DNA of 43,594 nucleotides, from the NCBI GenBank assembly GCA_903835235.1, contig CAILMF010000077.1, forward strand, positions 1 to 43,594. The letters run 5' to 3'. This stretch comes from an uncultured Rhodospirillales bacterium. GTDB taxonomy: Bacteria; Pseudomonadota; Alphaproteobacteria; Acetobacterales; Acetobacteraceae. Shown here piece by piece: positions 1 to 43,594 of this stretch. A model generated the notes under the pieces. It was not told where the DNA came from and made no database searches. It was given only the letters and a program-made list of their open reading frames with translations. The number at the start of each line of letters is the position of its first letter. Position 1 is the stretch's first letter. Position numbers and translations under genes: made by a program.

Positions 1-515
1 AGCTGGGTGGTGGTCAGCGCGCCAAGCTGGGTGCTGGCCAGGCCGCGCACCTGGGTGGTGGTCAGCGCCGCCACCTCGGTGGTGGTCAGCGCCGCCGCCT
101 GGGTGGCGGCAAGCCCGCCAAGCTGGGTCGTCGTCAGGGCGGCAACTTCGGTCGTGGTCAGGGCCGCCACCTGCGCGGTGGTCAGCGCACCGATTTCGGT
201 ACTGGAGAACCCGCCCAGCTGAGTGGTGGTCAAGGCCGCCACCTGGGTGGTGGTCAGCGCCGCCACCTGGGTGTTGGCCAGCGCGCTCAGCTGCGTGGTG
301 CTGAGCGCGCCCAGCTGAGTGGTGGTCAGCGCCGCCAGGTCGGTATTGGTCAGCGCCCGCAGTTGCGTGGTGCTGATGGCGCCCAGCTGCGTCGTGGTCA
401 GCGCCGCCGCCTGGGTGGAGGACATCGCCGCAATCTCGGTGGTCGACAGCCCCGCGATCGTCGTGGTGGTCAGTGCGACGATCTGCGTCGTCGTGAGATT
501 CGAAATCGTCGCCAT
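1..515 (-). CDS. Thr-rich octapeptide-repeat protein, N-terminal part (runs off left edge)
   Basis: The frame opens with ATG at 515-513 and stays open to the window edge, giving about 171 residues. A GGAG box lies 7 nt upstream of the ATG. After a short start (MATISNL) the whole visible protein is a tandem octapeptide, roughly ALTTTQ(L/V)(G/A), with some 20 copies: position 1 is A or G, position 2 hydrophobic, positions 3-5 Thr/Ser/Ala/Asn, position 6 usually Gln or Glu and position 7 aliphatic. No signal peptide or membrane segment is visible. Such regular short repeats usually make extended beta-solenoid or fibrous surface structures. The dense Thr/Ser makes it a possible substrate for the two GT41 enzymes that start 245 bp away on the other strand, which is inference. 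The total length, C-terminus and export route lie outside the window. I recognise the repeat style but cannot name a function. Confidence 0.75.
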   Translation of the reverse strand, partial: MATISNLTTTQIVALTTTTIAGLSTTEIAAMSSTQAAALTTTQLGAISTTQLRALTNTDLAALTTTQLGALSTTQLSALANTQVAALTTTQVAALTTTQLGGFSSTEIGALTTAQVAALTTTEVAALTTTQLGGLAATQAAALTTTEVAALTTTQVRGLASTQLGALTTTQ

Positions 516-759
516 CTGACAGCTCCAACCAAGGGCGCCGCCCAGCCGCGCCGGCACGGGCGCCGCGCCAGCTGGGTCAGGCAGGATGCTTGGGAGACGG
601 ACCTGGCCCGGCTCACCGCGCCGGCAGAATGATCCGATCATCCTTGCCGTCCGATTAAGTCCGGGCGGATTTCGTCGCGGCAGCTTGGCGCCGCGCTAAC
701 CGACTCTTCACCGGGTTGCGGCAGCGTGAAGCGGCGAAGCGGAAGCCAGGGCAGGACGC

Positions 760-2736
760 ATGCTGGATATGGATGTCACGGACCTCATCGGCGCGGCACA
801 TCGCCAGGCCGAAGCCGGCCAGGTGGCCGAGGCCGCGGCGCTGTACCGCGACTGGCTGATGCACAACCCAGCCGCGCCGCTGGCGCATGTGGTTCAGTTC
901 AATCTCGGCGTGCTGCTGAGCGGGTTGAATTATCCGGTTGCCGCGCTTGAGGCCTTCACCCAGGCGATCCGCCAGCAACCCGGCTTCCTGCCGCCCTACA
1001 TCAACCTGGGCGTGCTGCATGAACGCGCCGGCGCGCTGGACTCCGCGCTGGGCCTTTGGCAGCACGTGCAGGCCAGCCTGGGCGGCGTCACCGCCGAGAC
1101 CATCGCCTACAAGGCCAATGCCCTGAAGCTCAGCGCCCAGCTGCTGGAAAGCAGCAAGCGCCATTGCCAGGCCGAGGACGCGCTGCGCCAGCTCGTCGAA
1201 CTCGGCCCGGGCCAGCGCGAGGTGGCGCAGCACTGGGTCAGCCTGCGGCAGCGCCAATGCAAGTGGCCGCTGCTGCACCCGCTCGCCGGACTGGATCAAC
1301 AAGCGCTGCTGCAGACCATGGCGCCGCTCAGCCTGGCCAATCATACCGACGACCCGCTGCTGCACCTCGCCAATGCCTGGGCGCATTGCCGGCAGGATGT
1401 CGGCGAGCCCGCGGCGTTCCAGCACTGGCAGGCGTTTCGTCACCCGCCCGGGCGGCGACTGCGCATCGGCTACCTCTCTTCGGATCTGCGCGGCCACGCT
1501 ATCGGCTACCTCACCGCCGACCTGTTCCGACTGCATGACCGCGCCGCCTTCGAAGTCTTCGCCTACTACAACGGCATCCCGCAGGACGACGCGATCAAGC
1601 AGCGCATCCGCGGCACGGTGGAGCATTGGCGCGACATCCGCCCGCTGGACGACGACGCGGCGCTGGCGCTGATGCTGGCGGACGGCATCGACATTCTGGT
1701 GGACGTGAACGGCCATACCGGCGGCGCGCGCACCCGGCTGCTGGCGCGGCGGCCGGCGCCGGTCATCGTCAACTGGCTGGGCTTCCCCGGCAGCATGGGC
1801 AGCCCCTACCACCACTATATCATCGCCGACGCCACCATCATCCCGCCGGGTACCGAGCACTATTTCTCGGAACAAGTGCTGCGGCTGCCCTGCTACCAGC
1901 CGAACGACCGCGACCGGGCGATGCCCGCCGCGCCCACCCCGCGCGACCAGTTGGGCCTGCCCGCGGATGCGGTGGTCTATTGCAGCTTCAACGGCACGCA
2001 GAAAATCACGCCCTATGTGTTCGCGCGCTGGATGGAGATTCTGCGCCGCGTGCCCAACGGCATCCTCTGGCTGCTGAAGGGCAGCGACGAAGCCGAAACT
2101 AACCTGCGCGCCCGCGCAGCCGAGGCCGGCATCGCGCCCGAGCGCCTGGTCTTCGCGCCGCATCTCGGCAACCAGGAGCATCTCGCGCGCTATCCGGCCG
2201 CCGACCTGTTCCTGGATACCGCTCCCTATGGCGCGCACACCACCGCCTCGGACGCGCTGTGGATGGGCGTGCCGGTGGTGACGCTGCCGGGGCGTTCCTT
2301 CGCCTCACGCGTCTGCGCCAGCCTGGTGCGCGCCGCTGGCGTGCCGGAACTGGTCTGCGAAACGCCGGAAGCCTACGTCGCGCTGGCGGTAAGCCTGGGG
2401 CAGGACCGCGCGCGGCTGGCCGACTATCGCCGGCAATTGCTGGCGGCGCGCCACGGTTCGGCATTGTTCGACACACCGCGTTGCGTGGCCGCGCTGGAGG
2501 GCCTCTACCGCGGCATCTGGAGTGCCTTCGAGAACGGCCAGCTGCCGCAGCCCGACCTGACCAACCTGGAGCACTACCTGGAGATTGGCGCGGCGCAACC
2601 GCATGAGGGCGTGGACCACGCGCGCCGCCCCGACTACGCCGAGACCTACCGCGCCGGGCTCGCGCACCGGCACGCCTTCTCGCCACTGCCGCCCGATAGC
2701 CGGCTGTGGCAACCCGCAGCGCGGCGCGCAGCATGA
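760..2736 (+). CDS. TPR-containing GT41 (O-GlcNAc transferase/SPINDLY-like) glycosyltransferase, copy 1
   Basis: The 658-aa protein has an N-terminal helical TPR-like region (about residues 1-210, with FNLGVLL and YINLGVLHERAG typical of TPRs) and a C-terminal GT41 catalytic region (about 230-620). Landmarks of the OGT fold are present: RIGYLSSDLRGH with the conserved His, DVNGHTGGAR, RPAPVIVNWLGFPGS, a Lys in FNGTQKITP at the nucleotide-contacting position, and LDTAPYGAHTTASDALWMG, which keeps the His-Thr-Thr of the UDP site. The family transfers a sugar, normally GlcNAc, from a UDP-sugar to Ser/Thr of proteins in the cytoplasm. The start is ATG 760 behind a purine-rich AGGGCAGGA; ATG 769 is a possible alternative. 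The stop overlaps the next gene's start by ATGA, so the two GT41 genes are translationally coupled. Substrate unknown; the neighbouring Thr-rich repeat protein or the RTX adhesin are candidates. Confidence 0.9.
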   Translation: MLDMDVTDLIGAAHRQAEAGQVAEAAALYRDWLMHNPAAPLAHVVQFNLGVLLSGLNYPVAALEAFTQAIRQQPGFLPPYINLGVLHERAGALDSALGLWQHVQASLGGVTAETIAYKANALKLSAQLLESSKRHCQAEDALRQLVELGPGQREVAQHWVSLRQRQCKWPLLHPLAGLDQQALLQTMAPLSLANHTDDPLLHLANAWAHCRQDVGEPAAFQHWQAFRHPPGRRLRIGYLSSDLRGHAIGYLTADLFRLHDRAAFEVFAYYNGIPQDDAIKQRIRGTVEHWRDIRPLDDDAALALMLADGIDILVDVNGHTGGARTRLLARRPAPVIVNWLGFPGSMGSPYHHYIIADATIIPPGTEHYFSEQVLRLPCYQPNDRDRAMPAAPTPRDQLGLPADAVVYCSFNGTQKITPYVFARWMEILRRVPNGILWLLKGSDEAETNLRARAAEAGIAPERLVFAPHLGNQEHLARYPAADLFLDTAPYGAHTTASDALWMGVPVVTLPGRSFASRVCASLVRAAGVPELVCETPEAYVALAVSLGQDRARLADYRRQLLAARHGSALFDTPRCVAALEGLYRGIWSAFENGQLPQPDLTNLEHYLEIGAAQPHEGVDHARRPDYAETYRAGLAHRHAFSPLPPDSRLWQPAARRAA

Positions 2737-2753
2737 GCGCGGCGCGCAGCATG
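2718..2753 (+). repeat. 18-bp tandem repeat that duplicates a start codon
   Basis: The unit agcgcggcgcgcagcatg occurs twice exactly (2718-2735 and 2736-2753), followed by nine bases of a third copy. The unit is a multiple of three and each copy ends in an in-frame ATG (2733 and 2751), so the second GT41 gene carries two equivalent starts six codons apart at the junction with the upstream gene. Confidence 0.85.
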
Positions 2754-4523
2754 AGCGCGGCGCTGCACGCCGAGGCGCCGCGCCCGATCGCGCGGTTCTC
2801 GCTGGCGGAACTGCTGGACTGGGCCGCCACCGCACCGCCGGCGGCCGCGACCCTGGGCTACCAGGCCTGGATCGCCGGCAACCCCGCCGCGCTGGAACGC
2901 TGCGCCGCCTGGTTCAACCTGGGCGTGCTGCTGGCCGCGCAGGGCCAGCTGGGGCGCGCCATGCTGGCCTATCAGAACGCGCTGGCCGCCAAGCCGGACT
3001 TCTACCAGGCCGCCGTCAACCTGGGGCTGGCGCAGGAAGCGCAGGGCCAGCCGGAAGCGGCGCTGGCCACCTGGCAGCAGGCGCTGCAACCGGCCGAGGC
3101 GCGGATCGCGCTGCTCAACCATCGCGGCCGGCTGCTGGAAAACCACGGCCGGCTGGCGGAAGCCGAAGCCGAGCTGCGCGCCAGCCTGCTGCTGGAGCCA
3201 CAACAGCCCGACGTGCTGCAGCACTGGAGCCATTTGCGCCAGAAGGGCTGCATCTGGCCGGTGGCGGATACTGCGCTGGTGCCCGGCCTGACGCGCGAAA
3301 CGCTGGACCACAACATCGGCCCGCTCGGTGCGCTGGCCTGGACCGACGACGTGGCGCTGCAACGCGCCAGCGTGGCGGCGTGGCTGGCCCGCAAGGTCGC
3401 TCCAGCGCCGCGCCGGCTGAGCCCCGAGCGCGGCTATGCCCACCCGCGCATCCGGCTGGGCTACCTCTCCTCGGACTTCTGCCAGCACGCGATGAGCTTC
3501 CTGATCGTGGAACTGCTGGAGCGCCACGACCGCACCGCCTTCGAGGTATTCGGCTACTGCTCCAGCCCCGAGGATGGCAGCGCGCTGCGCGCCCGCGTGC
3601 TGGCCGCGCTGGATCACCACGTGCCGGTGCATCGGCTGAGCGAGGCCGAGACAGCCGCGCGCATCCGTGCCGACGAGATCGACATCCTGATCGACCTCAA
3701 CGGGCTGACCAAGGGCGCGCGCGCGCACACACTGCACTGGAAGCCGGCGCCGGTGCAGGTGACCTACCTGGGCTATATCGGCCCGCTGCCGCTGCCGGAG
3801 CTGGACTACATCCTGTGCGACAACTACGTCATCCCGCCCGAGGCCGCGCCGCTCTATGCGCCGAAGCCCTTGCCGCTGCCCGGGCTGTACCAGGCCAATG
3901 ATAGCCACGCGCCCGACCTGCCGGAGGTTTCCCGGCAGCAGGAAGGGCTGCCCGAAAGCGGCTTCGTGTTCTGCTGCTTCTCCAACCACTACAAGCTGAC
4001 CGAGCCGCTGTTCGACGCCTGGCTCGGCATCCTGCATCGCGTGCCCGGTGGGGTGCTGTGGTTGGCGCAGGACAACGCCACCAGCCACGCCAACCTGACC
4101 GAGCGCGCGGCGCGGCACTGCATTGCGCCGGAACGGCTGGTCTTCGCGCCGCGGGTGGCGCCGGCGCGCTACCTGGCGCGGATGGCGCTGGCGGACCTGT
4201 TCCTCGACACCTTCCCCTACAATGCCGGCACCATCGCCAGCGACGCGCTGCGCATGGGCCTGCCGGTGCTGACGCTGTCGGGCCAGTCCTTCGCCTCGCG
4301 CATGGCCGGCAGCCTGGTGCATGCGGTGGGGCTGGCGGAACTCGCCACCACAAGCCTGGCCGACTACACCGAGGCAGCGGTCGCCATCGGCACCGACGCG
4401 GCGCGCCACGCCCGGTTGCGCGCGGCGCTGGCCGGCGATGCGTGGCAGCGCCACATCGGCGACAGCGCCGGCTTCACCGCGCGGGTGGAAGCGGCGTTCA
4501 AGGCGATCCGCCTGACGCCATAG
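2733..4523 (+). CDS. TPR-containing GT41 (O-GlcNAc transferase-like) glycosyltransferase, copy 2
   Basis: Paralogue of the preceding gene with the same order: TPR-like helices in the first about 190 residues (WFNLGVLLAAQGQ, AAVNLGLAQEAQGQ), then the GT41 catalytic region. Family landmarks seen are RLGYLSSDFCQH with the conserved His, DLNGLTKGAR, PAPVQVTYLGYIGP, FSNHYKLTEPLFDAWLGIL with the conserved Lys, and LDTFPYNAGTIASDALRMG. In the last motif the HTT of copy 1 is replaced by GTI, so nucleotide handling may differ. I chose ATG 2733 because it overlaps the upstream TGA by four bases; the frame is open to GTG 2706, and ATG 2751 is an equal alternative created by an 18-bp tandem repeat. Predicted cytoplasmic protein O-glycosyltransferase, acting with or redundantly to copy 1. 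The two copies differ enough to suggest different acceptors. Confidence 0.88.
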   Translation: MSAARSMSAALHAEAPRPIARFSLAELLDWAATAPPAAATLGYQAWIAGNPAALERCAAWFNLGVLLAAQGQLGRAMLAYQNALAAKPDFYQAAVNLGLAQEAQGQPEAALATWQQALQPAEARIALLNHRGRLLENHGRLAEAEAELRASLLLEPQQPDVLQHWSHLRQKGCIWPVADTALVPGLTRETLDHNIGPLGALAWTDDVALQRASVAAWLARKVAPAPRRLSPERGYAHPRIRLGYLSSDFCQHAMSFLIVELLERHDRTAFEVFGYCSSPEDGSALRARVLAALDHHVPVHRLSEAETAARIRADEIDILIDLNGLTKGARAHTLHWKPAPVQVTYLGYIGPLPLPELDYILCDNYVIPPEAAPLYAPKPLPLPGLYQANDSHAPDLPEVSRQQEGLPESGFVFCCFSNHYKLTEPLFDAWLGILHRVPGGVLWLAQDNATSHANLTERAARHCIAPERLVFAPRVAPARYLARMALADLFLDTFPYNAGTIASDALRMGLPVLTLSGQSFASRMAGSLVHAVGLAELATTSLADYTEAAVAIGTDAARHARLRAALAGDAWQRHIGDSAGFTARVEAAFKAIRLTP

Positions 4524-4539
4524 AGTCCGTAAGACTCTA
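4521..4539 (+). terminator. Small inverted repeat at the end of the GT41 operon
   Basis: TAGAGTC-CGTAA-GACTCTA forms a 7-bp stem with a 5-nt loop that includes the stop codon of the second GT41 gene. Only a weak T-rich stretch follows. A second inverted repeat, CGTCCG/CGGACG, lies at 4621-4640 in the same convergent gap. Either or both may end transcription between the converging genes. Confidence 0.4.
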
Positions 4540-4657
4540 GGTTGTTGCTTAAGGGGCTGCTTCCTGCCGCCTGTGATTCCAGCGGCGGCGATCATACGCT
4601 GGTATCCTGCTGCTCCGCTGCGTCCGTTCGTGTGCGGACGAACTTTGCGGGCAGAAC

Positions 4658-5254
4658 CTAGGCTGCCACGGCCACTATGTTCGGCTGCAAGTAGGCCACA
4701 GCCCACAGCGCAAAGCGGCCATCACGCACCACCCGGGCCGAGCCGAACCCGGCCGCCAGCAACGCCGCTTCCAAGCTGCTTGCGGTGAAGCCGGTACGAT
4801 GCCCCATGAAGCTGTTGCCCGCGGCCAGCGAAGCGCCGTGGCCATACAGCATATCCAGCGGTGTGACCGGCCCGGCGGGCGAGACATAGGCCAGGTCACA
4901 CAATCCGTCGCGTGCCACCAGCTCGGCCACCTGCTGCAGGTCGGGCATGGTCATGTAGGCCACACCGCCCGGTCTCAGCACGCGGCGGAACTCGGCCAGC
5001 GCCAGCGCTACCTCGTGCGGGTAGAGGTGTTCCAGGTTGTGCGAGGACCAGACCGCATCGAAGCTCGCGCTCCGCACTGGCGCCATGTCGGTGATCGAGG
5101 CGACGATGTCGGGCGCCACCGAGGCGTCGATGTCGAGCCGCACCTCGCGCCATTCGCCATCGCCGAAGAACTCCGCCGGCAGCTTCCCGGCCGAAGCGGC
5201 GCCGCAGCCGACATGCAGGACCACGCGCGCGGCACAGGGTTCGGGCGTGTTCAT
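4658..5254 (-). CDS. Class I SAM-dependent methyltransferase
   Basis: A 198-aa protein with a Rossmann-type methyltransferase core of the Methyltransf_11 kind. VLHVGCGAA near residue 11 is the SAM-binding glycine-rich motif I, RLDIDAS carries the acidic residue of motif II, SFDAVWSSHNLEHLYP matches the usual post-II segment, and FRRVLRPGGVAYMTMPD is motif III. The frame is open 24 codons further upstream, but ATG 5254 is one base after the FkbM stop codon, and the protein similarity begins right after it, so I use it. It is the second gene of a two-gene minus-strand unit with the FkbM methyltransferase. Next to GT41 glycosyltransferases and a UDP-sugar enzyme remnant, methylation of a sugar or surface glycan is a reasonable inference; the substrate cannot be read from the sequence. 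Confidence 0.85.
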   Translation of the reverse strand: MNTPEPCAARVVLHVGCGAASAGKLPAEFFGDGEWREVRLDIDASVAPDIVASITDMAPVRSASFDAVWSSHNLEHLYPHEVALALAEFRRVLRPGGVAYMTMPDLQQVAELVARDGLCDLAYVSPAGPVTPLDMLYGHGASLAAGNSFMGHRTGFTASSLEAALLAAGFGSARVVRDGRFALWAVAYLQPNIVAVAA

Positions 5255-5255
5255 G

Positions 5256-6116
5256 TCAGGCCGCCTTCCGGCGCTGCATGCCGGCAAGGTAGGTTTCGCC
5301 AAGCCCGCCGCCGCAGCGCCGGTCATGCTCCGTCAGCAGCCGAAAGGCGACGTCGATCGAGCCGTAGCAGTCGTGCAGGATCGCGGCCGTGGCCAGCAGC
5401 TGCCGGTCATCCAGCAGGTGCAACCTGGTGATGTCGCGGACGAAGATGCCGTCGGCCCAGACCAGCTGGCTGAACCCGGCATAGGGGTCCTGGTTCACCA
5501 GCATCGGGCTGATCGCGCGGCTCACCTCCGGGAAGAAGCGGTGGAACATGAAGCCGTGCCCGCGCAGGAACAGCTCCACCTCGCTGAACAGCGGCTGGCC
5601 CTGGTACAGCGGCATGAATTCCACCTCGGCCTGCACCACCAGCGCGGTGGCCAGGCGCTGTTCGGCATGGCGCAGCACCATCAGCTCGGCGCCCTGGATG
5701 TCCAGCTTGAGCAGGTCGGCGCCCGCGGTCTCCAGCACGTCGTCAAGCCGCACCGTCGCCACCGTCTCGGTCGCCAGCACCAGGCCCCATTGCGGGAAGC
5801 CGTGGAACAGGTTCAGCGTCGCGTCGTTCGGCACCAGCAGCGAGGTCATGCCTGGCGCCTGGCAGACATGCAGCGTGTGGTCAGCGCCATCGCCCACGGC
5901 GTGCGGGAAGTAGCGCTCATGCGGGCCCTTGCGGCGCTCCAGCTCGGCCAGCGCCAGCGGGTTCGGCTCGAAGCCGACCACCTCGGCATGGCCATCGCGC
6001 AACAGCCCGGCGTAGGGAGGCGCGGTGTCGATCGGGTTGGCGCCGATATCGACCACCTTGATCCGCGGGCAGGCGCCGGTCAGCGCCTGGAAGGTTGGTG
6101 AGTCCTGAGCTGTCAT
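5256..6116 (-). CDS. FkbM family methyltransferase
   Basis: A 286-aa protein of the FkbM family. Seen are [19 protein letters not shown] (SAM motif I), [19 protein letters not shown] (acidic end of beta 2 with the FEPNP signature), a VRLDDVL segment and [18 protein letters not shown], the family hallmark (KxDxQGxE). The family methylates hydroxyl groups, often on sugars or lipids of surface glycans. The open frame extends to 6212, but the extra 32 residues are low-complexity, while ATG 6116 has AAGGCAGG upstream and begins just before the conserved domain. The downstream class I methyltransferase starts one base after the stop, so the two are co-transcribed. Its place beside two GT41 genes resembles glycan-modification islands near flagellin or surface-protein genes (inference). 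Confidence 0.88.
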
Positions 6117-6277
6117 CGAGCCTGCCTTTTGCATCGCGCCGTGATGATGCAGGCCAAAGCTTAACGTCCCCATGCCACCGCCCGGCATTTTCCGTGCCGT
6201 GCCGTAAACCAAGTCGAAAGGGAAGCAGCCCAGATTGTCGGCCGGGCAATGCCACGCCGCAGCATGAGGAAAAGCCG

Positions 6278-6574
6278 ATGAAGCGAGCGCGCAAACGGGT
6301 TCTGGTCACGGGCGGTGCCGGCTTCCTTGGCTCGCACCTGTGCGACCGGCTGGTGCAGCGCGGCGACGACGTATTGTGCGTCGACAATTTCTACACCGGC
6401 ACCGCGCCGGAAAGCCGGCACGAGAAGCTGCCTTCCGACGACCCGACCCAGCGCAGCCCGGATATCAGCCAGGCACGCGACCTGCTGCGCTGGGAACCGC
6501 AGGTGGCGTTGCAGAAGGGCCTGCTGCGCCCCGACGCGCCCGAGGTGAGGCGGTTCCGCCAGCGCGTCGCCTGA
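6278..6574 (+). pseudogene. Internally deleted UDP-glucuronate decarboxylase/NAD-sugar epimerase remnant
   Basis: The 98-aa frame starts as a textbook extended-SDR sugar enzyme: [18 protein letters not shown] (NAD-binding GxxGxxG, residues about 8-25) and [11 protein letters not shown]. At about residue 45 it jumps to the family's extreme C-terminus, [24 protein letters not shown], a pattern typical of UDP-xylose synthases (UXS). Full-length members have about 310-340 residues, so some 200-250 central residues are gone, including the catalytic Tyr-x-x-x-Lys and substrate-binding parts. The deletion is in frame and both ends remain well preserved, which suggests a recent event. Translation may still occur from ATG 6278, but the product cannot be an active epimerase or decarboxylase. 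It lies 36 bp upstream of the T1SS ABC gene. Confidence 0.75.
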
Positions 6575-6610
6575 CCGGCCGACGCATTCCCCAGCAAGGC
6601 GCACAAAACG

Positions 6611-8746
6611 TTGACGCCCGCCCACACAGCGCTCCGCTGCCTGTTCCTCATCGCCATGCATCACGGCGTGCATCTGCGTGACGACGAGCTGGTGGCCGCC
6701 GAGCAGCCGGAGACGGTGCCCTCGATGCTCAGCAGCATGCGCAAGCTGGGCCTGATGGGCCGCGCGCTGCGGCAATGCAAATGGGACCAGGCGGGGGCGC
6801 TCGGCACCGCCTATCCGGCGCTGGTGGCGCGGCGCGACGGCAGCTGGGTCATCCTGATCCATGTCGTCGCCAACGCCAGTGGCGAGCGCGTCGCCGCCAT
6901 CCTCGACCCCGCCGAGGAACGCAAGGGCGTGCAACTCGTCAGCCGCGCGCAGTTCGTCGCGGACTGGGACGGCACGCTGGTGCTGTGCAAGCGCGTGCAT
7001 GCGCTGGGCGACCCCGACCAGCCATTCGGCATGCGCTGGTTCCTGCCCGAGATCATCCGGCACCGGCGCTTCTTCGTCGGCGTGGCGCTGGCGGCGATCC
7101 TCTGCAACATCGTCGGCTTCGCGATTCCGCTGCTGTTCCAGGTACTGGTGGACAAGGTGGTAACGCACCACGCCTACCACACGCTCTACGCGGTGGTGGG
7201 GGTGTTCGTGCTGCTCGCGGCGTTCGACGCGCTGTTCTCCTACACCCGGCAGCGGCTGATGCTGCTGGCCAGCAACAAGATCGACGCGCGGCTCGGCTCG
7301 CGCACCTTCGAGCATCTGTTGAGCCTGCCGCTCAGCTTCTTCGAGAGCAACGCCGCCGGCGTGCTGACGCGGCACATGCAGCAGACCGAAAAGCTGCGCC
7401 ACTTCCTCACCGGCCGGCTGTTCCAGACCATGCTCGACGCCGCCATGCTGCCGGTGCTGCTGGTGTTCCTGGTGGTGTACAGCGGCGTGCTCACCGCCAT
7501 CGTGCTCGGGTTCTCCGCGGCCATCGCGCTGGTCATCGGCGCCATGGCGCCGGCCTTCCGCCGCAAGCTGAACCTGCTCTACCAGTCCGAGGGTGCGCGC
7601 CAGGCGCATCTGGTGGAAACGCTGCACAACATGCGCGCGGTGAAGTCGCTGGTGCTGGAAGGCGCGCGGCAGAAGGCGTGGGACAGCAAGCTGACCCAGG
7701 CGGTGCGTCAGCACGCGGCGGTCGGGCGGATCGGCACCGCCGCCAACGTGCTGACCGGCCTGCTGGAGAAGCTGATGCAGATCTCGGTGCTCGGCATCGG
7801 CGCGCTGCTGGTGTTCGATGGCGGCCTCAGCATCGGCGCGCTGGTGGCCTTCACCATGCTCTCGGGCCGCGTCACCGGCCCGCTGGTGCAGATCGTCGCG
7901 CTCATCAACGAATATCAGGAAGCCGCGCTTTCGGTGCAGATGCTGGGCCAGGTGATGCACACCCCGCCCGAGCGGCCGCCGGGCGAACGCCTCGCCGCCC
8001 CGCTGCTGAGCGGCGCGCTGCAGTTCAACGACGTCAGCTTCACCTACCCGGGCGCGGCCACGCCGGCGCTGGCCAATGTCAGCTTCAGCGTCGGGAAGGG
8101 CCAGGTGATCGGCGTGGTCGGGCGTTCCGGCTCGGGCAAGACCACCGTGACGCGGCTGATCCAGGCGATCCATGCGCCGCAGCAGGGTGCGATCCAGATG
8201 GACAACGTGGACCTGCGCCACATCCAGCTGGGGCATCTGCGCCGCAGCGTGGGCGTGGTGCTGCAGGACAACCTGCTGTTCCAGGGCACCATCCGCGAGA
8301 ACATCGCCGCCACGCGGCCCGATGCGCCGATCGACGAGGTGGTCACCGCCGCGCGCCTGGCGGGGGCCGAGGAGTTCATCGACCGCCTGCCGCGTGCCTA
8401 TGACACCAGGGTGGAGGAAGGTGCCTCCAACTTCTCGGGCGGCCAACGGCAGCGGATCGCGATTGCCCGCGCCCTGCTGACCCGCCCCTCGCTGCTGGTG
8501 TTCGACGAGGCGACCAGCGCGCTGGACCCCGACAGCGAGGCGATCATCCAGAACAACCTGGCGCGGATTGCGCAGGGGCGGACCATGCTGATCGTCTCGC
8601 ACCGCCTGTCCTCGCTGGTCCAGTCCGACGCGATCCTGGTGCTTGAACAGGGCCGGGTCGTGGACTTCGCCCCGCATTCCGTCCTGCTTGATCGCTGCGA
8701 GATCTACCGGCACCTATGGCAACAGCAGACACATTATCTCCGCTAG
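6611..8746 (+). CDS. Type I secretion system ABC transporter/permease (HlyB-like, C39-like domain)
   Basis: A 711-aa exporter with the HlyB layout. An N-terminal C39-peptidase-like domain (about residues 1-130) lacks a recognisable Asp-Cys-Gly catalytic motif, as in RTX exporters where it only docks the substrate. It is followed by an ABC transmembrane domain (about 150-430, with several hydrophobic helices such as FFVGVALAAILCNIVGFAIP) and an ATPase domain. The ATPase shows Walker A GRSGSGKTT near residue 504, signature FSGGQRQRIAIARALL near 608, Walker B LLVFDEATSALD near 627 and the H-loop SHRLSS. The start is TTG 6611 after AGCAAGG; ATG 6656 would cut into the C39-like domain. The stop lies 31 bp inside the HlyD gene, so the two are coupled. 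The 4681-aa RTX protein encoded nearby is the obvious substrate; an outer-membrane TolC partner is absent from the window. Confidence 0.93.
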   Translation: MTPAHTALRCLFLIAMHHGVHLRDDELVAAEQPETVPSMLSSMRKLGLMGRALRQCKWDQAGALGTAYPALVARRDGSWVILIHVVANASGERVAAILDPAEERKGVQLVSRAQFVADWDGTLVLCKRVHALGDPDQPFGMRWFLPEIIRHRRFFVGVALAAILCNIVGFAIPLLFQVLVDKVVTHHAYHTLYAVVGVFVLLAAFDALFSYTRQRLMLLASNKIDARLGSRTFEHLLSLPLSFFESNAAGVLTRHMQQTEKLRHFLTGRLFQTMLDAAMLPVLLVFLVVYSGVLTAIVLGFSAAIALVIGAMAPAFRRKLNLLYQSEGARQAHLVETLHNMRAVKSLVLEGARQKAWDSKLTQAVRQHAAVGRIGTAANVLTGLLEKLMQISVLGIGALLVFDGGLSIGALVAFTMLSGRVTGPLVQIVALINEYQEAALSVQMLGQVMHTPPERPPGERLAAPLLSGALQFNDVSFTYPGAATPALANVSFSVGKGQVIGVVGRSGSGKTTVTRLIQAIHAPQQGAIQMDNVDLRHIQLGHLRRSVGVVLQDNLLFQGTIRENIAATRPDAPIDEVVTAARLAGAEEFIDRLPRAYDTRVEEGASNFSGGQRQRIAIARALLTRPSLLVFDEATSALDPDSEAIIQNNLARIAQGRTMLIVSHRLSSLVQSDAILVLEQGRVVDFAPHSVLLDRCEIYRHLWQQQTHYLR

Positions 8747-10164
8747 CGCCGGGCTTCCGGTTCCGGATCGGCCGCATCGGCCGTGGCGGGAAGGCCGCGC
8801 CCTGCCCGCCGGCCGTGCCGCGCCTGCACCCGGAGGCGATGGATTTCCAGGACGACCTGGAACAGCTGATCGGCGAACCGCCGCCGCCCATGCTCGGCCA
8901 GGTGCAGTACCTGATCGCGCTGCTGTTCGCGCTGCTGGTCTTGGGCGCCGCACTGGTGGAGGTGGATGTGGTGGTCACCGGCAGCGGCCGCATCGCCACC
9001 GACACGCCACCGGTTGTGCTGCAACCGATGGAACGCGCCGTGATCCTGGAGTTGCTGGTGAAGCCCGGCGACAGCGTGGTGGCCGGCCAGGTGGTGGCGG
9101 TGCTGGACGCGACCGAGCAGCAGGCCGACACCGAAAGCCTCTCGGCGCAGCAACGCGCGCTGGCAGCGCAATGGCAACGCGTGCAGGCCGAACTTGACGG
9201 CACGGCCTATCCGCTGACCGCCGATGCTCCGCTGGAGCGACGCCTGCAGGCCACGCTGTTCGCGCAGCGCCAGGCGCTGCTGGCCACCCGGATGCGCGGG
9301 CTGGGCGAGGATATTGCCGGCCTTGAAGCCAATATCCGCGCCATCGTCGAAGGCGCCGGCTTCCAGACCCAGCAGGCGGCCATCGCGCGCGATGTGGAGG
9401 GCATGCGCAGCCAACTGCTGGTCGGGCAAATCGGCTCGCGCCTGCAATACCTGGGCGCGCGGCAGGCCCGGCTGCAGGCCGAACACGAGCTGAACCAAAC
9501 CAATGGCCGGCTGCGCGAGCTGCGCCATTCGCTGCAGGCCCGCCAGGCCGAGCGGCAAGCCTTGCAGGATGATTGGCGCCGCCAATTATTGGAAGAGAGC
9601 ATTCGCGTCCGCGCCGACCATGTGCGTGTGACCGGCGAGCTGACAAAGTTGGCGCGCCGGAGCGAACTCATGCTGCTGAAGGCGCCGCAGGACGGCGTGG
9701 TGCTGGAGGTGGCGCGCCGCGCGGTCGGTTCGGTGGTGCGCGAGGCCGAGCCGCTGGTGACGCTGGTGCCGTCCCGGGTGCCGCTGATCGCGCAAATCGC
9801 GGTGCTGTCGGCCGATATCGGCTATGCCCGGCCGGGTGATGCGGTGGTGCTGAAGGTGGATGCCTTTCCCTACCAGCGGCATGGCACGCTGGAAGGACGG
9901 CTGCGGAGTTTCAGCCAGGAATCCTTCGGTGTTCAGGCGGCCAGCGAGGCCGATGGCCTGGCTTCGGCCCGGGCCGGCGGCGGGGCGCTGCATCGCGGCT
10001 ATGTGGAACTGCCCAGCCTCGCCCTCAGCAACCTGCCACGGGGCGCGCGGCTGACCCCTGGCATGACCCTCACCGCCGAGATCAAGGTCGGGACGCGGAG
10101 CGTGCTGTCCTACTTCCTGTACCCGCTGGCGCGCGGCCTGCACGAAAGCATGCGCGAGCCGTAG
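8716..10164 (+). CDS. HlyD family periplasmic adaptor of the type I secretion system
   Basis: A 482-aa membrane fusion protein. A cytoplasmic N-terminus of about 55 residues is followed by one transmembrane segment (VQYLIALLFALLVLGAALV, about 58-76). Then come a lipoyl/barrel-sandwich half (PMERAVILELLVKPGDSVVAGQVVAVLDATEQ), a long coiled coil (about 135-310, rich in Gln, Arg, Glu and Leu), the second lipoyl half (LKAPQDGVVLEVARRAVGSVVREAEPLVTLVP) and a C-terminal beta region ending LSYFLYPLARGLHES, a typical HlyD end. It links the inner-membrane ABC exporter to an outer-membrane TolC-type channel. ATG 8716 overlaps the exporter gene by 31 bp; ATG 8839, with GGAGG just upstream, is a plausible alternative start that would still keep the membrane segment. 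Confidence 0.92.
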   Translation: MATADTLSPLAPGFRFRIGRIGRGGKAAPCPPAVPRLHPEAMDFQDDLEQLIGEPPPPMLGQVQYLIALLFALLVLGAALVEVDVVVTGSGRIATDTPPVVLQPMERAVILELLVKPGDSVVAGQVVAVLDATEQQADTESLSAQQRALAAQWQRVQAELDGTAYPLTADAPLERRLQATLFAQRQALLATRMRGLGEDIAGLEANIRAIVEGAGFQTQQAAIARDVEGMRSQLLVGQIGSRLQYLGARQARLQAEHELNQTNGRLRELRHSLQARQAERQALQDDWRRQLLEESIRVRADHVRVTGELTKLARRSELMLLKAPQDGVVLEVARRAVGSVVREAEPLVTLVPSRVPLIAQIAVLSADIGYARPGDAVVLKVDAFPYQRHGTLEGRLRSFSQESFGVQAASEADGLASARAGGGALHRGYVELPSLALSNLPRGARLTPGMTLTAEIKVGTRSVLSYFLYPLARGLHESMREP

Positions 10165-10262
10165 AATCGTGGGCTGAGGTCGGTGATGCTGTCGACAATG
10201 ATGATCGACGTGCGGACGGTCAGCTGCACGACCCCTCCCAGCGGGTCACCGGGCATGGGCTG

Positions 10263-10589
10263 GTGAGCCTCGGCGTGGCGATGTGGCTGTTGCCGCTGCG
10301 GCGCTCTGCCGCCGGCGGTGCTTCGCCGGGCTACCGGCGCTGGCACGAGATCGGCGGCCTGGCGATGCTTGCGGGCCTGTTGGTGCATGCGGCGAACCTG
10401 CGCACCACCATGCTGGCGCTGCTGGCCGGCGCGGTGCTGGTGCTGGCAACGCTCGGCGCGTTGCAACCGAACTTCGCACCGCCGCGCTCCGAGCGTTATC
10501 TGCAGGCTTGGTGGTCGGGCCGCATCTTTTTGGGATGCCTGGTCAGTGCGCTGGTGCTGGTGCGTGTCTGGGCGATGCTGGCGTACTGA
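10263..10589 (+). CDS. Small membrane protein, possibly 5'-truncated
   Basis: A 108-aa frame from GTG 10263 with three clear hydrophobic helices (about residues 30-46, 49-67 and 88-107) and a short hydrophobic start. Histidines sit at RRWHE and LLVHA, which recalls haem-binding membrane proteins, but I cannot assign a family. The reading frame stays open upstream through the intergenic stretch and into the end of the HlyD gene without an ATG or GTG, and the first helix looks cut short, so this may be the 3' remainder of a larger membrane-protein gene. The stop at 10587-10589 is followed by about 360 bp without genes. Confidence 0.4.
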   Translation: MSLGVAMWLLPLRRSAAGGASPGYRRWHEIGGLAMLAGLLVHAANLRTTMLALLAGAVLVLATLGALQPNFAPPRSERYLQAWWSGRIFLGCLVSALVLVRVWAMLAY

Positions 10590-10949
10590 GGTCAGGTCGG
10601 ACGGCGCCGGCTGATTGCCGTGGGGTTCCTTTGGCGCAGGCCAGGACTGTGCCAAAGCTGCATTGCCCGAGTCTTTTCGCCGGACGGCGGGAATGTTGAC
10701 GCAGCCCAAGCCCGGCGCGATTAAAGAGGCGCGATATCAATAACATGAAGCTTGAGGGCGAAATCACCCTACCCTCAAGGTCGGGAGAGAATTCCCTCTC
10801 TCCGTGCCGAAGGCCGGGGTCAGTCCTGGCGCGCACCATCAGGGTGGCCGCGCAGACCTGCGCCATAACGCGGTGCCCCCGGAGGGGGAGACTATTTGTG
10901 GTGATCTCGACTGGAGCAGCGGTGGGAACCGGGGAATGAAATTCTCTGA
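10590..10949. other. Gene-less stretch before the IS630 copy
   Basis: No frame here looks like a protein on either strand. The only structured element I see is the first copy of a 64-bp repeat at 10869-10932, which ends 17 bp before the IS630 left inverted repeat. Confidence 0.6.
10869..10932. repeat. 64-bp dispersed repeat, copy A
   Basis: From cgcggtgcccccggagg to gtgggaaccgg this sequence matches 29673-29736 at 62 of 64 positions, in the same orientation. The two differences are adjacent to the G-run. Both copies lie in gene-less DNA next to mobile-element remains. Neither flank shows an obvious gene-sized continuation of the similarity. Confidence 0.9.
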
Positions 10950-12115
10950 TACCAATCCCACTAAGCATTGACCTGTCTGGCCCAACTGAAATCGATCAGA
11001 GATTGAATGCGGCCTGGCTCGGCCAGCAGCCTATGCCAGGCATCGCAGCAGGCATCGACGATGGCGCTGGTGCCGGTGAACAGCCGGCCGGAGAGGTAGC
11101 GATCGCGCAGGTACTGCCAGACCCGCTCGATGGCGTTCAGCTCCGGGCTGTAGGGCGGCAGATGCAGCAGGGTGATGTTGGGCGGCACACGGATGTCGCT
11201 GGCGATGTGCCAGCCGGCATTATCGATCAGCATCACCGCGTGGGTGCCGCACGGCAACTGACTGGCGACCTCCTCCAGCAGCAGGTTCATCGCCGCGATC
11301 GAGACCTGGGTGATGACCAGCGCCGCGCCGGTATCGCGCGCCGGGCAGACAGCGCCGAAGATGTAGGCCGACTTGTAGCGCTGGTCCTTGACCATGCGCG
11401 GGCGCATGCCGCGTTGGTACCAGCGGCGCACCATGCGGCCCTTCTGACCTACCCTGGCCTCGTCTTGAAACCAGATCTCGAAGCGCTCGGCTTCCGGGTG
11501 CTCGGCGGCGATGCGGGCAAGCGCCACGGGGAAGCCCTTTTTTTAAACCGCTCCTGCGCGGCCGGGTCGGTCTCTGCATGGCGAGGTCGCGGCGTCTGCC
11601 AGGACAGGTCCAGGCTGTGCAGCAGCCGCGCCATGCCGGTCTCGCCATAGGACACGCAGAAGCGGTCACGAACGATCCGGCACAGGTCGATCAGCCGTCA
11701 GGTGGAAACACCGTCCACCTCCGGGTCAGGGCCGGCCAGCACAATGGCTTTCAGCGATGCCTGCTGGCCATCGTTCAGCCGGCAGGGACAGCCTGGGCCC
11801 CAGTGGTCCGACAGGCCGTCGGGGCCAGCGCGGTTGTAGCGGATCACCCAGTCCCGCAAGGTCTGCCGATCCATGCCGGCGATCCGTGCCGCGGTCTCGC
11901 GGCTCAGTCCGTCCAGTGCGCCAGCGATGGCCAGTAGCCGCCGCGCAGCCCGCGGGTCCTTCTCCCCCTTGGCCAAGCGCCGCAACTCTCGCGGCTCGAT
12001 GTCGTCCCTGATCCACAGCGCCGGCATGGGCGGCTCCCTCAAGCCATGCCCGCCGATGAATCACGGCCGCCCGCGTCGCATCAAGCCCAAGAGTCAGGGC
12101 TTCATGCGTTGGGTA
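10950..12115 (-). mobile_element. IS630-family insertion sequence, apparently inactive
   Basis: The element is about 1166 bp. Its ends are imperfect inverted repeats: 10950-10972 on the plus strand and 12093-12115 read from the minus strand agree at 16 of 23 positions without gaps. Both begin TACC, which fits the TA target of the IS630/Tc1-mariner group. Inside, on the minus strand, lies one transposase reading path broken by a nonsense codon and an A7-tract frame shift. The copy sits between the type I secretion genes and the giant RTX gene. Confidence 0.8.
10961..12027 (-). pseudogene. IS630-family DDE transposase, interrupted
   Basis: The N-terminal part (ATG 12027; a TTG at 12042 is also open) is a winged HTH region: RRLLAIAGALDGLSRETAARIAGMDRQTLRDWVIRYN. 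It stops at TGA 11700-11698 right after GPDPEVDGVST, where relatives continue with Trp-Arg-x-Ile-Asp-Leu-Cys. The same frame does continue RLIDLCRIVRDRF, so a TGG to TGA change is likely. A second break is an A7 run (plus-strand T7, 11538-11544) after AQERFKK. Moving to the -1 frame gives KKGFPVALARIAAEH and the catalytic domain, with IWFQDEARVGQ (D1), LIDNAGWHI (D2) and PYSPELNAIERVW (E). The A7 break could be a programmed frameshift, known in parts of this family; the nonsense codon is not explained that way. Confidence 0.82.
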
Positions 12116-12295
12116 TGAGATGAGGCATCTGAGGTTTGCCCTGGGGGATACTTCCGCCCTGGCTTTAGGGGCAGGTTCAAATCGGGCACAGGGTACGGCC
12201 TGTGCCTAACGCGGTTACGGCGCGCCCGGCATCCGCCACTACCCGTCTCTGTCGCCTTCTCCCGCAGAGGCTTGTTGCTGGAGAGACTGATTCAC

Positions 12296-12320
12296 GGCTT
12301 ACGGCGATTCCGCCTAAGCC
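12296..12320 (-). terminator. Hairpin downstream of the giant RTX gene
   Basis: GGCTTA-c-GGCG / CGCC-TAAGCC forms a 10-bp stem with one bulged base and a 4-nt loop, some 50 bp past the RTX stop on the minus strand. There is no clear U-tract, so termination is only suggested. Confidence 0.35.
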
Positions 12321-12369
12321 GATCAGGCTCTAACGTAGGACCAGCAAACGCCTCCATGTCACCAAGCCG

Positions 12370-15300
12370 TCAGGCGAAGGCATAGTCTGTCACGTGCACC
12401 GTTGTGCCGCTCGCCAGATGGATCAACTCATTTATCGTGTGGTCGGCCGAGCTGACCTGCCAGTCGGTGGCATTGACCTGCGTCAACTTTGCGCCGCTCG
12501 CCGCGGTGCCGTAGCCCTTGAACAGCAGCTTGTCACCGACCAGCGAGCCTTTGCCGTCGAAGTCCACAATCGCATCACCGTTCGCCTGGCCCGCAGCAAA
12601 AGCGAAGGTGTCGTTGCCCAGGCCACCAACCAGAGTATCGGCGCCGGCGCCGCCCTCCAGCACGTCGGCGCCAGCGCCGCCGGCGATGACGTTCGCCAGC
12701 GCATTGCCGCTTCCGGTGAAGGCGCTGGTGCCCGTGTAGCTGAGGTTCTCGACCGCGCCGAGGGAGACCAGGCTGAACGATGCCAGGCTGGTCCACACCT
12801 TGTCGAAGCCCTCCGCCGCGTTCTCCACCACCACGTCGCCCGCATTGTCGACCAGGTAGCTGTCGTCGCCCACGCCGCCGGTCAGCGTATCGGCGCCGGT
12901 GCCGCCATCCAGCGTGTCGTCGCCCACGCCGCCGGTGATCGCATTGGCGCCGGTATTGCCGGTGCCGGCGAAGGACCCGGCCCCAGCGAAGCGGAGGTTC
13001 TCGAGCGTGCCGATGGTCGCCAGGCTGTAGCTGGCCAGGGTCGTCAGCACGGTGTCGGTACCCGACGCCGTCAGCTCCGAAATCCTGTCGCCGATATTGT
13101 CGATGACGTAGGTGTCGTTGCCCAGGCCGCCGAACATCGAGTCAGCGCCGACCCCGCCGTCGAGCGTGTCGTCACCATCGCCGCCGCGCATGCTGTCGTT
13201 GCCGGCACCGCTGGTGATCAGGTTGGCCAGCCCATTGCCGATGCCGATGAACCCGGCGCTGCCGTTGTAGGTCAGATTCTCCACGGCGGTGAGCAGCGTC
13301 AGGTTGTAGCTCGCCAGGTTGGTCAGCACCGTGTCGGTACCCTCGCCGGCGTTCTCCAGGACGAGATCGGTCAGGCTGTCGACGACGTAGGTGTCATCGC
13401 CGAAGCCACCTGACAGGGAGTCCGAACCGGCCCCGCCATCCAGCGTGTCGCTGCCGTCGCCGCCGAACAACGTATCCTTGCCCGCACCGCCGGTGATGGT
13501 GTTGGCCGCCGCGTTGCCGGTGCCGGCAAAGGCGGCAACGCCGGTATAGACAAGGGCTTCGACCGCGGCGAAGGCGGCCAGGCTGTAGCTGGCCAGGCCG
13601 GTCAGCACCGTATCGGTGCCGCCGCCGGCGGCCTCGGCGATCAGGTCGATGGCGCTGTCCACGATGTAGGTGTCGTTGCCCAGCCCGCCATCCAGCGAGT
13701 CCGCGCCATCGCCGCCGGTGAGCGTGTCGCCGCCACTGCCGCCGACCAGGGTATCGTCGCCGGCCCCACCGTCCAGGGCGCTGCCGCCCGCACCGGCGGT
13801 GATGACGTTGGCCAGCGCGTTGCCGAAGCTGATGAAGCTACCGGTGCCGGTGTAGGTCAGGTTCTCGACATTGGCCTGGCTGTCCATCAGGTAGAGGGAC
13901 ATCGAGGTGCGGATGGTGTCGGTGCCCTGCCCTGCCGCCTCGACAACCATGATGGAGACGTCATTGACGATGTAGGTATCGCCGCCGTCGCCGCCAGCCA
14001 GGGTATCGCCGCCGCCGCCGCCATCCAGCGTATCGTTGGCCGCGCCGCCGGTGATGACATTGGCCAGTACATTGCCGAGACCGACGAAGGAGCCGCTGCC
14101 GCCGTAGGTCAGGTTCTCGATTGCATGGAACGGCGCCAGGCTGAAGGTGGCCAGCGTCGTCCGCACCGTGTCGGTCCCCTCGATGAGGTTCTCCACCACC
14201 ACGTCGACCAGGGTATCGACCACGTAGGTATCGTCGCCGATGCCGCCAGCCATCGAGTCCGCGCCACCGCCGCCATCCAGCGTATCGTCACCCTCGTCGC
14301 CGACCAGCGTATCATTGCCGGTGCTGCCGGTGATTGCATTGGCCAGCACATTGCCGATGCCGGTGAAGTCATTGCTGCCGGCGTTGGTCAGGTTCTCGAT
14401 CGTGGTCAGCATTGCCAGGCTGTAGCTCGCCAGGCTGGTCCGCACGGTGTCGGTCCCCCCTGCCGCGGTCTCCAGCATGACGTCGCCCAGGCTGTCGACG
14501 ACGTAGCTGTCATCGCCCGCGCCGCCGATCATCGTATCGTTGCCAGTCGCGCCGTCCAGCGTGTCGTTGCCGGCGCCGCCGGTGAGCACGTTGGCGAGCG
14601 CATTGCCGATACCGCTGAAGGTGCCGCTGCCGGCATAGGCCAGGTTCTCGACCGCGCCGAACGCAGCGATGCCGAAGCTCGCCAGGGTGGTCCGCACCGT
14701 GTCGGTGCCCTCGCCGGCAACCTCCACGACCATGTCGCCCAGGTTGTCGATCACATAGGCATCATTGCCGGCACCACCCACCAGGGAGTCGGCGCCCGCG
14801 CCACCATCCAGCGTATCTTCGCCGGCAGCGCCGGTCAGCGTATCGGCACCAGTGCCACCGGTCACGGCATTGGCCAGCGCATTGCCGATGCCTATGAAGC
14901 CGGCAGTGCCGAGATAGCTGAGGTTCTCGAGCGTGCCGAAGGTCGCCAGGCTGTAGCTTGCCAAAGTGGTCAGCACGGTGTCGGTGCCCGAAGCCGTCAA
15001 CTCGGAAATCCTGTCGCCGATATTGTCGACGAAGTAGCTGTCATTGCCCAGGCCGCCCGCCATCGAGTCCACGCCGACCCCACCGTCGAGCGTGTCGTCA
15101 CCATCGCCACCGCGCATGCTGTCGTTGCCGGCACCGCTGATGATCAGGTTGGCCAGCCCATTGCCGATGCCGGCAAACCCGGCGCTGCCGGTGTAGGTCA
15201 GGTTTTCCACCGCGAGCAGCGTGGTCAGGTTGTAGCTTGTCAGGTTGGTCAGCACCGTGTCGGTGCCCTCGCCCGCGTTCTCGACGATGAGATCGCTCTG

Positions 15301-18300
15301 GCTGTTGACGACATAAGTGTCATCGCCCAGGCCGCCCGCCGTGGTATCGAAACCAGCGGCACCATCCAGCGTATCGTTGCCCGTGCCGCCGGTGATGACG
15401 TTCGACAGCGCGTTGCCGGCACCGGCAAAGGCATTGGCGCCAAGGTAGATCAGGTTGTCCACCGCGCCGAGGGTTGCCAGGCTGAAGCTTGCCAGGCTGG
15501 TCATGACGGTATCGGTGCCTTCGATGGCATTCTCCAGCACCACGTCGCCGATGTTGTCCACCACATAGGTGTCGTTACCGACGCCGCCGGTCAGGGAGTC
15601 AGCACCGCTCCCGCCATCCAGCGTGTCGTCGCCGAAGCCCCCGGCCAGCGTGTCGTCGCCGGCGCCGCCGGTCAGCGCATCGGCCCCTCGGTTGCCGGAA
15701 ATGGCATTGGCCAGGTCGTTGCCGCCGCCGCTGAAGGCGCTGGCGCCGCTGTAGGTCAGGTTCTCCACCGCGCCGAAGGACGCCAGGCTGAAGCTGGTCA
15801 GCGCGGTGCCGACAGTGTCGATACCTGCGCCGGCATTCTCCACGATGATGTCACCGGCATTGTCGACCACGTAGCTGTCGTCACCGAGACCGCCGGCCAT
15901 CGTGTCCGCACCGCCACCGCCATCCAGCGAGTCGTTACCGGCGCCACCGGTGAGCATGTTGGCCAGGGCGTTGCCGGTGCCGGTGAAGGCGGCGCTGCCG
16001 GTAAAGCTCAGGTTCTCCGCAGCTGCGGTCGATGCAAGGCTGTAGGTCGCCAGGCTGGTGCGCACCAGGTCGGTGCCTTCATCGGCACTCTCGGTCACGA
16101 CATCGCCGGCGTTGTCGACCAGGTAGGTGTCGTTGCCCAGACCACCCACCATGGTGTCGGCGCCGACAGCGCCATCCAGCGTGTCGTTGCCGGCGCCACC
16201 GGTGACGATGTTGGCCAGCGCATTGCCCGTGCCGGCAAAGGCGCCGGTTCCGGTGTAGGCCAGGTTCTCCAGCGCGGTGAGCGTTGCCAGGCTGTAGCTC
16301 GCCAGCGTGGTGCGGATGCTGTCGGTGCCCTCGCCGACATTCTCCGCCACGACATCGCCGGCATTGTCGACCAGGTAGGTGTCGTTGCCGAGCCCGCCGG
16401 TCAGGCTATCAGCGCCGGTGCCGCCATCCAGCGTGTCGTTGCCCCTGGCGCTGGCGATGGCATTCGCCAGGGCGTTGCCGGTGCCGGTAAAGGACGCCGT
16501 GCCGGTGAAGGAAAGGTTCTCCACCGCGGTCAGCGTTGCCAGGCTGAACCTGGTAAGGCTGGTCGACACCGCATCGGTGCCCTCGACCGCATTCTCGACC
16601 ACGATGTCGCCGATGTTGTCGACCACGTAGCTGTCATTGCCCACCCCGCCCACCATGCTGTCGGCGCCGCTGCCGCCATCCAGCGTGTCGTTGCCGGCCG
16701 CGCCGACCAGCGTGTCGTTGCCGACGCCGCCCGCAAGGGCGTCGGAGCCCCTGCCCCCGGTGAGGCCGTTGGCCAGCGCGTTGCCGGTGCCGATGAAGGC
16801 GATGGCGCCGCTGTAGGTCACATTCTCTAGCGCGGTCAGGGCTACCAAGCTGAAGCTCGCCAGGCTCGTCAGCACCGTATCGGTGCCCTCGCCCGCGTTC
16901 TCCGACACGACGTCGCCGATGTTATCGACCACGTAGCTGTCGTCGCCGAGGCCGCCGGCCATGGTATCGGCGCCGACGCCACCATCCAGCGTATCGTTGC
17001 CTGCACCGCCGGCGAGGCCGTTACCCAAGGCATTGCCGGTGCCGGCGAAGCCGCCGGTACCGATAAAGGCCAGGTTCTCGACCGCGGTGAGCAAGGCCAG
17101 GCTGAAGCTGGCAAGGCTGGTCTGCACCGTATCGGTGCCCTGGTTGAGCCTCTCGACAACCACGTCGCCGAGGTTGTCGACGACATAGGTGTCGTCGTTG
17201 AGCCCGCCGGTCAGCGAGTCCGCCCCGGCGCCGCCCGCGAGGGTGTCGTTGCCGCCACCGCCGACCAGCGTGTCGTTGCCCACGCCGCCGGTGATGCCGT
17301 TGGCCAGGTTATTGCCGGTGCCGTCAAAGTTGGCGGTGCCAGTGTAGCCGAGGTTCTCGACCGCGGTGAGCGTCACCAAGCTGTAGCTCACCAGGCTGGT
17401 CAGCACCGTATCGGTGCCGCTACCGGCTGCCTCGACAACCTTGTCGCCCGTGTTGTCGATGACGTAGGTGTCGTTGCCGGTGCCGCCGTCCAGGCTGTCC
17501 GCCCCGGCCCCACCGTCGAGCGTGTCATCACCCGCAGCGCCGGCAAGGGTGTCCTTGCCCGTGCCGCCCAGCATGGCGTTTGCCGCAGCATTGCCGATGC
17601 CGTTGAAGTTCCCGGTACCGATGAAGCTCAGGTTCTCCACGTTCGACAGCAGGGCGAGGCTCAGCGTGTTCAACGTTGTCAGGATGGTATCGGCGCCACC
17701 GCCCGCGGCCTCGACAATCTGGTCGGCACTGCTGTCCACCAGATAGCTGTCGCTGCCGAGGCCACCGACCAGCACATCCGCGCCAACTCCGCCATCAAAC
17801 GTGTCGTTGCCGGCCCCGCCGTCCATCGTGTCGTTGCCGCTGCCGCCGTTCAGGCTGTCGTCGCCGAGGCCACCCACCAGGCTGTCATTGCCGGCATCGC
17901 CGGACAGCAGGTCGTTGCCGTAGCCGCCGTCCAGCGTATCGTTGCCGTCACCGCCCGAGAGCGTGTCGTTCTGCCAGTTGCTGCCGCCGTCGCCCGGCAT
18001 GCCGCCGAACTCAACCAGGCTGTAGCTCTGCGGGTCGCCGGAATTGTCGCCCCAGCCGAACTGCCCCCACAGGAACGCGTAGTTCTGGTCGCCTTCAAAG
18101 TTGTTGGGTTCGCCAAAGGTCGCGGACCAGGCGGCGAAGCCGGGCTGAGTAACGGCCCCCAGGTTGAAGAACACCACGCCGGCCTCTGGCCCGGTCACCC
18201 ATTGCCATTGGCCTTCGGTGGCCGCATCGCTGGCGCCGATCCAGAACCAGGTGTCGCCGATGAGGCTGCGGACGAATTCCTGCTCCGCCGCGCTGGTCAC

Positions 18301-21300
18301 CGTGGCCAGGTAACCCTGCAGTCCGTCAAGCGAGAGGCTCGCGGCATGGGTCTGTGCCGTCGTCCAGTCCTGGACCTCGGTGACGAGCTGGTAGAAGTGG
18401 CCGTTGGCAGGGTTGAAGACGACATTGGGCGCGGCGCTGTCGCCGCTCAGCAGGTCGTTGCCGACGCCACCATCCAGGCTGTCAGCGCCGTAGCCGCCCG
18501 CCAGCGTGTCGTCGCCCGTGCCACCGGCCAGCGTATCGTCGCCAGTCCCGCCGGCCAGCCCGTCGTTGCCGTCGCCGCCGTCCAGTGCATCGTTGCCGCT
18601 GCCGGCGATCAGGCTGTCATTGCCGGCGCCGCCCGCCATCGTCTGCTCACCGGCCGCGCCGACCAGCGTGTCGTCGCCGATACCGCCGAGCAGGCTGTCA
18701 TTGCCCGTGCCGCCATCCAGTGAGTCGTTGCCGACGCCGCCGTCCAGCGTGTCCTTGCCGTCGCCACCGACCAGCGTATCGCCGCCCTCCCCGGGCAAGC
18801 CACCGAACTCAACGAGATAGGTCCAGATGCCGTTTCCGCTATCGTTCCAGGCCCCACCTGCTCCCGCGCCAAAGATGGCGTAGTTTTCAGTCCCGTTCGC
18901 GTTGTTCGGCTCGCCCTCGTTCCAGGCGCTGTAGCCAGGCTGCGTCGCAGCGCCGGCGTTGTAGAAGGTGAGGCCTGCCTCCGGCCCGCTTGCCCAGACC
19001 CATTGACCTTCATGGCCCTCGTCGGTTGCGCCGATGAAGCCGTTGGCGAAGTGGCTGGCGAGGAACGCCTGCTCCCCGGCGCTGGTGACGGTGGCGAGGT
19101 AGCCATGCAGGCCACCGATGGTCATGCTTGCCGCAGCCGTAAGCGCGGCGTTCCAGTCCAGTTGGGTGGTCACCAACGTATAGAGGTGCCCGTTCTCCGC
19201 GTTGAAGGCGTAACCGCTGGTATCGATGTTGTTGTCGCCGACCAGCTGGTTGTCGCCAGCGCCGCCGACCAGGCTGTCGCTGCCCAGGCCGCCGGTCAGC
19301 ACATCGTTGCCGTCGCCGCCCGCCAGCGAGTCATCGCCCACCCCGCCGTCAAGCGTATCCGCCGCGGCGCCGCCGACCAGGCTGTCATTGCCACCGGCGC
19401 CACTGAGGCTGACTGCCCAGTTCGCCCCGAGAATGACGTCGTCGCCGACCGAGCCGATGAAGCCGGCGAAGCCCGCCACCGTGTCGCCACCGGAGAGCAC
19501 GGCGAAGGTACCGGCGGAGACGACGTCGGTGAAGTTCTTGCCGGTGAGGTCGAAGGTGCCCGCGGCACTCGCCACCAGGCCGAAGGCACTGCCGGGTGGC
19601 GCCAGGTTGTTGCCGAGGCCGTCCTGCGTGAACCAGACCAGGTCCTGCACCTGCGCGAACTGCGCCGCCGTCAGGGTGACCAGGCCCTTGATGTCCAGTT
19701 GTTCGACCGAGGTGAGCAGCAAGCCGCTGAGGTCGAAGCCGTAGCTGGCGATGCCCTGGAAGTTGGCGGTGTCGTAGCCGTCGCCGCCATCGAAGCTGGA
19801 GTTCGACGTCAGCGAGTCGGCCTCGGAGAACACGGCCACATCGTCGCCGGCGCCGCCGAGGATGCTGTTGCTGCCGGTGCCGCCCACCAGGATGTCGTTG
19901 TCGTCGCTGCCCGCCAGCGTGTCGTCGCCGGCTTCGCCGAACAGGTGGTCGCTGCCGGCACCGCCCGCCAGTGCGTCGTTGCCGTCGCCGCCCAGCAGCG
20001 TGTCGATGCCATCGCCACCGCCCAGGACGTCATCGCCCGCATTGCCGGCGATGCTGTCGTCGCCGGTGTCGCCCATCAGGCTGTCAGCGCCGTTGCCCCC
20101 GACCAGCACGTCATTGCCGTCGCCGCCATCCACCAGGGAGCCACTGTCCGCAGCCAGCACCGTGTCGTCGCCGGTACTGGCGGTGAAGCCGGCAAACTGC
20201 GCGTCCACCTGCTTGCTCGCCAGGTCATAGGCACCGGCATCGGCGGCCACCAGGCTGTAGGCATAGCCGCCATCATTGGCGAAGGTGGTCAGCTGCGTGA
20301 ATTGCGCGAGGTTGAGCGTGAAGCTGCCGCGCAGCAAAAGCTGCTCGACGGAGATGAAGGTCATGCCGCTGATGTCGAGCCCGGCAAAGACGTCGTACCC
20401 TGTGAATTGCGCGGTATCGAACCCCAGGCCACCTTCGTAGCGCTCCGCTCCTGGCGCATCCGAGGCGACGAAGATGGCAAGGTCGTTGCCATCGCCGCCC
20501 AGCAGAATGTCGTGGCCCTCGCCGCCGACCAACGTGTCGTTGCCCAGGCCGCCCGCGAGGTAGTCAGCCCCGGCGTCGCCAGACAGGCTGTCGTTACCGT
20601 TGCCACCGTCCAGCGTGTCGTTGCCGTCGCCACCCACAAGAGTGTCGTCGCCCTCGCCACCGTAGAGCCTGTTGGCAGCTTCATTGCCGACCAACATGTT
20701 GTCCAGGGCGTTGCCGCTGCCGTCGATGTCCGCAATGCCGACCAGCATCATCGTTTCGATATTGGCGCCGAGGGTAAAGGAGACGCTGCCCTGCACCGTG
20801 TCGGCGCCGCCATTGGCGAGTTCGATCGTCAGGTCGTTGGCGCTGTCGACGATATAGAGGTCGTCGCCGAAGCCGCCCGTCATCGTGTCGTCGCCCTCGC
20901 CGCCCGAGAGAGTATCGCTCAACCCCAAGCCAGAGCCGCCGCCGGGCATACCACCGAACTCGACCACGCTGCCGAGCGGGTACCACCCGAAGAAGTCGTC
21001 CCAGCCATTCTGGTAGCCAAGGGAGACGTAATTCTGGGTGCCGAGATCGCCGGCGGCGTTGTTGGGATTGCCGGATGCGAAGGCATTGAAGCCGGGCTGG
21101 CTGGCGGCGCCCAGGCTGTAGAACACCGTACCGGCCTCTGGCCCGGTCAGCCATTGCCACTGGCCCTCGACGGCGGCGTCGCTGCCGCCGACCCAGGACA
21201 ACTGTTCGCCATTGATGGTGTGGACGAAGGCCCATTCAGCTTCGCTGGTAACGGTAGCCAGGTAGCCCTGCAATCCGTTGAGCGTGAGCGAGGCGGCATT

Positions 21301-24300
21301 CGTCTGCGCCGTCGCCCAGTCCATCGCCGTGGTGATGAGCTGGTAGAAGTGCCCATTGTCGGGGTTGAAGAACACGTTCGGCGCAAAGCTGTCGCCGGTC
21401 AGCACATCGTTGCCGCTGCCGCCCTCCAGGCTGTCCGACCCGCCGCCGCCGTCCAGCGTATCGTCGCCGTCGCCGCCCAGCAGCGTGTCGTTGCCGTCCT
21501 GGCCGCTCAGGCTGTCGTTGCTGGCCAGGCCGCTCAGCAGGTTGCGGCCGGCATTGCCGAGCAGCTCGTTGTCCAGGGCATTGCCGATGCCGTCGATGGC
21601 TGCGGTGCCGGTCAGCTCCAGCCGTTCGATGTTGTCGCCGAGCATCCAGCTGACGCTGCTCCGCACCTTGTCGAGGCCGGCGTTCAGCGCCTCGATCAGC
21701 ACCTCCGTCGTCGCGTTGACGATGTAGATGTCGTCGCCCGCACCACCGACCATCAGGTTGACGCCGCCAGCACCGTCCATCAGGTCATTGTTGTCGCCGC
21801 CATCGAGGCAATCATTGCCGGTGCTGCCGGTAAGCGTGTCGTTTCCGCCAGCGCCCGCCAAAGTCATGTTGGTGTTGATGCCGGTGGCATCGATGAGGTC
21901 GGCGTATTGGTTGCCGGCAACAACCTCGATATTGCGCAGCGTGTCGGTGGAAAGATTACCGTCCTCGCCCACCAGGTCGCCACTGAACGCATGCATGTTC
22001 AGCCCGGTATCCGGGCCACCGAAGTAGGAGTCGATGCCGTCGCCGCCATCCAGGCTGTCGTTGCCCTTGCCGCCGGCCAGCGAGTCATTGCCGGTGCCGC
22101 CCACCAGCGTGTCGGCGGCGGAGCTGCCGATGAGGATGTCGTTGCCGCCGCCGCCGTAGAGAGTCAGGCTGCTGCCGTAGAGGCCGTTGACGCCGGTTAT
22201 GGTGTCGTTGCCGGCACCGCCGATGATCGTCTCGATGCTGATCAGGGTGTCGATGCGGATAGCGGTGCTTACCGGCTGCAGACCATCGGTGCTGACCAGC
22301 GTGACGGCATCCACCGCCCTGAGGCGCAGCGGCTGGGTGGCGGTGTAATCGGCGAAGCTGACAAGCTGGTTGCCGAGCGTGCCGTCCATGGTGTCGTTGC
22401 CGAGGCCGCCGACCATCGTGTCGGTGCCACCGCCACCCACCAGGCTGTCGTCGCCGGCGCCGCCATCCAGGGTGTTGCTGCCGGCATCGCCGTACACCGT
22501 GTCGTTGCCCGTGCCGCCGAACAGCAGGTCGTTGCCGTCATTGCCGCGCAGCGAGTCATTGCCGTCACCGCCGAGCAGCGTGTCGCTTCCGGCATTGCCG
22601 GTAAGTGTATCGGCGCCGCCGAGCGCATCCAGGTAGTCCGGCCCGCTGGTGCCAACCAGCGTGTCATTGCCACTGGTTCCCTTCGCGGAGGCGCCGGAGA
22701 AGGTGCCGGCCACGAAGTCCGTCGTGGCCAGGGTGAAGCCCGCGCCGCCAAGCAGCCGCTCGACCAGGTCGCCGGCTGTGAGGGTGCCGGTAAGGTCGGT
22801 GTCGACGATCAGCCAGCCGCCACCCGCGCTGGAAGCCTGGAAGAAGGCCCCTTCAGCGGCGCTGCCGCCATTGCCCGGCAGGGCCAGCCCCAGGCTCAGC
22901 GACGCCACCGTACCGCTGAGCGCGCCCTGCCAGAACAGCAGCCCTGGCGAGCCGTCCGCATTGGTGAAGGCGCCCAGGCCGTTGTTGAGGTTGAGCTTGT
23001 CACCCTCGGCCGAGCTGAAGTCGGCGATGGTATCGGTGGCGCCCAGAGTGGACCAGTCCGGGATCAGCGCGTTGTTCAGATAGACCAGGCCGAACAGGTC
23101 GGCGCCGATGCCGCCGGTCAGCAGGTCCACGCCGGCATGGCCGGCCAGCGTATCGCTGCCGGCACCGCCCAGCAGGCTGTCACTGCCGCTGCCACCGGCC
23201 AGGCTGTCGTTGCCGTCATTGCCTTGCAGGCTGAAATTGGTGCCGAGGCCTTCGGCATTGATGCTGTCGTTGAAGCTGCCACCCAGGATCACCTCGATGG
23301 AGGCCAGGATATCCGCGGCGTTGCTGCCGTCATTGCCGGTCAGCACGTTGTTGATCACTGTCAGCGACAGGGCGGCAGTGGTGCCGGCGACGAAGCTGTC
23401 CGTGCCGTCGCCGCCGTCCAGGCTGTCATTGCCGCCACCGCCGGCCAGCGTGTCGTTGCCGCTGCCGCCCTGCAGCGTGTCGCGGCCGCTGCCGCCCCCC
23501 AGGCTGTCGTTGCCCGCGCCGCCCTGCAGCATCATCGGCGCCGTGTAGAGCGCGGCATTGATGCTGTCGTTGCCGGCGCCGCCGAGGATGCTCTCGAAGC
23601 CCGTGGCCGTATCCGTGCCGCCCAGGCCGTCGCTGCCGACCAGCGTGGTGGCGTTGGTGGCGACCAGGTTGATGCCCTGGGTGGCGGTGTTGTCAGCGTA
23701 GGTCAGCAGGTCGGTGCCGGCGCCGCCGTCCAGGCTGTCATTGGCCGCGCCGCCGGCCAGCGTGTCGTTGCCGTCGCCACCGACCAGCGTGTCGTCGCCC
23801 GGGGCCGCGGTGCCCTCGCCGTTCAGGCCGCCGAACTCGACCAGGTAGGCATGGGCGGTGCCCGCAAGCGCATCGTTCCACTGCACGCCGGAGCCATAGC
23901 GGATGACAGCGTAGTTCTCGGTCGGGACATTGCCGTTGTTCGGCTCGTCGCCGATCCAGTCGCTGTAGCCGGGCTGCGAGGCGGCGCCTCGGTTGTAGAA
24001 GGTAGTGCCCGCCTCCGGCCCGGTGGCCCAGACCCACTGGCCTTCATGGCCTTCATCGGTGGCGCCGATGTACAGCTGGGACACGCTGGCGAAATTGGCC
24101 TTGAGGAAGCTTGCCTCGTCGGCGCTGGTGATGGTGGCGAGATAGCCCGGAATACGTGTGAGGTCACCCTTGGTCAGCTTCAGGCCGGCGGCAGCGTCCC
24201 GCGCCGCCTGCCAACTCGCCACCGTGTTCGATACCGCCTTGTAGGCATGGCCGTTGCCGGCGTTGTAGGCGAAGCCATTATTCGACAATGTAACCTGATC

Positions 24301-26415
24301 AAACGCGCCCAGCGCGCCGACATCAAACTCTGTCAGATAGCCGTGCGGGACGGACGGCGAGTCGTTCCATTGCCCGGCGTTGTAGGCGAAGACAGCGTAG
24401 TTCTCGGCGCCGGGGCCATTGGCGTTGTTCGGCTCGTTGGGTGCCCAGTTGCTGTAGCCGGGCTGGGTTGCCGCGCCGGCATTGTAGAAGATGGTGCCGG
24501 CTTCCGGCCCCGTCGCCCAGACCCACTGGCCTTCCTTGGCCGCGTCGGTCGCGCCGACGAAGATCTCGGAGGCGCCGGTGATCTGGGTCTTGAGGAAGGC
24601 GTCCTCGCCCGCGCTGGTGATGGTGGCGAGGTAGCCGTGCAGGCCGCCGATGGTCATGCCGGCAGCGGCGGTCTTCGCCGCGTCCCAGCTGAGCGCAGAG
24701 GTCACCAGCTTATACAGGTGGCCGCTGGCGGCGTAGAAGGCGTAGCCGCTCAGGTCCAGGCCGACCAGGTCCCCGGCGCCGCCCACCAGGCTGTCGTCAC
24801 CGGCGCCGCCGGAGAGGCTGTCATCGCCGCGGTTGCCCAGCAGCGTGTCGTTGCCGGCGTCGCCGCTCAGCGTGTCGTTGCCGACCCCGCCGCGCAGCAC
24901 GTCGTTGCCGTCGCCGCCGAGGATACTGTCGTTCACCGTATTGCCGGTGATGCTGTCGTCGCCGGCCCCGCCATCAACACTGGTCTGGTGGGTGGTGAAG
25001 GTTAAGTTATCCTTACCGCTTGTACCGTTGTAGAAATTTTCGTAGGTCAACGTGTAGTGCTTGGTAACAGACGGCAGTGTGTAATTGTAACTGGAGCTAC
25101 CCAGCCGAATTTTCTGGGAAGCAAGGTCAAAGCTGTGGCTGTAAACTGGCTCGCTTGTTTTATCGAAGCCGAATTTAAAATCGTATCCCAAGAAGGTGAG
25201 TTTACCCTGGAACATTGCTCCAGCCTGGAGCAACGTAATGTCAATGCCCTCCTCCCAGAGCAGGTAGTCAGTGCGGGTCATCTGGCCGGCGGCGGTATAG
25301 ACGGCATCAACGGTGAAGCTGCCTTCCCCCTCCGGCGAGTGGAAGTGGAAGTTGTTGCCCAGTTCCCCGGCCACGGTTTCGCCGAAAGATGTGGTCATGA
25401 CTACGCCCACGGCAGTGGGCCTAAAGACGAAGTCCTGCTCAAGCTTGCCGGTGACGTGGAGTTCAGCCTTGGCAAGGGTCAGGCTGACGCCGATGTTTTG
25501 GCCAAAGAAGCCAATACTATCGGAAAAGCTGAAGAGCGGCAAAGCACCGGGAATAATGAGCGGAGCCAAAACGTTGATGAAATCGACGCTGCCGGTGATG
25601 AACGCACCGCCGACGGCACGGATTTCAAACGCGCCGAACTGACCGCCGGCCACGGCGCCCTGCGTCGCATCGGCCTTGGCCGGCCTTGGGATACCGAGCA
25701 CCAAGCCGCCCGCCTGGTCGGAGAGATCAAGGGAGCCGCTGGTGCCCCCCATGGTCTCGCCCGTGGCGATCGAGGCCAACAGCTTGACCGCGTCGAAGAT
25801 ATCAGCGCCGGTGACGGCCCTGCTCAGCGGAAGTTCGCGGTTCACATTGACATTAAACAGGTCCCGGCTGGCGCTGGTGCTGTCTTCGTAGCCAAGAACG
25901 TTGTACCCCGCGCTGCCGGTCACTTTTGCATAGGCAGAAAAACCGTATTTCAGCAGGAGTTGGGCGGAACTGTTGGCGATGTCCAGCCCGGTGGTGGAAA
26001 GGTGTAGCGACGTCTGTCGCCACTTCGTGGTGTCGATGTCGGACCCGATATTCCAACTCGAACTTTTGCTGGAGACCACTTCGTCGAGGTTCAGAGTCAG
26101 GTCCGCAGCAAAGTCGCCGCCCCTGAGGTCGACGCGCAAGCTTGGGCCAAAGGTCAGGTCGCGGATGCCCGCCTTGAAGGCAAGATCGACGTAGGCGGAG
26201 CCCACGCCTCGGATGCCCGCCTTGAAGGGTAAGTGGATTTCAGCGTTTTTTATTGTATCGATCACATGGTTGGCGGTGTCATTTCCGGCCGCAAACGCTA
26301 GTGCAGATTGGAGTTTCGAAAGGGTGATGACCGCCTGGTCGAAGTTATAGACGTGGTTGCCGATCCCGTTATTGCCCCAGATGCTGGTCTTCAGGGCGAA
26401 GTCGAGCTGCGTCAT
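12370..26415 (-). CDS. Giant RTX adhesin-like protein with five C-type-lectin-like domains (4681 aa)
   Basis: One uninterrupted 14-kb frame from ATG 26415, with AAGGTGA 9 nt upstream. Residues 1 to about 475 are a beta-rich region I do not recognise. From there on, GGxGxDxLx RTX nonapeptides dominate. Five C-type-lectin-like domains are inserted near residues 556-697, 711-862, 1679-1820, 2401-2538 and 2663-2802. Each has GYLATxTS, a WxxGxEAG-like core, EPNN (NPNN in the third) and a WND or similar motif before a final YLxEF. Residues about 2875-4605 are roughly 19 tandem units of 84-102 aa built on DTYVVDNxGDVVxE, GTDTVxTSLASYSL, AVENLxYTG and GNALANxITGG. The C-terminus (LIHLASGTTVHVTDYAFA) looks like a type I secretion signal, and there is no Sec signal. 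Expected: Ca2+-folded, T1SS-exported cell-surface or secreted adhesin binding glycans. The HlyB/HlyD genes at 6611-10164 are the likely exporter. Confidence 0.93.
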   Translation of the reverse strand: MTQLDFALKTSIWGNNGIGNHVYNFDQAVITLSKLQSALAFAAGNDTANHVIDTIKNAEIHLPFKAGIRGVGSAYVDLAFKAGIRDLTFGPSLRVDLRGGDFAADLTLNLDEVVSSKSSSWNIGSDIDTTKWRQTSLHLSTTGLDIANSSAQLLLKYGFSAYAKVTGSAGYNVLGYEDSTSASRDLFNVNVNRELPLSRAVTGADIFDAVKLLASIATGETMGGTSGSLDLSDQAGGLVLGIPRPAKADATQGAVAGGQFGAFEIRAVGGAFITGSVDFINVLAPLIIPGALPLFSFSDSIGFFGQNIGVSLTLAKAELHVTGKLEQDFVFRPTAVGVVMTTSFGETVAGELGNNFHFHSPEGEGSFTVDAVYTAAGQMTRTDYLLWEEGIDITLLQAGAMFQGKLTFLGYDFKFGFDKTSEPVYSHSFDLASQKIRLGSSSYNYTLPSVTKHYTLTYENFYNGTSGKDNLTFTTHQTSVDGGAGDDSITGNTVNDSILGGDGNDVLRGGVGNDTLSGDAGNDTLLGNRGDDSLSGGAGDDSLVGGAGDLVGLDLSGYAFYAASGHLYKLVTSALSWDAAKTAAAGMTIGGLHGYLATITSAGEDAFLKTQITGASEIFVGATDAAKEGQWVWATGPEAGTIFYNAGAATQPGYSNWAPNEPNNANGPGAENYAVFAYNAGQWNDSPSVPHGYLTEFDVGALGAFDQVTLSNNGFAYNAGNGHAYKAVSNTVASWQAARDAAAGLKLTKGDLTRIPGYLATITSADEASFLKANFASVSQLYIGATDEGHEGQWVWATGPEAGTTFYNRGAASQPGYSDWIGDEPNNGNVPTENYAVIRYGSGVQWNDALAGTAHAYLVEFGGLNGEGTAAPGDDTLVGGDGNDTLAGGAANDSLDGGAGTDLLTYADNTATQGINLVATNATTLVGSDGLGGTDTATGFESILGGAGNDSINAALYTAPMMLQGGAGNDSLGGGSGRDTLQGGSGNDTLAGGGGNDSLDGGDGTDSFVAGTTAALSLTVINNVLTGNDGSNAADILASIEVILGGSFNDSINAEGLGTNFSLQGNDGNDSLAGGSGSDSLLGGAGSDTLAGHAGVDLLTGGIGADLFGLVYLNNALIPDWSTLGATDTIADFSSAEGDKLNLNNGLGAFTNADGSPGLLFWQGALSGTVASLSLGLALPGNGGSAAEGAFFQASSAGGGWLIVDTDLTGTLTAGDLVERLLGGAGFTLATTDFVAGTFSGASAKGTSGNDTLVGTSGPDYLDALGGADTLTGNAGSDTLLGGDGNDSLRGNDGNDLLFGGTGNDTVYGDAGSNTLDGGAGDDSLVGGGGTDTMVGGLGNDTMDGTLGNQLVSFADYTATQPLRLRAVDAVTLVSTDGLQPVSTAIRIDTLISIETIIGGAGNDTITGVNGLYGSSLTLYGGGGNDILIGSSAADTLVGGTGNDSLAGGKGNDSLDGGDGIDSYFGGPDTGLNMHAFSGDLVGEDGNLSTDTLRNIEVVAGNQYADLIDATGINTNMTLAGAGGNDTLTGSTGNDCLDGGDNNDLMDGAGGVNLMVGGAGDDIYIVNATTEVLIEALNAGLDKVRSSVSWMLGDNIERLELTGTAAIDGIGNALDNELLGNAGRNLLSGLASNDSLSGQDGNDTLLGGDGDDTLDGGGGSDSLEGGSGNDVLTGDSFAPNVFFNPDNGHFYQLITTAMDWATAQTNAASLTLNGLQGYLATVTSEAEWAFVHTINGEQLSWVGGSDAAVEGQWQWLTGPEAGTVFYSLGAASQPGFNAFASGNPNNAAGDLGTQNYVSLGYQNGWDDFFGWYPLGSVVEFGGMPGGGSGLGLSDTLSGGEGDDTMTGGFGDDLYIVDSANDLTIELANGGADTVQGSVSFTLGANIETMMLVGIADIDGSGNALDNMLVGNEAANRLYGGEGDDTLVGGDGNDTLDGGNGNDSLSGDAGADYLAGGLGNDTLVGGEGHDILLGGDGNDLAIFVASDAPGAERYEGGLGFDTAQFTGYDVFAGLDISGMTFISVEQLLLRGSFTLNLAQFTQLTTFANDGGYAYSLVAADAGAYDLASKQVDAQFAGFTASTGDDTVLAADSGSLVDGGDGNDVLVGGNGADSLMGDTGDDSIAGNAGDDVLGGGDGIDTLLGGDGNDALAGGAGSDHLFGEAGDDTLAGSDDNDILVGGTGSNSILGGAGDDVAVFSEADSLTSNSSFDGGDGYDTANFQGIASYGFDLSGLLLTSVEQLDIKGLVTLTAAQFAQVQDLVWFTQDGLGNNLAPPGSAFGLVASAAGTFDLTGKNFTDVVSAGTFAVLSGGDTVAGFAGFIGSVGDDVILGANWAVSLSGAGGNDSLVGGAAADTLDGGVGDDSLAGGDGNDVLTGGLGSDSLVGGAGDNQLVGDNNIDTSGYAFNAENGHLYTLVTTQLDWNAALTAAASMTIGGLHGYLATVTSAGEQAFLASHFANGFIGATDEGHEGQWVWASGPEAGLTFYNAGAATQPGYSAWNEGEPNNANGTENYAIFGAGAGGAWNDSGNGIWTYLVEFGGLPGEGGDTLVGGDGKDTLDGGVGNDSLDGGTGNDSLLGGIGDDTLVGAAGEQTMAGGAGNDSLIAGSGNDALDGGDGNDGLAGGTGDDTLAGGTGDDTLAGGYGADSLDGGVGNDLLSGDSAAPNVVFNPANGHFYQLVTEVQDWTTAQTHAASLSLDGLQGYLATVTSAAEQEFVRSLIGDTWFWIGASDAATEGQWQWVTGPEAGVVFFNLGAVTQPGFAAWSATFGEPNNFEGDQNYAFLWGQFGWGDNSGDPQSYSLVEFGGMPGDGGSNWQNDTLSGGDGNDTLDGGYGNDLLSGDAGNDSLVGGLGDDSLNGGSGNDTMDGGAGNDTFDGGVGADVLVGGLGSDSYLVDSSADQIVEAAGGGADTILTTLNTLSLALLSNVENLSFIGTGNFNGIGNAAANAMLGGTGKDTLAGAAGDDTLDGGAGADSLDGGTGNDTYVIDNTGDKVVEAAGSGTDTVLTSLVSYSLVTLTAVENLGYTGTANFDGTGNNLANGITGGVGNDTLVGGGGNDTLAGGAGADSLTGGLNDDTYVVDNLGDVVVERLNQGTDTVQTSLASFSLALLTAVENLAFIGTGGFAGTGNALGNGLAGGAGNDTLDGGVGADTMAGGLGDDSYVVDNIGDVVSENAGEGTDTVLTSLASFSLVALTALENVTYSGAIAFIGTGNALANGLTGGRGSDALAGGVGNDTLVGAAGNDTLDGGSGADSMVGGVGNDSYVVDNIGDIVVENAVEGTDAVSTSLTRFSLATLTAVENLSFTGTASFTGTGNALANAIASARGNDTLDGGTGADSLTGGLGNDTYLVDNAGDVVAENVGEGTDSIRTTLASYSLATLTALENLAYTGTGAFAGTGNALANIVTGGAGNDTLDGAVGADTMVGGLGNDTYLVDNAGDVVTESADEGTDLVRTSLATYSLASTAAAENLSFTGSAAFTGTGNALANMLTGGAGNDSLDGGGGADTMAGGLGDDSYVVDNAGDIIVENAGAGIDTVGTALTSFSLASFGAVENLTYSGASAFSGGGNDLANAISGNRGADALTGGAGDDTLAGGFGDDTLDGGSGADSLTGGVGNDTYVVDNIGDVVLENAIEGTDTVMTSLASFSLATLGAVDNLIYLGANAFAGAGNALSNVITGGTGNDTLDGAAGFDTTAGGLGDDTYVVNSQSDLIVENAGEGTDTVLTNLTSYNLTTLLAVENLTYTGSAGFAGIGNGLANLIISGAGNDSMRGGDGDDTLDGGVGVDSMAGGLGNDSYFVDNIGDRISELTASGTDTVLTTLASYSLATFGTLENLSYLGTAGFIGIGNALANAVTGGTGADTLTGAAGEDTLDGGAGADSLVGGAGNDAYVIDNLGDMVVEVAGEGTDTVRTTLASFGIAAFGAVENLAYAGSGTFSGIGNALANVLTGGAGNDTLDGATGNDTMIGGAGDDSYVVDSLGDVMLETAAGGTDTVRTSLASYSLAMLTTIENLTNAGSNDFTGIGNVLANAITGSTGNDTLVGDEGDDTLDGGGGADSMAGGIGDDTYVVDTLVDVVVENLIEGTDTVRTTLATFSLAPFHAIENLTYGGSGSFVGLGNVLANVITGGAANDTLDGGGGGDTLAGGDGGDTYIVNDVSIMVVEAAGQGTDTIRTSMSLYLMDSQANVENLTYTGTGSFISFGNALANVITAGAGGSALDGGAGDDTLVGGSGGDTLTGGDGADSLDGGLGNDTYIVDSAIDLIAEAAGGGTDTVLTGLASYSLAAFAAVEALVYTGVAAFAGTGNAAANTITGGAGKDTLFGGDGSDTLDGGAGSDSLSGGFGDDTYVVDSLTDLVLENAGEGTDTVLTNLASYNLTLLTAVENLTYNGSAGFIGIGNGLANLITSGAGNDSMRGGDGDDTLDGGVGADSMFGGLGNDTYVIDNIGDRISELTASGTDTVLTTLASYSLATIGTLENLRFAGAGSFAGTGNTGANAITGGVGDDTLDGGTGADTLTGGVGDDSYLVDNAGDVVVENAAEGFDKVWTSLASFSLVSLGAVENLSYTGTSAFTGSGNALANVIAGGAGADVLEGGAGADTLVGGLGNDTFAFAAGQANGDAIVDFDGKGSLVGDKLLFKGYGTAASGAKLTQVNATDWQVSSADHTINELIHLASGTTVHVTDYAFA
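12600..17800 (-). repeat. Tandem array of about 19 RTX-linked units inside the giant gene
   Basis: The units translate to 84-102 residues and repeat head to tail over about 5.2 kb. Each combines one or more GGxGNDTL nonapeptides with a VVDNxGDVV-E-GTDTV-AVENL-GNALAN block. Units are diverged at DNA level except for a near-identical pair: the two-unit block around 12980-13400 closely matches 14925-15320, including ISELTASGTDTVLTTLASYS in both. Confidence 0.85.
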
Positions 26416-26489
26416 GGCCGTTCACCTTATCGGGATCGGCAATAAACCTCGCTCTCCTTCCTGAGGAGCGGACACACTCGTGCATTCGC

Positions 26490-26522
26490 CATATGATCCG
26501 CATATGACCATTACATGACTGT
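26490..26522 (-). promoter_or_regulatory. Three direct repeats at 11-bp phase upstream of the RTX gene (candidate operator)
   Basis: CATATGA at 26490-26496 and again at 26501-26507, then TACATGA (5 of 7 matches) at 26512-26518, are spaced exactly 11 bp, one helical turn. They lie 75-103 bp upstream of the giant gene's start codon, in the AT-rich part of the gap. CATATG is itself palindromic. Phased repeats at this distance suggest binding of a regulator; the BLUF-TetR protein encoded just upstream is a candidate. Confidence 0.4.
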
Positions 26523-26946
26523 GGCGGCGCGATTTATTGCTGTCTGCTCAGGGTCTGGCCGGATTAGCCAGAGTTAACCAAAGGTTGAACATGACGACAC
26601 GGCCATTGCCTAGGCGAAAAAACGTAGAAAAATTCAGTTTTGCCTGTTCCGGGTGCGGGCCGGCCTGGCCGTTCGCGGCTGCCTGCCCGGTGACGCTTCT
26701 GACCACGTCCATAGCCCGAGCAGCGCCCGAAGTTGGGCCGCTCCGCCGACTTGCCGGGTACATGGCCGGGCGGCGCCGGATGCCGGCCCAGCCTCGCCAA
26801 CGGTCCCGGCCTCAGCCCCAAGGCGCAGGCAGCCGTCGCAGAACCGCCGCGCCGGCCGCCGCCAGCGCCATGCATCGGGCCACGCAACCGGCGGAACTGC
26901 CCCGCATGGGGCTTGCGTTGCGCCCCCAGGCGCGACCACCTCGTTC

Positions 26947-26986
26947 CCGCGGCCAGGCGACGCGCCCGCCTGGCCGGGTCCGCGGG
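26947..26986 (-). terminator. Strong hairpin after the BLUF-TetR gene
   Basis: CGGCCAGGCG pairs with CGCCTGGCCG around a 7-nt loop (26950-26976). Outer arms CCCGCGG and CCGCGGG (26947-26953, 26980-26986) can extend or compete with it. It lies just past the BLUF-TetR stop on the minus strand. No U-tract is seen, but the stem is very stable and may separate BLUF-TetR transcription from the RTX gene. Confidence 0.5.
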
Positions 26987-26999
26987 CATCAGGCTCGCG

Positions 27000-28013
27000 C
27001 TACCGCACCCTCAGCGTGGCAAGAAAAGCGGCAACCAGCCCAGCCCGTACCCGCGGCGAACGCAGCAGCAACGCATCCTTCAGGAAGGCGGTCCGGATGG
27101 CCGCAGCCATGCCGGACAGACCCAGGGCCAGTTGCTCATCCCCCAGATGCGCGCAGGGAATCCCGCAGCGGGCCATGGCGACGCGCATGGCGTCCGCCAC
27201 AATCCACATGCCGTCGTCGAACACGTCGGTATGCCGCTGGTACATCGTGCGGATGATGGGGAAGCGGCCATGCGCCGCCAGCAAGCCATCGGCCATGCGC
27301 TCCACTATCCAGGTGACGATGTGCTCCTCGTCGCGGAAGGTGGTTTGGGCAAGGTCTTGCAGGGCGCGGTTGGTCCCGGTGATCTGGCGTCGCCGTGTTA
27401 CCGCGCGCAGGAAGGCATCGGTGTTGGTGAAGTACCGATAGGCCGATTGCAGCGAGACATTGGCCTCACGCGCCGTGCCATCCAACGAGAAAGCGCCAAG
27501 TCCATCGCGCTCGATCGTCACCTCGGCAGCGGTGAACAACTGGTCCACCGTCTGGGACGCGCGCTGCTGGCTGGGCTTGATGCGGAGTTTGTCCAGCAGG
27601 AACGCCCCGAACCGTGTCCGGGTGAGGCTGGCGAGGCTATCGTCCCGCAGCTGGTAGTTCAGGTCAGGCCCATGACCGGGGCGTTGCAGGTTGGCGGCGA
27701 ACGCCGCGCGCTCCGCCGCATCCGCACCAGGTACCAGGTGGGCCCAGTCGCTGTAGCTGGGGATATCGATCTCGCGGTCGATGAGGCAGAGGATTTCGCT
27801 ATGACGTTGATCCGCCTCGATAGCGTCATAGAGGTCCCCAATGATTGCGTGGGGGCCTTCGATCAACTGGACAAAGCGGCTTCCTTCATAAATCAGGCGC
27901 CCAGTGACCCCGAGTTGCCGGTTCTTCGCCGTGGCACTTTCGACCAGTTGGAAGAGCGCTGCCGGAGCGAGCGGCCCTGCCGCGGCGCTTGTATAGACAA
28001 TGCAACGATTCAC
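27000..28013 (-). CDS. BLUF blue-light sensor domain fused to a TetR-type DNA-binding regulator
   Basis: Starting from GTG 28013 the protein has 337 aa. Residues 1 to about 95 are a BLUF flavin photoreceptor domain. Tyr7, Asn31, Gln49 and Trp90 match AppA Tyr21, Asn45, Gln63 and Trp104 with exactly the same spacing (24, 18 and 41 residues). GVTGRLIYEGSRFVQLIEG is the family core. The residue at the AppA Met106 position is His92. Residues about 151-200 form a TetR N-terminal HTH (FTAAEVTIERDG, TAREANVSLQSAYRYF). The rest to 337 is a helical TetR-like ligand/dimer region. The frame is open to ATG 28214, but those 67 extra residues resemble nothing and lack a ribosome site. It probably binds DNA as a dimer, with binding altered by blue light through FAD. 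The giant RTX gene is the next gene downstream on the same strand, so it is a likely target (inference). Confidence 0.85.
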   Translation of the reverse strand: MNRCIVYTSAAAGPLAPAALFQLVESATAKNRQLGVTGRLIYEGSRFVQLIEGPHAIIGDLYDAIEADQRHSEILCLIDREIDIPSYSDWAHLVPGADAAERAAFAANLQRPGHGPDLNYQLRDDSLASLTRTRFGAFLLDKLRIKPSQQRASQTVDQLFTAAEVTIERDGLGAFSLDGTAREANVSLQSAYRYFTNTDAFLRAVTRRRQITGTNRALQDLAQTTFRDEEHIVTWIVERMADGLLAAHGRFPIIRTMYQRHTDVFDDGMWIVADAMRVAMARCGIPCAHLGDEQLALGLSGMAAAIRTAFLKDALLLRSPRVRAGLVAAFLATLRVR

Positions 28014-28243
28014 CGCGCCGCGCCGCAGACCGTAACCGAGAACGTCGTGCCGCGAAAAGACGCAGGCGTTTCGCCAGATAACGTCATGTGGGTACGATCC
28101 TACGAGGTTGCCGCTCCCAATGAGTTTGGGGTCTGGCAGGATGATGGTATTAACGCTCCAACAGCAAAAACCATGCCTGACCGGAATATGATCCGGCGTG
28201 GAAAAGGACGCCATCTGGAAACTGGTCGGCGTCCAGAGGACGA

Positions 28244-28390
28244 TGAGGTGGTCCCCCCTTGCTGGGATAGTCTGACGGGCTTGCTGATATTGGTCCTGGT
28301 TTTTGTCAGGCTGCCAGTTTCTCCGTCGTCGTCATCCCATACGCCTCGTCCGCGGTCCGCCCGGCCTGGGCGGAACGTGGGCGCCGTCCA
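28244..28390 (-). mobile_element. 3' end of an IS3-like transposase gene and element terminus (remnant)
   Basis: On the minus strand the frame ending at 28306 reads RPRSAQAGRTADEAYGMTTT and then EKLAA, followed by a stop. This resembles the C-terminus of IS3-type integrase-core transposases (RPHSALGGRTPDEAYG). It is followed by a presumed element end, TGAGGTGGTCCCCCC at 28244-28258. Only about 26 residues are recognisable. The upstream part of the transposase, including the catalytic residues, is absent or scrambled. The remnant lies about 230 bp upstream of the BLUF-TetR start. Confidence 0.5.
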
Positions 28391-28609
28391 TTGAGTGGCC
28401 GATCCAGGTTGGCCTGTTGCTGAACACCATCTCGATCCGGCTGAGCCGATGGCGGCCTGCGTTCAGCGTTCGGCACAGCCTGCTTCGTGCGCAGCATTCT
28501 CATGATCGGCGTGCCGCAATCATAGCAACATCCTGATCGCCCTATCCGCTTCACTGTGCTGCGGCACAGAGCGAATAGTCGACCCACGCCGAGCGCGATC
28601 GAGACCCGC

Positions 28610-28894
28610 ATGACCAAGCCAGCATCCAACCAGCAACGCGGCCTCGCCGCCTTCATCGCGGCCAAGGCGACCCACATCACCGTCCGGGTGCCGATGACCA
28701 TCAGGCGGCGGCCGGGGCGGAAGACGGTGGTCACGCCGATGGCGCTGGCCGGCGTCCGGGCCGTCCCGACGCGCGCCGACCCGGCGCTGGTGAAGGCGTT
28801 GGCGCGGGCGTTCCGGTACCGGCGGATGCTGGACGAGGGGCACGACGCCTCGATCAGCGAGATGGCGGCGGCGGAGAAAATCGAGCGCGGGTAA
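28610..28894 (+). CDS. Recombinase-associated small protein, C-terminally truncated (copy 1)
   Basis: A 94-aa frame from ATG 28610. After a Gly/Ala leader it reads VPMTIRRRPGRKTVVTPM, then TRADPALVKALARAFRYRRMLDEG and SISEMAAAEKIERG. I know this as the start of a small conserved alphaproteobacterial protein, related to the HTH region at the end of serine recombinases, that is usually found beside site-specific recombinase genes. Relatives continue ERGYLGRLLRLTLLAPDIVEAIL. Here a TAA follows ERG, and after one codon the same frame enters a second copy, so copy 1 has lost its C-terminal half. No recombinase gene is present next to it. Function unknown; probably non-functional. Confidence 0.5.
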   Translation: MTKPASNQQRGLAAFIAAKATHITVRVPMTIRRRPGRKTVVTPMALAGVRAVPTRADPALVKALARAFRYRRMLDEGHDASISEMAAAEKIERG

Positions 28895-28897
28895 TCA

Positions 28898-29281
28898 TGG
28901 CTACCGCTGAAGATTCGGCATCGGTCGGGGCGGAAGACTGTCGTGACACCAATGGCGCTGGCTGGCGTTCCGGCCGTCCCAACGCGCGCCGACCCGTCGC
29001 TGGTGAAGGCGATGGCGCGGGCGTTCCGCTACCAGCGCATGCTCGACCAAGGTCGCCACGAATCCTTGACCGAGCTGGCGGCTGCCGAAAACATATACCG
29101 ATCCTTCCTGGGCAAGCTCCTCAGTTTGACGCTGCTGGCGCCAGACCTGGTCGAGGCACTGCTGGATGGCCGTTGCGATCCCGGGCTGCCGCGCCTGCTC
29201 CAGCCCCTTCCGGCATGCTGGCACCAGCAGGAAGTCGCATTGGCTGCCGAACGCCGGCCGGCCACGTTGCCGTTCGGCTGA
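28898..29281 (+). pseudogene. Recombinase-associated small protein, 5'-truncated (copy 2)
   Basis: In the same reading frame as copy 1, six bases after the start of its TAA stop, the sequence resumes at PLKIRHRSGRKTVVTPM, matching copy 1 from its residue 30 or so. It then runs on through TRADPSLVKAMARAFRYQRM, LTELAAAENI and LGKLLSLTLLAPDLVEALLDG to a Pro-rich end (LPRLLQPLPACWHQQE). It therefore holds the C-terminal half missing from copy 1 but lacks its own beginning; GTG 28943 is the first possible start. The arrangement points to unequal recombination between two related genes. The sequence differs from copy 1 by many substitutions, so the two were already diverged. Confidence 0.55.
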
Positions 29282-29672
29282 TCTAGAAAAATAACTCGCC
29301 ATCCGGCTGAGGGGCGTGTTGGTAGCCTACCTCGTGCTCGTGAAGACTTCTCGGCGCGAGCCATCTCGCAGGAAGCGCCCGACGGCCAACATCACCGACA
29401 CTATGTATTCGCCGATGTAGGCGGCACGAGGTCGAGTGCTGCAAGCCATGAGTTTGTGCCCGATTGTCATCGCCAGGCGATGGCGAACGCAACTCTCAGC
29501 CCTGCCGCTTCCAAGACAAGATCAAGAAATCAATGCGTTATTGGGTTGGGAAAAAATCGTCCAAGTCCCGAGGTGCGGAGATAGCCGGCCTCTCAGAGAG
29601 AGAAACCACCGCCATATTTTAGGGACCACTCCCAAGCCTTGCGCGCAAATCGCGGCCAAACATGCGCCTCAG

Positions 29673-29736
29673 CGCGGTGCCCCCGGAGGGGAATACTATT
29701 TGTGGTGATCTCGACTGGAGCAGCGGTGGGAACCGG
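29673..29736. repeat. 64-bp dispersed repeat, copy B
   Basis: 62 of 64 bases identical to 10869-10932, same orientation. On the minus strand both copies translate in one frame to PVPTAAPVEITTNS-x-PLRGHR, but neither lies in a credible gene. Confidence 0.9.
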
Positions 29737-29758
29737 ATTCCAACCTTCGCTGGTGTTC

Positions 29759-29774
29759 GTGAGACGTGTCTCAC
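29759..29774. promoter_or_regulatory. Inverted repeat GTGAGAC-gt-GTCTCAC
   Basis: Two 7-bp arms with a 2-bp centre, the size and shape of a dimeric repressor operator. It starts 23 bp after repeat copy B and about 100 bp past the stop of the HTH-PBP regulator gene, so it does not obviously control any gene seen here. It may be part of a mobile element. Confidence 0.25.
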
Positions 29775-29877
29775 TGGATGAAGTGTCGGCCGATGCGTGA
29801 CGCTGCCCAGCCGCCGTGTGCCGGGTTGCTATCGGTCGATCCATCGCTGGTCGGCCGGACGGCAGCCGACCGCGATC

Positions 29878-30759
29878 TCACAGACAGAAACTGACGCCCC
29901 CGTTCTCTTCGACGTCATATCCGCCCAGCCGCTTTGCGCGTGCCACGAAGTCGGGCTGGCGGGCGAAGCGCATCAGTCGCTGCACCTGAGCCCCGAAATA
30001 GTGGCGCCGCTCCATCACGAGGTCGAAGCGTTCGCGGAATAGCGGGACGAAGCAGAGCCCGCGCGCGGCGGCCTCGGCGCCAATGCCAAAGCCCACATCG
30101 GCGCGTCCTTCCTGCACCGCGGCAGCAACCTCATCCTCGGCCAGCGCCGGTTCGGGCAGGAACCGCACGGCATCGAGCCGGATGCCCGCTTCGCCCAAAA
30201 GATGCACCAGCAGCACATGGCTGCCCGCGCGTGGCTGCCGCCCGACAACGCTGATGCCCGGTCGCGCCAAATCCGGGATGGCCTGGATACCACGCGGATT
30301 GCCGGCGGGCAGAATGAGCCCCTGTGACCGCCATGCCCAGACAATGCCGACCATGGGGCGGCGCGCCAGGGTGTCGCGCGCCGCGGGTTCGTTGAAGGCG
30401 CCGGTGTCCGGGTCGCGCAGATGCATGGCCGCCGCCATCGCCTCGCCCGAGCCCAGCGCCGACAGGCCATCGAGGCTGCCGCCGGCGCGCAGCGCAAGAC
30501 CGCAGCCGGATTGGCGTACTGCCCAATCGAGGAGCGGGTCGTGGCTCCCGGCCAGGATCGGCGGGGGATCGAGCCGCGGCTCAGCCTCCGGCCCGTCAGC
30601 CTGGGTGGTCAGCCACCGTTCCAATTGGGCCCGCGGGAACAGCCACTTGCCGCCAAGCTGGGCGGCCGGCACGCGGTGCGAGCGTGCGAGGTCATAAAGC
30701 GAGCGTTCGGACAGGCGCAAAAACTCGGCCGCCTCGCGCAGGGTCAGAATATCGGGCAT
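29878..30759 (-). CDS. HTH regulator with periplasmic-binding-protein-like (molybdate/tungstate type) domain
   Basis: A 293-aa protein from ATG 30759. The first about 50 residues are an excisionase/MerR-like HTH (LTLREAAEFLRLSERSLYDLARSHRVPAAQLGGKWLFPRAQLERWL). Residues about 85-280 form a PBP-like domain of the kind fused to MoeA proteins and to one-component Mo/W regulators (PBP_like, PF12727 type): RAGSHVLLVHLLGEAGI, DEVAAAVQEGRADVGFGIG and FVPLFRERFDLVMERRHYF. The same domain occurs at the end of the MoeA fusion at 38121-40118. The open frame extends 29 codons upstream, but the HTH begins right after ATG 30759. It is divergent from the tup operon across about 100 bp, so it is probably the repressor or activator of W/Mo uptake, sensing the oxyanion directly. 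Confidence 0.85.
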   Translation of the reverse strand: MPDILTLREAAEFLRLSERSLYDLARSHRVPAAQLGGKWLFPRAQLERWLTTQADGPEAEPRLDPPPILAGSHDPLLDWAVRQSGCGLALRAGGSLDGLSALGSGEAMAAAMHLRDPDTGAFNEPAARDTLARRPMVGIVWAWRSQGLILPAGNPRGIQAIPDLARPGISVVGRQPRAGSHVLLVHLLGEAGIRLDAVRFLPEPALAEDEVAAAVQEGRADVGFGIGAEAAARGLCFVPLFRERFDLVMERRHYFGAQVQRLMRFARQPDFVARAKRLGGYDVEENGGVSFCL

Positions 30760-30860
30760 TTGATGGCAGAAAACGGCATCTGCTGCGCTCTCGTCAAGCC
30801 CCAAGCCAATTGACCCAACAGCTTTCCGAACGCAGTTTGCGGCCAAGCTGGGAATTTGCC
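30760..30860. promoter_or_regulatory. Divergent control region of the tungstate/molybdate locus
   Basis: The 101-bp gap separates the HTH-PBP regulator from tupB and must hold both promoters. TTGACC at 30810-30815 is a good -35 match toward tupB, but the expected -10 position (30833-30838, cagttt) is poor. CGCAGTTTGCG (30831-30841) is a short palindrome between this -35 and the tupB start and could be part of an operator. Confidence 0.35.
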
Positions 30861-31565
30861 GTGAACGACCTCGGAGCCGCCGCCGCGACTGCGCTGAACC
30901 TTGTGCTCACCGCCGATCCGGCGGTGGCGCAGATCGTGCTGCTGTCGTTGCGGGTCAGCTTCTCTGCCCTGCTGATCGCGGCCCTCGTCGGGCTGCCGCT
31001 CGGCGCGCTGCTGGCGGTCGCCCGCTTCCCGGGGCGGGGTGCAATCCTGACGGTGCTGAATGCGCTGATGGGGCTGCCGCCGGTGGTGGCGGGGCTGCTG
31101 ATCTACCTGCTGCTGTCGCGCTCCGGCCCGCTTGGGCATCTCGGCCTGCTCTTCACGCCGGGTGCGATGATCATCGCCCAGGCGGTCCTGATCACTCCGA
31201 TCCTCGCCGCCCTGTCACGCCAGGTCCTGGAAGGGCTGTGGGAGGAGTACGCGGAGCAACTGCGCTCCTTCGGGGCGGGCCCGGTGCGCGCCGTCCCGAC
31301 GCTGCTCTGGGACGGGCGATTTGCGCTGCTGACCGTGCTTCTGGCGGGCTTTGGCCGGGCCAGTGCCGAGGTCGGCGCGGTGATGATCGTCGGCGGAAAC
31401 ATCGAGGGCTTCACCAGGGTGATGACCACCGCGATCGCGCTCGAGACCAGCGCGGGCAACCTGCCCTTGGCGCTGGCCCTCGGCATGGTGCTGATGTCGA
31501 TCGTGCTGGTCGTGAATGCGCTCGCGCAAGCCTCGCGCGACTTCGCCACCCGGGCGGGCGCGTGA
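30861..31565 (+). CDS. tupB: Tungstate ABC transporter permease TupB
   Basis: A 234-aa permease with five to six hydrophobic segments and the binding-protein-dependent transport signature around residues 120-165 (EEYAEQLRSFGAGPVRAVPTLLWDGRFALLT). SLRVSFSALLIAALVGLPLGALL and the stretch MTTAIALETSAGNLPLALALG near the C-terminus are typical of TupB/WtpB-type tungstate permeases. GTG 30861 was chosen because similarity begins there; the frame is open further upstream across the divergent promoter. The stop overlaps the tupC start (TGATG). It is the first gene of a ten-gene operon, with TupC as ATPase and TupA as binding protein. Confidence 0.88.
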   Translation: MNDLGAAAATALNLVLTADPAVAQIVLLSLRVSFSALLIAALVGLPLGALLAVARFPGRGAILTVLNALMGLPPVVAGLLIYLLLSRSGPLGHLGLLFTPGAMIIAQAVLITPILAALSRQVLEGLWEEYAEQLRSFGAGPVRAVPTLLWDGRFALLTVLLAGFGRASAEVGAVMIVGGNIEGFTRVMTTAIALETSAGNLPLALALGMVLMSIVLVVNALAQASRDFATRAGA

Positions 31566-32278
31566 TGCGCGCACCCGACACCATCCTGCCGCTGCGTGCC
31601 GAAGGCTTGGGTTTCTCCGCCGGCGGGATCACCATCCTGTCCGACGTCGCGCTCACCCTCGAGGCCGGCTCCCCCAGCATCATCGTCGGTCCGAACGGCG
31701 CCGGGAAATCCGTGCTGCTGCGGCTGCTGCACGGGCTGCTGACGCCCAGCACGGGGCGCGTCCTCTGGGCGGGCGATGCCGCCCGCCGCCAGGCGATGGT
31801 GTTCCAGCGGCCGGTGCTGCTGCGCCGCAGCGTGCTGGCCAACGCCGTCTATCCGCTGAAGCTGGCCGGCATCACGGCCGCGGAGCGCGAGTCCCGCGCC
31901 CGCGCTGCCTTGGAGATGGTGGGCCTCGCAGCACTCGCCGACCGCCCGGCGCGCCGGCTGTCAGGCGGGGAGCAGCAGCGCCTGGCACTCGCCCGCGCCG
32001 CCGCCCTGTTGCCCGAGGTGCTGTTCCTCGACGAGCCCTGCGCCAGCCTCGATCCCACGGCGACCCGCGCGGTCGAGGAGATCGTGGGCACGCTTGCCGC
32101 GCGTGGCACCAAGATCGTGATGACCACGCACGACCTCGGTCAGGCCCGTCGCCTGGCGGGCGAGGTGCTGTTCCTCAACCGCGGCCGCCTGCGCGAGCAG
32201 ACACCGGCCGCCGCCTTCTACAACCAGCCTGCCACACCAGAAGCCGCGGCCTTCCTGCGCGGCGAACTGGTGTGGTGA
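31565..32278 (+). CDS. tupC: Tungstate ABC transporter ATP-binding protein TupC
   Basis: A 237-aa ABC ATPase. Walker A VGPNGAGKS is near residue 41, Q-loop AMVFQRPVLLRRSV near 78, signature RLSGGEQQRLALARA near 135, Walker B VLFLDEPCASLD near 155 and the H-loop TTHDLGQARRLA near 190. The last part, VLFLNRGRLREQTPAAAFYNQP, is the usual end of TupC/ModC-like ATPases, without a TOBE extension. ATG 31565 shares a base with the tupB stop, so translation is coupled. It powers TupB for high-affinity tungstate import. Confidence 0.9.
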   Translation: MRAPDTILPLRAEGLGFSAGGITILSDVALTLEAGSPSIIVGPNGAGKSVLLRLLHGLLTPSTGRVLWAGDAARRQAMVFQRPVLLRRSVLANAVYPLKLAGITAAERESRARAALEMVGLAALADRPARRLSGGEQQRLALARAAALLPEVLFLDEPCASLDPTATRAVEEIVGTLAARGTKIVMTTHDLGQARRLAGEVLFLNRGRLREQTPAAAFYNQPATPEAAAFLRGELVW

Positions 32279-32301
32279 AGGGCCCATCCGGGAGACCCGC
32301 C

Positions 32302-33135
32302 ATGTTCCGCCGCCTTTTCCTCGTTGCCGCTGCCGCGGCACTTCTCCTGCCAGGCGCACCATCCGCGCAGGAGCGCTTCATCACCGTCGCCAGCACCACC
32401 AGCACCGAACAATCCGGCCTGTTCCGCCACATCCTGCCGATCTTCACGGCGGAGACGGGCATCACGGTGCGCGTCGTGGCGCTCGGCACCGGCCAGGCGC
32501 TGGATGTCGGCCGCCGCGGCGACGCCGATGTGGTGTTCGTGCATGACCGGGTGGCCGAGGAGCGCTTCGTGGCCGAGGGTTTCGGTGGGCCGCGCCGGCA
32601 CGTGATGTTCAACGACTTCGTCGTCGTCGGCCCCGCCGCCGATCCCGCGCGCGTCAACGGGCTGCGCGACACCAACGACGCGCTGCGCCGCATCGCCGAA
32701 GCCCGCGCGGCGTTTGTCAGCCGTGGCGACCGCTCCGGCACGCATGCCGCTGAGCTCCGCCTGTGGCAGCTTGCCGGCGTCGACCCTGCGGCCGGCCGGG
32801 GCCAATGGTACCGCGAGGTCGGCCAGGGCATGGGCCCGGCGTTGAACACCGCCGCGGCGCAGAACGCCTATATCCTGACCGACCGCGGAACCTGGCTCAG
32901 CTTCCGGAACCGGCAGGACCTGCGCATCGTCGTCGAGGGCGACGCCAGGCTATTCAACCAGTACGGCGTGATGCTCGTGAACCCGCAGCGGCACCCGCAT
33001 GTGAAGGTCGCCGACGGCCAGCGCTTCATCGACTGGATCCTCTCGCCGGCCGGGCAGCGCGCCATCGCCTCCTACCAGATCAATGGCGAGCAGCTGTTCT
33101 TCCCGAACGCGACCCAGCCGGAGCCGACCTCGTGA
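32302..33135 (+). CDS. tupA: Tungstate-binding periplasmic protein TupA
   Basis: A 277-aa protein with a Sec signal peptide (RRLFLVAAAAALLLPGAPSAQE; cleavage around residue 23). The mature part starts with the TupA oxyanion motif, here ASTTSTEQSGL (canonical TTTS). It continues with LGTGQALDVGRRGDADVVFVHD, MFNDFVVVGP and FVSRGDRSGTHAAELRLW, which supply the conserved Arg, Ser and Thr that hold tungstate in this family. Start ATG 32302 has GGGAGA upstream. It delivers tungstate to TupBC. Family members strongly prefer tungstate over molybdate. Confidence 0.92.
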   Translation: MFRRLFLVAAAAALLLPGAPSAQERFITVASTTSTEQSGLFRHILPIFTAETGITVRVVALGTGQALDVGRRGDADVVFVHDRVAEERFVAEGFGGPRRHVMFNDFVVVGPAADPARVNGLRDTNDALRRIAEARAAFVSRGDRSGTHAAELRLWQLAGVDPAAGRGQWYREVGQGMGPALNTAAAQNAYILTDRGTWLSFRNRQDLRIVVEGDARLFNQYGVMLVNPQRHPHVKVADGQRFIDWILSPAGQRAIASYQINGEQLFFPNATQPEPTS

Positions 33136-33926
33136 GGCTCGCGGCTCTTCTCGCGGCCCTGATCTTCGCCATGCCGGCCGCCGCCGAGCCGGTGCGTCTC
33201 GCCGCCGCCGGCTCGCTGAGGGCGGCGCTCGCCGAGGTGGCACAGGCCTTCGAACGTGCACCAGGCGGCGGCGCGGTCACGCAAACCTACGCGCCCTCCG
33301 GATTGCTGCGACAGCGAATCGCCGGCGGTGAGCCCTTCGAGTTGTTCGCCTCCGCCAACATGGAGCATCCGGAAGCGGTGGGCCGCGAGCGCAACCGCCC
33401 GACCGTGCTCTTCGCGCGCAACGCGCTGTGCGCCATCGCGCGGGCGGGGCTCGACGTGACGCCGGCTACGCTGCTGGAGCGCATGCTCGACCCCGCGCTG
33501 CGGCTCGGCACCTCGACGCCGCGCGCCGATCCTGCCGGCGACTACGCCTTCGCGCTGTTCGGGAGGGCGGAGGCTGTTCGTCCTGGCGCGCGCGCGGCGC
33601 TGGAAGCCAAGGCGCTGCTGCTGACCGGCGGGCCCGATAGCCCGCGCCCACCGCAGGGGCGCGACCTCTATGCCTGGCAGTTCGAGCGCAACGCTGCCGA
33701 CCTGTTCCTGACCTACTGCACCAACGCCGTACTGGCGCGCGCCGCCGATGCGTCGCTGCGACAGGTCGCGGTGCCGGAGGCGCTGTCGGTCGGCGCGGAT
33801 TACGGGCTGATCCTGCTATCGGACCGGCCGGAGGCCGTGCGCTTCGCGATGTTCCTCCTATCTTCTGCCGGACAGGCCATCCTGGATCGTCACGGCTTCG
33901 TCGCACCAGGCCTGCCAGCCCGCTGA
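33132..33926 (+). CDS. ModA-like molybdate/oxyanion substrate-binding protein without its own permease
   Basis: A 264-aa protein from GTG 33132, which overlaps the tupA stop (GTGA). A short signal peptide (LAALLAALIFAMPAAAE) is followed by LAAAGSLRAALAEVAQAFE, the typical ModA/SBP_bac_11 opening with the Ser that contacts the anion. YAPSGLLRQRIAGGEPFELFASANMEHPEAV follows, and then the second anion-loop region, STPRADPAGDYAFALFG. No ModB or ModC gene follows, so it may feed TupBC, work with the BtuCD-like pair downstream, or act with a permease elsewhere. Its place inside the operon makes an oxyanion ligand likely. Confidence 0.8.
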   Translation: MRLAALLAALIFAMPAAAEPVRLAAAGSLRAALAEVAQAFERAPGGGAVTQTYAPSGLLRQRIAGGEPFELFASANMEHPEAVGRERNRPTVLFARNALCAIARAGLDVTPATLLERMLDPALRLGTSTPRADPAGDYAFALFGRAEAVRPGARAALEAKALLLTGGPDSPRPPQGRDLYAWQFERNAADLFLTYCTNAVLARAADASLRQVAVPEALSVGADYGLILLSDRPEAVRFAMFLLSSAGQAILDRHGFVAPGLPAR

Positions 33927-33944
33927 TCCGTGAAAGGCATTGCC

Positions 33945-34160
33945 ATGCTCAAGCTCTCCGCCCGCAACCAGTTCCCCGGCACCATCACCGGCATCCGCAA
34001 GGGCGTCACCACGACGCATGTCACGATCGAAGTGGCACCTGGCGTCATTGTCACCGCCGCAATCACCAATGAGTCCGCCGAAGAGTTGGGCCTCGCGGTC
34101 GGCGGCGAGGCGGTGGCGGTGATCAAGGCCTCCGATGTAATGGTCGGCACCAAGGGATGA
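33945..34160 (+). CDS. Molybdopterin-binding (Mop/TOBE) small protein
   Basis: A 71-aa protein from ATG 33945 with AAAGG 8 nt upstream; a GTG at 33930 is also open. MLKLSARNQFPGTITGIRKG, EVAPGVIVTAAITNESAEELGL and GEAVAVIKASDVMVG are the hallmarks of a single TOBE/Mop domain. Such molbindins form hexamers that store or sense molybdate or tungstate in the cytoplasm. The stop overlaps the next start (ATGA). Confidence 0.9.
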   Translation: MLKLSARNQFPGTITGIRKGVTTTHVTIEVAPGVIVTAAITNESAEELGLAVGGEAVAVIKASDVMVGTKG

Positions 34161-35194
34161 TCCCGCGCCGCGCCCTGCTGGCCGCACCGGCGCTGTTCGC
34201 GACACCCGCACGGGCGGAGCGGCAGGTCGCCGACGCGACGGGCCGGCGGATCGCGGTGCCGGACAGCGTCACGCGGGTCTTTCCAGCCGGCCCGCCCGCC
34301 GCGATCCTGCTCTACACGCTGGCGCCGGAGATGCTGGCCGGCTGGCCCGCCAGGCCGCCACGCCCGGCCGAAGCCGCCTTCATGCTGCCCGAGGCCGCCG
34401 CCCTGCCCGAGATCGGGCGCCTGACCGGCCGCGACAACACGGCCAACATCGAGGCCGTCCTTCGGCAACGGCCTGACCTCGTGCTCGACTATGGCTCGGT
34501 GCGGCCGGTCTTCGTCTCGCTGGCCGAGCGCGTGCAGGCGCAGACGGGGCTGCCCACCCTGCTGCTCGACGGCGCGCTGCCGAAGATCCCTGAGACCTAT
34601 CGCCTGCTCGGCGAGATCCTCGACCGCCGCGACGCCGCCGAAGCGCGGGCGGCCGCCGCAGAGCGCATCCTGGGCGAGGCCGTCGCGGCCGCGGAGGCGC
34701 TGCGCGCACGCGGCAGGCCGCGCGTGCTTTATGTGCGCGGCCCGCGCGGGCTCGAGACCGGGGTCGCCGGCTCGATCAACACCGAGATCATCGAATTCGC
34801 GGGCGCGGAGAACGTCGCCGCCTCGGCGCTTGGCGCCGGCAGCCTGGTGCAATTCTCGATGGAGCAGGTCTTCGCCTGGAACCCGGACTGGATCATCGCC
34901 ATCCATCCCGACTTCATGACGACCGCGAAGACCGACCGGCTATGGTCCGCGGTGCCTGCGGTGCGTGCGGGGCGCGTGGCGCTGGCGCCGGGCCTGCCCT
35001 TCGGCTGGGTGGATTTCCCGCCCGCAGTGAACCGCCTGCTCGGGCTGATCTGGCTGCCGGTGCTGTTCGGGCTGCGGCCGCGCGCGGGGCTGGTGGAAGC
35101 CGTCGCCGCGTTCCACGCCCTGTTCTATCACCGCCGCCCGGAGCCCGCGCAGATCGAGGCGCTGCTGCGCCCCGCCTTGCCGCTGCCGGCGTGA
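34157..35194 (+). CDS. Periplasmic binding protein of the BtuF/FecB type (probable molybdate/tungstate, MolA-like)
   Basis: A 345-aa protein with a short N-terminal signal (RRALLAAPALFATPARAE) and the class III binding-protein fold: ADATGRRIAVPDSVTRVFPAGP, PEIGRLTGRDNTANIEAVLRQRPDLVLDYG, VAGSINTEIIEFAGAENVAA, WNPDWIIAIHP and an alpha-helical backbone between lobes. This fold serves vitamin B12, ferric siderophores and, in MolABC systems, molybdate and tungstate. Its place between a Mop protein and MoeA genes favours the last (inference). It is the first of three coupled transporter genes. Confidence 0.8.
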   Translation: MIPRRALLAAPALFATPARAERQVADATGRRIAVPDSVTRVFPAGPPAAILLYTLAPEMLAGWPARPPRPAEAAFMLPEAAALPEIGRLTGRDNTANIEAVLRQRPDLVLDYGSVRPVFVSLAERVQAQTGLPTLLLDGALPKIPETYRLLGEILDRRDAAEARAAAAERILGEAVAAAEALRARGRPRVLYVRGPRGLETGVAGSINTEIIEFAGAENVAASALGAGSLVQFSMEQVFAWNPDWIIAIHPDFMTTAKTDRLWSAVPAVRAGRVALAPGLPFGWVDFPPAVNRLLGLIWLPVLFGLRPRAGLVEAVAAFHALFYHRRPEPAQIEALLRPALPLPA

Positions 35195-35204
35195 GGCGCC
35201 CAGC

Positions 35205-36200
35205 ATGAGGCGTGGTGCGCTGGCCTGGGGCGTCGGCGTCGCGGCCCTCGTCGTCGCGGTGCTGGGGGCGCTGGCGGTCGGTCGCTTCCCGATCGCGCCG
35301 GGGCAGCTCTGGGCGATCCTGACCGGCACCGAGACCGGCACGCCGGCCATCGTGTTCTGGAACATCCGCGCGCCGCGGGTGGGGGCAGCAATCCTGGTCG
35401 GCGCGTCCCTCGCGGCCGCCGGCGCCGCCTTCCAGGGCATGTTCCGCAACCCGCTTGCCTCGCCCGATTTGCTTGGCGTTTCGGCCGGCGCCTCGCTTGG
35501 CGCGGTGCTCGGCATCTTTCTCGGCCTGCCGGTGGCGGCGGTGCAGGGGCTCGCTTTCGCCGGCGGCATCGCGGCGGTGGCGGCCGTCGCGGCGCTGTCG
35601 AGCGCCGTTCGGGGGCAAGGCGACCCGGTGCTGGTGCTGATCCTGGCGGGCATCGCACTGGGCGCGCTGATGGGGGCGGCGATCAGCCTCCTGAAGATCC
35701 TCGCCGACCCGTACAACCAGCTCCCGGCGATCACCTTCTGGCTGCTCGGGACGCTCTCGGCGGCGACGCGGGAGGACATCCTCGCCGCCGCACCCGCGGC
35801 GCTGCTCGGCCTGGTCGTGCTGCTGCTGCTGCGCTGGCGGTTGAACCTCCTGACGCTGGGCGAGGACGAGGCGCGAGCGCTCGGCGTGAACACCACGGCC
35901 TTGCGGGCCTTCGCGGTCGCGGGCGCCACGTTGGCCACCGCCGCGGTCACCGCGCTCGCCGGCGCGGTGGGCTGGATCGGGCTGGTCGTGCCGCACATGG
36001 CGCGGATGCTGGGCGGACCGGATCTGCGCCGGCTGATCCCGCTCTCGGCGCTGCTGGGCGCGGCGTTCCTGCTCGCCGTGGACACGCTCGCGCGCGTCGC
36101 GGGGCGCACCGAGCTGCCGCTTGGCATCCTGACCGCGGTGCTGGGCACGCCGCTATTCCTCTGGCTGCTGGTGCGCGCAAGGCGAGGTGGTGCGGCATGA
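35205..36200 (+). CDS. FecCD/BtuC-type ABC permease (MolB-like)
   Basis: A 331-aa protein with about ten hydrophobic helices. Family signatures are PRVGAAILVGASLAAAGAAFQGMFRNPLASPDLLGVSAGASLGAVLG, the central LLGTLSAATREDIL, and GAVGWIGLVVPHMARMLGGPD followed by LAVDTLARV near the C-terminus. These define the BtuC/FecD permease family. It starts 10 bp after the binding-protein gene, and its stop overlaps the ATPase start (ATGA). With the neighbours it forms an importer for which molybdate or tungstate is the best guess from context. Confidence 0.85.
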   Translation: MRRGALAWGVGVAALVVAVLGALAVGRFPIAPGQLWAILTGTETGTPAIVFWNIRAPRVGAAILVGASLAAAGAAFQGMFRNPLASPDLLGVSAGASLGAVLGIFLGLPVAAVQGLAFAGGIAAVAAVAALSSAVRGQGDPVLVLILAGIALGALMGAAISLLKILADPYNQLPAITFWLLGTLSAATREDILAAAPAALLGLVVLLLLRWRLNLLTLGEDEARALGVNTTALRAFAVAGATLATAAVTALAGAVGWIGLVVPHMARMLGGPDLRRLIPLSALLGAAFLLAVDTLARVAGRTELPLGILTAVLGTPLFLWLLVRARRGGAA

Positions 36201-36991
36201 CAACGCTGCTCGCAGCGCAGGGTCTGTCTGTTGGCCATGGGCGGCGCGTCGTCGCGGCCGGAATCTCCTTCACGCTGGAGACCGGCCAGGTGCTGAGCCT
36301 GCTGGGACCGAATGGCGGCGGCAAGACGACGCTTCTGCGCACGCTGCTCGGCCTGATCCCGGCGCTGGCCGGCGAGGTCCGGCTCGATGCGGCGCCGCTC
36401 GCCTCCCTGTCGCGGCGCGAGGTCGCGCATCGCCTCGCCTATGTGCCGCAGGCGGCGCCGGGTGGCTTCGCGTATGCGGCGCGCGAGGTGGTGGCGATGG
36501 GTCGCGCGGCGCGCCTGCCCTTGCTTGCAGCGCCGGGCGCGCGCGATCTCGCTTTGGCCGAGGCGGCACTCGATCGGCTGGGCATCTCCCACCTGGCGGA
36601 TCGGCCCGTGACGGAGCTGTCGGGCGGCGAGCGTCAGCTGGTGCTGATTGCCCGCGCCCTGGTCCAGGATGCGCGTTGCTTGGTGCTCGACGAGCCGACG
36701 GCGAGCCTCGATTTCGGCAACCAGGCGCTGGTGCTGCGCGAGGTGCGCGCTCTCGCCGTGCGTGACGGCCTCGCCGTGCTGATGACGACGCACCACCCGG
36801 ACCATGCGCTGCTGGTTGCCGATGCGGCCATGCTGCTGCATGGGGGCGCGATGACCGGCCCCATGCCGCCTGCCGACCTCATCACCCCGGCCCGCCTGCG
36901 CGCAGCCTATGGCGTGGATGCCGTGGTGGGCGCGCTGGCGACACCGCAGGGCGAGCGCCTCGTCTGCGCGCCGCTGGTCGCCCCGCCATGA
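36197..36991 (+). CDS. FecE/BtuD-type ABC ATPase (MolC-like)
   Basis: A 264-aa ATPase. Walker A LGPNGGGKTT is near residue 36, Q-loop LAYVPQAAP near 81, signature ELSGGERQLVLIARAL near 140, Walker B CLVLDEPTASLDFGNQ near 160 and the H-loop TTHHPDHAL near 198. LDFGNQ and the TTHxPDHA stretch are typical of FecE/MolC-type ATPases. It is coupled to the permease gene before it and to the MoeA-like gene after it by 4-bp overlaps. Confidence 0.87.
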   Translation: MTTLLAAQGLSVGHGRRVVAAGISFTLETGQVLSLLGPNGGGKTTLLRTLLGLIPALAGEVRLDAAPLASLSRREVAHRLAYVPQAAPGGFAYAAREVVAMGRAARLPLLAAPGARDLALAEAALDRLGISHLADRPVTELSGGERQLVLIARALVQDARCLVLDEPTASLDFGNQALVLREVRALAVRDGLAVLMTTHHPDHALLVADAAMLLHGGAMTGPMPPADLITPARLRAAYGVDAVVGALATPQGERLVCAPLVAPP

Positions 36992-38124
36992 GCGGTCCGA
37001 ACAGCCTGACCGCGCTGGACGAGGCGACCGCGCTGCTGCTGGCGGGCATCGCCGCCGTCGCGCCAAGCAGCTTGCCCCTGGCCGAGGCCATCGGCTGCGT
37101 GCTCGCGACACCGCTCCAGGCCACCGCGCCCGTGCCGCCCTGCCCGGTGGCAAGGTGGGATGGCTGGGCCATCGCGGCGGCCGACACGCTCGGCGCCGGG
37201 CCCTACGCGCCCGCGGTGCTGCCGATGCCGCCGCCGCTGCTACAGCCCGGCGAGGCACTGCCCCACGGCACCGACGCCGTGCTGCCGCGGCCCGACCTGG
37301 TGCGGGACGGTCCCTTCGCGCAGGTGCTGGACGCTGTCGCTCCCGGCACCGGCGTGCGCGCGCCAGGCGAGGACGCCGCTGCAGGCACCCTGCTGCGTGC
37401 TGCCGGGGAACGGCTTTCGCCGCTCGACCTTCCGCTTCTCGCGGCGCTGGGCGTGACCGAGGTGGCGGTGCGGCGGCCCCGCCTGGGCTGGCTCGCCATC
37501 GGTGACGAAATCCTGGCCGATGGCGTGCGCGATACGCTGTTTGCCGCCTGCGCGGCGCTCGCGCAGGCGGCCGGGGCGGCGCTTGTCCGCCTGCCGCCTG
37601 CGCCCGACGACGCCGCTACCATCGCCGCGGCCCTGCGCTCCGGCGCCGACGGATGCGACCTGCTGTTGGCCGTGGGCGGCACCGGGGCGGGCGCGCGCGA
37701 CGTCACGGCGACAGGGCTCCGCTCTGCGGGCCGCCTCCTGGTGCACGGCATCGGCGCGCGCCCCGGCATGAGTGCAGGCTTCGGCGCGGTGGGCGGCCAG
37801 CCCGTGATCCTGCTGCCCGGCACGCCGGGCGATGCGCTGGCGGCCTGGCTGCTGTTGGTGCGGCCGGCGCTCGCCGCGCTCACGGACGTGCCACCTGCGC
37901 CGCCGCTGCATGCGCGGCTTGCGCGCAAGGTGACCTCGACGGTCGGCCTGGTCGAGCTCGCGCCGCTGCGCCGTCTTGCGGATGGGCGCGTCGAGCCGCT
38001 GGCGACGGGCGCGCTCCCGCTGCACGCGCTGGCGAGCGGTGCCGTGCTCATTCTGCCGGCCGCGTCCGAGGGCGCGGAGGCAGGCGCCGAGATTTCCATG
38101 ACGCTTTTCCGGCCCGATCCATGA
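36988..38124 (+). CDS. Divergent MoeA-like molybdopterin protein
   Basis: A 378-aa protein with the MoeA domain order, but key motifs have drifted. The N-terminal MDGYA box is WDGWA. The molybdopterin-binding STGDEL is AIGDEILADG. SGGVSxGxxD has become VGGTGAGARDVT, retaining the Asp. The LPGNP box is LPGTPGDAL. MoeA inserts Mo (or W) into adenylylated molybdopterin. The changes suggest a specialised or partly inactive paralogue, perhaps for tungsten or as a binding partner of the full MoeA domain in the next gene. It is coupled to both neighbours by ATGA overlaps. It is only weakly similar to the MoeA part of the next gene. Confidence 0.75.
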   Translation: MSGPNSLTALDEATALLLAGIAAVAPSSLPLAEAIGCVLATPLQATAPVPPCPVARWDGWAIAAADTLGAGPYAPAVLPMPPPLLQPGEALPHGTDAVLPRPDLVRDGPFAQVLDAVAPGTGVRAPGEDAAAGTLLRAAGERLSPLDLPLLAALGVTEVAVRRPRLGWLAIGDEILADGVRDTLFAACAALAQAAGAALVRLPPAPDDAATIAAALRSGADGCDLLLAVGGTGAGARDVTATGLRSAGRLLVHGIGARPGMSAGFGAVGGQPVILLPGTPGDALAAWLLLVRPALAALTDVPPAPPLHARLARKVTSTVGLVELAPLRRLADGRVEPLATGALPLHALASGAVLILPAASEGAEAGAEISMTLFRPDP

Positions 38125-40118
38125 CCGACTCCAGCACGCACGCCCACGACCCCGAAGCGCTGCTCGCACGTGTGCGCCACGCCGCCCGGCAGGAGCAGTT
38201 CCTCGACATCGTCTCCGCCGAGGAGGCGATGCGGCGCTTCCGTGCCGCCCTGCCGCCCGGCCGGCTCGGGGCGGAGCTTGTGCCATTGGTCGTGGCCCTG
38301 GGGCGGATCGTCGCGGAGACGCTGCCCGCACGCGCCGACGCGCCGCCCTTCGACCGCGCCTCGGTGGACGGCTTCGCGCTGCGCGCTGCCGACACAGCCG
38401 GAGCCTCCGAGACCGCACCCGTCCGGCTGCGGCTGAATGCCGAGGTGCTGGCCTGCGGCGCAGCGCCCGGGATCGAGGTGGCCCCCGGCACGGCGACCGC
38501 CATCGCCACGGGCGGCATGATTCCGCGCGGCGCCGATGCCGTGGCCATGATCGAGTGGACCGAACTGGAGGACGCCGCGGATGGGCCGGTGATCCAGCTC
38601 TCGCGCGCCTTGGCGCCGGGCCAGTTCATCGGCTTCGCCGGCAGCGACATCGCGCGTGGCGAGGCGCTGCTCCGGGCCGGCGCGCAGATCACCAGCCGCG
38701 AGATCGGCATGCTGGCCGCCGCCGGATGGAGCGAGGTGCCAGTGGTGCGGCGCCCGGTCGTGGCCGTGATCTCGACCGGCGACGAGCTACACCCGCCGGG
38801 TGCGCCCCTGCCGCCCGGCGGCATCACCGACAGCAACGCCGCGATCCTCTGCGCCGCGGTCAGCGAGAATGGCGGCGAGCCGCTGGCGATGGGCATCTTC
38901 CGCGACGATCCGGACGCACTCGCGGCGGCGCTGCGCGATGCCCTGGCGCGGGCCGACATGGTCGTGATGTCGGGCGGCACCAGCAAGGGCGCGGGCGATG
39001 TCTCGCATCGCATCCTGGCCGCGCTGCCCGCGCCGGGCGTTCTCGTGCATGGCGTCGCGCTGAAGCCGGGCAAGCCGCTCTGCCTTGCGGTCGCGGGCCA
39101 CAAGCCGGTCGTGGTGCTGCCCGGCTTTCCCACCAGCGCCGTCTTCACCTTCCACGAATTCGCCGTGCCGGTGCTGCGCGCGATGGCGGGACTGCCGCCG
39201 CGGCAGGAGACGGAGGTCGAGGCGAAGCTCGCCGTGCGCACCCCAAGCGAACTCGGGCGCACCGAATACGTCATGGTCTCGCTGGCCGAGGGTGAAGGCA
39301 GCCCGCGCGCCTTTCCGCTCGGGAAGGGGTCGGGCAGCGTGACGGCCTTCGCGCAGGCGGATGGGTTCTTCGCGATCCCCGCCCTCGACCAGGCGGCCGA
39401 GGCCGGGAGCACGGTGCGGGTGCGTCTGATCGGCGGTGCGACGCGCGCGCCCGATCTCGTCATCATCGGCTCGCACTGTGTCGGTCTCGATGCCGTGCTG
39501 GACGTGCTGGCCGAACAGGGCATCCGCGCGCGGACGCTGGCCGTCGGCAGCCTCGGCGGCCTGGCCGCGGCGAAGCGCGGCGAGTGCGACCTTGCACCAG
39601 CGCATCTGCTCGACCCGACGACGGGCAGCTACAACACGCCCTTCCTGGCGCCAGGGCTGGTGCTGAAGTCCGGCTGGCGCCGCAGCCAGGGCGTGGTGTT
39701 CCGCCCCGGGGATGCGCGCTTCGAGGGGCTCGATGGGCGCGAGGCCGTCCGACGAGCCGCTCTCGATCCGGACTGCCTGCTGGTCAACCGCAATGCCGGG
39801 TCCGGGACGCGCATCCTGCTCGATGGGCTGCTCGCGGGCATGCGTCCGGCCGGCTACGCGAACCAGCCGAAATCCCACAACGCAGTGGCGGCGGCCGTGG
39901 CGCAATCACGCGCCGACTGGGGTGTCGCGATCGAGACGGTGGCGCGCGACTACGGCCTGGGCTTCCTGCCGCTGGCCGATGAGCATTATGACTTCTTCGT
40001 GCCGGAGAGCGCGCTGCCGCGCGTACCCATGAAGGCCTTCTTCGAGGCGCTCGGCTCGCTCGTCGTGCATGCGCGGTTGGCAGGTCTGGGGTTTCACTGC
40101 TCACACCCGCCTTCTTGA
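38121..40118 (+). CDS. MoeA fused to a periplasmic-binding-protein-like domain
   Basis: A 665-aa protein. Residues about 25-440 are a canonical MoeA: FDRASVDGFALRAAD, ATGGMIPRGADAVAMIEWTE, VVAVISTGDEL, ITDSNAAIL, VMSGGTSKGAGD, VALKPGKPLCLAV and VVVLPGFPTSAVFTFHEF. Residues about 450-655 are a PBP_like domain (PDLVIIGSHCVGLDAVLDVL, NRNAGSGTRILLDGLLAGMRP, SHNAVAAAVAQSRADWGVAIE, PESALPRVPMKAFFEALGS). This is homologous to the sensor half of the regulator at 29878-30759. MoeA/LysR-substrate-domain fusions are known in Mo/W cofactor clusters. The MoeA half should insert metal into the pterin dithiolene cofactor and the PBP half may bind the oxyanion. The last residues (LGFHCSHPPS) differ from the usual end, and the gene meets phage-like genes 23 bp on. 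Confidence 0.87.
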   Translation: MTDSSTHAHDPEALLARVRHAARQEQFLDIVSAEEAMRRFRAALPPGRLGAELVPLVVALGRIVAETLPARADAPPFDRASVDGFALRAADTAGASETAPVRLRLNAEVLACGAAPGIEVAPGTATAIATGGMIPRGADAVAMIEWTELEDAADGPVIQLSRALAPGQFIGFAGSDIARGEALLRAGAQITSREIGMLAAAGWSEVPVVRRPVVAVISTGDELHPPGAPLPPGGITDSNAAILCAAVSENGGEPLAMGIFRDDPDALAAALRDALARADMVVMSGGTSKGAGDVSHRILAALPAPGVLVHGVALKPGKPLCLAVAGHKPVVVLPGFPTSAVFTFHEFAVPVLRAMAGLPPRQETEVEAKLAVRTPSELGRTEYVMVSLAEGEGSPRAFPLGKGSGSVTAFAQADGFFAIPALDQAAEAGSTVRVRLIGGATRAPDLVIIGSHCVGLDAVLDVLAEQGIRARTLAVGSLGGLAAAKRGECDLAPAHLLDPTTGSYNTPFLAPGLVLKSGWRRSQGVVFRPGDARFEGLDGREAVRRAALDPDCLLVNRNAGSGTRILLDGLLAGMRPAGYANQPKSHNAVAAAVAQSRADWGVAIETVARDYGLGFLPLADEHYDFFVPESALPRVPMKAFFEALGSLVVHARLAGLGFHCSHPPS

Positions 40119-40141
40119 GGTTGGAGTAGTCCGCCTCAGCA

Positions 40142-40666
40142 TCATGGCACGCGCCGCTTCGTCACACTCACCGACAGCGTCGCCGCCGCCAGATCGAACG
40201 TCGCCGCGGAGATGTTCCGCGCCATCACCCGCACCGTGTTGTTCGACCACACGGCGGCTTCGAGCTCGATGAAGCGGGTCGACGAGACCAGCGACGCCGA
40301 CGCCAGGTCGCCGGCCCGTGCCCCGTTCACCGTGACGTCGAGCAGCGCTGTCGCCCCCGGCGCCAGGCTGGGCAGATCCCACGACACCTCCGCCGCGAAC
40401 TCCCGCCGCCCGGAGCCGAACAGCGCCCCCGTCAGCAGCGGCGTACCATTCAGCACCGCGGGCGCGGCCTCCGGCAGCCCGTAGAGCCGGAGCGCCTCGA
40501 GCTCGATCTGCCCATCGAAGCCGACGATACCGACCTGCGCAAAGGCCACACCCGCTCCCACCCGGATCGTCTGCCGCCGGTTCAGCGAGGCGTCTGCCAT
40601 CACCGCGCCGGCGTTCCAGCCCTTCGCCGGGCTGTTCCACTGCATGGTGGTGCCAGAGGCCAGCAC
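40142..40666 (-). CDS. Phage-like structural protein of unknown function
   Basis: A 174-aa frame from GTG 40666; ATG 40645 is an alternative. It has no motif I can name. It is Ala/Thr/Val-rich and predicted mostly beta: FAQVGIVGFDGQIELEALRLYGLPEA, then FAAEVSWDLPSLAPGATALLDVTVNGA and FIELEAAVWSNNTVRVMARNISAATFDL, ending in a basic KRRVP. This composition suits a tail-fibre or virion-decoration protein, and it lies at the 3' end of a minus-strand set with fibre genes. The ribosome site before GTG 40666 is weak, so the start is uncertain. Confidence 0.55.
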   Translation of the reverse strand: MLASGTTMQWNSPAKGWNAGAVMADASLNRRQTIRVGAGVAFAQVGIVGFDGQIELEALRLYGLPEAAPAVLNGTPLLTGALFGSGRREFAAEVSWDLPSLAPGATALLDVTVNGARAGDLASASLVSSTRFIELEAAVWSNNTVRVMARNISAATFDLAAATLSVSVTKRRVP

Positions 40667-40679
40667 GTCGCCGGCGATG

Positions 40680-40717
40680 GCGCGTGCCTGGCGACGCTAT
40701 CGCGGCCAGGCACGCGC
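40680..40717 (-). terminator. Perfect 13-bp stem-loop between the GNAT and structural genes
   Basis: GCGCGTGCCTGGC (40680-40692) and GCCAGGCACGCGC (40705-40717) are perfect inverted repeats around a 12-nt loop. It lies 11 bp past the stop of the GNAT gene on the minus strand. No U-tract follows. It may be a terminator, an RNA processing site or a protein-binding site. Confidence 0.5.
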
Positions 40718-40728
40718 CTCCAATCGCA

Positions 40729-41202
40729 TCACGCCAGCCGCAGCGGCCGCAGGAATTCGTGGTATCCGACCATGGCGCCGGTAGCGGTAAGCACCTGCTG
40801 CTCCCTCACCTTGGCGCCGCCGCGCGCGATGATGGCGGCGGCCATCGCTGCGGCACCCGGCCCGTCCACCACCCAGGACCGAATGGCGGTTACACCCGCC
40901 GCCAGCAGGTCTGCGTCTACCGCCGCCTGGATCGCGGCAAACACCCCACGCTGGCGAAAGCCGGGCCGCACCCAGGACAGCAGGCCATGCGCTTCTCCAA
41001 CCTCGGGCTTCAAGCGACAGGCCTGCAACCCGGCCAACTCGCCATCCAGCATCGCACACCAGCCGACCAGGTCCGGCGGCGGCGCCGTCACCGTGACATG
41101 CCGCGCCAGCCCGGCCTCGACATAGCTGGCCTCGCCCTCGCGCCAGAGCGCTTCCGCCGGCGAGCCAGCCAGCGGCGCATAGCGTTGCACCAGAATGCTC
41201 AT
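40729..41202 (-). CDS. GNAT-type N-acetyltransferase-like protein
   Basis: A 157-aa protein. HGLLSWVRPGFRQRGVFAAIQAAVDADLLAAGV matches GNAT motif A, with the acetyl-CoA loop written here as RPGFRQRGVF, followed by the usual helix. The C-terminal ARGGAKVREQQVLTATGAMVGYHEFL fits the end of the fold. In phage-like tail modules such small acetyltransferases often sit beside fibre genes and may modify fibre or host surface proteins; this is inference. It lies 5 bp after the glycine-rich fibre gene and probably in one transcript with it. Confidence 0.65.
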   Translation of the reverse strand: MSILVQRYAPLAGSPAEALWREGEASYVEAGLARHVTVTAPPPDLVGWCAMLDGELAGLQACRLKPEVGEAHGLLSWVRPGFRQRGVFAAIQAAVDADLLAAGVTAIRSWVVDGPGAAAMAAAIIARGGAKVREQQVLTATGAMVGYHEFLRPLRLA

Positions 41203-41207
41203 GCCGT

Positions 41208-41858
41208 TCAGCTCCAGGAAATGGTGACGCTGCCATTGGCGCCGGCCGCCGCGCCGCGCTGATTGCCGGCGCCGCTACCCGGCCCGCCGGCCGCGCCGAC
41301 CACGATGGTAATGACGCTGCCGGGCGTCAGCGCACCGCCAGCGAAGCTCTTCACGGCGCGACCACCGGCGCCGCCATTGCCGGCAAAGCTGTCATAGGTG
41401 CCGCTCTTGTCCGAGGACTGGTCCCAGGCGCCGATGCCACCGCCGGCTCCGGCGCCAGCCGTGTTGCTGTCGCCACCCGTGGCGCCACCGGCCGTGCCTG
41501 TGCCCCCTGCGGGGGCCGTGGCGCCGCCACCCCCGCCATAGCCGATGACGCCGCCAAAAGCCGAATATCCGCCCGTGCCGCCGGGGCCTACGTTGCCGCC
41601 GCCACCGCCGCCGGCGCCATTCACCGCGGCGGTCAGGCTGGCGGAGTAAGGCACGGTAAAGCTGTAGGTGCCCGGGGTGGCGTAGGTAGCCGAGCCCGGC
41701 GTCGTGTAGGCGGTGATGAAGTCGTATAGCGCCTGGGCGTTGGCGAGCGCGGCGCTGCCGCGGGCAACGCACCAGTCGCTCAGCGCCGACATGCTACGCG
41801 CCGTCGGGGCCGTGCCTTTGCTAGCGGCGGCCAGGTAGGTGGCTTCGAGATCAGGCAT
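41208..41858 (-). CDS. Glycine-rich phage tail-fibre-like protein
   Basis: A 216-aa protein. An N-terminal helical part of about 55 residues (MPDLEATYLAAASKG ... SDWCVARGSAALANAQALYDFITAY) precedes a glycine-rich domain. YSFTVPYSASLTAAVNGAGGGGGG is followed by a Gly/Ala/Thr-rich loop region and a closing strand, LTPGSVITIVVGAAGG. This pattern occurs in the receptor-binding tips of phage tails, where polyglycine helices display specificity loops. ATG 41858 overlaps the end of the S74 fibre gene by 8 bp, so the two are coupled. Host target unknown. Confidence 0.75.
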   Translation of the reverse strand: MPDLEATYLAAASKGTAPTARSMSALSDWCVARGSAALANAQALYDFITAYTTPGSATYATPGTYSFTVPYSASLTAAVNGAGGGGGGNVGPGGTGGYSAFGGVIGYGGGGGATAPAGGTGTAGGATGGDSNTAGAGAGGGIGAWDQSSDKSGTYDSFAGNGGAGGRAVKSFAGGALTPGSVITIVVGAAGGPGSGAGNQRGAAAGANGSVTISWS

Positions 41859-42759
41859 CGCGGCGGCGCTCCAAGGCTCGCAGCCGCGCCCTCACTGCGT
41901 TCAACTCCGCGGCGAGATCGTGGATGGCACCGAGCAGGATCGCATCAAGGCCGGAGGCCGAGACCGCCAGGTGGCCGTCACTGTCCCTGCTCACCGCCAG
42001 CGGATGCGCGGCCTGCACCGCCTGCGCCAGCACGCCCAGTTCGCGGCGCCGCCTGCGGCCGATCCGCTTGAAAGTCACCGGCTGAATGCGCAGCGCCTGC
42101 GCAAGACCCAGCCTGGCCGGCTTGATCTCGGCCTTCAGCCGCTGGTCGCTGCTCCAGGAGACATTGCCAGCCACCGCCAAACCGGTGCTGCTAAAGGTGC
42201 CGATGGCGGTGCCGCCGGCGGAGGCCACCAGCGTATTGGCGCTGGCGGCTGACAGCCCGTTCTGCTGGCCGCCAACCTTCAGCGCCGGCGCCGCTGCGGT
42301 CCCCGCCGGCAGGGCGGCCACGCCGGCCGAGAGCGTCAAGCCGGTACCGACCGTCAAGGCCCCACCGACAGTCGCAGCCCCGGTCAGGGTCAGCGCCGGG
42401 GCGGTCAGCGCACCATCGGTGTCCAGCGTCGGCAGGTTGGCCGCGCCAGGCGCCAGCATCAGGTACTTGGTGCCCGCGCCCCAGTTGATGGCGGAGGTGC
42501 CACCGGCCGTGTTGCGCCTGATCTGCGCCCGGGTCAGCGTGCTCGGCGAACCGGCGGTGTAGATGCCCTCGCCGATCTCGAATGCGGTCGGCGCGGTGAG
42601 GCTGTCGACCACGACATAGGCCAGCCGCGCCCCGGTAGTGACGCCGGCACCGGCCGGGTCGAGATAGCCGGTGATGGCGGTGCCGATGGCATAGGTGCCG
42701 GTACCGGTCGTGGTGGTGGCCACCAGGACGCGGTCGGCGAGGACAACAGGCGTGCCCAT
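41851..42759 (-). CDS. Tail-fibre protein with peptidase S74 intramolecular chaperone domain
   Basis: A 302-aa protein. The first about 200 residues are beta-rich (YAIGTAITGYLDPAGAGVTTGARLAYVVVDSL, and TLTGAATVGGALTVGTGLTLSAG). The C-terminal about 100 residues form a peptidase S74 (endosialidase-type chaperone) domain. WSSDQRLKAEIKP carries the catalytic Ser and Lys positions, followed by RIQPVTFKR, ELGVLAQAVQAAHP and a C-terminal coiled coil (LLGAIHDLAAELNAVRARLRALERR). These chaperones help trimerise fibres and then cleave themselves off. It starts one base into the stop of the upstream gene (TGATG) and overlaps the following glycine-rich fibre gene, so the three are co-translated. Confidence 0.8.
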   Translation of the reverse strand: MGTPVVLADRVLVATTTTGTGTYAIGTAITGYLDPAGAGVTTGARLAYVVVDSLTAPTAFEIGEGIYTAGSPSTLTRAQIRRNTAGGTSAINWGAGTKYLMLAPGAANLPTLDTDGALTAPALTLTGAATVGGALTVGTGLTLSAGVAALPAGTAAAPALKVGGQQNGLSAASANTLVASAGGTAIGTFSSTGLAVAGNVSWSSDQRLKAEIKPARLGLAQALRIQPVTFKRIGRRRRRELGVLAQAVQAAHPLAVSRDSDGHLAVSASGLDAILLGAIHDLAAELNAVRARLRALERRRDA

Positions 42760-43547
42760 CAGAGATCCTCTTCCAGGGAGAAGTCGGCGCGCCAGAGCGC
42801 GTTGGCGACGCGGGTCAGGGTTGGCGCCCGGCTGAACACGCCAAAGCAGCCGGTGCGGGCAGGGTCGGTGTGGACACGGGCGGCGAACACCTGGCCGGTG
42901 CTGCCGGCGGCCAGCGCGGCCTGCTCGACCTGCACCGCCTCGGCGGTGGTCAGGGTGTCGCCGGTAAAGGCCAGCGTGCGGTAGGGCCGGCCGCGCTGGA
43001 CGTCGCGCACGCCGGTGAGCGGCGCCCGGGCGTTGCTGCCAGGGTCACTGGCGCCGAGGCTGAACCCGTAGGAGGCCTGGCGCGTGGTGATGAGCGCCGG
43101 CCCGACCCAGAGCCGGCCCAGCTGGAGGTACGCGTCGCTGGCCGTGCCGATGAGTTGCAGGCGGAGGTAGCGGGCGCTGATCGGGCTGCTGCTGGCCCAA
43201 GCCCACAGCCCAAAGCTGGCCATGCTGGTGCCCAGCGACTGGCTGCCGGTATCCAGCGCAGCACTGCCATCCAGCGTCGCCGCATCCGCGGTCAGCCGCA
43301 CGGTGGCGCCGGTGCTGGGCAACAGCCCGTCACGCGGCGCCGCAATAGCGACCAAGCCGATGCCCTGCGCCGTGCCGAGATCGACCCGCAGATTGATGGT
43401 CGTGGCGCCCCAGGCGGTGCTGCGCCAGATGTCGCTGATCTGCGGCGTCAGCACGGCGCGCAGGCCAAGCCCGGCCGCCTCGCTGCTGACAGCCAGGTTC
43501 GCCGCCGAACCCTCCGCCAGGTTCGACCAACTCAACAGGATGCCCAT
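42759..43547 (-). CDS. Phage tail-like structural protein, probably beta-sandwich
   Basis: A 262-aa protein from ATG 43547 with a GGGGG ribosome-site-like run upstream. WRSTAWGATTINLRVDLGTAQGIGLVAIAAPR near residue 42 and ARYLRLQLIGTASDAYLQLGRLWVGPAL near 125 resemble the discoidin/galactose-binding jelly-roll pattern seen in tail-tip proteins. The C-terminal VQRGRPYRTLAFTGDTLT and the ending ANALWRADFSLEEDL are of the kind found in prophage tail proteins. No enzyme motif. It is the second visible gene of the minus-strand tail module, 3 bp after the previous stop. Confidence 0.55.
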   Translation of the reverse strand: MGILLSWSNLAEGSAANLAVSSEAAGLGLRAVLTPQISDIWRSTAWGATTINLRVDLGTAQGIGLVAIAAPRDGLLPSTGATVRLTADAATLDGSAALDTGSQSLGTSMASFGLWAWASSSPISARYLRLQLIGTASDAYLQLGRLWVGPALITTRQASYGFSLGASDPGSNARAPLTGVRDVQRGRPYRTLAFTGDTLTTAEAVQVEQAALAAGSTGQVFAARVHTDPARTGCFGVFSRAPTLTRVANALWRADFSLEEDL

Positions 43548-43550
43548 GGA

Positions 43551-43594
43551 TTACCCCCAGAGGGCGAGCGTCGTCGCGTCGCCGCGGGCGGAGA
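43551..43594 (-). CDS. C-terminal end of a gene entering from the right edge
   Basis: The frame ends SARGDATTLALWG and a TAA at 43553-43551, three bases before the start of the next gene on the same strand. The tight spacing shows it is in the same operon as the tail-like genes. Only 13 residues are visible, so no function can be given. Confidence 0.45.
   Translation of the reverse strand, partial: SARGDATTLALWG

Follow-up and report, generated by a model that had tools for sequence, protein, structure and literature searches.

In the EL222-type LOV-HTH regulators, a flavin blue-light domain and a DNA-binding helix-turn-helix (HTH) are combined in one chain (PMC4844311). The E. coli BLUF-EAL protein YcgF (BluF) controls a separate repressor, YcgE, and has been linked to biofilm (PMC4844311, PMC5812497), and the BLUF protein AppA acts on the separate repressor PpsR (PMC4844311). 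In a published census, 64% of BLUF proteins were short single-domain proteins and 34% were EAL-linked, eight bacterial LOV proteins with an HTH were counted, and HTH proteins were stated in general terms to be quite frequent among the effector functions of blue-light flavoproteins (PMC4844311).

The window studied here is the whole stretch of 43,594 nucleotides of contig CAILMF010000077.1 from an uncultured Rhodospirillales bacterium (Acetobacteraceae; GCA_903835235.1). It contains a gene for a protein with a BLUF domain followed by a TetR-type HTH and a TetR-like C-terminal region. By analogy, the closest described systems are LOV-HTH regulators such as EL222 in principle, and YcgF/YcgE and AppA/PpsR in the sensor. 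As in EL222, a flavin blue-light sensor and a DNA-binding domain are joined in one chain, and the likeness would extend to the working principle if light controls DNA binding of the window protein; however, the sensor is LOV in EL222 and BLUF here, and the HTH of EL222 is of the LuxR type rather than TetR. In YcgF/YcgE, BLUF also acts on a DNA-binding repressor (YcgE is of the MerR type), but through two proteins instead of one chain. AppA/PpsR likewise shares the effect of BLUF on transcription, but sensor and DNA binder are separate and the C-terminal part of AppA is not TetR. Among TetR/AcrR regulators, represented by EthR, the likeness lies in the HTH and C-terminal part, which align along the TetR half of the family profile, whereas the N-terminal BLUF sensor domain sets the window protein apart; typical TetR proteins have a small-molecule pocket and no N-terminal sensor domain.

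No description of a BLUF-TetR fusion was found in searches of one open-licence library, in agreement with the initial annotation, which knew of no characterised example. A natural protein that couples BLUF directly to a TetR DNA binder would provide a compact gene switch for blue light with FAD as its sole need; it could serve as an optogenetic part and in studies of how a BLUF signal is passed to an output domain. On balance we favour the view that the window protein senses blue light through a flavin and, as a one-component regulator, controls neighbouring genes whose products are secreted or surface proteins.

Gene structure and domain composition

The fusion frame runs from 28013 to 27000 without an internal stop, and the single open frame that had been claimed to hold both domains was thus found intact. 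Its parts are as follows.

27000 to 28013, minus strand: BLUF-TetR fusion gene, 337 aa, GTG start, stop codon at 27000-27002; supported by a paralog and homologs
27741 to 28004, minus strand: BLUF domain, residues 4-91; PF04940, 1.4e-20
27576 to 27740, minus strand: linker between BLUF core and TetR part, residues 92-146; dN/dS 0.71 over residues 96-145
27399 to 27533, minus strand: TetR_N helix-turn-helix, residues 161-205, with SAYRYF recognition-helix signature; PF00440, 4e-5
27003 to 27398, minus strand: TetR-like C-terminal region, residues 206-337, predicted to be dimerisation/regulatory from the profile-EthR alignment and dN/dS

Upstream, the frame remains open as far as an ATG at 28214. 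The GTG at 28013 is favoured as the start because DNA similarity between this gene and a second copy on contig C14 of the same genome ends at 28032. In both copies the GTG is overlapped by the stop (TGA) of a short upstream frame, giving GTGA. These short frames (28010-28087 in the window and 10211-10516 at the C14 locus, L035) both end in GAAR before the stop; the C14 frame has 101 aa and its beginning resembles an RTX protein.

The BLUF domain matched PF04940 with 73.6 bits against a cut-off of 25, and a second search placed it identically. Tyr7, Asn31, Gln49 and Trp90 are all intact, and their spacings of 24, 18 and 41 equal those between the residues that we take to be the AppA counterparts (Y21, N45, Q63 and W104), which bears out the earlier claim of a complete BLUF core. 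The BLUF photocycle requires Tyr and Gln; the residues in a study of BlsA were reportedly Y7, Q51 and W92. Among solved structures, the BLUF part matched 2byc best (1.4e-13, with the alignment extending through the Trp), then BlrP1, AppA and photoactivated adenylyl cyclases. Two residues past the Trp, just beyond the domain match, the window protein has His92 where Met is usual, a point absent from the initial annotation. The 30 BLUF-only comparators with a residue at this position carried Met in 28 cases and Leu in two, so that Met is not an absolute requirement. The window protein is predicted to bind FAD and to respond to blue light.

The second part of the window protein matched TetR regulators among solved structures (best 5.6e-4). 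With a seven-member family profile the best TetR match was 7.8e-10, and EthR aligned with profile positions 153-327 (E 1.3e-5), which correspond to the HTH and the C-terminal domain. TetR_N (PF00440) reached 23.7 bits in the window protein, 0.3 bit short of the cut-off of 24, and was above the cut-off in the C14 paralog (25.8) and in homologs from the genomes G110 (35.8), G020 (41.6) and G1126 (31.7). No TetR_C Pfam match was found in the window protein; three Microbacteriaceae fusions described below carry BLUF and TetR_C_6 above the cut-off. Of the domain assignment in the initial annotation, BLUF was therefore confirmed by Pfam, but TetR_N fell just under the cut-off in this copy; the fusion of BLUF with a TetR HTH and TetR-like C-terminal part is real, it is found again in homologs, and in the paralog TetR_N passes the cut-off. 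The window protein is predicted to bind DNA. An AlphaFold model made from two sequences (pLDDT 49.6) was too poor for use.

The second copy and selection on both domains

The paralog (G000:C14:9201-10214) lies on another contig of the same genome and its protein is 88% identical. Between the two copies, dN/dS was 0.20 for residues 1-95, 0.71 for residues 96-145, 0.14 for residues 146-210 and 0.11 for residues 211-337, the linker having the highest value among the four parts. The low values on either side of the junction indicate that both domains are maintained by selection. The fusion could also be explained by a sequencing or assembly error that merged two genes, a concern raised in the initial annotation. 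The slightly low TetR_N score of this copy would agree with such an artefact, and no other support for it was found; against it stand the second copy on the other contig, the homologs in other genera and in another phylum, and the purifying selection on either side of the junction. We regard an error of this kind as extremely improbable: the 88% identical paralog, with TetR_N over the cut-off, and the dN/dS between the copies exclude a chance or frameshift artefact. DNA similarity between the copies covers the regulator, part of the gap downstream of it and parts of the following RTX gene, which indicates a linked duplication that counts as one event.

Distribution of the fusion

In Acetobacterales, fusions were found at 10 loci in eight genomes: two each in the source genome (G000) and in Humitalea rosea (G005), and one each in G020, G089, G090, G099, G110 and G1126. 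The frame of the G090 fusion, at C184, is broken. Nine of the 397 genomes in the family sample had a match at 1e-28; eight of the 397 hold the fusion, that of G090 in pieces, and one of the nine, G167, matches in the BLUF part only. In the class sample (385 genomes) and the phylum sample (398 genomes), with five candidates scored per genome, the same strict threshold returned the window's own genome alone. A first scan of genome contigs found no relative and a second found one locus, in Humitalea rosea.

Three further fusion sequences were found on plasmids of Microbacteriaceae, from Curtobacterium flaccumfaciens (six identical plasmid records), Curtobacterium sp. MCJR17_020 and Frigoribacterium sp. 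NBH87. The plasmid search covered the best 20 of 32 records with the window protein as query and the best 20 of 72 with the Curtobacterium query. Among the records listed, eight, all from Curtobacterium or Frigoribacterium, covered at least 80% of the Curtobacterium query; the other matches among those listed covered mainly BLUF, two of them extending to query residues 160 and 186. The public annotation of the Curtobacterium relative is merely 'BLUF domain-containing protein', and the Frigoribacterium fusion is annotated in split form, as a shorter TetR-type protein and an opposite-strand hypothetical protein. The BLUF plus TetR architecture proposed earlier from the single gene is thus present at the 10 Acetobacterales loci and in the three plasmid sequences. 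Both BLUF and TetR_N exceeded the Pfam cut-off in 5 of these 13 (C14, G110, G020, G1126 and MCJR17_020); TetR_N remained below it, from 23.7 down to 15.7 bits, in the window protein, G005:C10, G005:C7, G089, G090 and G099.

In a tree of 41 BLUF domains including 10 fusions (G1126 and two of the Microbacteriaceae sequences were left out), the fusions did not form one clade (five changes). Since only one change is forced by well-supported branches, the tree is compatible with one or several fusion events.

Two matches to the TetR half alone (G222:C20 and G303:C14) were rejected as split relatives, being by eye ordinary short TetR frames near transporter-like genes. Phage cargo was also rejected: a search of 50,697 phage records at 1e-5 gave nothing, and none was seen by pattern in viral contigs.

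Photochemical residues across the fusions

Tyr7 and Gln49 are both retained in 7 of the 13 fusions, and in the window protein, its paralog and five other members all of Tyr, Asn, Gln and Trp are present. Tyr7 is replaced by Phe in G005:C7, G090 and G099, and Trp90 is lost in G005:C7 and G099. Gln49 is replaced by Gly in the three Microbacteriaceae fusions (L081, L082 and L003), as read by eye in two and by alignment in C. flaccumfaciens. At position 92 the window protein and the paralog carry His, G005:C10 carries Gln, and G089, G090 and G005:C7 carry Leu. The comparators were 31 BLUF-only domains, taken from 41 distinct domains in the fetched loci after removal of identical sequences and those below 75 aa; Tyr and Gln are kept in 30 of them, and the exception (L016), a frame of 100 codons, stops short of the Trp. 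Loss of Tyr or Gln in 6/13 fusions against 1/31 BLUF-only domains gave p = 0.0014 in Fisher's test, uncorrected for relatedness, and p = 0.04 for the Acetobacterales fusions alone (3/10). Light sensing is therefore not common to the whole family, one of the essential residues Tyr and Gln being absent from six members.

These losses, which contrast with the near-constant Tyr and Gln of the BLUF-only domains, together with His92 of the window protein itself, would agree with a different reading, in which the BLUF part serves independently of light, as a flavin/redox or structural module, in an otherwise ordinary TetR-type regulator whose sensor is a relic. For the window protein this appears rather unlikely to us, as its four residues are intact, like those of the paralog and the five other members, and its BLUF part is under purifying selection (dN/dS 0.20). 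The natural Tyr-to-Phe and Gln-to-Gly relatives could be used to test whether BLUF domains function without the photocycle.

Neighbouring genes

The preferred reading, a light-responsive regulator of adjacent genes, draws on the neighbourhood. The regulator lies upstream of a giant RTX gene on the same strand, separated from it by a gap of 584 bp.

12370 to 26415, minus strand: giant RTX / HemolysinCabind protein, 4681 aa, with 48 RTX stretches and two C-type lectin stretches; probable target gene

The C14 regulator likewise precedes an RTX frame, which extends over at least 2907 codons until the contig ends. RTX repeats are frequent in the source genome, with at least 147 matches at E<=1e-6 across many frames (150 of 704 candidates scored).

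At five of the eight other Acetobacterales loci, the gene adjacent to the fusion codes for a PEP-CTERM protein, according to gene calls from a custom frame-picking script.

G020: PEP-CTERM protein of 534 aa, upstream; another, convergent, downstream
G089: PEP-CTERM protein of 226 aa, divergent
G090:C184: PEP-CTERM protein of 256 aa, downstream, co-directional
G099: Gly-rich PEP-CTERM protein of 1502 aa, downstream, co-directional; motif at 20.2 bits against a cut-off of 20.7 in the protein scan and 27.5 in the genome scan
G1126: PEP-CTERM protein of 195 aa, convergent; locus looked at after the PEP-CTERM idea arose, same genus as G020

Downstream of the G005:C7 fusion are two proteins without a Pfam match and with double-glycine-like leaders (by eye), followed by HlyD and a C39-peptidase ABC exporter. 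No secreted or surface-type neighbour was recognised at G110, nor at G005:C10, where there is only a small protein with a signal-like start. The number of PEP-CTERM matches per genome ranged from 0 to 55. The chance of at least four PEP-CTERM neighbours in nine loci (G1126 dropped) was 1.8e-7, or 4.3e-5 when four genes per side were allowed, assuming about one gene per kb and independent loci, and the category of secreted neighbour was picked after the first loci had been seen. Among the matches listed, none of 10 BLUF-only genes in the same genomes (G1126 not included) had a PEP-CTERM gene within 17 kb, and the nearest one sharing a contig with a BLUF-only gene was at 18 kb, in G020. The neighbourhood suggests that light may be used by these bacteria for decisions on surface or matrix proteins.

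Candidate operator

A dyad was found in the gap between regulator and RTX gene.

26488 to 26508, no strand assigned: candidate operator; dyad GTCATATG-CGGAT-CATATGGC, which starts 93 bp ahead of the RTX start

The dyads in the two regulator-RTX gaps are positioned alike, starting 93 bp (window) and 95 bp (C14) ahead of the RTX start; the window has GTCATATGCGGATCATATGGC, and C14 has a 29-bp palindrome. In the half-sites, TCATAT and ATATG, the copies are identical at 11/11 positions, compared with 0/7 in the spacer and 30/60 and 36/74 in the flanks. Because the copies are homologous, a common dyad may reflect descent. In the 5.97-Mb assembly, TCATAT-N7-ATATG matched exactly before the two RTX genes only (three strand matches at two places), against 0 matches for the reversed-pattern control. 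The full palindrome with up to two mismatches occurred at 12 sites, against two for the reversed control, and 3 of the 12 are at the two RTX genes. Three of the remaining nine were viewed as possible parts of a wider regulon, an idea that was set aside: one is beside the end of a phage-like frame (C55:275924), one inside a frame (C48:32292) and one just upstream of a 176-aa frame (C48:34112). The dyad score was reached by 99 of 300 shuffles for the window, which is not unusual for its composition, and by 3 of 300 for the C14 palindrome. Palindromes near the genes of other members had no common motif by eye. The dyad is a good candidate for a binding site of the paralogous regulators, and no more.

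The regulator could instead be light-dependent but act on itself or on distant genes, with the RTX adjacency resulting from duplication only. This would be in line with the single duplicated event behind the RTX association, the abundance of RTX genes in the genome, and the palindrome sites with one or two mismatches elsewhere. We give it a rather low probability: the dyad before the RTX start is common to the copies, has diverged less than the sequence around it and is matched exactly nowhere else in the genome; the 300 bp upstream of the window regulator gene yielded no strong dyad; and other members adjoin other secreted-protein genes. This explanation and that of a relic sensor are not mutually exclusive.

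Proposed mechanism

In the favoured reading, that of a blue-light regulator of the adjacent gene, the protein would bind FAD and dimerise, and blue light would rearrange the Tyr-Gln-flavin hydrogen bonds. The change might then be relayed to the TetR part by strand 5 and the helices that follow the BLUF core; a signal route from the BLUF beta-sheet to the following helices is described for BLUF proteins (PMC4844311). The two HTHs could thereby come to be spaced differently on a palindromic operator, for example 26488-26508, the operator being released or gained, and transcription of the downstream RTX surface or secreted protein gene would shift with light. Most TetR proteins are repressors, so that derepression in light would be the likelier sign, although this is still a guess. 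The initial annotation proposed the role of a one-component blue-light transcription factor; the sequence evidence for this protein agrees with that role, which we continue to infer, and the neighbourhood strengthens it.

A broader proposal is put forward tentatively, as a possibility that we consider less likely than not. The BLUF-TetR proteins of two phyla may constitute a class of one-component flavin regulators that is as yet undescribed, and through which, in Acetobacterales, blue light switches neighbouring genes for secreted or surface-matrix products (RTX giants, PEP-CTERM proteins and exported double-glycine proteins). In several lineages the photochemistry might have been lost, leaving a flavin switch independent of light or a constitutive one; the class would then contain both light-on and light-blind members in nature.

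Other features of the loci

A relative of the TetR half, with no BLUF match, was seen in G090 (C33:2649-3479, L043), with a PEP-CTERM motif about 1.2 kb downstream. Upstream of the window regulator, at 28520-29302, are two tandem degenerate recombinase-like gene pieces in which RADPxLVKAxARAFRYxRML can be read twice by eye, and which suggest past mobility. Genes that appear phage-tail-like by eye share contigs with both regulator/RTX pairs (window 41208-43547; L035 10743-13043), starting about 530 bp from the regulator in C14 and about 13 kb away in the window. The stretch at 29878-40118 contains, by eye, tungstate/molybdate and iron-type ABC transporter-like genes and molybdopterin biosynthesis-like genes.
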